Shown here: positions 1 to 64,000 of the stretch, piece by piece | Numbering within the stretch: position 1 is the stretch's first letter | Layout: the number at the start of each line of letters is the position of its first letter | Assembly: GCF_042453785.1 (NCBI RefSeq) | Contig: NC_091669.1 | Coordinates: 32,009,001 to 32,073,000, forward strand | Reading direction: 5' to 3' | DNA: 64,000 nucleotides | Source: Malus domestica | Taxonomy: Eukaryota; Streptophyta; Magnoliopsida; Rosales; Rosaceae | Translations under genes and position numbers: made by a program | Notes under the pieces: model-generated | Told to the model about the DNA's origin: nothing | Database searches by the model: none | The model's input: the letters and a program-made list of their open reading frames with translations, nothing else

Positions 1-43
1 TTTCGCTCTTGATATCCCTTCCAGGCACATAATTCATGCCTTA

Positions 44-317
44 GGCCTCGTTTGGTCATTAGTATTGGATTGGAATTGAGAATCCTCTAAATTCAAGGCA
101 TTTTGAAGGTAGAGGAGAATGAATTTTCACCTTGAGGGGATTAGGCATGCAGGAAGCTTCTCTCTTCTAATCCTACCGTTTTGGAGGGGATTGGAATGGA
201 TAAGTTTTCTACTAAGCAATCCATCTTCTACCTCCAAGTTGGACCTTCCATTTCTTCCTTAAACAAACGTTGAAAATAGTACCTTGGTCCAATACAATCC
301 TTTATACCAAACGAGGC
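44..317. repeat. MITE with 12-bp terminal inverted repeats
   Basis: The stretch opens with GCCTCGTTTGGT and closes with its exact reverse complement ACCAAACGAGGC, about 270 bp apart. It has no coding capacity. It lies in the intron just upstream of the SINA-like exon that starts at 372. I could not fix a target-site duplication, so the superfamily is left open. Confidence 0.75.
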
Positions 318-371
318 TTTTTAAGTTAATTAATCAAACCTCTAACTTTTAAATGCTTTTCTGGAATTCAG

Positions 372-1058
372 TGTGAAAACGGGCATATAGCTTGCTCCTC
401 TTGCTGCACCAAGAGTAAAAATAAATGTCCCACCTGCTCCTGGCCCATTGGTTATAATCGTTGCCGAGCCATTGAGAACGTTCTGGAAGCAATAAGAGTT
501 TCATGTCAAAACATCAAGCATGGCTGCAAAGAGTCGATGACTTACAACAAGAAAAATGAACATGAAAAGGCATGTATATTTTCACCTTGTTCATGCCCCC
601 AGTCAGGATGCAACTTTGTCTCTCCAAGCAAGCAGTTGTACCAACACTTCAGCAGTAATCATGTAAACTCTGCAACGCGCTTCCGGTACAACTGTGTTTT
701 TTCCATCACGTTATTTCACAGGGAAAAATCCCATACTCTTCAAGAACAGAACGATGGCACATTATTTATCCTCGACAACGTGGAAGAAAGTCTTGGAAAT
801 ATAGTGTCGATTAGTTGTATTCAACCCAGCTTCATGGGAGGCTTCTACTATGATCTTCTTGCTCGAACCAAGAATGGAAAGGGAAGTAGTCTCAGACTTC
901 AGTCTTTCGCAAAGAGCATTCCTGGCCAGGTTAGCAACCCTTCTTCGACAGATCACTTGATAATCCCATGTGGTTTTTTCGAAAATGGTGGCAGCCTCAA
1001 GATGGATCTCCGCATATGGCATAAAGGTAAGCCCCCCCTCAAACTTACTATGGCCTAA
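372..1058 (+). CDS. SINA-like E3 ubiquitin ligase, 3' exon (partial gene)
   Basis: This exon encodes the second half of a RING finger and the SINA substrate-binding/TRAF-like region, typical of plant SINA-like ubiquitin ligases that pair with an E2 and dimerise. A splice acceptor AG lies at 370-371. The frame then opens with C-x-N-G-H-x-x-C-x-x-C and C-P-x-C (RING), followed by the SIAH-type zinc-finger cysteines and histidines (HEKACIF, CSCP, QHFSSNHV) and a TRAF-like beta-rich tail. The first half of the RING must lie in an exon left of this one, probably outside the window. The frame stays open to a stop at 1056-1058, but a donor-like GTAAGC follows 1026, so the true end could be a further splice. 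It is related to the domain at 15775-16401, which lacks the RING. Confidence 0.85.
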   Translation, partial: CENGHIACSSCCTKSKNKCPTCSWPIGYNRCRAIENVLEAIRVSCQNIKHGCKESMTYNKKNEHEKACIFSPCSCPQSGCNFVSPSKQLYQHFSSNHVNSATRFRYNCVFSITLFHREKSHTLQEQNDGTLFILDNVEESLGNIVSISCIQPSFMGGFYYDLLARTKNGKGSSLRLQSFAKSIPGQVSNPSSTDHLIIPCGFFENGGSLKMDLRIWHKGKPPLKLTMA

Positions 1059-2344
1059 TCCGCCCCATACCAAAGGCTGTCGTATAAAATGAATAGCATG
1101 GTTTTACTTAAACCATTGGTCGTAAGGGCGTATCCTCAAAATACCGATATCACTCTGAACTGTTGGATCCGCTGTTTTTAATGTTTCTAAATGTTACTGA
1201 AGATGGCCTTTTCTTCTTATGGACTTCATTTCTTGTTACTGACTGTGCCCGCGGTCACACCCACACCCACACCCACACCCACCGGTTATGCCTCTCGATA
1301 TGTACATGCATGCAATAAGTCGCTGAGTTGTTGGTTCTTTTCTGTATTATTTTTCGGTTCTGTGAATCTGTGATTAGGACCAGCAGCAGTATGCCTGAAA
1401 ACCATGTCCCATGTAAAAAAGAACCGATGAAGTAGAAATCCGGACAACAGAAACAAAGCACCATTGTTTGTATTAAGATTGAAGATAAATATGGTTGAGA
1501 ATTGGTTATGTTTTATTTATTTTTTGGGTAAAAAAAATTCTTTTTATTCCCATCTAATGATATATAATGATATATTTACATTAGAAGGCCGGGGAATAAA
1601 TTAGTTTCAAATGCGTTATTTGCTAGATTCGAACTTATGATTTTTTACCTGAAAGTGGAAAAATGGGTTGAAATTCCTTAAATGCGGGTGGATAAAAGCC
1701 TCTTGTTCCTTTAGTTTAATTTGGTAATGTGCTCCATTGATTACCACTTAGATTTCAGTGTTGTGTAACCATTATCAAATTTCGAACTCGAGATGCATGA
1801 GTAAAAATCTGACATGCTATCTATTAAGATATTAAACTATGTGCCTTTAATTTCTTATTCTTTATTAATGGAATAGAAAGGGAATCTGAAAGTCTTGGGA
1901 TGAGTACTAGTTTAATTTTCACTCATATAACATACAAAAATATCTTACACATGCACTTATATAAACAAATAAAATGTGAACACCGGATGTAGGATTTAGT
2001 GAAGCAAAACTCACCGCTCGAAAAGTCCTCGAGCTTCCAACTAAGACAAACACTAAGAGAAATGAGTATAGGAAGACTTACAGAACTCATCAACTAGACA
2101 CATATACTAGTAGGCGGTTATGCCTTTGCACTTTATTACTTGATCTCTCTTCAATTTTCGAGTGGAAGTGGTACAACAATTAACATGGCCATCGATTACT
2201 TTCTTGTTGAGCTTTTTAAGATACTAACACGATTAAGAATAATATGAAATGTAATGATTTTCAAAAATCAACCAATTACACTAATAACAAGGCATATTTT
2301 CATAATTGATTTCAATTTTTTTTTTGAATAAACGATATTGTCTA
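1059..2344. other. Intergenic stretch with a CACACC microsatellite
   Basis: No coding signature was seen on either strand. A short (CACACC)n-type microsatellite lies at about 1255-1282. The rest is AT-rich spacer and 3' flank of the SINA-like gene. Confidence 0.6.
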
Positions 2345-2348
2345 CACT

Positions 2349-2485
2349 AAGAGAGATGAATAACTTAGCCTCACAATAGGTTAGCAATAATTAGGTTAAA
2401 AATTGTCTTTGGTGAGAATCGAATCTAAGACCTCTTACTTTCAAGTGAAAAAGAAAACCACTAGATAGTAGTACTAAGTGGCCGT
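2349..2485 (-). mobile_element. SINE-like element, family with tRNA-type B box
   Basis: Read on the minus strand, this matches related copies at about 28345-28480, 57627-57760 and 62982-63090. A variable 5' part with 'tagtactatc..tagtggt' is followed by 'cttacttgtaag'-like text, a B-box-like GGTTCGATTCTC or GATTCGATTCTC motif and a tail ending in 'cctcacaatagg'. Four dispersed copies plus polymerase III box-like motifs support a tRNA-derived SINE family. No clear target-site duplication was found here. Confidence 0.5.
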
Positions 2486-2617
2486 AGTTGATTTCGAATC
2501 AAAGCCAAATAAAAAAAAAACATGAAAAATATGATTTTCACTTAAAAACACATGCAGCCGATTAGCACATAAAGGTCTATGTGCTTGCAGATTGTTCTCT
2601 CTCAGTGGCAATATTCG

Positions 2618-2734
2618 CAAGTGACCATTTACCATAGTGGTGGAAATGTGTTGAGCCCTTGCATGATGACGTGGGTTCAAATCCCGTTGGTGGCTAATCT
2701 AACAAAATCTATCGTTTGACAAAAAAAAAAAAAA
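2618..2734 (+). mobile_element. SINE (117 bp) with 14-bp target-site duplication
   Basis: The element is flanked by perfect direct repeats AGTGGCAATATTCG at 2604-2617 and 2735-2748. It has an A-box-like TAGTGGTGGAAATGTG, a B-box-like GGGTTCAAATCCC and ends in a run of about 15 A. These are the hallmarks of a tRNA-derived SINE mobilised by an L1-type LINE. 5'-truncated relatives with the same 3' end (ATCGTTTGAC-A(n)) occur near 19328-19416 and 25322-25408. Confidence 0.88.
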
Positions 2735-2748
2735 AGTGGCAATATTCG

Positions 2749-3149
2749 TCTTTGAATTAAAAATTTTGTTGATTTTTATTTTATTTTTTGAACAAAAGGG
2801 GTGGGGATGCAACACGAGGACTTTCAGCCTTTCAGGAGGTCACTTATTCTAGTAGTATTTGCCTAAACTCGCTTAATTTCAAAGTTTTAATGGGATCCAA
2901 TGCATGTGAGTTGGTATGATTGGATCCTATAAATTTGTTAATTTAGATCATTGAATATAACAAAACATTTACAATTGGTCTTGGTGGTTATGTAAAACAA
3001 ATTTGTTAGTTAGATAATGGCACATGTGGATCCCACATGGCTCGTATAATTGGATATATGGGACCCACATGTGGCCGTATCATCAAACTAACGAAATTTC
3101 ATACATAAAACTTTTTTTTTTGAAAAATAGTACGGAAGTTCCCTACACG
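2749..3149. other. Spacer, nothing recognised
   Basis: AT-rich sequence between the SINE and the L1 remnant. I see no gene, RNA or repeat boundary in it. Confidence 0.5.
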
Positions 3150-4575
3150 AAGTGGTTCCATTTGGCACGTACTTGTGAGGAGGTAACAGGAAATGAACCG
3201 AGGGGGTCTTCTTTGGGACCTGAAACAAAATTCTTGTGGAAAGCTTCATGGAGGGCTTGTGTACTAGGAAAAAGTTAAAATTTGTGTATGACGGAGTTAT
3301 ATGGATGCATTACCAACAAGGGCGAATCTGTTAAAATGGAGATTCATCACGGATGCCTCATGTATGTTTTGTGAAATTTGTCACATTTTATTCATGAAAT
3401 GGGTTGGTATTAGGCTAGATACAGCTAAATAATTCTATTAGATCTAATGTACTTATTAGACCTTGTGTCAGAATTGAGAAGTTTAATAGCTCGAAACTTC
3501 AGTATTATCTTATTTATTACCTATGTCTACTATTTAGGTAGAATACTGTCATCCATTATTACCAAGAAACTGAAAGAAACCTTAGAAACCTTAGAAACCT
3601 TAGAAACCTTAGATACGGAAGAAATGGGGGAAAGTGAGAAAGAAACAGATGTAGAAATAGAAACAACTTTTTAAACGAAGGGGACTAGACAAGACATGAA
3701 CAAGAGGGATAAGATCCTTCCCCTTCCCTATTTTCGGACTCACGCAATGGCTAGGGAGAGCTTTGATATGGTTTTGATGCTCATTTGGAGTATTTGGTAG
3801 GAACACAACTCCTTTTATTGGAGTGGAGTCTCACAGCAGCCAATGGATATCCATCGTAGCATTCAAGCTTGGTCGCATAAATACAAAAAATGGCACGGAA
3901 AGAAAATGGCAATAAAGCAAGTTACTGCAAAGAAGTGGAAGAAGCCTGAGGTTGGGGGGTTGAAATGCAATTTCGATGGGGCGTTGGAGGAAAATGGCGA
4001 AACAGGAGGAGTGGGCGTGGTGTTCAGAGATGAAATGGGAGAGTTTGTGGCAGCGATGGCACTCAAGCAAGCTGGAGTTTCTTCGCCTTTGATGGCTGAG
4101 ATGATGGCAGCTCGTTCAACAGTAATGTTTGCACGAGATGTGCATGCCGCATCAGTGGAGTTCGAAGGAGATGCATAGTTGGTTCTTACGGCGCTACAAC
4201 GTAATACAGAGGATGATATGTCTCCTTTGGATATTTGGTGAATGATGCTCGACACAACTTGCGTTCGATTCCCCACATAAGGCTGACTTTTACTAAAAGG
4301 GAGGCTAACAAGATTGCACACGGATTGGCTAGATTGGGTTTATTTTTGGATTAACAAATGGTGTGGTTTAAGGAACCTCTTGATGTAATCACTGATCTTA
4401 TGTTCAAGGATAGCATAGCTTTGTAATTTTCTTAGTGTGAGACATTATTTTTTCTTTCGACCGGATTGAAGTTCCCAGCAAAATTTTTATTGAAATCCTT
4501 TAATACACTATATTCTCTTTTTGTACGCTTATATCATTATCGAATCAATGAATACCCTATTTTCTCTCAAAAAAT
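3150..4575 (+). pseudogene. Decayed L1-type LINE 3' end (zf-RVT and RNase H)
   Basis: Pieces of the plant L1 ORF2 C-terminus appear in order across several frames. About 3190-3420 shows the zinc-binding reverse-transcriptase tail (KICV..MDALPTRANLLKWRF, then C-x-x-C-type cysteines). About 3700-3830 gives the linker (ARESFDMVLMLIWSIW). 3900-4178 is an RNase H-like domain with the acidic residues in place (CNFDGA, MAEMMAAR, FEGDA). About 4320-4432 gives the usual C-terminal end (HGLARLGLFLD..). Stops and frameshifts break it throughout. A 9-bp tandem repeat (GAAACCTTA, 4 copies, about 3576-3611) lies inside an unaligned insert at 3430-3665. The 3' end is poorly defined near 4575. Confidence 0.8.
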
Positions 4576-4785
4576 AATACGGTAGTTAACTGTAAGAACC
4601 AATTGTCTACCTTTTTATTCAATTCAAGGATCTAAATTAACCAGTTTTTATTTTAAAGACAAAATCTAAAAAGCAAATATCATTCTGTTAAAGGAAAGAA
4701 AAAAAAAAAGAATAAAAAGAAGACTAGTTACTCACCTGCTAAATGTGAAAGGAAAACGAAACTCCATAGCGAAAATCCAGTTTGT

Positions 4786-6776
4786 TTCTTTCTCGTTCGA
4801 TTCCCACTGGCATTCAGCAATCTCTCGTTACTTTCTCGAAACCCTAGCTTTTTTGAATTCTCCTTCCCAGTTCGCCCCTTGACCTCAACCGCAGGCTGCA
4901 AATCTCCGAAAATCTCCGAAAATAGTACGGCTTCTCAAACTCCGCAAAATTTTATTACGTATTGATTGTGTGTGTGATGATTTTGGGTTCGTTACTTATT
5001 GATGAATGTATAATTGCAGTTTTTGCAATGGAATGAGACCCAGAAAAGCACTTCTGGTAACCCTCATGCATTTGGGCACGCACTGTTTGGATAGTTTGAT
5101 TGATATGTGAATTCAATTGTTTGATGTAGTTAGATTAAGCGGAAAGAGAATTTATAATGATTAGAGATTGAAATCTGATTACTTTGAGCGATGGGTTTTG
5201 ATGGGGTTTACGTACCTCTTGCTATACCACTGATTTCTGAATTGAAGCATCCTATATTCTGTAAAGTTTCAATTTTGAATTTTTGAAAGAAATCTAAGAG
5301 TTGTGATTACGTTATAGAAACAAAGGGAAAACAATATCGCAATGCGTAACTTTGAAAACCATAAGGTGCCTAGAAAAAGAGAAAAAAAGGTTTGATATTT
5401 ATAATGTTAAACACTTGAGGAATCTTGTTTATTTCCTTTTAAGAGTTTAATTCTCGGTGGCTGAGGTTGCTGTTTAGTTTTCGCTGATCGAACTGTTTCT
5501 AGAGCCTCGGACTTATTACTGAAGAGCGTTATGGCTACTTATAGTTTGCTGTTTAGTTAGCGTTGAACTGCTGTCTGTTGAAGCACAATGGCTGCTTATC
5601 GTATGGTGAATCATGGTGCTTTATAAGAAAGACATATATTCCATTCAGCAAAGAATGGGTTGATAGATTTTCGAACAAACTTATCGTTTGCATAGCCCTA
5701 GGGTCTGGCTGGGCTGCAATGCAGTGTAGTGGTAGTTCTCAGGAATCAATTGGTCCTTGCTTCGTGTCTTGCTTATTCATAATTATGAAATGATTGGTAG
5801 AGCTGCTGCTTATGGAAACATGTTGTGGGGGTGGAGCAGAGTAATGCATAAATGATGTAGGAACAATTTTTTATTGTGCATATTCAAGACCCACAATTCT
5901 TGCACCTAAACTTAAAACACAGCACAATACTTGTAAAAGCAGCCTATTTCACATAGTGTATGATGTCTCTGGCCAACTACCTACCATGTATGAAACCTTC
6001 TGGAAGTAGAACTAATAACTCAGGTACTCACAAACTTAGACACAGAGAGACATACATGCATGTAGTTTTTTATAAGGTGCATCCAAATCTTTGTGGAAAG
6101 TGACCCGTTATATGGGATAACTGAGATTACCTACTAAATGTAACATTTTTTTAAATTTAAATACTCAACATTTTTATATTTAGGGTTAATAGTAGTAGCA
6201 AATTCAGGACATTTTTTTAACAAAGGCATGGACAAAAACGTAAATCTAGAATGAAAGTTGTGACTTAATCTAAATGTTTGTGACCTAAACTAAATGAATA
6301 CATTAAACTTAAGTGGTCCAAGCTATGAAGCACAGATACAGGTACAGGGACAGGGACGGCGCTACAATACGATTCGACTTTCAGAGCTCCTAAGAAAGAC
6401 AAGGGCAAGAATGAAAGCAGAGCAGGTCAAACCCGCTGCGTATTGGAAGTAGCTGTTTCATGATTCGTGAGTCGACGCGAATCGGTGGAGAATCGGAAAT
6501 GTCGCCGTACCCGGATGTGATGAATCACTGCTTCATATGGTCCAACTGAAAAAAAAGTGGCAACTACTGTTTTGTCCACAAAAGAAAGCAACTTAGTATT
6601 CAGTTGAAATTTTCTGTGTATTGGTTTGCCTATAAAAGAAACACATTTACCGCTGTACCATTTTCTTTTGTTCTTATTGTATTAGTTTTCCTATATAGAA
6701 GATCTTCACTAGCTCAAATTGCTGGCTTGCTTGTTTTATTTTATTTTATGCTTCTTTTCTAAATCCAAATCCCCAG
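4786..6776 (+). promoter_or_regulatory. Probable promoter, 5' leader and leader introns of the HMG-box gene
   Basis: A pyrimidine-rich stretch with the AAACCCTAG motif (4839-4847) common in plant 5' leaders begins near 4786. No convincing coding exon was found between it and the exon starting at 6777. A GC-richer patch at about 6340-6540 has no recognisable product. I infer that the leader is spliced and that translation starts at 6798. Exact leader exons cannot be drawn from sequence alone. Confidence 0.4.
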
Positions 6777-6797
6777 GTGCCAAGTGAAGGAGATGTT

Positions 6798-8397
6798 ATG
6801 ATGGTAAGTGCTGAAGAAAATGTTGTGTTACAAGGGAAGACCAAATGGAAGAAGAAGAAGCAAGTTACCACTCCTCGTCCTGCATGCTCATGGGTGTATT
6901 TTAGGTAACAATCAGTTTCTGTAACTTAAATTCCTTTCATATTACTGTATGCCTTCTTCTCCACATATTGATGGCAAATGTCGAAACCAACTTTTATAGT
7001 CGGGATTTCATCAAGGAATACAGCGCTTCCCATCCTGAATCCTCTGGCCTTAAAGCTGTGAGTCTCATTCTCTTTACTCTCCAAATGTTTGGCAGCGCCT
7101 AATCTACTTTCATAGTGCAATTAAAATATATTTAGAAATCATGACCTTTTATTTCAGGCCACGAAGGCAGCTTCAGATGCATGGAAGTCTATGAGCCTTG
7201 ATGAGAAAGAAAAATACACAAGGCGTGCTCGTGAAGTGTGGGATAACTACTTGAGTGCAGCTCCAACCCGCACCCCTAAGCCAAGAAAACAGGTATCTTT
7301 TGTTTTCTTGTGACAGTTGTTTATTTGTTCTTTGGACCGGCTGAATCTTTAGCTTTGACAATGCAGGCTACACTAGTCACAAGATGTTCTCCTGGCCGCT
7401 TATTCAATGTGATACAACGTCTGACAAATGAACAGAAGGCTGCAGTGAAAAGCATGGGATTTGGGAGCCTTCTTGACCTCAGATGCCGAACTCTCCGCCG
7501 CAGCTTGTGTCTTTGGCTCCTGGAGAGGTTTAACACTACACGACGTAGCTTGGAGATTTGTGGTGAGCGTATTCCTATAACACCAAAAAATGTGGAGCTT
7601 GTGATGGGATTAGCAGCTAGTGGGAAGGATGTGGTAAACTCAGGGTCTGATGACTTGATTGCGGATTTGCGGCACGGTTATGATGCTACAAATCATGGTA
7701 TTTCAGTCAGACTCCTAGAGGAGAGGTTGGCAGAACCTGAAGCAGGAGAGGAATTTAAGAGATCGTTTGTCCTCTATGCACTGGGCACGCTTTTGTCCCC
7801 AACAGCAAGGCTGGATGTTAGCCCTTCATTCCTTCACTTTTTGACAAATATGGATGTTGTCCATCAGTACAATTGGGGGAAATTCTTACTTGACCGGCTA
7901 GTTTGCGAGGTATCTCGTTTTCGTCAAGGGAAGCAACGTGCGGTGGGTGGCTGTCTTTTGTTTCTCCAGGTAAAATACTCCTAAAATTGAATTCATCTTA
8001 GTTATTGGTACAAACCAAACAGTATTTTCTGAAATCTTATGTTTTCTCAGCTCTTTTATTATGAAAGCATCTCTGTTGAGGAGAATGGTGCATTGGCCCC
8101 TGCCCTTGTTCCATCCTTATCTTCATGGGGTGAGGACGAGATTACTGAAAGGGAGAAGCGGGAAAGAGAGCTTGGTGGCTATGGATGCGGGGAGGTACAT
8201 TTACATTTGGAAAGTTTGATACAAAGCCATATATTGAGTTCTCAATGCTTGTTGCTCCTTTGCAGGTGGTGTGTAAGGAGAGGTGTCTTGATCTGGATTC
8301 TTGTGAGTTTATGGGCCAATTGGATCGGCCACCACCAGCATGCAGTACAATTCATGGGGTTGAGGATGATACTCTCCTTGAGCATAAGGAGAACAAG
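6798..8397 (+). CDS. HMG-box protein with plant-mobile-domain/DUF1985-like region
   Basis: Six exons fit with GT-AG borders: 6777-6904 (coding from ATG 6798), 7000-7057, 7158-7292, 7367-7969, 8051-8194 and 8266-8397. They give 393 codons in one frame. Residues 14-22 are a lysine-rich stretch. Residues about 27-90 form an HMG box (RPACSWVYF, then DFIKEYSASHP, DAWKSMS and DEKEKYTRRA), a fold that bends DNA. Residues about 105-300 resemble the DUF1985/plant-mobile-domain type region of plant proteins and transposon-derived genes (SLCLWLLERFN, then IPITPKNVELVMGL). That second assignment rests on motif resemblance only. The start is the first of two adjacent ATGs after a phase-0 acceptor. The last exon ends in phase 0 at a GTAATG donor. 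If the donor is not used, the frame runs on to a stop at 8563-8565 through a hydrophobic tail. If it is used, the exon at 15775 is the best continuation. A nuclear role is likely from the HMG box. Confidence 0.75.
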
Positions 8398-8824
8398 GTA
8401 ATGATGGATAGATTATGCTTGTTGTCCAACAATGGGGTTGGGCATGATGCTCTCCTTGTTGGGCTTATTTTCCTTGGTTTGGTTGGTTGGTTAGCTGTGG
8501 TGATTGGTTTCTCCTTTCTCATGTCTGTCTTTTGGCTTTTTTGCATTAGCTGCTCTAGCAGGTAGGTTTGTTTTTTGCTACCCCTTTGTTGTTGTTCTTT
8601 TGTTCTTGCTTCCTGGGTTTGCCTTGTCCCCGAGTCTCTTAATGAATTCATGTACTTACCAAAATAAAAACTCTTTCTTCTGTTGTAATTGTTTACCAAC
8701 ATATCTTCCCTCGACAGATTATGAACCCGCAAAAACTCATACTTGTTTTTGGGACTGCCTCTTAATGAGGTTTCTCATTTTCATTTTGTTGTTGCACCAT
8801 CTGGTAATTCACTTATTAACTGTA

Positions 8825-8943
8825 CAACAACAACAAAGCCTTAATCCCACTAAGCGTGGTCGGTTGTATGAATCCTAGAACGGCACTGCGCTGGTTTTTG
8901 CGCCAAGTCTTCTCTTAGAACGCCACTGCGCTCAATTAATACT
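8825..8943 (-). mobile_element. 119-bp RTE LINE 3'-end insertion with 13-bp target-site duplication
   Basis: Flanking direct repeats CTTATTAACTGTA lie at 8812-8824 and 8944-8956. The insert starts with (ACA)n, the reverse complement of the (TTG)n tail seen on the RTE LINE at 15260-15280. It continues with the same conserved 3'-terminal sequence (AAGCCTTAATCCCACTAAG..). Only the last part of the LINE is present, so it is severely 5'-truncated or a SINE using the RTE tail. Internally the motif AGAACGGCACTGCGCT recurs about 41 bp later with one change. Confidence 0.88.
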
Positions 8944-9134
8944 CTTATTAACTGTAGGGAAAGAAAATGACATAAATATTTACAATGTGCTTATGTAGAG
9001 CAGAATGGTGAAATTACTTAAGAGGAGGTCATAAATTCACTGCTTTTTCACTTATTCCTTACATATTCCATGTCTACTCTTGGATATGATGATTTTGTTT
9101 GTTTGTCATTTTTAAGCTTTTGTAGTATTTTCCC

Positions 9135-11215
9135 AGTGTGTGTGGGATAGAGAGGGGGAAGCTAACCAAATGTGGGATTCCATGGCTAGTTGTATTCGAA
9201 AAGTAGCAAAAGAGGTATTAGGAGAGTCCAAGGGCTTTGCCCCACACCAAAAGGAATCTTGGTGGTGGAATGAGGTACAAACAAAGGTGAAGGCTAAGAA
9301 GGAATGTTGTAAAGCCTTATACAAGGATAGGACCGATGAAAATGGTGAAAGGTATAGAAAAGCGAAGCAAGAGGCGAAGAAAGCTGTGAGAGAAGCTAAG
9401 TTAGCGGCTTATGACGATATGTATAAGCGACTAGATACCAAAGAAGGAGAGTTGGATATCTATAAACTAGCTAGAGCAAGGGAAAAGAAGACAAGGGACC
9501 TAAACCAAGTGAGGTGCATCAAGGATGAGGATGGAAAGGTTCTTGCTACAGAGAACGCGGTTAAAGACAGATGGAAAGGTTATTTTCATAATCTTTTCAA
9601 TGAAGGACATGAAAGGAGTGCTTCTTTAGGGGAGTTGAGTAACTCAGAAGAGTGTAGAAACTACTCTTTTTATCGTAGAATCCGGAAGGAAGAAGTGGTT
9701 GTAGCTTTGAAGAAGATGAAGCATAGAAAAGCAGTAGGCCCAGACGATATACCAATCGAAGTGTGGAAAGTTTTGGGAGAGATAGGTATAACATGGCTCA
9801 CTGACCTTTTCAATAGGATTTTGAAAACGAAGAAGATGCCAAATGAGTGGCGAACGAGCACTTTGGTGCCTATCTACAAGAATAAGGGCGATGTACAAAA
9901 TTGCATGAACTATAGGGGTATTAAGCTAATGAGTCATACAATGAAGCTCTGGGAGAGACTCATTGAGCATAGATTGAGGCAAGAGACACGGGTTTCGGAC
10001 AACCAATTCGGGTTCATGCTAGGGCGCTCAACCATGGAGGCAATCAAGAGACACGGGTTTCGGACAACCAATTCGGGTTCATGCCAGGGCGCTCAACCAT
10101 GGAGGCAATCTATCTCTTACGAAGATTGATGGAAAGATATAGAGATGAGAAAAAGGATTTACACATGGTCTTTATAGATTTGGAAAAAGCGTATGATAGG
10201 GTCCCAAGAGACATTCTTTGGAGGATTTTAGAGAAGAAAGGAGTACGAGTAGCATATATCCAAGCTATACAGGATATGTATGAAGGAGCAAAGACTGCCG
10301 TAAGAACTCATGAAGGACAAACCGAAAGCTTTCCCATAACTGTAGGATTACATCAAGGCTCATCCTTAAGTCCTTACCTTTTTGCGTTGGTAATGGATGA
10401 GTTAACAGGACATATTCAAGATGATATTCCTTGGTGTATGCTTTTCGCAGACGATATAGTGTTGATAGATGAAACTCAGGAAGGGGTAAATGCAAAGCTT
10501 AACCTTTGGAGAGACGTGTTGGAATCTAAAGGTCTTCGCCTAAGCCGATCAAAGACAGAATATATGGAGTGCAAGTTCAGTGCAAATGGAGGCCAAAACG
10601 AGTTAGGGGTGAGGATCGGAGATCAAGAAATACCAAAGAGCGACCGTTTTCGTTACCTAGGATCTATCTTGCAAAAGAACGGAGAATTAGATGGAGATCT
10701 TAACCATAGAATACAAGCTGGATGGATGAAGTGGAAGAGTGCATCCGGCGTGTTGTGTGACCGCCGTATGCCATTGAAGCTCAAGGGAAAATTTTATAGG
10801 ACGGCAATAAGGCCGGCGATGCTGTATGGCACAGAATGTTGGGCGGTGAAGCATCAACACGTACACAATGGGTGTAGCGGAGATGAGGATGCTTCGTTGG
10901 ATGTGTGGGCACACGAGAAAGGATAAGATTAGGAATGAGGATATCCGGGGTAAAGTAGGAGTAGCCGAAATTGAAGGAAAGATGAGAGAAAATCGGTTAC
11001 GGTGGTTTGGACATGTGCAAAGAAGGCCTACTGACGCTCCGATTAGAAGATGCGACTATGGGACAGAGGTTCAGGGCCGAAGGGGTAGAGGAAGACCTAG
11101 GAAAACTTTGGAAGAGACCCTAAGAAAAGACTTAGAGTACTTGGATCTAACGAAGGACATGAAACAGGACAGAACACAATGGCGTTCTAAGATTCATATA
11201 GCCGATCCCACTCAG
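9135..11215 (+). pseudogene. RTE-clade LINE reverse transcriptase, 5'-truncated and frameshifted
   Basis: The frame encodes the reverse transcriptase and C-terminal part of an RTE-type non-LTR retrotransposon. Motifs include the N-terminal RT region (KAVGPDDIPIEVWK), STLVPIYKNKGD, NYRGIKLMSH, the catalytic FADD box at 10444-10455, and a C-terminal HVQRRP/GRGRPRKT region. The endonuclease domain is missing. Two lesions break the frame. One is a 65-bp direct tandem duplication (9980-10044 and 10045-10109), which shifts the frame by +2. The other is a 2-bp loss near 10867, relative to the copy at 14890. A 14-bp repeat TGTAGTATTTTCCC directly precedes the element (9121-9134) and recurs after the tail at 15281-15294. 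Confidence 0.92.
9980..10109. repeat. 65-bp tandem duplication inside the LINE RT
   Basis: Two 65-bp units (9980-10044 and 10045-10109) differ at one visible position (CATGCTAGG versus CATGCCAGG). 65 is not a multiple of three. The reading frame before the repeat and the frame after it differ by exactly this shift, so the duplication alone accounts for the break. Confidence 0.93.
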
Positions 11216-11478
11216 TGACTTGGATTTTCCAAGTCTCCAACCGAGAAGTTTTCCTCACTCGGGAAATTAAGGGAACACTACCTCAACCTACATGCTCCAC
11301 TCACAAAACTTCAACATACAAGCTTCAACAAAAGAAAATTCAAAGAACTTAGCGAAGAAGGCTTTGGTGTATTTAACACAATACGTTGAAATGAAGGAAA
11401 GCTTATTTATTGATATCCCCGATAAGTTACAAATATGTACATATACTTGAGTCAAAATAAACAAACAAGAGGGAGCCT

Positions 11479-12159
11479 TCACAAAGGTTGCTTAGGAGAA
11501 GTCTCAGCAGTCGGTAGAGCCCCAGAAAGAGAAGGCACCGGAGGGGGATCATTCGGAGCCTCAGTACTGGACAGAACCCTAGAAGGAGGAGACATCAGAG
11601 GTTGATCATTTGGAGCTTCATTACGCGGTACAGCCCCAGAAGACGAAGGCAATAAATGCCTTTGGAATAAACCCACAAATCTCTGACGATCAAGTAAAAC
11701 CTGACCATCAGATTCCTTCATCTGGTCAAGCTTCCTCTTCATGTTTGTAGCATAGTCATGTGCGAGCCGGTGCAACTGTTTATTCTCATGCTTGAGCCCT
11801 CTAATCTCCTGTTTGAGACTCATCACTTCAGCCGCCAATGATTCAACTTGGCGGGTTCGAGCAAATAGGCGTTGGGCCATATTAGACACAGAACCTGCAC
11901 ACTGAACACTGAGAGCCAGAGAATCCTTAACAGCCAACTCATCAGACCGTTTGGAAAGTAGTCTGTTATCTTTGGGAGTGAGAAGGTTCCTGGCCACTAC
12001 CGCAGCGGTCATATCATTCTTCATCACGGAATCCCCAACGGTAAGAGGACCAGTAGGGGAGACGAAGGATGGGCGCCATATGTTGTCTGGAGAAGGCGGG
12101 GCTGCCTCTTCAACAAGGTTCAAGTCAAAACGACGGTCGGAGGGGCCAGACATTTTCAA
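11479..12159 (-). CDS. Repeat-borne coiled-coil protein, 226 residues, unknown function
   Basis: An uninterrupted frame starts with ATG at 12157-12159. The middle (residues about 95-150) has a heptad-like pattern of leucine and charged residues (ESLAAEVMSLKQEIRGLKHE), which suggests a coiled coil. The C-terminal third is proline- and serine-rich, with a roughly 20-residue imperfect repeat around NEAPND and TEAPND. I see no catalytic motif. Its position inside a repeat points to a transposon-encoded protein, but the sequence does not say which kind. Confidence 0.55.
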   Translation of the reverse strand: MKMSGPSDRRFDLNLVEEAAPPSPDNIWRPSFVSPTGPLTVGDSVMKNDMTAAVVARNLLTPKDNRLLSKRSDELAVKDSLALSVQCAGSVSNMAQRLFARTRQVESLAAEVMSLKQEIRGLKHENKQLHRLAHDYATNMKRKLDQMKESDGQVLLDRQRFVGLFQRHLLPSSSGAVPRNEAPNDQPLMSPPSRVLSSTEAPNDPPPVPSLSGALPTAETSPKQPL

Positions 12160-12292
12160 AGGTGTTGAAAAGAGAAGAGGTCGGACAAATCAAGATCTTA
12201 GAAGTGCAAGAATGGAGCTTCTACTGGTGGATATTCAAGTGTGCTTTGGAACTTAATGTCAGCCCCTATAAAAATCTGCACTCGACGAAGCT

Positions 12293-12535
12293 TCAGAAAT
12301 CGAAGAGGCGCCTGCTCAGAAATCGAAGAGGCGTTTGCTTTCTCAAAAGCTGGGCTGCTCAGAGACCACGAGGGTCGATCTCAGAAATCGAAGAGGCGTT
12401 TGCTTTCTCAAAAGCTGGGCTGCTCAAAGACCACGAAGGCCGATCTCAGAAATCGAAGAGGCTTGCTTTCTCAAAAGCTGGGCTGCTCAGAGACCACGAG
12501 GGCCGATCTCAGAAATCGAAGAGGCACCTACTTTT
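12293..12535. repeat. Tandem array, about 65-bp unit
   Basis: The phrase CAGAAATCGAAGAGGC starts at 12317, 12382, 12447 and 12510, giving periods of 65, 65 and 63 bp. The last unit lost two bases. A partial unit precedes at about 12293. Unit sequence is close to identical between copies, and all three frames read through it, so the apparent ORFs here are a by-product of the repeat. Confidence 0.88.
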
Positions 12536-12984
12536 CCAGCCTTGTCAGTACCTGTCACACGCACACTCAGCTTTGCGGAAATTATGGGCATTCTGTCGAA
12601 GATTTCTGGCGAAGTAGAAAGCACATGAATCGTACTGTTCAATCACCCACTTCCCACACGCAACAGTAGCTCATGGGTACCACAGATAACTTTGCCAAAG
12701 TTCTCTGACAAAGTTGAGACACGTGAAGCTTGCAGCTCCCACTACATCGCTCTGACCAAGAAGGGTAAAAGAATAGCAAAGAAACAACACTAACAAAGTT
12801 TAGACACATAAATTTTGAAGGTCTAGCTACCATATTATTACCCACAAGGGTAAAGGAACAGTACCACTGCTGGATAATTGGAAAGTCCCGGTGTGTCAAC
12901 CTCTGTGCTTCGTGGCAAGGTAGACTAGCAAACATGCCCAACCTTTACTCACATTCGAGAAAACACTCCCAACAAGATTGCTTG

Positions 12985-13200
12985 CTCCAAAATCGAAGAG
13001 GCACCGCCCTCCGAATCTCGAGAGCCAGACTTCCAACATGATTACTTTCTCAAAAATCGAAGAGACACCGCTCGCCGAATCTCGAGAGCCAGACCCCCAG
13101 CAGGATTGCTTTCTCAAAAATCGAAGAGGCATCGTTCTCCGAATCTCGAGAGCCAGATCCCCGACAGGATTGCTTGTTCGAAAACCGAAGAGGCACCACT
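12985..13200. repeat. Tandem array, 64-bp unit
   Basis: The phrase AAATCGAAGAG recurs near 12991, 13055, 13119 and 13183, a period of 64 bp. The unit also carries GAATCTCGAGAGCCAGA. It shares the core ATCGAAGAGGC with the 65-bp array 450 bp away but is otherwise different, which suggests two independent expansions around the same core word. Confidence 0.88.
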
Positions 13201-14671
13201 TTCCCAACTTCAAGAGCTGGATCTCCTTGGATAAAGCTTGTCTGTAATCTTCACACGCAACATCAGCTTTCCAGATACCACAGACCACTTTTTCAAAGTG
13301 CTATGACAGAGTTAAAACATGTGAAGCTGGCAGTTCCCACTACCGTGCTATGACCAAGCAGGGTAAAGGAATAGCATTATTACTTGATGTTAGGGAGACA
13401 CCTATATATGTCGACCTCCATCCCCAACGGACAGACAAACCTGCAAAAATGCTCAACCCTTCCTCTTATCTGAGAGGGCACTCCCAACGAAGCCTTTCGA
13501 AATATTCAGCTTTCTTTCCCCCCGATAACACCTCTGTAAACAAGCTATACTAGAGCAAGAATATCTCATATCATCAGGGTTAAAAGCAAGAGTATCCCAT
13601 ATCATGCTTTTTCCCTGTCTTTTCCTTTGGCCTTGTTCTTACCTGCAAGACAAGGAGAAAGAGCAATCAGTCAGCACTTGGAATCAAGCTTCCAGCCAGG
13701 AACTGACTGCCTGGAACCCCTTATCTGATTACTTACCTGGCATTGCTCTCGAGTACTCATCTTCAACATCTTATGCTTCCAGGAAAGATACCGCATCTGC
13801 CTGAGGAACAGATAGGGCAAGTGAGAAGGATACAAGGAAGCATGTGGAGACAAGCGTAACAGCACACGTGCCGATACATCCACTACTCTGTCAAAAGCAA
13901 AAGTATCCCATATCAGCAGGGTCGAACGTACTCTAGATTTGATGGACTTGTTTTGACCCTCAAATTCTTCAGTCGGCCTTATACTCTGGAGGAAACCAGA
14001 AAACCCTCCAGCCCAGTTCAAGAATAAGCCTGTGGAAAGTTACTTCTTCAAAAGCAAAAGTATCCCATATCATCTCTTCTCATTTTTCTTCTCTTTATCC
14101 TTCATGCTGCCTGCAAGATAGGGAGAATGTGAACAATCAGCCGGAGCTCTGATTGCTTACCTTGTCTGTCACCTCTTTCAGCAGATCCCCTAGCTCGGCG
14201 ACTTGGGGGACTCCTACTACATGGTTTGTATCGCGCTTGACCAAGCCTGAAACTACAAGTAAGCTTCAAGTGAAATTGATACATTACCTTGTGCATCTCC
14301 ACCAGTTACAGATACCACCCCTGGATGGAGGAAGAGTACTTCCAGAGAAGATGCCACATCTACCTATGAGACAGATAAGGCAAGTCAAGACGATACCACA
14401 CTCCGGTACTTAGAAGTTTCGTGGTTACGAGATCATTCTCCCACAATATTTCCTAATGTAATTTGTACTAAATCATTCACTTGTACTCACTAAAGGAGAG
14501 CTTGAACCTATGTACTTGTGTAAACCCTTCACAATTAATGAGAACTCCTCTATTCCGTGGACGTAGCCAATCTGGGTGAACCACGTACATCTTGTGTTTG
14601 CTTTCCTATCTCTATCCATTTATATACTTATCCACACTAATGACCGGAGCAATCTAGCGAAGATCACAAAA

Positions 14672-15280
14672 AGTGACTGTTTTCGCTACCTAGGATCTAT
14701 CTTGCAAGAGAACGGAGATTTAGATGAAGATCTCAACCATAGAATACAAGCTGGATGGATGAAGTGTAAAAGTGCATCCGGCGTGTTGTGTGACTGTCGT
14801 AGGCCACTGAAGCTCAAGGGAAAATTTTATAGGACGGCAATAAGGCCAGCGATGTTGTATGGCACAGAATGTTGGGCAGTGAAGCATCAACACGTACACA
14901 AAATGGGTGTAGCGGAGATTAGGATGCTTCGTGGGATGTATGGGCACACGAGAAAGGATAAGATTGGGAATGAGGATATCCGAGGTAAAGTAGGAGTAGC
15001 CAAAATTGAAGGAAATATGAGAGAAAATCGGTTCCGGTGGTTTGGACATGTGCAAAGAAGGTCTACTGACGCTCCGGTTCGAAAATGTGACTACGGGACA
15101 GAGGTTCAGGGCCGAAGGGGTAGAGGAAGACCTAGGAAACCTTTGGAAGAGACCCCAGGAAAAGACTTGAGTACTTGGATCTAACGGAGGACATGACACA
15201 AAACCGAGCGCAATGGCGTTCTAGGATTCATATAGCCGACTCCACTTAGTGGGAAAAGGCTTTGTTGTTGTTGTTGTTGT
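14672..15280 (+). pseudogene. RTE LINE 3' end with (TTG)n tail
   Basis: This corresponds to the part of the LINE at about 10640-11215, with visible divergence, and continues into the complete 3' terminus: ..CCACTTAGTGGGAAAAGGC followed by (TTG)n. The frame ([17 protein letters not shown] onward) stays open until about 15184. The target-site duplication copy TGTAGTATTTTCCC follows at once (15281-15294), so this tail closes the insertion that begins at 9135. Confidence 0.9.
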
Positions 15281-15774
15281 TGTAGTATTTTCCCTTTATG
15301 TGTTTCAAGTACGTAGTAGTGAACTAGCAGATAACCCTGAATGTGAGAAAAGCAATCAATAACAGATCATCCTGCTATGAAAAGTTTGAGGAAAAGAAGC
15401 GAAAAAGGAAACAACAATAGAAATAGAAGATTTAAATTTATTTTCTGTCCATTGTCTTGCTCTGTCATTTCCTATAAAGGTGAATCCCTTGATAGAGTTC
15501 TCTTCCCAAGGTTAGTGTAAGTGTAACAGGAAACCGTTGTGATATTTGCAATGTTTGGTAATCAAAGTGATAAATTTTGGGTCCTAACCCAATGTGCTTT
15601 AAAGAGAGAAGAAAAGACAGAAAAAAATATAATGAGAGTTCTGTTTACTAGGATGTCTTGGTTACACAAGTAAATCAATACGTCAGTAACAGTTATGTTA
15701 CCAATTTTGAATCTTTAACTGTTTTGTCCCGCATCATCTTGTTGTAAATAATCTTCGTTAATATGTTTCTACAG

Positions 15775-16401
15775 GAAAATATGCTAGTCTTTGTTGGGAA
15801 TAAGGACAGTGTGTGTGGTGACATTGAACTAGTAGTTGAATCAGTCAGAACACCGTGTCGCAACAGAGAGTATGGGTGTGAGGAAATAGTGGATTACATG
15901 AAGAATATTGACCATGAAGAAACATGCATCTATGCACCATGTCCATGCCCACTTCCAGACTGCAGCTTTGTAAGCTCATTTGAACAGTTGTCACTGCATT
16001 TCAGCAGTAAGCATTGGGATTCTGGAAGGCGTTTCAGGTACAACACCCCTTTAGCTGTCTCACTGGGGATAAACGAACAATTTCTTGTTCTTCAAGCAGA
16101 GGAGGATGGCGCTCTCTTTCTACTCAACAAGGGTACAGAAAGTATTGGAAACACAATCATGATAACTTCAATCAGACCAATTTCTTCAGGGGAAAGGTTT
16201 GCGTATGACCTTGTATCAATACGTGGAAGCAGTTCTCTCAGATTAAAATCAGTGGCAGAAAACTTTCCGGGCAGGGTGGAAGGATTTCACCCAATGGACT
16301 TTCTTCTGGTTCCATTTTGTTTTCTCACCGCAGCCGGGCAACTGAACCTAGATGTGTGTATACAGAATTCTAGTGAGCTCGGTGCATATGTCCTTGATTG
16401 A
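15775..16401 (+). CDS. SINA-type zinc-finger/TRAF-like domain exon without RING
   Basis: An acceptor TTTCTACAG ends at 15774 and the exon opens in phase 0. It encodes 208 residues and a stop: a short linker, the SIAH-type zinc-finger cysteine/histidine pattern (C-x6-C, DHEETC, CPCPLPDC, LHFSSKH) and the TRAF-like substrate-binding region. It aligns along its length with the exon at 372. The RING that should precede it (C-x-N-G-H..) is absent, and I saw none in the 500 bp upstream. The protein could bind SINA partners but not recruit an E2. Either this is a RING-less SINA gene, a pseudogene remnant, or the last exon of the HMG-box gene whose visible part ends at 8397 in phase 0. Confidence 0.78.
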   Translation, partial: ENMLVFVGNKDSVCGDIELVVESVRTPCRNREYGCEEIVDYMKNIDHEETCIYAPCPCPLPDCSFVSSFEQLSLHFSSKHWDSGRRFRYNTPLAVSLGINEQFLVLQAEEDGALFLLNKGTESIGNTIMITSIRPISSGERFAYDLVSIRGSSSLRLKSVAENFPGRVEGFHPMDFLLVPFCFLTAAGQLNLDVCIQNSSELGAYVLD

Positions 16402-17890
16402 GTTATTCGTTGGTGAAAATTGTAGTGAAGGACGTGACAAATAATGTTACCTCAGCTTTCATTATGTCCAAGCTAGGTTTCCTGGAAAGTCACTTTGTAA
16501 ATAGCGATCTCGAAAGTGACTAAATGTACAACAGCAGGGAAATGCCGTTCACCAGCCATATAAGGCATGTGTTGAGAATTCGCGAAAGGTGCGACCAAGA
16601 GTTGATCTGCCTATAAACTACAGTTAAAATGGAGCTTGCAATTCTTCCTGCTTCCTGGAAACCCTCTGCAGAGCATCGTTATGAAGTTTGATCGGTGACA
16701 CATTGATCTGTATATACGATCTAATCCAGCATGAAACTGATGAAATACATATGCAGATTAGGATTTAGGTTACAGATGCAACTGGGAAATGACGGCGATG
16801 CGATTTGTACCATGTAGCACAAATCTTGAGCCTTGTTTCTTGTACGGTAAGTTATGTTTGTCCAAATTTTAGATGACCAAGTTGATCATCGTATCAAGTA
16901 GTCACACTTTTTAACTTTTAACAGATGACAGAGCTGTAGATTAAATTGTGTAGATGTTTGATCCATTTCTCTGTCTATTTGTTTTGCTCAACAAACATTA
17001 CTCTATCAGTGCTATTCTCCCTGGAATTGAGAATCAGCAGCCCCCGTTCCTCTTCTCTCTGTTTCTTAATTCGTCGTAACCTTCCGGCATGAGTGTTGGG
17101 GTTGAAATCTTCTCTGCAACAACAAAATGGTTATGCAGGACTTGTAACATTCGCGTCGGACTTCCTCTCACGAAGTGGGACGGACATCTACGTCTGGTTC
17201 CGGTGTCATTGTGTGAGAAAGTCCTGTAATGTCAATTTAGTTAACTAGCTAAGGGCTTGTTCACGTAATTGTAATTAAATTTGGAGAAATTGAATTAAGC
17301 CGAAGCTAAAATGGTGGGGAATCAAAATCAAATTCCTGATGAAACAATTTACTAAAATTATCAAAAGTTGGAGTAGGAATAGTACTGGACCATATAAGCG
17401 GTTTACTAATTCACATAAATTGAAATTAAAATTAATGTGATTATTAAAATGCTCCTATTCTAGTGATTTATTTCATATGCTAATTGTTTTTTATTTATTT
17501 TTTTTGTAAAACTTTATTTTATTAGAAAAACTTTAATTCTTTTTATTTTTAATACTTGATTTTTTTTTGCTGAGAGAACAAAATTTGGTGTCGGGTTAAT
17601 TTAGAAATAAGTGAGGGTATAATGGAAAGGAAAAATTCATTCCGATTCCCTCAATAATCTGGAATTTAATTCCCACCAAAATGTAGGAAATCCGATTTCT
17701 CTAAATTTTAGTGTTGGATCCCAAAATTTGCGTGAGTCCCTCCAAATTTTTAATTCCCCAATATTTAGTAAACACCAGAATATTCCGTGATCAGAATTCG
17801 ATTTCACTTTTTTTTATCCCAATTACCCTTCCGTATATGTGCCATCAAAGTAGACAGAGGAGCTGGGTGGTGCCGATAAAGGTGGATCAG
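16402..17890. other. 3' flank and AT-rich spacer
   Basis: The first several hundred bases are probably the 3' untranslated region of the SINA-type exon. From about 17240 to 17780 the sequence is AT-rich, with imperfect inverted similarity between its ends (GGGCTTGTTCACGTAA and TTTAGTAAACACC), which may be an old MITE. No gene was seen. Confidence 0.45.
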
Positions 17891-19327
17891 ATGAATAATT
17901 ACTTAATTAGTGCGGTGGTGTGAATGTGAGTTGGGAAATCCTGCAAATCCAAGTCCTCCATTGCCATGAAAACTTGCATTATTGCCCATCATAGAAAAAA
18001 AATTGCCATCAGCTCCAATTACATTTCCATTTCCATTTCTGTCCACAAAAATGTGATCGAATTCAAAATTTTGTCCTTTCACTGCCAATCATATTTGGTT
18101 GGTGGTGGTGGTGCTTGCTCTTCTGCGATCTCCGTTGGTGTGGATCATTTGTTGGTTGGAACTTGGAGACTAAAGAAAGTTGGGTTCCTCAATAAAACTA
18201 ATTAGTAATATGGAAAATAGTTCAACTACTTATAAGCACATTCAAGATCCCTCGTTTCTCCGATGAAGGATGATACTCTCCACACGCCCCCTTAAGTGTG
18301 GCCGTTGGGCTTCACATGAGGGACAACCTACTCTGATACTAGAACTTCAACTTTCTTCATGGTACCTGAGTGGGTTTTCAGATCTAGGCCTGAATTATTG
18401 GGTTCACTTACAAACATAATCGATGTAGCTCCACATCTAGCCAACTCCAAAGCAGTCCGATGTGAGGGGGCAATACTAATGCTATTAGTGGTGGACCAAA
18501 ACCCTTCTCTCTCAAACTTTAACAGAGGCCAAGGCTCTGGATGTTTGCCAGCTCTATGTTTCCACTCTAAAGACCTAAATTTACTTCAAAATTCAAAAAG
18601 TGAGAAGGGCATTCTGATAAGTACACAATTAATGTTTATAACTAACAAAGAATCTGATAAAATGTTTATGCTCCAGATGTGAGCAAGACGAATTGACTAA
18701 GGCAATGTGACCGTTTCTTTGCATTGAAGTTTGAATCACACTCCCCATAACTTAAATTTATTTGGAATATCACCTTGTCACAAACCATGAAGTTAAAGAT
18801 TCTAACAAATTTGCACATACCGTACTCCATCTGCTAGGGCTGACTAAAGGCTTCCTATGTGCGTTTTCCCTCACGTAGTTACTAACAAAACATCATTTTT
18901 CTAAACGCAAGGGGCTAGTCTCAATGGTTAAGAGTATTTAACTCTGGATCTGAGATCTAATATTTGATTGTTTCCCAATCCCCAATATAGTAGTAAGATG
19001 GTAGGTTGCCTTGGTGTATAGAACTTCTCTTCAAGATATTGTGTCTTAGGTTCAAACATTCTCCATTCTCATAATTTAAATAAATTAATATAAATTATCT
19101 TATCGTTTATGAAACAAACAAAAAAAAAATTATTCTTTTACACATTCTAAAGTCAGCTGAGATCTAATATGGGGGCTAGGGTTAGTTGGAAAACCATTAT
19201 ACACATTAGAATCCCAAATGCCACCCCAACGAAGTGTTAGAAACCAACCAAGAAAACTGCTAGTTTGCAACAGTCATACAAACAAGGGAAAACACAAATA
19301 CCAGTAAAATCTGTATCGAAAAACAAA

Positions 19328-19416
19328 AACAAGGGGCAAGTGGTCCTAACCTCATCAATGGCTAATATAACATCCAATCCAATAAGATACATCGTTTGAC
19401 GAAAAAAAAAGAAAAA
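19328..19416 (+). mobile_element. 5'-truncated SINE copy
   Basis: The sequence ..CAATGGCTAATATAACATCC..ACATCGTTTGACG followed by an A-rich tract matches the 3' half of the SINE at 2618-2734. The B box is missing. The same insertion is present in duplicate copy B near 25322-25408, so it predates the duplication. Confidence 0.65.
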
Positions 19417-19437
19417 AGTTAGGGCATGTTCAAGATG

Positions 19438-19518
19438 TATAGAACCTTGGATCTTCCGGAGGAGTTTTTTAGCTTTCTGCTCACATCCTTCACAGTTAAT
19501 GTATTTATCCATCCTCAT
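19438..19518 (-). pseudogene. HMA-domain exon fragment (HIPP-like), copy A
   Basis: The minus strand reads MRMDKYINCEGCEQKAKKLL.., the first half of a heavy-metal-associated domain with its metal-binding C-x-x-C. The matching second half of the domain and a CaaX end were not found nearby, so this is an exon remnant of a HIPP-type gene. A splice acceptor-like AACTAG precedes it. It resembles, but is not a copy of, the intact HIPP gene at 29491-30807. Confidence 0.6.
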
Positions 19519-21430
19519 AATACACTAGTTGATTAAAGTTCATAATTTATCAAAATTGATGGGGTACATAAAAAAGTGAGTGCTGAGTCCATGACCATTT
19601 TGGTCTGTTCATATTCAGTCATTCACTTCGTTGGAAGAAGTATTTTAAAAAAAAAATCAAAAACAAGGAAGAAGAAAAACTCAAACCATTAGTCTTATTA
19701 CATTGATCAAAACAAGGAGGAGAAAAGAATTATAAATTGCTAAGCCTACAACATCATGCAAAAAGATTACATTTTGCCTTGGCAGTTACATGGTGAATGT
19801 ATTAAGGTTTAAGTAATGCACGTAACACAGCTAATCTCTATTTTATGAACAAATTACAAGGTATACTTATAAAAACTTGATCATGAACAAATAAAAAACC
19901 AAACGTAAAAATTTTAAATGCCGAAACATCCTAACATAAATTACACCAAAATTCTAATTTTCCAACAATTTTAATTCAAAAGTCCGAAAAATACAATACT
20001 TTAGAAAAATTTACCGTTGAATTCTTTTTTATCTACTAGAGTGCTGATTATCAGTGCCACTGAAAGAATTAAGAGGTAAAAAGCTTAAAGATGCATAAAG
20101 TGGTTGGCAAGTACCAAGCAAGTACTTGGTTTGTGCCCTCTCCTAATTTTTTTTTTTTTTAAACCTCCACGGTATGAAGTAAATTTAATTAAAAACGAAA
20201 AAAAAAAGTTACAAAAGGGTCTTTCTTCATCATGATGAGTGAACCCCCAGTGCATATAATAGTTGGATGCATCAAATTAAAACCCTTTTATTAAATAGTA
20301 GAATATTATGAAAAGAAGGCAATTATTCATCCCCACTTTCATCCTAATCGAGTGCATAAAACTTTACTGTGGCCAAAAGAGAGTGGAGAACATATAGAAC
20401 ACAGTTGAGTTGGCCTAAAGCATTTGGATGTCGGAGATTCCGGCCTCTCAGAATTAAAAAAAAATTAATTTCAGTACTGTGTGGTTATCAATTTTTAAAA
20501 TTAATGCATGATTTTTTGAGAATTATTAACTCTATTTTTTATTAGAAGTTTGTCATTTCCTCAGTTTTTAGTAGAAGTTTGTCATTTCCCGAATATATGG
20601 AATTTCACCTTCTGTTTTATCCACTTTAGGTCAAAGAAATTCCCCGATATACTGGCACAGAAAAGAAAACAAGAAGGAGAAAAGTGGGCAAAAGAGAAAG
20701 TCAAATATGTAAACTTATTGGTTAGGTTTAGGATCCCAAGGACATGATTAGTGGTGCTTATTATAATGCCAGTTTGATTGGTAAAGCAGGATCATGACAT
20801 TGACTCCCTTCCCTAAGAGCAACTCCACTCTTGGTGGTTGCTCGGGGGACAGGTGAAGGGAAAGGGCCCGAGGGCCGGTGGATAGGCCTCCAGCCTTGGA
20901 CAACCCGAGTGAAGGTGAGAACCCGAGGGCCAGGCCCGTGGAGAGTTGACAGGCCTGCAGCCTGAGTTGTGTATGATTTTTTAATTTTTTTTGTGTCAGG
21001 CGCGTGCCCCACTCGCGAGTGGGTGCACGTCAGCCAACAAGTTTACAGGGCACAAGGCCTGCGCGCCAGGAAATGCAGGTGACCGTTGGGAAGCCACGTG
21101 GCTTCCCACGGTCCGTTCGATCCCAACGGCTCTTTAATACTAGCCGTCCGATTTCCAACGGTAATAAAAAAAAAGTTGATTTAATATCAACCGTTCGATC
21201 TGAGATCAACGGTTGATGTTAATCTGTTTTATAAATTAAAAAAAAAAAGAAAAAATAGTTTTAAAATTAAGAAAAGTTACCGTTGTGACACGTGGCACAA
21301 TCTGAAGTGTTGGATTTCAACTTTTTTTAAATCCAATGACAGAGATTAATTATTTGAATAAAAAAATTTAAAAATTGTAAAAAATCTGAAAAAAAAATCT
21401 GAAAATTAAAAAAAAAATGTTTCTACTTTT

Positions 21431-21440
21431 CTATAAATAC
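21431..21440 (+). promoter_or_regulatory. TATA box of the PIF ORF1 gene
   Basis: CTATAAATAC lies 101 bp upstream of the ATG at 21541, followed by a pyrimidine-rich leader. A near-identical arrangement (TCTATAAATACC) precedes the related ORF at 59139. Confidence 0.65.
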
Positions 21441-21540
21441 TTTCTCATTATTATCTACCTTACACCACAATTTCATATTTTCTCAACTACTCAAATTCCT
21501 ATCTTTCTCTCAAAGTTTCAATCTATTTTTTTTCAACAAA

Positions 21541-22714
21541 ATGACTACTACTGCAGGTACGAATTGGTCGCTTTTTGAAGATGTTGCGTTGTGTACTAGC
21601 TGGGTTAAAGTTACTCATAATTCGCTTACGGGTAATGAGATGCAGTTGCGAGAAATGTGGAGTCTTATTCATACTGATTATCTTGAGAAAATGGGTGGGA
21701 GTAGAACCAAAGAATCGATGTCTAGTTGTTGGAAATTACTTAGCCAATCGTTTACTATTTGGAGAGACGCCTTGTCACAAGCTAGTAGTAATATTCGAAG
21801 TGGGGAAAATTACACGGATCAGGTAATAATATATTATTTATTTGTTTGTATTATACCCAAATTTACATTGTAATTATTTGTTTGTATTATTTATTTGTTA
21901 CCTACTTTAACTATAATTATTTGTTTGTATTATTTATTTGTTACCTACTTTAATTATAATTACTTGTTTGTATTATTTATTTGTTACCTACTTTGATTAT
22001 AATTATTTCTTCTCCCCCATTGTGTAGCTAATTCAAGCACAAGCTTGGTATGGTGCCAAAACCAAAACAAAAAATAAATCATTCAACATGTGGGAATGTT
22101 GGAATATTGTCAAAGATTGTCATAAATTCAGAGTTGTGCTTGTCGGTCCAGAAGTTGTCATGAATAGCACCCCGCTATACTCTATACCTGATAATGGCTC
22201 GCAAGAAGATGATGCAGAAGAAGTGCCCGAAACGCCCATCCCTGAACAAGCGTCGGGTTCATCCCGTTATCCAATTAGGCCTCAAGGTAAGAAGGCTTCA
22301 AAGAGAAAAGGAAGGGCTTCCAAGCATGATTATGCAAAGTATATGGAAGAACTTACTCGCCATAGTGAAATGACTTTGGCGCGGGAAATGGCAAAATTTA
22401 AGGCTGATAAGGCTAGAGATGAGGCAAAAGCTGCAGCTGTTGAGAGAGAATTTCAAGCTAATCAGAGAGAAAGAGAGCTACTTAGGCAAGAAAGGGAACT
22501 TGTTAGAGAAGAAAGAATGGCTCAACGAGATCGTGAGATTATGAACACGCCTTTAGAAGGGAAGTCTCCAAATTCTAAATATTTTTGGAATTCGGAGAAG
22601 GAGGATGTGGTGCGTAGGAGGCGTGCAAGAGAAGCGAGAGCAAGAGGAGATGGTCCTAGCACGACAAAAGAAGATCATCCTAGCATCATAAATTGGTTAA
22701 GTGATGATGATTAG
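21541..22714 (+). CDS. PIF/Harbinger ORF1 Myb-like DNA-binding protein
   Basis: Two exons, 21541-21822 and 22028-22714, join in phase 0 to give 322 residues. Residues about 8-75 form a trihelix/Myb-like DNA-binding region (NWSLFEDVALCTSWVKV, SCWKLL). The C-terminal part is a long charged helix rich in Glu and Arg (QRERELLRQERELVREE), like the NAM-associated C-terminal region of plant Harbinger ORF1 proteins. In this superfamily ORF1 works with a separate transposase to bind element ends. The frame has no stop, so the protein may still be made. The partner transposase must come from elsewhere. Confidence 0.85.
21871..21999. repeat. Three 43-bp tandem units in the ORF1 intron
   Basis: TAATTATTTGTTTGTATTA and following text repeats at 21871, 21914 and 21957, with a fourth start at 22000. 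All lie within the single intron. Confidence 0.85.
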
Positions 22715-23900
22715 AGTACTTTTTGTAATCGGACCCCATACTTTTCCAATCACCTTGGGTTGTAATTTATTATTTATTAAATTGAGTATTTTATGTTGTT
22801 TCTAATTTATTGAATTTAGTATTTTATTTAAAGTGAGAATAAATTTATGACCAATAATAGTCATTTTGGGTAACTGACACGTGACGCAACGAGAACGATT
22901 TAAAATATCTTATCCGAAATTACAAATAAATTTATTTAGTATTATTTTGTAAAAAAAAAATAATAAATATTTTACTGCCTATTGCCAGAGCTATTCAAGT
23001 GCAAGGGTAGAGATGCAAAAGGCAATTACTGTTCATTATGGCAGTTACTGTTCACATGATGGATTTAATAGTGAATTGCCTGGGGGAATGGCTCCAAGGG
23101 TGGAGTTGCTCTAACAGGAACTGAGATGCTTTATGGAACACTATGTTCAAAGCCAACGGATTTGAAGATTCAAATCACTGATCACTCGTTTAAATTTTGC
23201 GGCCTCTATTAGCAAATTTCATTGGTTTACTCACGTAAGGTCAAAGATTCAGATCTCTCTCTTTTAAACAATTCAAATCTTTAAATCCATCGACGTCTGA
23301 CACAGAAATCTGAAAAATATCTCGATTCTGCTAACAGAAGCTTCAGTTCTTTTGTTCTAATCTTCGTTTAAAATAATGAAAAGGTTTATTGTAAACAAAT
23401 GGTGGTGCTCTTATAATCATTTTCCCCTGCATTTGAATAAAACATATTGGAATGCTGTCTCCATTGTCTATTATTTTAATCATACTTAGGCCTGTTTTGG
23501 TACTGATGTAATTCTGAAAAAAGTTGGTATAAAAAAAAATTATGTTTGGTAAACATTCAGCTTCAGCTTTTTTTTCTTCACAGTTTTGAGTGAAAAAAAG
23601 CCAAAACTTGCATTATTTAATTAGTGCGGTGGTGTGAGTGTGAGTTGGGAAATCCTGCAAATCCAAGTCCTCCATTGCCATGAAAACTTGCATTATTGCC
23701 CATCATAGAAAAAAATTTGCCATCAGCTCCAATTGCATTTCCATTTCCATTTCTATCCACAAATATGTGATCGAATTCAAAATTTTGTCCTTTCACTGCC
23801 AATCATATTTGGTTGGTGGTGGTGGTGCTTGCTCTTCTGCGATCTCCGTTGGTGTGGATCATTTGTTGGTTGGAACTTGGAGACTAAAGAAAGTTGGGTT

Positions 23901-24006
23901 CCATATTACTAATTAGTTTTATTGAGGAACCCAACTTTCTTTTTTTTTTTTTTATCCAAAAAAAAAAGAAAGTTGGGTTCCTCAATAAAACTAATTAGTA
24001 ATATGG
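23901..24006. repeat. Perfect inverted repeat, about 49-bp arms
   Basis: CCATATTACTAATTAG.. at 23901 is mirrored by ..CTAATTAGTAATATGG ending at 24006. The loop is a short T-run, ATCC and an A-run. Copy A has only the right arm (18177-18213), so the left arm is a new inverted copy created in copy B. The transcript would fold into a long hairpin. Confidence 0.92.
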
Positions 24007-25436
24007 AAAATAGTTCAACCAGGATCCCTCATTTCTCCGATGAAGGATGATACTCTCCACACGCCCCCTCAAGTGTGGCTGTTGGACTTCACATGAGGGA
24101 CAACCTTCTCTAATACTAGAACTTCAACTTTCTTCATGGTACCAGAATGGGTTTTCAGATCTGGCCCTAAGTTATTGGGTTCACTTACAAACATGATCGA
24201 TGTAGCTCCACGTTTGGCCAACTCCAAAGCAATCCGACGTGAGGGGGCAATGTTGAATAAAGCAAAAGGTCCCACATCGTTCTTCTTACAAAATAAATCA
24301 CAACTTTTATTAAATGGTTCTACTTTTAATTGTATGAAGGTCTTTTGCATAAAAACCTCACACCTATTGATTGCACAAATAATTAAATGATGACAATATT
24401 GATGCTATTAGCAGTGGACCGTAACCTGTCTCTCTCAAACTTTAATAGAGGCCAAGTCTCTGGATGTTTGCCAGCTTTCACCAGCGTTGTAATTGAAGTA
24501 GAAAACTGTTACATTTCCTATCATTGCGATCTTCTCTTCTTCTGCCTCTATGTTTACACTCTAAACACCTAAATTTACTTCAAAATTCAAAATGTGAGAT
24601 GGGCATTCTGATAAGTACACAATTAATGTTTATAACTAAAAAAGAATCTGATAAAATGTTTATGCTCCAGATGTGAGTAAGACGAATTGGCTAAGACAAC
24701 GTGATCGTTTATTTGCATTGAAGTTTGAATCCCACTTCCCATAACTTAAATTTATTCGGAATATCACCTTGTCACAAACCATGAAGTTAAAGATTCTAAC
24801 AAATTTGCACATACCGTACTCCATCTGCTAGGGCTGACTAAAGGCTTCCTATGTGCGTTTTCCCTCAAGTAGTTACTAACAGAAACATCCTTTTCCTAAA
24901 AGCAAGGGACTAGTCTCAATGGTTAAGAGTATTTAACTCTGTATCTGAGATCTAATATTTGATTGTTTCCCAATCCCCAATATAGTAGTATGATGGTAGA
25001 TTGCCTTGGTGGATATAACTTCTCTTCAAGACATTGTGTCTAAGGTTCAAACATTCCCCATTCTCATAATTTAAATAAATTAATATAAATTATCTTATCG
25101 TTTATGAAACAAACAAAAAAATTATTCTTTTCCACATTCTAAAGTCAGCTGAGATCTAATATGGGGGCTAGGGTTAGTTGGAAAACCATTATACACTTTA
25201 GAATCCCAAATGCCACCCAAACGAAGTGTTAGAAACCAACCAAGAAAACTGCTAGTTTGCAACAGTCATACAAACAAGGGAAAACACAAATACCAGTAAA
25301 ATCTATACCGAAAAACAAAAACAAGGGGCAGGTGGCCCTAATCCCATCGGTGGCTAATCTAATATTTAATCCAAGAAGATACATCGTTTAACGAAAAAAA
25401 AAAAAAAAACTAGGGCATGTTCAAGATATATAGAAC

Positions 25437-25509
25437 CTTGGATCTTCCGGAGGAGTTTTTTAGCTTTCTGCTCACATCCTTCACAGTTAATGTATATATC
25501 CATCCTCAT
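25437..25509 (-). pseudogene. HMA-domain exon fragment (HIPP-like), copy B
   Basis: Duplicate of the fragment at 19438-19518 with one visible residue change near its start (MRMDIYINCEGCE). The C-x-x-C is kept. The rest of the gene is not recognisable. Confidence 0.6.
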
Positions 25510-27219
25510 AATACACTAGTTGATTAAAGTTCATAATTTGTCAAAATGGATGGGGTACATAAAAAAGTGAGTGCTGAGTCCATGACCATTTTGGTCTGTT
25601 CATATTCAGTCATTCACTTCGTAGGAAGAAGTATTTAAAAAAAAAATCAAAATCAAGGAAGAAGTAAAACTCAAACCATTAGTCTTATTACATTGATCAA
25701 AACAAGGAGGAGAAAAGAATTATAAATTGCTAAGCCTACAACATCATGCAAAAAGATTACATTTTTGCCTTGGCAAAGTTACATGGTGAATGTATTAAGG
25801 TTTAAGTAATGCACGTAACGCAACTAATCTTCATTTTATGAACAAATTACAAGGTATACTTATAAAGACCTGATCATGAACAAATAAAAAACCAAACGTA
25901 AAAATTTTAAATACCGAAACATTCTAACATAAATTACACAAAAATTCTAATTTCCCAACATTTTGATTCAAAAGTCCGAAAAAAACAATACTTTAGAAAA
26001 ATTTACCGTTGAATTCTTTTTTATCTACTAGAATGCTGATTATCAGTGCCACTGAAAGAATTATGAGGTAAAAAGCTTAAAGATGCATAAAGTGGTTGGC
26101 AAGTACCAGGCAAGTACTTGGTTTGTGCCATCTCCTAATTTTTTTTTTTAAATCTCCACGGTACGAAGTAAATTTAATTAAAAACAAAAAAAAAGTTACA
26201 AAAGGGTCTTTCTTCATCATGATGAGTGAACCCCCAGTGCATATAATAGTTGGATGCATCAAATTAAAACCCTTTTATTAAATAGTAGAATATTATGAAA
26301 AGAAGGCAATTATTCATCCCCACTTTCATCCTAATCGAGTGCATAAAACTTTACTGGGGCCAAAAGAGAGTGGAGAACATATAGACCACAGTTGAGTTGG
26401 CCTAAAGCATTTGGAAATCGGAGATTCCGGCCTCTCAGAATTCACAAAAAATTAATTTCAGTACTGTGTGGTTATCAATTTTTAAAATTAATGCATGATT
26501 TTTGAGAATTATTAACTCTATTTTTTATTAGAAGTTTGTCATTTCCTCAGTTTTTAGTAGAAGTTTGTCATTTCCCGAATATATGGAATTTCACCTTCTG
26601 TTTTATCCACTTTAGGTCAAAGAAATTCCCCGATATACTGGCACAGAAAAGAAAACAAGAAGGAGATAAGTGGGCAAAAGAGAAAGTCAAATATGTAAAC
26701 TTATTGGTTAGGTTTAGGATTCCAAGGACATGATTAGTGGTGCTTATTATGATGCCAGTTTGATTGGTAAAGCAGGATCATGACATTGACTCCCCTCCCC
26801 AACAGGAACTGAGATGCTTTATGGAACATTATGTTCAAAGCCAACGGATTTGAAGATTCAAATCACTGATCACTCGTTTAAATTTCTGCGGCCTCTATTA
26901 GCAAATTTCATTGGTTTACTCACGTAAGATCAAAGATTCAGATCTCTCTTTTAAACAATTCAAATCTTTAAATCCATTGACATCCGACACAGAAATCTGG
27001 AAAATATCTCGATTCCGCTAACAGAAGCTTCAGTTCTTTTGTACTAATCTTCGTTTAAAATAATGAAAAGGTTTATTGTAAACAAATGGTGGTGCTCTTA
27101 TAATCATTCTCCCTTGCATTTGAATAAAACATATTGGAATGCTGTCTCCATTGTCTATTATTTTAATCATACTTAGCGGCGGGCGGCGTGCAACGAAGAT
27201 AAGCGAAACACCATGATAT

Positions 27220-27390
27220 GAATAATGCTAGGGAAACTTGATTTGGAGGCTAAATTTTGAAAACTAAAAGATATAGAAGTTGACGATTGTTTTATTAGTT
27301 AAACGTTGATGGATATGCTTATTTTTATTGGTGTCACATCATTTAGTTTGCAATTTTAGTCTCCAAATTTAGTCTCCCTAGTATTACTCT
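27220..27390. repeat. MITE with 8-bp target-site duplication
   Basis: CATGATAT flanks the element at 27212-27219 and 27391-27398. Its ends are inverted repeats, GAATAATGCTAGGGAAACT and AGTCTCCCTAGTATTACTCT. A partial relative of one end (GTCTTCCTAGTATTAT) lies near 28050-28067. An 8-bp duplication suggests a hAT-type MITE, though the TIR is not a canonical hAT end. Confidence 0.75.
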
Positions 27391-27398
27391 CATGATAT

Positions 27399-28344
27399 AT
27401 ATCTCTGTTTAACCCCACGCATGTTTCTTCCACACATTCTCTTCTCTTCTTATTTGTCAAGATTTTAGACTGATGGGCTAGTGGCCAACTCCTAACTATA
27501 ATAATATTGCGTCCTAACTTGCACCCATATCACCTGCACAATACGATATGTATGAGAGTTTAGAAATCGAACTCTTTAAATTTGCTATCATGTGACCTAG
27601 TTCAATAATATTATGTCATGGAGAAAAAAATTTACATATGACATAATATTTTTAGACCAGGATATCACAACAGCAGTGAACCCATATTATATAAATCATT
27701 CTCAAAAGAGGGTCACGGGAATTAATATCCAAAATTTTATAGCGATAAAATGATTATAACAACCACCTTACCATAGTATAACAACAATGATGTCACTCCA
27801 TTCGTCTAAAAGCCTAAACTTAGGGATATGTCGTTGAAAAATGGACACTGTGAGGCGCATTAATTATTAAGCCAAGCAAACACTTTTTGTTGTTTTGATT
27901 AAAGGATACCAAAATTTTAAACGAAATTCGCAAATCACATGATTTATTGATAATAAAAAATAAACACGTTAATCAACATTTAAATAATAATTTAAATATT
28001 AACAACAACATCATTTGATTTGTAAATTTGATTTGAAAATTTTTGTCTTCCTAGTATTATCCTTTGATTAAAGCTTCTTATTTGATTAGACACGAAGAAT
28101 TTTGTTTAGTTTAAGATATTGCTTTGTATTGTTCCTGTGTGCGTCTGTATATAATTGAAAACATCATTGTAACATTATTAGAAAGTTACCAAATTTGAGA
28201 CAAGTAGGTGACTTACTATTGTTGAAAGAAGATGGATAGATAACTCATTTTTTATCTAGTGATATGTCTCTGTTCAACATTAGTAGATTTTTCAAGTTCA
28301 AATTCCTTGAGAGGATATATAAATGTCAAGTTAATTTGTGTTCT
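27399..28344. other. AT-rich spacer
   Basis: No gene or RNA was recognised. It includes the single MITE-like end near 28050. Confidence 0.5.
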
Positions 28345-28480
28345 TATGAGTGGGAGAATGAGTTAAGCCTCACAATAAACCAGTAATAATAACGTTCAAA
28401 TTTGTCTTCGGGAGAATCAAATTTAAGACCTCTTACTTATAAGTGAAGAAGAATACCACTAAATCGTAGTACTAAGTTGT
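28345..28480 (-). mobile_element. SINE-like element, second copy of the 2349 family
   Basis: Matches 2349-2485 in the same orientation: AAGCCTCACAATA.., AAGACCTCTTACTT, AAGTGAAGAAGAATACCACTA. A B-box-like motif reads GATTCTCCCG on the other strand. Confidence 0.5.
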
Positions 28481-28748
28481 TATATGTGTATATAGTTTCA
28501 ATATGAAGAAATAAAGTATGAGATGAAACAATCATTAGAGACAAAATATTTAACTTTCTTGACACATACCACGTAGCTAGTTTCTTGCATGCTACTTTCT
28601 TTACCTGGTTTATAATCTTCTATGTTTCAAGTGGCATATGATTTGAGTACATGGATTTTTATGCTTTTGACTTTGCCTCGTCATACGTTTTTGTCACTCT
28701 AACATGTTTCACATAACTAATTCCAAACAAGTAGGGTTAATTACTTCA

Positions 28749-28804
28749 ATTATCTCATTGTTCATTGTCCTATCATATTATCTCATTGTTCATTGTCCTA
28801 TCAT
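28749..28804. repeat. 28-bp direct tandem duplication
   Basis: ATTATCTCATTGTTCATTGT.. occurs twice head to tail (28749-28776, 28777-28804) without differences. Confidence 0.9.
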
Positions 28805-28822
28805 ATTACTTTGAACCATTAC

Positions 28823-28999
28823 ACTGAGTCTCATTCTCGTAGATTCTATGATTTAAGAAAATTATAGTCACCCACTGTTCGGATCAAAGGCAGAGAAAAA
28901 AATACAACAACAAAAATTAATGACCACCTACTGTTAAATTAAAATCGAACAGCCAGTGATATAATTTTCTTGGACCATAGAGTCTACGAGAACGAGAGT
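28823..28999. repeat. MITE with about 40-bp terminal inverted repeats
   Basis: ACTGAGTCTCATTCTCGTAG at the left end and CTACGAGAACGAGAGT at the right end pair over about 40 bp with a few mismatches, reaching AAGAAAATTATA on the inner side. There is no coding capacity, and no convincing flanking duplication was found. Confidence 0.75.
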
Positions 29000-29490
29000 G
29001 CCATCAAATCAAACTAGCGTTCTTTGGCACATGTTATAGCATAAGCAATGCGAAAGTGCATATGATTTTAAGTATATTTACGTACACCATCAATTTTTAA
29101 AACCATTCATCATCATTTTTTTTAACCATCTTGTCCGTGCCCTACGTACATAAGGCAAATGTGTTTTGATTATTTTCACATCATGATGGGTGACTAAATC
29201 TATCTAAATTTTAAGGATGGAGTTTCAAACTTGAGTGTAAAGGTAAATTCACATTATTTTAGTTAACTTGATTAAATTCAGATCTGCGTGTTTATTGGTT
29301 GTTATAGCTAGCCGGTCCCATAAGATTAAAACAAATGCAAATCAAATCAAAGCATAGTGCATGATTAATGAACTAACTCATCTCAATTACACACCTCCCT
29401 TAAGGAACAGGGATTCTCTAACCATCAAGCAGTACGTTGCCTAATTAAAAAGAACAACTTCAGCTTTCATGCAGGAAATAACTGTTACTG

Positions 29491-30390
29491 CTACATTATG
29501 GAACAAGCATTGACATTATCATCACTGAAGAGGGTGACCATGTTCTCCTCAGGTGCATTTATAGACGCCGGAAAAGCTTGAACCACATTCCGGACATAGC
29601 CTTTTGGCGCCCGCCAGTCGTAAACTCCAGAGGCGTAGGGATAGCGTACTAGATGTTGATCAATGTAGGGCCAAAACTCAGCTCTCTTCTTGCCTGTGCT
29701 TTTTACTCGCTTCAACACCTTGTTCGGTTCTACATACCCGCTCACTGTCACCCGGCTTTGTTTCCGGTTCACCTCCACAGTTTTTACACCTAATTTAGAC
29801 ACCGGTATACACAGCAAAAAACAGTTACTCATTGATCATGTATTAGTCATGACTAAACAAGTATACAATATATACTTCCGTGAATAATAAAAGAAAAAGT
29901 TTTTTTTAATATGTTGGTTTACATATTCTAAGAGTGGTACGCAAGTCAATAAAAACATAGCACTTCTTCTCCACCTTCCTTTAAAATCCATGTCTTTATG
30001 AAAAGAAGGAACTATGCTGTTATGCATGAGACCAACCTGCTGTGTGTTTTCTTGTTTTCTCTTACTATTAATTTCTTTCAGTTAATTAACATGCTCAGTT
30101 TCACCATTATTTTAGAGGCTATCAGCCATCGATTTATATATAAGAACCGATGTAATGAAGTTTCAAATATGGAGTATGGTTAGAGTAGAAAACTTTTAGA
30201 GTTGGAATATTATTATGAAGTTATATCATTTAAAATCACATTTTAGAGTTAAGAGTATGGTACGAGATACTCTTAGAGCGTTAAACCTAAAAGATGGTTT
30301 TTTTTTTCTTTAAAATGTTGTTGTATCCAGTTCTTGTGGTTGGTTTTCTGAATATGCCAGAGAACTGCAACTGCAACTGTAGAACCAAAG

Positions 30391-30453
<63 letters not shown>

Positions 30454-30807
30454 TACCTTTCATAGAGGTAACAGCATGCTTGACTCTTCTTTCACAGCCA
30501 TCACAGTCCATTTTGACTTTGATCTCAACTGTCTGAGATAATTCAAAAACAAGAGAAAACCATCTTAATTAACTACTTTTAGTTAAGAGTTAATCCAAAC
30601 AAACAAACTAGTTTATAATTAACCCACAATAAACGCAGATTAAGTAGTCTAATTAAGCCTCTAAAAGTAGTGATCAGGGGTTAATTGGTTGGTGATGAAG
30701 ATAATTATCAATGATGAGTACTGACTGAGTAGTACCTGCATTGCTTTACGCTTGCTTCTTGTGCTGGTGACTGTGCAAAAGTTTGAAAGATAATCAAGAG
30801 CACCCAT
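29491..30807 (-). CDS. Heavy-metal-associated isoprenylated plant protein (HIPP20-25 type)
   Basis: Three exons (30736-30807, 30457-30532, 29491-29789) join with GT-AG borders to 148 residues, the usual length of this family. The N-terminus MGALDYLSNFC is typical of the HIPP20-25 group. The HMA domain spans residues about 25-90, with the metal-binding MDCDGC in exon 2. The C-terminus ends in CSIM, a CaaX box for farnesylation that anchors such proteins to membranes. Family members bind transition metals and are linked to cadmium and stress responses. One oddity is LVRYPYASGVYDW in place of the more common AYPYAAGAYD. The frame is intact, so the gene looks functional. Intron 2 holds a long (GA)n run just after the donor of exon 2. 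Confidence 0.95.
30394..30448. repeat. (GA)n microsatellite next to the HIPP exon 2 donor
   Basis: About 55 bp of GAGAGA lies 8 bp below the exon 2 donor (transcript strand (CT)n). A second, shorter (GA)n at about 30835-30856 falls in the 5' leader of the same gene. Confidence 0.95.
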
Positions 30808-30879
30808 TTTAATTGCTTCTCCTTAATTAGTACGAGAGCGAGAGAGAGAGAGAGAGATGATTGATAAGGTGAGAGTTGG

Positions 30880-30891
30880 TATCTATATACT
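30880..30891 (-). promoter_or_regulatory. TATA box of the HIPP gene
   Basis: On the minus strand AGTATATAGATA lies about 75 bp upstream of the ATG. It is followed by a CT-rich leader, a common plant core-promoter layout. Confidence 0.6.
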
Positions 30892-30907
30892 ACTTTGTTG
30901 GGGTGTA

Positions 30908-31446
30908 ACGTATGAAACATTTCTGCTTAAAAGTGCTTTGGCCGAAAGCACTTTTTGTTAGATATGAACATCAACATTTTTAATAAAACCGAATGGATCA
31001 CTTTGGAAGTGCGCGTGGAGCCGCTTCTTGATAGACTAGTTAGTAGTTATATATTGAGGGAGTACTAATTTTTATAACTCAGGTAACACTTTGTTAGACT
31101 GAAAGTACTTATCGTATTCTAAAATAAAAAACTTTTGTTTTTCTTTTTTGATCAGGTGAGAGGGATTCCAACTTTAAACATCTTTCAATATTATGAATAA
31201 AAATACTCCTGAACCAATTATTTGTTCGTTAGTTTCCAAACGCTCTAGAGCTTCATTTTAGAATTGAGGAGCCTAACCTAAGGAGATGAGCAGGAAAAAG
31301 CAGTATCTAGCGAATATAAAGTCAAATTGTATAACATAGAGTGAAATGAAATGCCAAAAAGCATAACATGCTAAAAGTTATAAGAGGTCAACAATGCTTT
31401 TGGATGTAGATATGAGTTTAGTCAAGTTAACTAGAAGAAGATAAAA
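30908..31446. other. Upstream region of the HIPP gene
   Basis: AT-rich, without recognisable genes. It ends at the (ACA)n tail of the minus-strand RTE LINE. Confidence 0.5.
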
Positions 31447-32560
31447 ACTACAACAACAACAAAGTCTTTTCCCACTAAGTGGGGTCGGCTGTATGAATCC
31501 TAGAATGTCAATGCGCTCGGTTTTATGTCACGTCTTCCGTTAGATCTAAGTACTCTAAGTCTTTTCTTAGAGTCTCTTCCAAAGTCCTTCTAGGTCTTCA
31601 TCTACCCCTTTGGCCCTGAACCTCTGTCCCGTAATCGAATATTCTAACTAGAGCGTCAGTAGGCCTTCGTTTCACATGTCAAAACCACCGTAACCGAATT
31701 TCTCTTATCATTCCTTCGATTGTGGCTACTCCTACTTTACCTCGGATATCCTCATTCCTAATCTTATCCTTTTTCGTGTGCCCACACATCCAACGAAGTA
31801 TTCTCATCTCTGCTACACCCATTTTATGTATGTGTTGATGCTTCATCACCCAACATTTCGTGCCACAAAGCATTGCCAGCCTTATTGTCGTCCTATAAAA
31901 AATTTCCTTGAGCTTCAATGGCATACAACGGTCACACAACATGCCGGATGCACTCTTTCACTTCATCCATCCAACTTGTATTCTATGGTTAAGGTCTCTA
32001 TGCAACTCTCCGTTCTTTTGCAAGATAGATCCTAGGTAGTGTAAACGATCGCTTTTTGGTACTCCTTGATCTCTAATCCTCATCCCTAACTCATTTGAGC
32101 CTCCATTTGCGCTGAACTTGCACTCCATATACTTTGTCTTTGACTGACTTAGGCGAAGACCTTTAGATTCCAACACTTCTCTCCAAAGGTTAAGCTTCGC
32201 ATTTACTCATTCCTGAGTTTCATCTATCAACACTATATCGTCTATGAAAAGTATACACCAAAGAATATCATTTTGAATATGTCATGTTAATTCATCCATT
32301 ACCAATGCAAAAAGGTAAGGACTTAAAGATGAGCCTTGATGTAACCCTACAGTTATGGTGAAGCTTTCAGTTTGTCCTTCATGAGTTCTTACGACAATCC
32401 TTACTCCATCATACATATCTTTTATAGCTTGAATATATGCTACTTGTACTCTTTTCTTTTCTTAAATCCTCCAAAGAATGTCTCTTGGAACCCTATCATA
32501 CGCTTTTTCCAAATCTATAAAGACCATGTGCAAATCCTTTTTCATATCTCTATAGCTTTC
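31447..32560 (-). pseudogene. RTE LINE, 3' half (minus strand), split by a copia element
   Basis: Starts with (CAA)n, the complement of the RTE tail, then AAAGTCTTTTCCCACTAAGTGG. The minus strand encodes the C-terminal region ([21 protein letters not shown]) and the RT active-site box as FIDD in place of FADD near 32240-32252. Stops and frameshifts are frequent. The same element resumes at 37770, after the copia insertion. Confidence 0.92.
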
Positions 32561-33081
32561 TGTTAGGTTTTGGCTTGTCAATTAGTGTCCTTTTCTGTTT
32601 AGGATTGTTATAGGGAAAAAAAGGGTGCATCGATTCTTCTCCTAAAAGGGCTAGGAAAGAATCTTGGTTTCCTTATTCAATTTAGATTAGAAATCCTAGA
32701 AGTCTATTTAGAATTGGAAAGGAAGTCTAATTTCCTATTCCACATAGAATAAGAATTATAAGTTGTAAAGGACATGTAAACTGCACTTTATGCCTATAGA
32801 TAGGGTGCGGCAAGGCTTAAATTTCAGAGAGAGAAAAACTGTGACAATTGTGACAAGTGAGAGAGATTAGTTCTAGGGTTTGCAAAAGTTCTGTAATCTC
32901 TATTATTAATCAAAGGAGTTGTGATTTCTCTACCTAGAGAAATCACAACTGGACGTAGGTAAAAGTTTTGCCGAGCTAGTATAAGTCTTGTGTGTTTTCT
33001 AGTTTTCTCTATTTTGCTAAGTTTTAGTCTATTGCCGTTGGTTACATTAAAGAACAAGGTCTAGTGAGCATTTTTTCAACA
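32561..33081 (+). repeat. 5' LTR of a Ty1/copia element
   Basis: 521 bp running from TGTTAGG to CAACA, matched by 37246-37764. The two LTRs differ visibly all along, so the insertion is not recent. A primer-binding-site-like TATCAAGAGC follows at about 33088, resembling the initiator-Met tRNA site with one extra base. Confidence 0.95.
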
Positions 33082-33114
33082 AATTAGTATCAAGAGCTAG
33101 GTTCAAGGTGTTCT

Positions 33115-33905
33115 ATGATGCCAAAAGGGAAGATGAATGCGGATTTAGGACCCACGTTAAAGCTCTTTGACAGTAAGGATGACTTCACGGACTAGCAAAG
33201 GATGATGAAGAATGTACTGATATAGCACGATGTGGATGGTGCACTCGATGGTGAGAAGCCAGTAAACATGACAGAAGCAGCATGGACTAAGGTTCTCAAG
33301 AAGGCCAAGAGTTCCATCGAGATCCATCTCACAAGATCAGTTTGGTCACACATCACCGAAAAAATGACTACCCAGGAAGCATGGGAAAAGTTGGAGAATG
33401 TTTATATGGGCAAAATTATGTCCAATAAACTTTTTCTAAAGGATGAACTATTCGGGCTTCGACTAGAAGAAAGAGATGATATTGAAGATCACGTATGCAG
33501 GTTCCAGAATTGCATAGCTAATCTTTAGAAGGTCGAAGAAACTTACAAAGATGATGATATGGCTATCATATTCCTGAGGTCTCTACCTTCGTCTTTCAAA
33601 CACTTTCGAACAACTCTAATGTTTGGAAAAGAGTCCTAAAGCTTGGAAAATGGTCTCTTCAGTCATATGCTAAACTGGATGATATAACTGAAAGCACTCA
33701 AGGCCTTTATGGCAAAGGCAAGGAAAGGGGGCGGGAAAAGACAAAGGAAGAGAAAACGGACAACAGAGGTAGGTCAAAATCCAAGAAGAAAAAGGAAAAG
33801 AAGGAAGATTGCTTTGAATGTGGTTCAGTTGTTCATTGGAAGAGGAATTGCAAGATATGGAAAGATAAGAAAGCTAAGATGGAAGGAAGCTCAAGTTTAG
33901 TTAGT
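33115..33905 (+). pseudogene. copia gag region, decayed
   Basis: Begins with two ATGs and meets a stop after about 25 codons. It continues in pieces with the copia gag pattern (AWEKLENVYMGKIMSNKLFL, LRLEERDDIEDHV) and a zinc knuckle C-x2-C-x4-H-x4-C (CFECGSVVHWKRNC) in another frame. Several stops and frame changes make it non-functional. Confidence 0.88.
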
Positions 33906-35525
33906 GCAGTCACCGAGCATGAGAGTGACGGAGAGCTTCTTTCAGTAACATCGGGCTCCAAGGCTTTCACAAATTGGATTTTGGATACCGGATGAACTTT
34001 TCATATGTGTGCAGTAAGAGAATGGTTCGATACTTACAAGGAAGTCAACAACGGGGAAGTCTTAATAAAGGACGATTCTTCATGTCTTATAAGAAGAATC
34101 GGCATTGTTCAAATCAGAATGTTCGATGAGATGATACGAGCTTTGGGGAACGTCAGGTATGTCCCTAGACTAAGAAAGAATTTGATTTCTTTGGGAACTT
34201 TAGATGAGGCTGGTTATGGGTACAAGTCTAAAAATGGAAGACTCAGGGTAACCAAAGGATCGTTAGTGGTAATGCGGGGTGACCTACAACCCAATAAGTT
34301 GTACAATTTAATTGGAACCACTATAGTCGAAGGATCAGCTGTTTTTTTGTAAATCAGAGTATAGAAGACAAGACTGAACTTTGGCATCATAGGCTCGAGC
34401 ACATAAGCCAGAATGGGTTGCAAGAATTACATAAGCAAGGCATATTGAAAGGCGTGTCATCTTACAAACTGGACTTTTGTGAATATTGTGTTCTTGGGAA
34501 GCAAAGAAATGTATCATTCGCAAGTAGCAGTGCAGATAACCGAAGCAAGGAGAAACTCAGCTATATTCACTCAAATGTTTGGGGCCCTACACTAACTAAA
34601 TCAAATGGTGGAGCCAGGTATTTTGTTACTTTCATGGATGATTTTTCTAGGAAGGTTTGGGTTTATTTCATGAAGCAGAAATCCGAGGTTTTTGCAAAGT
34701 TCAAAGAAAGGAAAACAAAAATCGAGAATCAAACTGGAAGAAAGATCAAGTACCTGAGAAGTGACAATGGAAATGAATATACAAGTAATGAGTTTACCGA
34801 TTACTGCAAACAGGAAGGCATCATAAGGCACTTCACAGTAAAGAAGAATCCCGAACAAAGTAGAGCTGCTGAAAAGATGAACCGAACTCTCATAGAGAGA
34901 AAAATAAGCATGCGATTTCATGCAGGATCGCCTGATAGTTTTTAGGCAAAGGCTATTAATCATGCAAGTTATTTGACTAACATATCACTATCTATAATTC
35001 TCGATTTTAAGAGTGCAGAAGAGGTATGGTCTGAGAAGCCGGTGGACCATTCCAAGCTCAAAGTAAAGTCTACACATTGCATATTCTTAGGTTTTGAGAA
35101 ATGAGTTAAAGGTTTCAAGCTTTGGGATATCAACAACAGGAAAAAGGTTGTCAGCCGAGATGTTGTCTTTGATGAGACAACCATGCCTCTGAATAAAGTC
35201 ATGAGCAATAGAAAGAAGATGAATGATGTTAAAATTGAAGCAACAAAGATTCCGTTAATCAGTTCAGATGAAGAAGAAGCTCAGGTGGAGCAAATTGAGC
35301 AGGAGGCCGAATTTGATGGTTTTGAGGAAAAAGAAAAGTATCAGCATCGTTCATCATTTAGGAATCAGGTGGAGCAAGAAACATGGCAGATTGAAGTCAT
35401 TCTAATCCGCCAGACATCCCAAAGCGTTCAAACTCCAACCAACAATCCACCTACATTTCAGAGATGCATATCACTAGACAAACCTAATCAGAACAAGAAG
35501 AAACCTGACAGGTTTTGGGTTTGAT
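33906..35525 (+). pseudogene. copia protease and integrase region, decayed
   Basis: Protease is marked by WILDTG, followed by a stop. The GAG-pre-integrase zinc-binding part (LWHHRLEHIS.. CEYCVLGKQ) and the integrase core (DDFSRKVWVYF, SDNGNEYTSNEF) follow. Expected active-site residues are present, but stops at about 34943 and 35102 and a truncated C-terminus break the chain. Confidence 0.88.
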
Positions 35526-35559
35526 CAAGATGAAGTTAATTATGCTCTTAACATTAGTT

Positions 35560-37089
35560 AATGAGATCCGACTACTTGTCAAGAAGCTATAGCAAGTGAT
35601 GAGCAAGATAGTTGGATAAGTGCTATGACAGAAGAAATAGAGTCTCTTTACAAGAACTCTGTTTGGGAGTTGGTTCCTAAGCCCAAAGATAGAAAGCTAA
35701 TTGGATGCAAGTGGGTATATAGGAAAAAAGAAGGACTACATGAACAAGATGTTGTGAGATTTAAAGCAAGGCTCGTGGCTAAGGGGTACTCACAAAAGGA
35801 ATGGGTGGATTATGATGAAATCTTTTCACCTGTAGTCAAACATACTTCTATTAGATTGCTTTTATCAATGGCAGCTCAGCATAACATGGAGATTGAGCAT
35901 ATGGATGTGAAGATAGTGTTTCTTCATGGGGATCTAGAGGAGACGATTTTCATGGCTCACCCAGAAGGGTTTGTTGAATATAGGAAGGAGAACTTAGTAT
36001 GTCAGCTAAGGAAATCCCTATATGTCTTGAAACAATCTCCAAGGTAGTGGTACAAGAGATTTGATTCCTTCATGCTAAAAATCAATTTTAGAAGTTGTTT
36101 ATATGACTGTTGTATGTACTATCATGTGTTCCAAGATGGCATGATCATATTGCTATTGCTATATGTGGATTACATGCTAATTGCTTGTCAATACAAGTCT
36201 AGAATTCAAGACTTGAAGAAGATGTTGAGTGAGGAGTTTGACATGAGGATCTAGGTGCTGAACAGAAGATCCTTGGCATGAAAATTCAGAGAGATAGGAC
36301 CACTGAAATGATCTAGATATCACAAGCCAAGTATATTCAGAAGGTTCTTGAGAAGTTCAACATGCAAGAAGTAAATGTAGTTTTGACTCCTTTGGTGGCT
36401 CACTTCAGGTTAAGTGGGCAACAGTGTCCTAAGTCCGAGGAAGAGCAACAAGTAATGGAGAATGTGCCTTATGCTAATGTCGTGGGCTGCTTTATGTATG
36501 CAATGGTATGTACACGTCCCGACATAGCTCAAGCAATCAATGTCATTTCCGGATACATGGCAAGTTTAGGAAAGCAACATTGGGATGCAGTCAAGTGGAT
36601 TTTGCATTATTTGAAGGGTTATTGGTGACAAGGGATATGTGGATGCCGATTATGTAGGGGACTTGGACAATAGAAGGTCAACTTATGGTTATGTGTTTAC
36701 ATGCGCAGAAGGACCAATCAGTTGGAGGGCACTACTACAACCAATTATAGCTTTATCGACCACAGGGGCATAATATATTGTTTTGGCCGAAGTTGGAAAG
36801 GAAGCAATTTGGCTTAGTGGCTTGGTAAGTCAAATGGGAATCATTCAAAGATTGTGGGAAGCTGAAATGTGATAGTCAAAGTGTTATTCACTTGGCAAAG
36901 AATCAGGTTTTTTTTGGAAGATCAAAGCACATTGAAGCAATGTATCACAAAATCAGAGATTGGATGGAGTCTAAGGACATTTGGATTGAAAAAATTCATA
37001 TAGATGACAATGCCACATATTTCCTTACTAAGATAGTGCCAGCCAAGAAGTTCAAGCATTGCTTGAACTTGATCAATCTCATTGATTGA
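35560..37089 (+). pseudogene. copia reverse transcriptase and RNase H region, decayed
   Basis: RT motifs appear in order: WELVPKPKDRKLIGCKWVYR, RLVAKGYSQKEWVDYDEIFSPV, MDVKIVFLHG (usual copia reading is DVKTAFLHG). The active-site box reads YVDYM where YVDDM is expected, so a catalytic aspartate is lost. RNase H pieces (YVDADYVGDLDNRRSTYGYVF) follow in a different frame. The element cannot encode a working polymerase. Confidence 0.9.
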
Positions 37090-37245
37090 TTAAAGTGGAG
37101 CACCTCTTCACTTGAGGTGCAATGAGGCAAGAATAAGATTGCCAAGGTGAAGACTCTTGAAGATTTCTAGAGCTGCTTCAAGAAGGTTCAAAGATACTCT
37201 GGGGTGCAACGATCAAGACTTGGTTTGACTCACCAAGGTGGAGAT

Positions 37246-37764
37246 TGTTAGGTTTTGTTGCGTCAATTAGTGACCTTTTTCTGTTTAGGATTGTTTTAGG
37301 GGGAAAAAAGGTGCACTGATTCTTCTTCTAGAAGGGTTAGGAAAAAATCTTAGTTTCCTTATTCAATTTAGTTTAGAAATCCTAGAAGTCTATTTAGAAT
37401 TGGAAGGAAGTCTAATTTCCTATTCCACTTAGAATAAGAATGATAATCTGTAAATGACATGTAAACTGCACCCTATGCCTATAAATAGGATGCAGCAAGG
37501 CTTAAATTTCAGAGAGAGAAAAACTGTGACAGCCGAGACAAGTGAGAGATTAGTTTTAGGGTGTGCAAAAGTTCTGTAATCTCTATTATTAATCAAAGGA
37601 GTGTTGATTTCTCTGCCTAGAGAAATCACAACTGGACGTAGGTAAAAGTTATGCCAAACTAGTATAAGTCTTGTGTGTTTTCTAGTTTTCTCTATTTTGC
37701 TAAGTTTTAGTCTATTGCCGTTGGTTACATTAAAGAACAAGGTCTAGTGGGCGTTTTTTCAACA
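37246..37764 (+). repeat. 3' LTR of the copia element
   Basis: 519 bp, TGTTAGG to CAACA, preceded by a purine-rich AAGGTGGAGAT tract that serves as polypurine tract. It has a TATA box CCTATAAATAGG at about 37478-37489, where the 5' LTR reads CCTATAGATAGG. The target-site duplication CTTTC is present at 32556-32560 and 37765-37769. Confidence 0.95.
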
Positions 37765-37769
37765 CTTTC

Positions 37770-38560
37770 CATCAATCTTCGTAAGAGATAAATTGCCTCA
37801 ATGTTTGAGCGCCCTGGAACGAACCCGAATTGGTTATCCGAGACCCGTTTCTCTTACCTTAGTCTATGCTCAATTACTCTCTCCCAAAGCTTCATTGTGT
37901 AACTCATTAACTTAATACCTCTATAGTTCATACAATTTTGTATGTCACCCTTATTCTTGTAAATAGGCACCAAAGTGCTTTTTCGCCACTCATTTGGCAT
38001 CTTCTTCATTTTCAAAATCATATTGAAAAGGTATGTGAGCCATGCTATACCCGTCTATCCCAAGATTTTCCACACTTCGATCGGTATATCATCTAGGCCC
38101 ACTGCTTTTCTATGCTTAATCTTTTTCAAAGCTACAACCACTTCTTCCTTCCTAATTCGGCAGTAAAAGTAGTAGTTTTTACACTTTTCTAAGTTACTCA
38201 ACTCCCCCGAAGAAGTACTCTTTTCATGTCCTTCATTGAAAAGATTATGAAAATAACCTCTCCATCTGTCTTTGACTACGTTCTCTGTAGCAAGAACCTT
38301 TCCATTCTCATCCTTGATGCACCTCACTTGGTTTAGGTCCCTTGTCTTCTTTTCCCTTGCTCTAGCTAGTTTATAGATATTCAACTCTCCTTCTTTGGTA
38401 TCTAGTCTCTTATACATATCGTCAAAAGCCGCTAGCTTAGCTTCTCTCACAGCTTTCTTCGCCTCCTTTTTCTCTATTCTATACCTTTCACCATTTTCTT
38501 CGATCCTATCCTTATATAAGGCTTTATAACATTCCTTCTTAGCCTTAACCTTTGTTTGTA
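37770..38560 (-). pseudogene. RTE LINE, 5' part (minus strand), other side of the copia insertion
   Basis: Continues the LINE of 31447-32560: the minus strand encodes RLDTKEGELNIYKLARAREK and KEEVVVALKKIKHRKAVGLD, the N-terminal RT region. It ends abruptly at about 38560 with no endonuclease domain, so the LINE was already 5'-truncated. No target-site duplication could be found for the LINE itself. Confidence 0.9.
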
Positions 38561-38976
38561 TTAATTTGGGTCAATTCAATTGTGTATTCTTTTCTCCTGA
38601 GTCATGACGAATGTTGTTAAAGCATTATTCACACCAGAAAGTGGCTTTGTTCGAAGGAGACCACTTCGAACTCTATCAAATATATCATTGAGTTTAGCAA
38701 GAAATTCATAAAGTACTTTTAGTTGAAAAACATAATACCTAACGGAAGAACATATAATTTATGAAACTACGAATATTATTGATGGAAAACAAATAAACAA
38801 GAATGTTGAGGCGGCTACAAACTGAAGACTACATCTTGACTAACTTGTTCTCAACTAAATACCAAAACATCATATTTATAATAAACTAACTCTAACCCTT
38901 AATAAGTAAAAAAATGAAAACCTAATTCTAACAGGCTGGGCCCAAAACCCAAATGATAAAATTAACCCAAATATAA
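38561..38976. other. Spacer, nothing recognised
   Basis: AT-rich flank between the LINE and the retroposed element. No gene was seen. Confidence 0.5.
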
Positions 38977-38992
38977 ATATTTTCCAACACTT

Positions 38993-39589
38993 TTTTCTTG
39001 GTCAAGGAAAATTCATTCCTAACTACAAAGATACAAACTAACAAACTAAATATGCTGCTACTACCTCCACTGGAACAGTGCATCTTAACCTGCACAAATC
39101 CACGCCCACAACCGAATATCACCTTGCCAAACTCATCATCCAACCCCAAATAGTTCCCCGAGCACAGCCACAAAAGTAAAAATAACCAACAACGGAATGA
39201 AATGGGTCACCTCTTAAGAAAAAGAAGCCTATGGAAAACCATGAGCAACACTGTTAGAAATGATAGACAATAGAGAGAAGGTGGTGGTGTGAAGCACCAA
39301 AACGCTACGCACAATCCCCATGGAAAGTATGATTGAAGATCACAGCTTAGATGAATGAGGAGGAGAGACGCCAATGAGGAAAAAAAAGGAGAACAAATCG
39401 AGATGGAGAGCAGGGAAAAAGCAGCATAAAAGGGGAAATTAGGACACAAAGAAAGAAAAGGGAGATCGGCCACCAACCCCAGCCAAAGCTAGAGTCAGCA
39501 CCACTGGATGTGATTAGGGTCGAAAACCCCCACGCAACCGTGGGATATACTCTCACAAGTAGAGAGAAGGTCTCTCACAATTAGGCCTT
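38993..39589 (-). mobile_element. 597-bp retroposed element with 16-bp target-site duplication
   Basis: ATATTTTCCAACACTT occurs at 38977-38992 and again at 39590-39605. The insert begins at its left end with a T-run (TTTTCTTGGTCAAGG), a poly-A tail when read on the minus strand. The minus strand begins GAGAGACCTTCTCTCTAC. No RT motif is present, so it is an internally deleted or non-autonomous LINE derivative, or a long SINE-like retroposon. Confidence 0.82.
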
Positions 39590-39633
39590 ATATTTTCCAA
39601 CACTTGTAAATATCATAACATTGACAAACTTAT

Positions 39634-39947
39634 GCGAGAAAATTGGAGCAATGATCTCTGAACTTTGGCTCAATTAGAGCTTTTGTCTATGAATTAACTG
39701 TGAGTGCTGGTTCCTGAACTTGTTATAATGTACAACAATGGTCATTTGGCTAACTCTATAAGAACTTCCATCCAAAATACAGGGTTTAAGGGAGCCAAAA
39801 AAAATGTGGAAGTTCAATAGAGATAGCTAAAAGGACCATTGCTCAACATTATTACAAGTTGAGGGAACAATATTCACAAATTTTTAGTTTAGAAACCAAA
39901 GTTCCAATTGATCTAAAATTGAAGGATCATTGCTCCAATTATCTCGG
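39634..39947. repeat. Long-TIR MITE or foldback element
   Basis: GCGAGAAAATTGGAGCAATGATC at the left pairs with GATCATTGCTCCAATTATC at the right. Weaker complementarity continues for roughly 100 bp inward on each side (for example CAACAATGGTC against GGACCATTGCTCAA). Such long inverted ends suggest a Mutator-like MITE or foldback element. Confidence 0.72.
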
Positions 39948-40787
39948 AAATTTTCAAAAGTACTTGCACCTGTATTATTCAGTATGGAGGGTATCAAAAC
40001 ATGGACTGTGGCTTTGCTTTAAATTTATTATTTATTTAGAAAAAGAACCCGGAATAATGGCTTCTAATGGATCATGGAATAATCTATCCAAAATTACAGG
40101 AGGAGAAAAGGAGTTGTGCAGGGAAGGGAACAGCTCCACCCAAGACCCAGCCCAGCAACTGCAGCCGACGCCCTCGCAGTGGCAGAAAACTCAGTGCTGC
40201 ATATGTCAGTGACAAGTGATGACGTTTGGGTTTCTGCCATCGCCGGGCGGCCGGCAATGAGTAAGGCACTTCATCGAGCTAACTAGGAAACGTTCATTGC
40301 TCCTCAAGTACAATGGTTGCAGCAGAAACGCTTTCTTTTGGCGTTGAAGAATTTTCGGCAACGTGGTTGGCAACATGTCACTTGAATTTATGCGGCCGAA
40401 TGTAATTGATAGTGTTGTTTTCTATTAGTATTATCTTACAGAGGTGATTTTCACACACACACTCCTCTTTATTCTAGCTATTGAATTGAATGAATCAAAC
40501 AGAAACAACAGACATGATTGTATATCAATTCCCGTTATGTTTATCATTTAATAAAAAGAAAATTACCAACATTTTGATACGAACCAATGGAAATCTTGTT
40601 CTACTTGTCCATATTTTGATTTCACTAAATCAAATTGGTATCTTTGTACCTTAGAGATCAATACAGGAAGAATTCCAATAAATATCACATGTATTTCCAA
40701 TAAAATTAATTAAAAGAATGGGGGTGTATAAAAAGAAATACTGATAATGAAACAATGCTACTCAACAAAATTGCTCAAACCTTTATA
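39948..40787. other. Spacer and 3' flank of the formyltransferase gene
   Basis: A GC-rich patch at about 40100-40260 stands out against AT-rich surroundings but shows no recognisable product. The right part is probably the 3' untranslated region of the minus-strand gene that ends at 40788. Confidence 0.45.
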
Positions 40788-43700
40788 CTAACTAGAATTA
40801 CCGTTTTCATTGGAAGCACGGTATATCTTCAGTTTTTGACCACGCAAACCATTCCAGAAGGCAGCTGCACTTATTGCCTTCTTACCCGGAATCTGAACCT
40901 CCAATACCTAAATACGTTGTCAAAAGCATACATTCAGTTTGAGAATTGACGGACCAAATGTATCATCCTATACATACCTTTTCCAATATGTATTTAGATT
41001 GAAGACAGTAAAATTAAATTAGACTCGCCAAATGAGGTGTTAGTACGCATCAGCATTTAATTTGTTAGAAAGAAAGAGAGGGACAAAGTGTGCGTAGCTT
41101 TGGAAAAATCTAGATTTGGTAAGTAAATACGAGGAGCGTAGCAATACGGTCAGTTAGATTGTTGATCCCATACTTGAATGTTAAGGGAGGGGGGAGGACT
41201 TAAAGGGGTATTGGGATAGAAGTTGTTCGATCATAATTTTGGCCAATGACTGCAGAAATAAAAGACAACAAATTTATAGCTCACATAGAAATAATGTCAG
41301 GAAATGAAAATGCATGAGCTCTGCGTTATAACCGCTAAGCTAGCAGTAGCAGCAAGACTAGACAATAACAGAAGCTGACAGAGACAGGAGGTACCTCAAG
41401 CGCTGTGCCCCGTCCACAGGGAAATACTAATGCAGGCTTTATAAAGCTGATTTCAACCGCTTGGTTGACCTGAACATTGCTCTGGCTGCAGACTTTAGTT
41501 GTCATAATTTTGAATTCCATGATATTCTCTTGACCAGTTTTGTTGTCAATAATTACAACTTTAGCTCGAGTTCCAGGCCACCCTGCAAATGCACGAACCT
41601 GTAGGGGTTGTGATTCATGACTCCGTTATCCAATATGAGGCAAAAGAAGAGAGCATACCTTATTATGTAGAACTGAAGCCTCCTGATCAAAGGACAGCCA
41701 CGATTCTTCCGGAGCAATCTATGCAAAACACAAATGAACTCAAAATTAAAATCAAAGGCAACCCTAGAAAACATATCTGGTCCCCATTGTGTCGTAGCAT
41801 AGAAGTCACTTCAACTGCAATGTCTACCTTGGGAGCTAAGGTAGCTTTAGAGTCATCCTGGGGACGTGCTTTCACCTTAGCTGACCCATCAAGTATAGAA
41901 GGAAGCTCGTTGATCAATAGTTTAGATCCTGCAAAGTATAACAGTAGGTTACATCAGTGAAGTGTAGTTGAACCAAAGCTGCACTAAATTGGTAAATATG
42001 GCTGCACTGGCGTAGATCCGACTAAAACCAATTCGCACAGGTAACTGCTCACAGAATATGTACAGAATAAAGACACATGAGAAAACAATATATGCCAAGG
42101 ACTAAACACCATGTTTCAGGAAGACTTAAGGAAATGTATAATGCTTAATGTCAAATAAGATTCTCAGCTGGATAGCTTAGTAATTTATATTCTGCCACTG
42201 AACTCTAAGCACCAATAGATTAGACTGCAGTATTAAACTAAAGTATAAGTAAGTTATAAACTATAATTAGCAAAACCGAAATTAAAACTATAGAACATAT
42301 CAGAAAAAGGGGGAGTAAAAGGAACAAAGCACACCTTCATTAAATAGTAGTGCAAGTAGATCCGGTGCCTGCATGAGAACCAGAATAAACATTTACTAAA
42401 AACAAATGCGTTGAAAATGGCAGCAACCCTGAAACTAGGCTCAATAGGGAAGATGATATTAGTCTTGAACTCGGCTTTAATACACCTAAAAGTTTCATAT
42501 TTCCCCAAAATATAAACTCAATTTATGGCCGCAAAAAATCTCCCTAACCAAAAGAAATGTTTCCAATGTACTCTCACTGTTACTATTGAAGTTTGCAACT
42601 ATGCGTGTGCATGGGTGTGCATCCACTCATATTGCACTCACTAAGATTAACCTTTTTCTTCCCTATTTGGTGGGGAAGTGCTATTAACTTGTAGGCCCCA
42701 AGATACACATGTACATACAAACCATCACATACCATGGACCTTGCACCTCAAGGATGTCAGATACTACTTGATCCAGACAAATTGTTACTGACTCGAACCC
42801 AGAAATAAAACAGCTCAGATGAACATCAAAACATCAACATCGTTACGCATGAAGATCAACTTTTTTTGCTCTTCTTTTTTACCAGGAATGTAGTTTACTT
42901 GTGGGTACATAGATGTACAGAACGTGTACATAAACCATTGTGTATTAAAAATCTTGTACATTTTTTATTTCTTTGATAGGAGAAGATGTTGTACCTAAGG
43001 CATGTTAGTTGCTAACTTACTACTTCATCGGTCCTAACAAATCATTACTGACTTTGACCCAAAAATAACACAGATGAGATGGGTCCTAAAACTTTTGCAT
43101 CCATAACTTCACTAGATAAGCATCATTCATACCTTAATTTGATCATCAATTTCCATTCTTTCACAGGCAATGACAGGCCCAGCATCCAGTGCACGAACAG
43201 TGAACGCTAAGGATACTCCTGTTTCATTAACACCATCCTAATTCAAACAAGAAAATGTAGAACTTCTTATTCAGATATAATAAATGTGAATATAAAACAC
43301 ATGCAATACTTTATAGCCTACGAGATAGGGAACATCAAAACCTAAAAACCTGCAAGGCTCTTTGAACAGGTGCAGCTCCACGATACAATGGAAGCAAACT
43401 TGGGTGTATATTGACCGTACCTGAGAAAATTGTCACTTTGGATTGAGAAATAATGCTACCAGCTGATTAGGTTTGAAGATAGCAATCTCAACTTTAGAAA
43501 TTCATTTATGCTCACTCAAGATATGCAACTTGCGAGTTCACATTGTGAATAAAAGATGCCGTATTAAAGTAAAAACAAGCATGGTGGAATTAAAGCATAC
43601 ACTGCAGTCAATAATCATTAACCATCTATTATGATCTTCAGACCACCAATTGTCTCGAAAAGGTTTAAAATGAATGCAGAAAAAAAATCTTGATCTGCTA

Positions 43701-45530
43701 ACCAAATTATTAGGAACAAAGTTCATCTGCCAACCTTCCTCCCCCTCAAAAGTTAACTTAAATATCCCAGGTACAGATACCAAATAATCTAATAAGTGTG
43801 CAATATCCCTTAAAAGGCAAGCTCTAAGAGCCAAGAAACATTTCGAGTTCAATTACTAGTCTCATGCCTCCATATAACTGATTTACCCTTGGTACATGAC
43901 TACTAGCTGGACAGGGCGTCTCATATTTGAAGCATTGAGAGGATTACCCAAATTGAAGGAATCAGAATGAGCAACTCTCATCCATCGTCTGGATTGCAAT
44001 GAGAATAAGGTTGGTTTCTGTTAAGATGTTTTTCGTTTCTTCTTAATTCTTTCTATTCTAAATAAATGTTGGAATGTGGACAAATGGCAACAATTCCCCA
44101 TTCCAAGTAACCGTGCTGAGATTATACCCATCTGATTCCAAAGTCAAATGCAGAAAAGTGCATGGAAAATTAATATGCAGCAGAGAACAAGAATTCACTT
44201 TTGTCAGGGAAATTCATTCGACTAACCCAATGTTGGGATATTGAGAAACTTGGTAGGTAAAATGTTCCCATAAGCAGCAGTGATGCAAAGTTGTGGCTGC
44301 AAAGCTCTTAAGTCGGACAAAAACACATCCTGCACGAACATTAATAAAAATGAACCCTCTTCATCTAAATTCACTCCTAAAACTATCAAAATCTTTGAGA
44401 GACAATAATCTAATGAGCACTGGGAATATATGGAAACCCATTTTAATCATATAGAGCAATAAGAAGCAGTATTGGGTTGTTTCTAATGCACATGACCTTT
44501 GGCATAAGAAAACCTAAAATGCAGCTCTACAGAAGGTGTAGTACCCGATATCGGAGATTTCTACAGATAACTCCATGGTGCTCATAAGCACATCTCTAGT
44601 CACTACATGGATTACCCGTAAGGAATAAATAAAGAAATCATTTCCTACAAAAATATGATAGAAAATTACCTCTCCAGCCCGTTCAGGTGTGAAAATAAGG
44701 TTTGAAGGGAAGCCTCTGTCAAGAGCATGCTGTGCTAAAGGAGAAGGCATCAACTTTTTCCCCCTAGACTTTCTGGATGGCGGCTGTGTAACAATAGCTG
44801 CAACCTAAATCAGAGCAAATTATTCATTCATAATCCAAGCAATGACTCTGTATTTTTACACTATATCAATAGCGAAAGTATGCATCACCATTTTTCCTGG
44901 CCTACGTCAGTCCCTACTATCTTCCACCCCCCCCCAAAAAAAAAGAGTAAATATGAAAACAAGTTTGACATAAAACTGATATGAAATATTAGTAAGCTCA
45001 TATGCAATAAGCCTAGGTTCGACAAGTTTGGCATAAAACTAATCCAATTGAACCTTTAAGATGCCTTATGATGCTGCAACACAAGAGAAAGCAATGACCG
45101 AAACACAACACAACCAGCTAAATGATAAGTCTACTGACTATCTAAATTCCACAGCACCAGAAATTAACCCCATTCACAATTCAATCCGGCACGAACGCTT
45201 CTTGGACATAATGTGCTTAATAGGCATGTAACATCACTAAACTATGTAACCCAATAAACCAAACTCAAAAACAATCAAATTGTGGAATTCTAATGGCATC
45301 ATAAAGTGAAGAAAACCCAAAATGAAAAAATGAAAAATAAAGAAGGAAGAAGCCAGAAAAGAAAACCCGTTTGAGGTAAAGTTGAAGGCATGGAGAAGGG
45401 CATCCATTGAATACCTCAAAGAGTGAGTCTGCGGCAGTGGATGCATTGAGAAGGGCATCCAGAACAGTTGATGACACCTTCAAAACCAGTAGACATTTCA
45501 TCACCTCATAACCACAAATGTATAAATATG

Positions 45531-45581
<51 letters not shown>

Positions 45582-45718
45582 GGCAGCACCTGAGGAGAGC
45601 CTAAGAAGACGAGGGGCTTCTTGTTGGAAGCGAAGCATAAGGTAGAAGAAGAAGAAGATGAAGATGAAGTTGCGGCACTGAAGCACCAGAAGCGACGAAA
45701 CACCAGCGACGAATTCAT
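40788..45718 (-). CDS. Methionyl-tRNA formyltransferase, organellar
   Basis: Eleven exons fit with GT-AG borders: 45590-45718, 45415-45477, 44670-44804, 44227-44329, 43350-43420, 43133-43237, 42335-42368, 41828-41928, 41659-41718, 41395-41598 and 40788-40907. They give 374 codons with no stop. The enzyme transfers a formyl group from 10-formyl-tetrahydrofolate to the initiator Met-tRNA of plastids and mitochondria. Residues 1-30 are rich in Ser, Arg and Phe, a transit-peptide profile. KPLVFLGSPQ opens the formyltransferase fold. The signature SLLPLYRGAAP is at 151-161. Asn147, His149 and Asp185 sit where the bacterial catalytic Asn-His-Asp triad is expected. The C-terminal domain (VRAFAGWPGTRA, then PAL..GRGTALE) is complete. 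The gene looks functional; its 5' part is duplicated at 48874-50366. Confidence 0.96.
45531..45578. repeat. (TA)n(GA)n microsatellite in formyltransferase intron 1
   Basis: A run of TATATA followed by GAGAGA lies just inside the donor side of intron 1. The duplicate at about 50167-50225 carries the same compound repeat, with a longer GA part. Confidence 0.95.
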
Positions 45719-45950
45719 GCTCACAATTTCACTTGCCTCCTCGTACAAACCTACCAACTGAGAGAGCTTTGGGACTATATGTACATCTGCTTATCCGCTT
45801 CTTGCAATTCTAACTTGGGCTTATTTTCTTTTGTGCCCGATTCTCTCCCCTCCTCTTTCTCTCCCCTCCTGTGCCCTCCCTTCATCCACAGCCGTCCAAA
45901 ACATTTACAAGTCGATCAAAACACAAGATTGTGCCACGTAAGAAACAAAC

Positions 45951-46296
45951 GAGGCGCTGAAATAAGATAGTCCACGAAGGCGCCATCAACCACGGTGCTG
46001 CCGAGGCCCAATACGATGAGGTCGAACCAGTGGAGCCTCTTCTGCATGTGGGAGCCGGAGCGAGCTCGGACGGCGCTCATTTCGTCATCGGAGACGGAAT
46101 TGGCCTGGTGACCGAGGCGGGAAGGTATGTGAGCCATGGATCGGAGGTAGGCCTCGATGCTTGAGAAAGAGGACAAGAAGCTATTTCGACACTGACTGGA
46201 TTGATTGCAGCCATGGCATCAGTGATGGAGGCAAATGTTGGAGACGACGGGGGGAGAGAAGTAGAGGGGAATATAATTGGGGTTGTAGGAGGTTGC
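45951..46296 (-). pseudogene. Cationic amino-acid transporter N-terminal fragment
   Basis: The minus strand reads SSIEAYLRSMAHIPSRL, DEMSAVRARSGSHMQKRLHW and FDLIVLGLGSTVVDGAFV. This matches the cytosolic N-terminus and first membrane segment start of plant CAT-type transporters, where the usual reading is near L..W.DLV..G.G..VGAGVFV. Nothing downstream of that segment remains. The equivalent place in the duplicated copy (about 50700-50720) lacks the whole block, so it was either captured here or deleted there. It sits upstream of the formyltransferase start. Confidence 0.6.
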
Positions 46297-47251
46297 ATAG
46301 CTTTTACCCATTGGATCTGGTTTGAATGGTCCCGATTATAAGGAGGGAGATAGGAGGGAGAGAATCCGAGTCTTCTCAAGCTCCATTTTAATGTTCTCTT
46401 TTTTTATCGAACGTTATTTTACTTATAAGAGGCCATCTACGGAAAAGAGGTTGAATTAGGCCACATAATAGCGATATTTAAAATATAATACATTTGTGTT
46501 ATCTTAAAACTCTATTTTATTTAAGTTGAAATTTCGATCTCTGATTTAAGGAGAGTTTTGGTAACCCTTATATTATTTACTTAATTTGATGTAGAAATAG
46601 GTTAAGGGATTTGTCTAAATACGAGTGTGCCACTATTCGGCACTAGAAACCAATCAAGTAATTGTGCTCCAATGAATGAATTAACTTAATTTTATCTTTT
46701 CAATGCCTCTAGTGAATGAGGACTTGACAATTCAACTAGATTTAGAGGGTAATTTGGTAAAAAAAAATAATTCAAGTGGCTATATGAAACAAAATATGTT
46801 CAGGTGATAATTTGACACGAAATAGTGATGACAATGATTCAGACATAACTCAAATTTTAGAGTAAATCTTAATGGTTTTGACGGTAGGTGGTATTTATGC
46901 AAACAAGTTTAGTTTAGGTGGCAAATATCACAAAACAAAATTTCAGTGGTCGAGTAGAACACTGTCTAAATTCAAGTGGTATTGCTAAAATTTTCCTTCC
47001 TCTTTTTTGAAGCAAGCCTAACATCACTTTATCTTTATGGCACTGCAAACTGGACATAGAAAACTATGGGACTGCAAACATGTGTGTGATTTCATTAGAA
47101 GTACAACTAGATGAGAACCCGAAAGAGAAATAGAACATATATAATACTGAGAAACACACACCATAATACCAGCATTTATACAATATAACATGACATAGTT
47201 TGCAAGTTCGACAGATTGAAACAGTAAAGAGAAAGAACGAGGACGATATAC

Positions 47252-48045
47252 TTAGCGCTTTTGTGCTTTTCTCCGTCTAGATTGTACTTTTTGCCATTTC
47301 TTTCTAGCAACTAGTTTGCTCTTTGGTTTCAACTTCAACTCAGGTGAGAACTTATAATTAGGATCTCTCATACGCGTTTGTATATCCTTGAAAAACTGCA
47401 TATTCAGTTTCTTAGGCCCTCCCTGTCTAAGCTCTGCATATTCCGGCCCTGATACTATATTTTCAAATGCTCCTACCAAAATATCCAAGTCACTCATGAC
47501 CTCCCACACGTTAATATAACGCCCGTCTGGCCCTTTCTTCAACTTTTTCAAGGCATTCTCAACTGCAATTTTCCTAGCTTGCTTTCCAGGGGACAACTCC
47601 TCTGGTTCCTGCTCAGCTTTCAATAATTCAGAAATTGTCCGATACTTTGATGTTTCTTCAAACTCAAATAGTTTGTCTATATGTTTATCACTACTTTCAT
47701 TTGGGTAGGCTTCAATAGGAATATCGTCGTCGTCATCATCTTCACTCCCAGTCCACAGAGACTTCTCCTCGTCGCTTCCAGACCAAACACTTCTCAACTC
47801 ATCACTATCATCGGCATCAATTAGGTCAGAGTGCTCCCTCGCCTGTTGTCTTACTTTTCGAATCTCTTTTTCAAGACGACTCTTTTCATCCTTTTCATTG
47901 TCACTTTCGTCTTCACTACCTGTCCATAAAGTATCATCTTCATCAATCTCCTTCTTCCAGGCTTCCCTGAATTCCTTGTCACCAGGTTTTCCATTTCCAA
48001 AGAGATCATAAGGTTTATGACCACCACGAGCATATGATCGTGACG
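47252..48045 (-). CDS. Unknown acidic/basic protein, exon 2, copy 1 (intact)
   Basis: One exon of 794 nt encodes the last 263 residues plus two bases of a split codon. The acceptor TTGCAG is good and there is no internal stop. I do not recognise the family. Visible features are a SRSYARGGHKPYD start, an acidic half with a twice-used word (LWTGSEDES and LWTGSEDDDDDD), a central region KYRTISELLKAEQEPEELSPG, NVWEVMSDLDIL, and a strongly basic end (SRRRKAQKR). Its own exon 1, seen upstream of copies 4 and 5, is missing. The nearest upstream same-strand exons are those of the truncated formyltransferase copy (48874-50366), and the splice phase matches. It is the only one of five copies with an undamaged frame. 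Confidence 0.85.
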
Positions 48046-48873
48046 CTGCAACAGTTCGAAACAGTCATACAGGGCACAAGTACAAAAGTCAAAGGGAAAA
48101 TGCACGTCTATTTATACACCTTTTTCTGCAAATCTGAACTTGCAAGGAAACCTATTTTATATAGAATGCATCATATTATGTAACATGTATATTAGTTTAC
48201 AGAGCAACATACTTGGCTTGAACTGCTAACCAAATTATTAGCATACACTGCAGTAAATAATCATTAACCATCTATTATGATCTTCAGACCACCAATTATC
48301 TCGAAAAGGTTTTAAATGAATGCAGAAAAAAAATCTTGATCTGCTAACCAAATTATTAGGAACAAAGTTCATCTGCCAACCTTCCTCCCCCTCAAAAGTT
48401 AAACTTAAATATCCCAGGTACAGATACTGAATAATCTAATAAGTGTGCAATATCCCTTAAAAGGCAAGCTCTAAGAGCCAAGAAACATTTCGAGTTCAAT
48501 TACTAGTCTCATGCCTCCATATCACTGATTTACCCTTGGTACATGACTACTAGCTGGATAGGGCGTCTCATATTTGAAGCATTGAGAGGATTACCCAAAT
48601 TGAAGGAATCAGAATGAGCAACTCTCATCGATCGTCTGGATTGCAATGAGAATAAGGTTGGTTTCTGTTAAGATGTTTTTCGTTTCTTCTTAATTCTTTC
48701 TATTCTAAATAAACGTTGGAATGAGGACAAATGGCAACAATTCCCCATTCCAAGTAACCGTGCTGAGATTATACCCATCTGATTCCAAAGTCAAATGCAG
48801 AAAAGTGCATGGAAAATTAATATGCAGCAGAGAACAAGAATTCACTTTCGCCAGGGAAATTCATTCGACTAAC

Positions 48874-50164
48874 CCAATGTTGGGATATTGAGAAACTTGG
48901 TAGGTAAAATGTTCCCATAAGCAGCAGTGATGCAAAGTTGTGGCTGCAAAGCTCTTAAGTCGGACAAAAACACATCCTGCACAAACATTAATAAAAATGA
49001 ACCCTCTTCATCTAAATTCACTCCTAACACTATCAAAATCTTTGAGAGACAATAATCTAATGAACACTGGGAATATATGGAAACCCATTTTGCAGCACTA
49101 TTGGGTTATTTCTAATGTGCATGACCTTCGGCATAAGAAAACCTAAATTGCAGCTCCACAGAAGGTGTGGCACCCAATATCAGAGATTTCTACCGATAAC
49201 TCCATGGTGCTCATAAGCACATCTCTAGCCACTACATGGATTACTCATAAGGAATAAATAGAGAAATCATTTCCTACAAAAAGATGATAGAAAATTACCT
49301 CTCCAGCCCGTTCAGGTGTGAAAATAAGGTTTGAAGGGAAGCCTCTGTCAAGAGCATGCTGTGCTAAAGGAGAAGGCATCAACTTTTTCCCCCTAGACTT
49401 TCTGGATGGGGGCTGAGTAACAATAGCTGCAATCTAAATCAGAGCAAATTATTCATTCATAATCCAAGCAATGACTCTGTATTTTTACACTATATCAATA
49501 GCGAAAGTATGCATCACCAATTTTCCTGGCCTACGTCAGTCCCTACTATCTTCCCCCCAAAAAAAGAGTAAATACGAAAACAAGTTTGACATAAAACCAA
49601 TATAAAATATTAGTAAGCTCATATGCAATAAGCCTAGGTTCGACTAGTTTGGCATAAAACTAATCCAATTGAACCTTTAAGATGTCGCAACACAAGAGAA
49701 AGCAATGACCGAAACACAACACAACACAACCAGCTAAATGATAAGTCTACTGACTGTCTAAATTCCACAACACCAGAAATTAACCCCATTCACAATTCAA
49801 TCCGGCACGAACGCTTCTTGGACATCATGTGCTTAAAAGGCATTTCACATCACTAAATTATGTAACCCAATAAACCAGACTAAAAAACAATCAAATTGTG
49901 GAATTCTAATGGCATCATAAAGTGAAGAAAACCCAAAATTAAAAATTGAAAACACATAAAAAAATTTAAAAAAAAAAGAAAGAAGAAGAAGCCAGAAAAG
50001 AAAACCCATTTGAGGTAAAGTTGAAAGCATGGAGAAGGGCATCCATTGAATACCTCAAAGAGTGAGTCTGCGGCAGTGGATGCATTGAGAAGGGCATCCA
50101 GAACAGTTGCTAACACCTTCAAAACCAGTAGACATTTCATCACCTCATAACCACAAATGTATAA

Positions 50165-50228
<64 letters not shown>

Positions 50229-50366
50229 CAGCACCTGAGGAAAGCCTAAGAAGACGAGGGGCTTCTTGTTGGAAGCGAAGCATAAAGTAGAAGAAGAAGA
50301 AGAAGATGATGATGAAGTTGCGGCACTGAAGCACCAGAAGCGACGAAACACCAGCGACGAATTCAT
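48874..50366 (-). CDS. Truncated formyltransferase copy, exons 1-4
   Basis: Exons 50235-50366, 50054-50116, 49299-49433 and 48874-48976 repeat the first four exons of the gene at 40788-45718, all with intact frame and borders. They encode 144 codons plus one base. Differences include one extra Ser in the serine run and LGFPQ for LGSPQ. Exons 5-11, which hold the catalytic Asn-His-Asp and the SLLP signature, are absent, so no formyltransferase can be made. The transit-peptide-like N-terminus is kept. The fourth exon ends in phase 1, the phase needed by the exon at 47252-48045 on the same strand. Confidence 0.92.
50167..50225. repeat. (TA)n(GA)n microsatellite, duplicated copy
   Basis: Counterpart of 45531-45578, with a longer GA run, in intron 1 of the truncated formyltransferase copy. 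Confidence 0.95.
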
Positions 50367-51009
50367 GCTCACAATTTCACTTGCCTCCTCGTACAAACTT
50401 TGGGACTGTGTACCACTGCTTATACGCTTCTTGCAATTCTACTTCTGCCTATTTTCTTAGGAGACTAATCAAATTTTAAGTTTTAACGATAAAAGTATGG
50501 TAAATAATATTAAAATTATTTTTTTAATGTAAATATATTATTTTTTTATTAAAATAAATAATACAAAAGAGTTTTTCGCTAAAGTTTATTTTTCTTTTGT
50601 GCTCTTAATCTCATGCCCGATTCTCTGCCCCTCATTTCATCCACAGCCGTCCAAAACATTTACAAGTCGATCAAAACACAAGATTGTGCCACGTAAGAAA
50701 CAAAGGGAGGGATAGCTCTTACCCATTGGATCTGGTTTGAATGGTCCCGATTATAAGGAGAGTGCACAAAGGGAGGGAGATGAGAGGGGAGAGAATCAGA
50801 TTCTCTTAAACTCCATTTTAATGTTCTCTTTTTTTATCAACCGTTATTTTACTTATAAGAGATCAACTACGGAAAAGAGATTGAATTAGGTCACATAATA
50901 GCGATATTTTACGTATAATACATTTGTGTCATCTTAAACTTTATTTTATTTGAGTTGAAATTTAGACCTTTGACCTTCAACCGTAGAAGGAGAATTTTGG
51001 TAACCCTTA

Positions 51010-51584
51010 GACCAAACCCAATATTGGGCTAAATGCAATTTTTTAGGTTTTATTCCCCTCCCAACCCAACGCTTGCTAAATGAGTGGACTAAAAGCTAAA
51101 AGCTGAACAAAGATCAAATTCCCTCCAGGATTTTGCCTAGAAAATGGTGTGGACACCACCAGCGGGACCCCATCAACATGGCCCATGGGCATGTCTCCCA
51201 AGATTTATTGAATTCAATGGTTGAGATCGAATATAATTAAATCTAACGGTAAAAAAAGATCTAACGGTCCAAATTTAAATCTAACGGCTAAAATAATTAA
51301 AAAAAATTATTTAACTCAAAATTCATCCAAATTTAGTGATTTTTCAATATTTATCATAATTTAAATATTTTTAGGTTAAAACGTTCATAAAATTAAATTA
51401 TGATAGTGTACATAATTTTTTTTAAATTACTTTAAAAGAAAAAAAATAGCCTAAATTTATTCTTTAATAATCTCAGGCTAAAAAATTTAGGCCAGAAGAG
51501 TTGGAGCAGAAAAATTGTTTCTAGGCTAAACCTAAATTTTTTGGGCTAAAAATTTTAAGTTTTAGCCCAAGGTTGAAGATGGTC
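51010..51584. mobile_element. PIF/Harbinger-type MITE, 575 bp
   Basis: Ends are GACCAAACCCAATATTGGG and, inverted, GACCATCTTCAACCTTGGG. TTA lies on both sides (51007-51009, 51585-51587). The interior AATCTAACGG.. block matches 58895-59010 of the larger element at 58840-59877, so it is an internally deleted relative. The other duplicated units (46580, 60105) lack it. About 10 bp of host sequence at the left edge is also missing compared with them. Confidence 0.8.
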
Positions 51585-52297
51585 TTAATTTGATGTAGAA
51601 ATAGGTTAAGGGATTTGTCTAAATATGAGTGTGCCAATATTAGGCACTAGAAAGTGAACAATTTGCTCCTTAAAGAATAGTAACACTGACTTCCAGTCAA
51701 GTAATTGTGCTCTAAGAAATGAATTAACTTAATTTTATCTTTTCAATGCCTCGAATGAATGAGGACATGACAATTCAACTAGATTTAGAGGGTAGTTTGG
51801 GAAAAAAAAACATTTCAACTGGCTATGAAACAAAAAAAAATAGTTCATGTGATAATTTGACACGAAATAGTGATGACAATGATTTAGACATAACTCGTAT
51901 TTTAGAGTAAATCTTAGCGGTTTTGACGGTAAGTGGTATTTATGCAAACAAGTTTAGTTTAGGTGGCAAATGTCACAAAACAAAATTTAAGTGGTCAAGT
52001 ATAACACTATGTAAAATTCAAGTGGTATTGCTAAAATTTTCCTTCCTCTATTTCAAAGCAAGCCTAACATCACTTTATCTTTATGGCACTGCAAACTTGA
52101 CAAAGAATACTATGGGACTGCAAACATGTGTTTGATCTCATTAGAAATACAATTGGACGAGAATTCGAAAGAGAAGTAGAACATATATAGAACTGAGAAA
52201 CACACACCATAATACCAACAGTTTTACAATATAACATGTTACAGTTTGCAAGTTTGGCATATTGAAACAGTAAAGAGGAAGAATGAGGAGGATACAC

Positions 52298-53076
52298 TTA
52301 GCGCTTTTGTGCTTTCCTCAGTCTAGATTGTACCTTCTGCCATTTTTTTCTAGCAACTAGTTTGCTCTTTGGTTTCAACTTCAACTCAGGTGAGAACTTA
52401 TAATTTGGATCTCTCATACGCGTTTGTATATCCTTGAAAAACTACGACCCTCCCTGTCTAAGCTCTGCATATTTCGGCCTTGAAACTATATTTTCAAATG
52501 CTCCTATCAGAATATCCAAGTCACTTATGACCTCCCACACGTTAATATATTGCCCATCTGACCCCTTCTTCAACTTTTTCAAGGCATTCTCAACTGCAAT
52601 TTTCCTAGCTTGCTTTTCAGGGGACAACTCCTCATGTTCCTGCTCAGCTTTCAATAATTCAAAAATTGTCCGATACTTGGATGGTTCTTCAAACTCAAAC
52701 AATTTGTCTATATGTTTATTGCTACTTTCATTTGGGTAGGCTTCAGTAGGAATATCGTCGTCATCATCATCTTCACTCCCAGTCCACAGAGACTTCTCCT
52801 CGTCGCTTCCAAACCAAACACATCTCAACTCATCACTATCATCGGCATCAATCAGGTCAGAATGCTCCTTCCCCTGCTGTCTTACTTTTCGAATCTCTTT
52901 TTCAAGACGACTCTTTTCATCCTTTTCATTGTCACTTTCATCTTCACTCCCTGTCCATAAAGTATCATCTTCATCAATCTCTTTTTTCCAGGCTTTCCTG
53001 AATTCCTTATCACCAGGTTTTCCATTTCCAAAAAGATCATAAGGTTTATGACCACCACAAGCATATGATCGTGAAG
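52298..53076 (-). pseudogene. Unknown gene, copy 2, broken
   Basis: Copy of 47252-48045. An indel near 52442 creates an in-frame stop after GGS. The splice acceptor reads TTGCAT in place of TTGCAG. The C-terminal third is still recognisable after the stop. No exon 1 lies upstream. Confidence 0.88.
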
Positions 53077-53307
53077 ATGCAACAATACAATACAGTCATA
53101 CAAGTAGCACAAATACAAAAGTTAGAGTGAATGTATGTGTTACAAAGCTCTATCTATATACATTTTTTCTGCAAATTTGAACTTGCAAGGAAATCTATTT
53201 TATATAGAATGCATAATATTATGTAACATGTATCTAAGTTTACAGAGCAACATCACATATTTGGCTCGAACTGCGACTACAAACTTGTCATTTTATCTGG
53301 GCCATAG

Positions 53308-53398
53308 AATTCACACAGAACGCAGTAGCGTTCTAGGATTCATACAACTGACCCCACCTATTGAGATAAGGCTTGATTGTTGTTGTTGTTGTTGTTGT
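53308..53398 (+). mobile_element. RTE LINE 3' tail, short insertion
   Basis: GTTCTAGGATTCATACAACTGACC.. then AAGGCTTGA and (TTG)n. This is the same conserved 3' terminus as at 15215-15280. It is shared with copy 3 (about 55060-55130) but absent at the equivalent place behind copies 4 and 5 (about 56745 and 61830). Confidence 0.82.
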
Positions 53399-54017
53399 TC
53401 AATTCTAAAACAACTCAAATTCAATCAAGAAATGCACATAATCATACTCAATATAAAAATGCCACATAACAGGACACAATAGAATTTCATAATATCGCTT
53501 ATGCACTTTCTCGTGGTTGTTTCCTTGTTTTCGAAAACAGAATGAGTCCTCATTCCCCAGGCTAAAGGTTTCAATGACATAACGAAATAGTGATGACAAT
53601 GATTAAGACATAACTCGTATTTTAGAGTAAATCTTAGCGGTTTTGACGGTGGGTGGTATTTATGAAAACAAGTTTAGTTTAGGTGGCAAATGTCACAAAA
53701 CAAAATTTAAGTTGTCAAATATAACACTGTGTAAAATTCAAGTGCTATTGCTAAAATTTTCCTTCCTCTTTTTTGAAGCAAGCCTAACATCATTTTATCT
53801 TTATGGAACTGCAAACTTGACATATAAAACTATGGGACTACAAACATGTGTGTGATCTCATTAGAAGTACGACCAGATGAGAACCCGAAAGAGAAGTAGA
53901 ACATATATAGTACTAAGAAACACACAACATAATACCAGCATTTATACAATATAACATGTTATAGTTTGCAAGTTCGACAGATTGAAACAGTAAAGAGGAA
54001 GAACGAGGAGGATACAC

Positions 54018-54814
54018 TTAGCGCTTTTGTGCTCTCCTCCGTCTAGATTGTACTTTCTGCCATTTATTTCTAGCAACTAGTTTGCTCTTTGGTTTCAACT
54101 TCAACTCAGGTAAGAACTTATAATTAGGATCTTTCATACACGTTTGTATATCCTTGAAAAACTGCATATTTAGTTTCTTAGGCCATCCCTGTCTAAGCTC
54201 TGCATATTCCGGCCCTGAAACTATATTTTCAAATGCTCCTATCAAAATATCCAAGTCACTCATGACCTCCCACACGTTAATATATCGCCCATCTGGCCCT
54301 TTCTTCAACTTTTTCATGACATTCTCAACTGCAATTTTCCTAGCTTGTTTTCCAGGGGACAACTCCTCCGGTTCCTGCTCAGCTTTTAATAATTTAGAAA
54401 TTGTCCGATACTTAAATGTTTTTTCAAACTCAAACAGTTTGCCTATATGTTTATCACTACTTTCATTTGGGTAGGCTTCAGTAGGAATATTGTCATCATC
54501 ATCATCATCTTCATTCCTAGTCCATAGAAACTTCTCTTCGTCACTTCCAAACCAAACACTTCTCAACTCATCACTATTATTGGCGTCAATCAGTTCAGAG
54601 TGCTCCCTCGCCTGCTATCTTACTTTTCAAATCTCTTTTTCAAGACGACTCTTTTCATCCTTTTCATTGTCACTTTCATCTTCACTCCTTGTCCATAAAG
54701 TATCATCTTCATCAATCTCTTTCTTCCAGGCTTCCCTGAATTCCTTACCACCAGGTTTTCCATTTCTAAAGAGATTATAAGGTTTATGACCACCACGGGC
54801 ATATGATCGTGAAG
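54018..54814 (-). pseudogene. Unknown gene, copy 3, broken
   Basis: Two stops lie close together in the acidic half (at about 54616 and 54631; TGA and TAG in the KEIRKVRQQ region), and the splice acceptor reads TTGCAA. The part after the stops is open to the normal basic C-terminus. No exon 1 lies upstream. Confidence 0.88.
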
Positions 54815-55059
54815 TTGCAATAGTACAATACAGTCATACAGGTAGCACAAGTACAAAAGTCAGAGCGAATGTCTGTATTACAAAGCTTTATCTATGTAAC
54901 TTTTTTTCTTCCGCAAATTTGAACTTGCAAGGAAATCTATTTTATATAGAATGCATAATATTATGTAACATGTATCTAAGTTTACAGAGCAACATCACAT
55001 ACTTGGCTCAAACTGCGACTACAAACTCGTCATTTTATCTAGGGCATAGAATTCACACA

Positions 55060-55130
55060 GAACGCAGTGGCGTTCTAGGATTCATACAGCCGACCCTACC
55101 TATTGGGATAAGGCTTAATTGTTGTAGTTC
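55060..55130 (+). mobile_element. RTE LINE 3' tail, duplicated copy with shortened TTG tract
   Basis: Same insertion as 53308-53398, carried along by the duplication of copies 2 and 3. The (TTG)n tract is nearly gone (TTGTTGTAG). Confidence 0.78.
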
Positions 55131-55743
55131 AATTCTAAAACAATTCAAATTCAATCAAGAAACACACATAATCATACTCACTATAAAAACACCACATAAC
55201 AGGAAATAGTGGAAGTTCGGAATATCGCTTATGCACTTTCAAGTGGTTGTTTCCTTGTTGTCGAAACAAAATGAATCCTCGTTTCACAGGCTAAAGGTTT
55301 CAATGACAGAACGAAATAGCGATGCTATGATTCAGACATAACTCATATTTTAGAGTAAATCTTAGCGATTTTGATGGTAGGTGGTATTTATGCAAACAAG
55401 TATAGTTTAGGTGGCAAATGTCACAAAACAAAATTTAAGTGGTCAAGTATAACACTGTAAAATTCAAGTGGTATTGCTAAAATTTTCCTTCCTCTTTTTT
55501 GAAGCAAGCCTAATATCACTTTATCTTTATGGCACTGCAAACTTGACATAGAAAACTATGGGACTGCACACAAGTGTGTGATCTCATTAGAAGTACAACT
55601 GGAAGAGAACCTGAAAGAGAAGTATAACATATATAGTACTGAGAAACACACACCATAATACCAACATTTATACAATATAACATGCTATAGTTTACAAGTT
55701 CGACAGATTGAAATAGTAAAGAGGAAGAACGGGGAAGATACAC

Positions 55744-57300
55744 TTAGCGTTTTTGTGCTTTCGTCCATCTAGATTGTACTTTCTGCCCTTTCTTTCTAGC
55801 AAACAGTTTTCTCTTTGGTTTCAACTTCAACTCAGGTGAGAACTTATAATTTTGATCTCTCCTATGTGTTTGTATATCCTTGAAAAAACTGCATATTCGG
55901 CTTCTTAGGCCCTCTTTGTCTAAGCTCTGCATATTCCAACCTTGATACTATATTTTCAAATGCTTATATCAGAATATCCAAGTCACTCATGACTTCTCAC
56001 ACGTTAATATAACATATGTTTGGCCCTTCAACTTTTTCAAGGCATTCTCAACTGCTATTTTCCTAGCTTGCTTTCCAGGGGACAACTCCTCTGGTTCCTG
56101 CTCAGGTTTCAATAATTTGGAAATTGTCCAATACTTTGATGTTTCTTCAAACTCAAACAGTTTGTCTATAGGTTTATCACTACTTTCATTTGGGTAGGCT
56201 TCAGTAGCAATATCCTCTTCATCATCATCTTCACTTCCAGTCCACAAAGACTTCTCATCATCGATTCTAGACCCAACACTTCTCAACTCATCACTATCAT
56301 TGGCATCAATCAGGTCAGAGTGCTCCCTCGCTTGCTGTTTTACTTTTCGAATCTCTTTTTTCAAGATGATTCTTTTCATTATTTTCATTGTCACTTTCGT
56401 CTTCACTCCTTGTCCATAAAGTATCATCTTCATCAATCTCTTTCTTCCAGGTTTCCCTGAATTCCTTGTCACCAGGTTTTCTATTTCTAAAGAGATTTTA
56501 AGGTTTATGACCACTACGAGCATATGATCGTGAAGCTGCAACAGTTCGATACAGTCATAGAGATAGCACAAGTAAAATAAGTCAGAGGGAAAATGCACGT
56601 CTATTTATACCATTTTTTCCGCAAATCTGAACCAGCAAGGAAACCTATTCTATATAGAATGCATCATATTGTGTAATATGTATATAAGTTTACAGAGCAA
56701 CATCAGATACTTGGCACGAACTGCGGGTACAAACTCGTCATTTTATCCCGTGATAGTTAAATTTCTAAAACAATTCTAACTCAATCAAGAAAGGCACATA
56801 ATCATACTCAAATCTAAAAACATCATAGAACAGGACACAAGGAAGTTAGGAATATTGCTCATGCATATTTCTCAACGTCGTTTCCCTGTTCTCGACAGTG
56901 GAATTAAACCTCATTCCGCAGGCTCAAGGTTTTTCACAATGACAAACATGTCAATGAAACTAGTAATCTCAAGTTGAAAAATGTGCAGACAGACAGACCA
57001 AAAAGCCCACTGAAAGACCAATCTTCCATTCTGTGGGGCATTTTATCGAGCACGTAGATTGCATATCATAACTCCAATGACATAAACACAAACATACATA
57101 TGATTGATTAATTAATTGTAAAATTTGAAAAATTGAAGCGTAGGAAACCAACCTTGAAAATTTGGAGAAAACCCATAAGAGAAAATCAGAGTTGTTGAAG
57201 TAGTTACAGAAGATGCAGAATCAGACACGTTTTGCAAGGTGAAAAAGGATGAGGAGAGAGAAATAGGGATTAGGGTTTTTGCAAACACAAGAAAGGAGGG
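55744..57300 (-). pseudogene. Unknown gene, copy 4, with exon 1, broken
   Basis: Exon 2 is at 55744-56535 with an intact acceptor. It is broken by an extra base in an A-run near 56363 and by a 4-bp loss near 56026, which ends the frame as GQTYVILTC. Exon 1 ends at 57153 (donor GTTGGT). It encodes FAKTLIPISLS.. through SPNFQ in the right phase, but no start codon lies in frame. Confidence 0.85.
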
Positions 57301-57626
57301 AAGGGCAGGAAAAGCCTCCGACCCATCCTATTGTATTATATCACGATCATCTTCTACGCCTTTTAGGGTTTTGTTTACTCATCATCAAGGTGGGAGCACT
57401 TTTCCTTCATTTCTCTTTAAATTATAATTTGGCATTGTCTATTAATTTTTAGTTGTATTTTTCACATACGATAATATTTACATTTAAAAAATGAATTTGA
57501 ATCAACTTTGCCATCTACTAAAATAAATTGGTTAGTATAACTTAGGTAAAATGTTATTTAAGCGGGGAATAAATTTAAATGATATTTACACTATGAGAAT
57601 AACAAGTTTTTAAATGTTATCTATGC

Positions 57627-57760
57627 ACTTAGTACTATGGTTTTGTGGTATTCTTTTCTACTTGTAAGTGAGGGTTCTTAGGTTCAATTCTCGCCACAGA
57701 CGAATTTGAACCGCATTATTAGTTGTCGTCTATGAGCATAAATTTACATGTGGTCCTCCA
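57627..57760 (+). mobile_element. SINE-like element, 2349 family
   Basis: AGTACTATGG..TGTGGTATTC.. and B-box-like AGGTTCAATTCTCG at about 57680-57693. The duplicate lies at about 62982-63090. Confidence 0.5.
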
Positions 57761-58647
57761 ATATCTTAGTGGAGTGTGTTAAGTTTTAAACCTCCCTTAA
57801 ATTATGGTAATAGTTTCAAAACCATCCCTTCTTCTTAGTAATAATTAAAATAAAATAAAATAAAAACTCGTCACTATGGGTCAAAACTCAAAATGCTCAT
57901 TTCAAATTTCAAAGAATGACTAGTTTTTATAGCATGTTGTCAATATCTAATTAATGTCACTAATCTTTGGTATAAATTGTCCATTTTCAATTTTTGTCAA
58001 TCATCAATTAAAATTTAATTTCTAATCATTTTAACCAATTTTTCCTTTTTTGTTTGTAGAAACCAAATTCTCTACATAATTGTTATATTTTTAGTAAAAA
58101 GAAGTGTGCAAAAATCACTTTCAGTTCAACCTATGAAGCACAAATTCCGATTGAGAGATCGAACGTTTTTACTCTTTGAGCAACAGATTCGAACAATTGT
58201 CTCTCCTCAATCGGGACGAAAACCGAATCTTTAATGCATCAAGTGAAATTACCTCATGCAGTCTCAGAACTGAAATAAAATTTTGGATGAATGGTTAAAC
58301 CATTTTAAGGGCACTAATCTCATTTGTCTTAACATTTAGCACAACATGAACATATATATAACATCCATCCTTGTCACTTTACATGGAAATTTCAACTGTA
58401 TGTACAAGGTACATATTCAAGACCAAGCCATCATTAAAGGATATCATACTCTACAACTTGGGTCGTCCAACTTCAAAATCACGAGATTAAATTATTGATG
58501 AACGTTGGGGGCATAGGGAATTAAGTCTTAAACTATTGGTGCTTCACTAAAACTTGAGTCATCCAGCATTTCAACCACAGAAGCATACTGCAAATGTTTA
58601 ACGTTCGGGGATGTGAGGAAGAATACGTGGGGCAAAGTGATGACAGC

Positions 58648-58803
58648 TCAATTTGAAAACAAATAATCATTGACCTTATCATCGTCTTCAAAGTGCATCC
58701 CATCAACTGCACTGTCATTATGGAATTCCCATCCAAGATTGTTTTCAAGCAACTCCTTAAGCTTCCTTGTCTCCTTGAGCTTCCTCGGCCACTTCCCTCG
58801 AGC
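58648..58803 (-). CDS. Last exon of an unidentified gene, fragment
   Basis: After an acceptor GTTAG, 51 residues and a stop are encoded: KWPRKLKETRKLKELLE, then GWEFHNDSAVDGMHFEDDD and YLFSN. The charged composition and clean acceptor look like a real C-terminal exon. Upstream on the minus strand the PIF element at 58840 begins, so the rest of the gene is cut off or lies beyond it. I do not recognise the family. Confidence 0.4.
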   Translation of the reverse strand, partial: ARGKWPRKLKETRKLKELLENNLGWEFHNDSAVDGMHFEDDDKVNDYLFSN

Positions 58804-58839
58804 CTAACGGCTATTTTCCCAATCCGACAGCCATCATTT

Positions 58840-59877
58840 AAGGACCGTTGCGGTCCAAATTCAAATTTCATTTTAAAAAAAAAATGTTATTTTAAAATAC
58901 ATTGAATCCAACAACTGAGATCGAATACAATCAAATCTAACGGTAAAAAAAAAATCTAATGGCCCAAATTTAAATTCAACGGCTAAAATAATTAAAAAAA
59001 ATATTTAACTCAAAATTCACCCAAAAACTCTATAAATACCTATGTATTTGTTCAAACACCCACACAAAACTCAATTTTCTCCTACAATTCTTCTAATTTA
59101 TCTTTCTACCATTTCTTTCCATTTCCAAATTGTTCAACATGGCAAGAGAGCATATTAGAGGTCATAATTGGGCCAGTGAGGAAGATGTTGCTTTATGTTT
59201 GGCATGGGTTTCTGTTAGCGAAGATGGTGCAGTTGGCACAAATCAAAATAAAAAAGTTTTGTTGGATAAAATCATTGCAAAGTTTCAAGTTCAGCTTCAG
59301 CGTTGATCAATTCTGCATCCTCAATCTCAATCCCTGCTTGGTATTGTGTCATCTACATTACCATGTTACGCCTTTTTCTATCACCCATTGATGAGATATT
59401 GAGGATTTTTACGAGACAAAAACTCTTTGAAAGTTGAAAGATTGGTGAATATAGAGGATAATTGAAGGTTGAAAGGTTGTGTGAACAACTAATATTGGCC
59501 ATGTGTTTATATAGAGCATGATTTATGCAAGTTGAACGGTTGGTGAAAGTTGAAAGTTTGGTGTTGAATGGTTGGTGAATTGAAAGTTTGGTGAAAGTTA
59601 AAGGCTTGCTTTGTGGAAAATTTAGTGATTTTTCAATATTTATCGGAATTTAAATATTTTTAGATTAAAATGTTCAAAAAATTAATTTAAGATAGTCTAC
59701 ATATTTATTTTAAAAAAAATTAATTTAAGAAAAAAAATTAGCCTAAGTTCATTCTTTAATAATCTCAGGCTAAAATTTTAGGTCAGAAGGTTTGGAGTAG
59801 AAAAGCTGTTTCTGGGCTAAAAACTAAATTTTTTGGGCTAAAAAATTTGGCTTTTAGTCCAAGGGTTGGACATGGTC
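58840..59877 (+). mobile_element. Non-autonomous PIF/Harbinger element, partial ORF1
   Basis: The right end CCAAGGGTTGGACATGGTC is followed by TAA (59878-59880). The left end is near 58840 (TTAAGGACC..) but less certain. It shares interior blocks with the MITE at 51010-51584. Confidence 0.7.
59139..59306 (+). pseudogene. PIF ORF1 first-exon remnant
   Basis: The ATG at 59139 opens MAREHIRGHNWASEEDVALC.., clearly related to the ORF1 exon at 21541 (NWSLFEDVALCTSWVKV). It stops after 55 codons and no second exon follows. A TATA box (TATAAATACC, 59031-59040) is kept. It is a truncated relic. Confidence 0.8.
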
Positions 59878-60823
59878 TAAGGAGGGAGAGAATCCGAGCC
59901 TTCTCAAACTCCATTTTAATGTTTTCTTTTTTGATCCAACGTTGTTTTACTTATAAGAGACCATTTACAGAAAAGAGATTGAATTAGGTTGCATAATAAC
60001 GATAATTTACGTATAATACATTTGTGTTATCTTAAAACTTTATTTTATTTGAGTCGAAATTTAGATCTCTTGACTTAAGGAGAGTTTTGGTAACCCTTAT
60101 GTTATTTACTTAATTTGATGTAGAAATAGACTAAGGGATTTGTCTAAATACGGGTGTGCCACTATTAGGCACTAGAAAGTGAATGATTTGCTCCTTAAAG
60201 AATAGTAACACTGACTTCCAATCAAGTAATCGTGCTCTAAGGAATGAATTAAATTAATTTTATCTTTTCAACGCCTCAAGTGAATGAGGACTTGACAATT
60301 CAACTAGATTTAGAGGGTAATTTGGCAAAAAAAAAAAAAAAAACATTTCAAGTTGCTATATGATACAAAAAAAAGTTCAGGTGATAATTTGACATGAAAT
60401 AGTGATGACAATGATTCAGATATAACTCATATTGTAGAGTAAATCTTAACGGTTTTGACGGTAGGTGGTATTTATGCAAACAAGTTCAGTTTAGGTGGCA
60501 AATGTCACAAAACAAAATTTAAGTGGTCATGTATAACACTATGTAAAATTCAAGTGGTATTGCTAAAATTTTCCTTCCTCTTTTTTGAAGCAAGCCTAAC
60601 ATCACTTTATGGCAATGCAAACTTGACATAGAAAACTATGGGACTGCAAACATGTGTGTGATCTCATTAGAAGTACAACTCGACGAGAACCCAAAAGAGA
60701 AGTAGAACATATATAGTACTGAGAAACACACACCATAATACCAGCATTTATACAATATAACATGTTATAGTTTGCAAGTTTGACAGATTGAAACAATAAA
60801 GAGGAAGAACGAGGAGGATACAC

Positions 60824-61617
60824 TTAGCGCTTTTGTGCTTTCCTCCGTCTAGATTGTACTTTCTGCCCTTTCTTTCTAGCAACTAGTTTGCTCTTTGGTT
60901 TCAACTTCAACTCAGGTGAGAACTTATAATTTGGATCTCTCATATGCGTTTGTATATTCTTGAAAAACTGCATATTCAGTTTCTTAGGCCCTCCCTGTCT
61001 AAGCTCTGCATATTCCGGCCCTAATACTATATTTTCAAACGATTCTATCAGAATATCCAAGTCACTCATGACCTCCCACACGTTAATATAACGCCTGTTT
61101 GGCCATTTTTCAACTTTTTCAAGGCATTCTCAACTGCAATTTTCCTAGCTTGCTTTCCAAGGGACAACTCGTCCGGTTCCTGCTTAGCTTTCAATAATTC
61201 GGAAACTGTTCGATACTGTGATGTTTCTTCAAACTTAAACAGTTTGTCTATATGTTTATCACTACTTTCATTTGGGTAGGCTTCAGTAGGAATATCGTCG
61301 TCGTCATCATCTTCACTCCTAATCCACAGAGACTTCTCCTCGTCATTTCCAGACCAAACACTTCTTAACTCATCACTATCATCGGCATCAATCAGGTCAG
61401 AGTGCTCATTCGCCTGCTATCTTACTTTTTGAATCTCTTTTTTCAAGACAACTCTTTTCATCCTTTTCATTGTTACTTTTGTCTTCACTACTTGTCCATA
61501 AAGTATCATCTGCATCAATCCTTTTCTTCTGGACTTCCCTGAATTCCTTGTCACCAGGTTTTCCATTTCCAAAAAGATCATAAGGTTTATGACCACCATG
61601 AGCATATGATCGTGAAG
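60824..61617 (-). pseudogene. Unknown gene, copy 5, exon 2, broken
   Basis: A 1-bp loss near 61110 shifts the frame before NVWEVMSDLD. An extra base in an A-run near 61440 and a TAG near 61426 break the acidic half. The acceptor TTGCAG is intact. The C-terminal 85 residues remain open and end in SRRRKAQKR. Confidence 0.88.
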
Positions 61618-62309
61618 CTGCAACAATTCGAAACAGTCATACAAGTAGCACAAGTACAAAAGTTAGAGGGAAAATGCACGTCTATTTATACACCTTTTTT
61701 CTGCAAATCTAAACTTGCAAGGAAACCGATTTTATATAGAATGCATCATATTATGTAATATGTATATAAGTTTACAGAGCAACATCAGATACTTGGCTCA
61801 AACTACGACTACAAACTCGTCATTTTCTCTCGTGATAGTTAAATTTCTAAAACAATTCTAACTCAATCAAGAAAGTTAGGAATATTGCTAACAATGAAAA
61901 TCTAAAAACGCCACAGAACAGGACACAAAGAAGGAATTGTGATACATAATTACACTTAAATCTAAAAACGCCACAGAACAGGACACAAGGAAGTTAGGAA
62001 TATTGCTCATGCATTTTTCTCGACGTCGTTTCCTTATTCTCGACAGTGGAGGTAAACCTCATTCCGCAGGCTCAAGGTTTTTCACAATGACAGACATGTC
62101 AATGAAACCAGTAATCTTGAGTTGAAAAATACATAGACAGACAAACAAACAAGAAAGCCCACTGAAAGACCAATCTTCCATTATGTGGGGCATTTTATCG
62201 AGCACGTAGATTGTATATCATAACTCTAACAACATAAACACAAACATACATATGATTGATTAATTAATTGTAAAATTTTGAAAAATTGAAGCGCTCGTAG
62301 GAAACCAAC

Positions 62310-62499
62310 CTTGAAAATTTGAAGAAAACCCAAAGGTGCAAATTGGAGTTGCTAAAGGGGTTATAGAAGATGCAGAATCTGACAGGTTTTGCAAGGTGAA
62401 AGAGGAGGAGGAGAGAGAGAGAGAAATGGGGATTAGGGTTTTTGCAAATACAAGAAAGGAGGGAAAGGCGAGAACATAGCCTCCGAGCCATCGTATCAT
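62310..62499 (-). CDS. Unknown gene, copy 5, exon 1
   Basis: 63 codons plus one base, ending at a GTTGGT donor, in the phase needed by exon 2. The frame starts at an ATG (62497-62499) and is rich in Ser, Leu and Phe (LVFAKTLIPISLSLSSSS), which would suit an organelle presequence. This is inference. A second ATG in another frame (MARRLCSRLSLLS) looks even more like a mitochondrial presequence, so a small indel in the GA-rich part may have shifted the frame. The exon is part of a pseudogene. Confidence 0.6.
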
Positions 62500-62981
62500 A
62501 TCATATCACCCACTTTTTTTTTTTTTCCATTTGCCCAGCCCACTTTAGGGTTTAGGGTTTAGGATTTTTTTTTGTCCCAGCCCACTTTTTTTTTTTTTTT
62601 TTTAATTTCTAATATTTTCCTACACTATTCCTCACATATTTTTCATCATTCCATAATATTTTACCTCATTTTATTTCAATTCTTCACATTCCATACTATA
62701 ACTCTTTGGCTCTCGGTTGGAGATGATTTTTTGTCACAGGGCTATGTTTGGCCTATGACCCTCTAGCCCCTCGGTTGGAGATGGTAAGAAATATAGCATT
62801 GCATTGTTCATTAAAATATTAATTTCTTGGAGAGCCAGATGGCTAAAACGAGCCCTCTGGCCCTCCTTTGATTGGAGATGGCCTTAGTATAACTTAGGTA
62901 AAATGATATTTAACCGAGGAATAAATTTAAATGATATTTACACTACGAGAATAAATTTGGATTATGTCGTTATCTATACAT

Positions 62982-63090
62982 TTAGTACTATGGTCTAGTA
63001 GGATTCATCTTCACTTGTAAGTAAAAGGCATTAAGTTCAATTCTTGTCAAAGGCAAATTTAAACCATATTATTAGTCATCATTTATGAGC
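62982..63090 (+). mobile_element. SINE-like element, duplicate of the 57627 copy
   Basis: Same insertion as at 57627, carried by the segmental duplication: AGTACTATGG.. and AAGTTCAATTCTTG as a decayed B box. Confidence 0.5.
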
Positions 63091-64000
63091 ATAAATTTAC
63101 ATGTGGTCCAATATCTTAATAGATAGCGTGTTGAGTGTCAACCCATTGCATGTAGTCCAACTTTTTGTACCCATTTGAAACTCACTCTCCCTCAAATTAT
63201 GGTTGTAGTTTCAAAACCAACCCTTCTCAGTCCATAGTAATAATAATAAAAAAAAAAAAACCTCGTCATCTATGTGTCAATACTCAAATTGCTCATTTCA
63301 AATTTCAAAAAATGACTAGTTTTTATAGCATGTTGTCAATACCTAATCAATGTCACTAATCTTTGGTATAAATTGTCCATTTTCAATTTTTCTCAATCAT
63401 CAATTAAAATTCATTTTAACCAATTTTTCCTTTTTTGTTTGTAGAACCCAAATTCTCCGTATAATTGTTGTATTTTTAGTAAAAAAAAGTGTGCAAAAAT
63501 CACTTTCAGTTCAACTTATGAAGCACAAATTCCAATTGATGGATCAAACGTTTTTACTCTTTCAGCAACAGATTCAAAGTTTTTTCTCTCCTCCGTTAGG
63601 AAGAAAACCGAATCTTTAATGCATCAAGTAAAATTACCTCATGTAGTCTCAAAAATGAAATAAAATTTTGGTTGAATGGTTAAACCATATTAAGGGCACC
63701 AGTCCCATCCGTCTTAACATTTAGCACAACATCAACATATATATAACATCAATCCTTATCACTTTACATGGAAATTTCAACTGTATATACAAGGTTTACA
63801 CAGACAAAACCAGGCCATCGTTGAAGGATATCATACTGATCCCTCCCTGTTACGCCGGAAACTATTAATGCGACAGCATCTGCAACCGAAGTCATAAACT
63901 GCTGGCTTCACTACAACTTGGGTTGTCAAACTTCAGAATCACGAGATTAAACTATTGATGAACGTCGGGGGCAGAGGGAATTAAGTCTTAAATTACTGGC

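Follow-up and report, generated by a model that had tools for sequence, protein, structure and literature searches.

Can a gene fusion made by duplication inherit the function of one of its parents while the native versions of that parent decay? The question is raised by a cluster of gene copies on the minus strand of a Malus domestica window (C9:32009001-32073000, the whole stretch of 64,000 nucleotides analysed here), where the first four exons of a truncated methionyl-tRNA formyltransferase (MTF) gene, MTF-B, stand ahead of one of five copies of the main exon of an unrelated gene, X. Within ~22 kb, the cluster holds all the stages of such a history: a full host gene, a truncated host copy, a templated scar, a fusion that appears constrained and four dead parents.

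Architecture of the Cluster

Read 5′ to 3′ along the minus strand, the order is X copy 5, copy 4, copy 3, copy 2, MTF-B exons 1-4, X copy 1 and MTF-A. Copies 5 and 4 of X comprise an exon 1 and the main exon, and copies 3, 2 and 1 the main exon only. MTF-A (40788-45718, minus strand) is a full-length methionyl-tRNA formyltransferase gene of 11 exons, the 374-aa product of which carries both Formyl_trans_N and Formyl_trans_C and has bacterial methionyl-tRNA formyltransferases as its best solved relatives. It is the one full MTF gene found in this assembly. The rest is the truncated MTF-B and, on C15 and C17, scraps of two MTF exons, namely exon 1 (present twice, in tandem) and exon 10 (L032 4056-4291, C15:49112055-49112290; L030 8950-9048, C17:30598949-30599047). 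These scraps are probably decayed copies, and C15 and C17, considered as a homoeologous outgroup, were of little use for polarising changes as they hold pieces of those two exons only.

Some other features lie around the cluster. Upstream of MTF-A, ~345 bases at 45950-46296 are absent from the matching place upstream of MTF-B; by eye, the protein fragment that they encode resembles the N-terminus of a cationic amino acid transporter, a candidate that was set aside as there was no Pfam match. Elsewhere in the window, 18552-20824 and 24546-26810 are two direct copies of ~2.27 kb (95.6% identical). Moreover, a stretch of 5.2 kb (10133-15286), probably a mobile element, recurs with 95% identity and in opposite orientation at L033 4283-9431, a copy that begins ~4.3 kb beyond the window end, and related pieces are found at 31443-32560.

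Anatomy of the Predicted MTF-X Chimera

The MTF half of the predicted gene consists of four minus-strand exons. Exon 1 (50235-50366, 132 bases) carries the start codon and a putative transit peptide and ends in phase 0, as do exon 2 (50054-50116, 63 bases) and exon 3 (49299-49433, 135 bases); exon 4 (48874-48976, 103 bases) ends in phase 1, at a GTTAGT donor as in exon 4 of MTF-A. The following intron of 828 bases (48046-48873, minus strand) is a hybrid, its 5′ part being MTF intron 4 with the MTF donor and its 3′ part X intron 1 with the X acceptor. The main exon of X copy 1 (47252-48045, minus strand, 794 bases) is intact from its acceptor (TTGCAG) to its TAA stop, bears the marks of purifying selection described below, and requires one base from the upstream exon, matching phase 1 of MTF-B exon 4. 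Spliced together, MTF-B exons 1-4 and the X exon give 408 codons without a stop (409 counting the stop codon), and all the splice sites for this frame are present in the sequence. The exon ends, the phases (0, 0, 0, 1) and the open frame agree with the initial annotation, which had also proposed that copy 1 lost its native exon 1 and that the MTF start was kept, as the exon anatomy and a DNA search with X exon 1 confirm. Such a phase match is a 1-in-3 outcome by chance, so that the open frame alone is weak evidence.

The fusion took away two splice sites, the MTF exon 5 acceptor and the X exon 1 donor. With MTF-B lacking the former acceptor and X copy 1 lacking its exon 1, the natural splice would run from MTF-B exon 4 to the X exon. 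Exon 4 is the sole one of the four to end in phase 1, the others ending in phase 0, so the X frame is kept only by splicing from exon 4; skipping of exons 2 and 3 would leave it unchanged. The 408-residue product would comprise a presumed organelle transit peptide, about half of the formyltransferase N-domain and the complete X main exon. Basic, acid-free N-termini are a frequent trait of organelle transit peptides, and the first 50 residues of the chimera include four basic and zero acidic ones, the first acidic residue coming no earlier than position 51.

The first 144 residues of the chimera derive from the MTF gene. MTF-B shows four amino-acid differences from MTF-A, among them S41F (MTF-A numbering), at a position where MTF-A has S and the three solved bacterial enzymes shown have T; before residue 41 the chimera departs from MTF-A by silent changes and one extra serine, and by nothing else. 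In the Pfam comparison the chimera matches Formyl_trans_N only, over profile positions 9-101 of 181 (31.2 bits, cut-off 26.1), whereas MTF-A carries the complete Formyl_trans_N and Formyl_trans_C domains. Exon 5, the source of the NIHPSLLP stretch in MTF-A, is likewise missing from MTF-B; this stretch is part of the formyltransferase active site. Owing to the partial Formyl_trans_N, the missing exon 5 and S41F, the chimera is, judging from its sequence, not expected to act as a methionyl-tRNA formyltransferase. When MTF-A and MTF-B are compared, changes fall at 8/430 exon and 64/1658 noncoding sites (p 0.052), a difference to which MTF-A, itself presumably constrained, may contribute; with those four amino-acid differences, the comparison with MTF-A gave no clear constraint of their own on the MTF-B exons.

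As regards the cargo, X is presumably an organelle protein. Two candidate identities were rejected on their Pfam scores, NBAS_11th (15.8 bits, below the cut-off of 27) and RemA-like (12.2 bits, below the cut-off of 26), and two matches of the C-terminal 145 residues to DHFR-TS (E 0.63 and 0.74) were taken as chance. No solved relative of X was found at E up to 1.

Decay of the Other X Copies

All the remaining copies of the X exon, on the minus strand as well, are damaged. Copy 2 (52298-53076) has lost the acceptor AG (TTGCAT) and carries a 15-bp deletion and a TAG; copy 3 (54018-54814), where the acceptor AG is gone through a different change (TTGCAA), carries a 3-bp insertion, a TGA and a TAG. 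Neither has an exon 1 of its own, and both are limited to the main exon, the DNA downstream of it and the 3′ part of intron 1. The acceptor was kept in copy 4 (55744-56535), which shows frameshifts of +1, −4 and +1 and three stops, and in copy 5 (60824-61617), with frameshifts of +1 and −1 and a TAG. Copies 2-4 form a tandem array (window 51862-56747) with a period of ~1.72 kb. In copy 1 there are zero disabling changes, and each of copies 2-5 carries stops plus a lost acceptor or frameshifts, so that comparison of stops, indels and acceptors finds four of the five broken and bears out the earlier claim that copy 1 alone is intact. With these disabling changes and a ratio of nonsynonymous to synonymous changes compatible with neutrality, copies 2-5 qualify as pseudogenes.

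A protein search of the whole assembly (651,096,769 bases in 19 contigs; E up to 1; the best candidates alone were scored, 13/13) located the X exon in five copies (9 matched stretches), all in the cluster. A DNA search with exon 1 of copy 5 returned that of copy 5 itself, that of copy 4 and, on C11, a match of 47 bases. With the exon protein search and the exon 1 DNA search, an intact native X was not found in this assembly. Within the 9.9 kb beyond the window there is one weak X match (30% identity; E 0.016 in a search against four stretches), which sits in repeated DNA and was left out of the copy count.

The two surviving first exons, on the minus strand, differ from each other by indels. 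In that of copy 5 (62310-62499), the frame fitting exon 2 stays open from its ATG at 62499, and a start at 62491 belongs to another frame; in that of copy 4 (57153-57326), the fitting frame has no ATG, and the frame of the ATG at 57326 soon stops. These exons bear on the idea that copy 1 is expressed with a first exon other than that of MTF-B, either from a new start in the hybrid intron or by long-range splicing from exon 1 of copy 4 or 5. Selection on the X exon is silent on which 5′ exon serves it, and the open frame in exon 1 of copy 5 would fit. We nevertheless judge such an arrangement decidedly unlikely: the earliest ATG in the X part comes only at residue 184 of 264, so that an upstream start is needed, the copy 4 exon offers none in the fitting frame, and splicing from copy 5 or 4 must bypass their main exons, with their intact acceptors, and the MTF-B exons as well.

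Selection on X Copy 1

Changes private to single copies were counted in gap-free columns (775 exon and 601 noncoding), leaving out columns gapped in any copy and those lying >430 columns past the exon, a region in which the DNA of copies 3 and 4 is different. Copy 1 holds 2 nonsynonymous, 6 synonymous and 16 noncoding private changes and 0 stops, and copies 2-5 together 79 nonsynonymous, 25 synonymous and 68 noncoding changes and 6 stops. The ratio of nonsynonymous changes plus stops to synonymous changes is thus 2:6 in copy 1 versus 85:25 in copies 2-5 (Fisher p 0.004), and that of copy 1 also departs from the neutral expectation (binomial p 0.003). Private changes occur at 8/775 exon versus 16/601 noncoding sites in copy 1 (p 0.036), and at 110/3100 versus 68/2404 in copies 2-5 (p 0.14).

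These data bear on whether copy 1 is a neutral relic that stayed open by chance. The absence of a new stop would by itself be no surprise, as 10% of simulated neutral branches had none. However, simulation at the noncoding rate of copy 1 predicts 21.2 nonsynonymous changes, 6.9 synonymous changes and 2.2 stops, so that amino-acid changes are about tenfold too few whereas the silent ones fit the noncoding rate. None of 20,000 simulated branches had two or fewer nonsynonymous changes plus stops, a result that already contradicts a neutral relic, to which we give next to no credence.

Codon models lead in the same direction. On the best of 15 topologies, omega was 0.08 for copy 1 and 0.76 for the other branches, with neutrality of copy 1 rejected (2ΔlnL 12.97, p 0.0003); on the second-best topology the omega of copy 1 was 0.10. 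In a free-ratio control, the copy 1 tip had an omega of 0.09 (2ΔlnL 11.0 against omega 1), and the other tips 0.62 for copy 2 (2ΔlnL 0.99), 0.66 for copy 3 (1.00), 0.93 for copy 4 (0.04) and 1.95 for copy 5 (2.06), so that copy 1 alone among the five tips rejects an omega of 1. According to the initial annotation, the idea of a retained fusion would fall if copy 1 evolved as neutrally as copies 2-5; put to that test, it survived, both in the private changes (2:6 vs 85:25) and in the tips (0.09 vs 0.62-1.95). The low omega of the internal branches of the X tree (0.13) suggests that constraint acted on the X lineage already before its copies separated; afterwards it is seen in copy 1 alone. The test compares the five X copies of one assembly and covers the whole copy 1 branch, the start of which coincides with the fusion only if the junction arose in the duplication itself.

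The Junction and the Timing of the Fusion

The initial annotation had described a join between intron 4 of MTF-B and intron 1 of X. The two partners are right, but 13 filler bases (48239-48227) that belong to neither lie between the MTF- and X-derived edges. Together with the flanking overlaps, they make up a junction (48223-48241, minus strand) that is an exact 19-base copy of 48359-48341, a template that lies 118 bases farther upstream in this intron. Fillers of this templated sort are a typical mark of polymerase-theta-type end joining, and from its sequence this one reads as the kind left by error-prone break repair. Such a filler, of biological type, also counts against an assembly artefact in which a normal X was mis-joined or lost. 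Assemblies can go wrong in repeat arrays such as this cluster, but the copies here are individually diverged and not identical collapsed ones, which makes this reading very improbable.

The proposed mechanism starts with a segment running from X intron 1 through intergenic DNA to MTF intron 4, which would have been duplicated head to tail as a consequence of error-prone break repair; at the junction, MTF-B exons 1-4 would end up ahead of X copy 1. As expected of a chimeric gene born by tandem duplication, both parents are identifiable as head-to-tail neighbours of the junction, the breakpoints lie within both genes and the frame is open across the join. The tandem duplication origin put forward initially holds as far as the parents adjoin the junction head to tail, but the uneven divergence of its parts speaks against one clean event. 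Noncoding divergence in the body of MTF-A/MTF-B is 64/1658, compared with 56/847 between X copy 1 and copy 5, its closest sister (Fisher p 0.003), and 92/853 between copy 1 and copy 2, the neighbour of MTF-B. The intergenic unit between X copy 1 and MTF-A (46297-46570, minus strand) has a second version at 50712-51009, with copy 2 and MTF-B on either side, and a partial one at 59884-60099, after copy 5. Between the intergenic DNA linked to MTF-B and its partner, 39/278 sites differ. This figure is inflated by a faster MTF-B side: when three sequences were compared over 223 sites, their private changes numbered 11, 26 and 12, and 26 of the 49 fell on that side. Unless gene conversion took place, the closeness of MTF-A and MTF-B relative to the X copies would make the fusion younger than part of the copy 1 branch.

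The divergence is also uneven within the MTF region, the alignment of which spans 50458/45830 to 48240/43594. A promoter stretch differs at 3/77 sites; from 5′ to 3′, the noncoding figures are 11/92 immediately before the start, then 49/911 and 15/747 in the 5′ and 3′ parts (p 0.0005 for these two). This pattern looks like gene conversion, and an MTF body less diverged than the X copies and the intergenic DNA points, as far as sequence comparison goes, either to gene conversion that affected the MTF body at a later time or to events in a more complex order.

A late fusion would be such an order. X and MTF would have been duplicated whole, copy 1 keeping its own exon 1 and working for most of its branch, until a deletion reaching from intron 4 of MTF-B into intron 1 of X joined the two; the selection would then be mostly pre-fusion, and the chimera may be functional or may be a gene just starting to die. 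An MTF-A/B body divergence below that of X copy 1 agrees with this course, and a filler may stem from either a deletion or a duplication. On the other hand, two events are needed instead of one, and neither a leftover of MTF-B exons 5-11 (MTF protein search) nor an exon 1 beside copy 1 (exon 1 search) was found. Moreover, the intergenic DNA linked to MTF-B makes the unit look old, with its MTF body homogenised later. We regard a late fusion as possible but doubtful. Because an old unit with a partly homogenised MTF body fits somewhat better than a late origin of MTF-B, we prefer a fusion at the birth of copy 1 over a later deletion.

Proposed Takeover of X by the Chimera

Taken as a whole, the explanation that we hold to be probable is that a duplication-born MTF-X chimera took over the function of X and that native X is dead. 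Following a fusion at the birth of copy 1, the remaining X copies would have decayed, and given their decay the function of X in this genome would be carried by the chimera, with the start, the promoter and the presumed transit peptide of MTF. We infer that it is transcribed, spliced and imported into an organelle, that the events took the order given here and that selection acted after the fusion, which would make it a functional chimera with a new promoter and transit peptide, as initially proposed. With somewhat less confidence, we lean towards a complete transfer of X, in which all native-start copies are dead in the lineage and the plant depends on the fusion. If true, address and promoter would have been exchanged naturally, and the loss of the parent would still be readable in four adjacent pseudogenes. 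Should transcripts confirm the chimera, it becomes testable whether an ancestral function can pass to a fusion and whether swapping the address altered where the protein goes.

Relation to Known Systems

A literature search joining methionyl-tRNA formyltransferase and Malus gave no match, and no report of an MTF-X fusion appears among the matches listed by title. Chimeras from tandem duplication are usually viewed as young extras beside working parents, and the takeover of a dying parent is the unusual part of the MTF-X case. Three systems can be compared with it. MTF-X belongs with the chimeric genes that arise by tandem duplication, which in Drosophila yakuba makes chimeric structures and shuffles regulatory elements (PMC5460883); that work is an expression survey in a population sample, whereas in the present cluster one parent exon is broken in four of its five copies and the fused copy alone is constrained. 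A survey of Oryza, likewise dealing with plant gene fusions, reports strong purifying selection signals in 90% of gene pairs (PMC9199173), but there the fused genes are treated as new genes, and here the fusion appears to replace a parent. By analogy, the proposed MTF-X chimera would work like grass rps14 riding on the nuclear sdh2 gene, where rps14 is expressed and targeted to the organelle by the peptide of an unrelated host gene, with the old copy left as a pseudogene (PMC1543663). In the grasses, the cargo is of mitochondrial-genome origin and makes use of alternative splicing of its host; in the Malus cluster the two parents are neighbouring nuclear genes, and MTF-A exists as a separate, full copy of the host gene.
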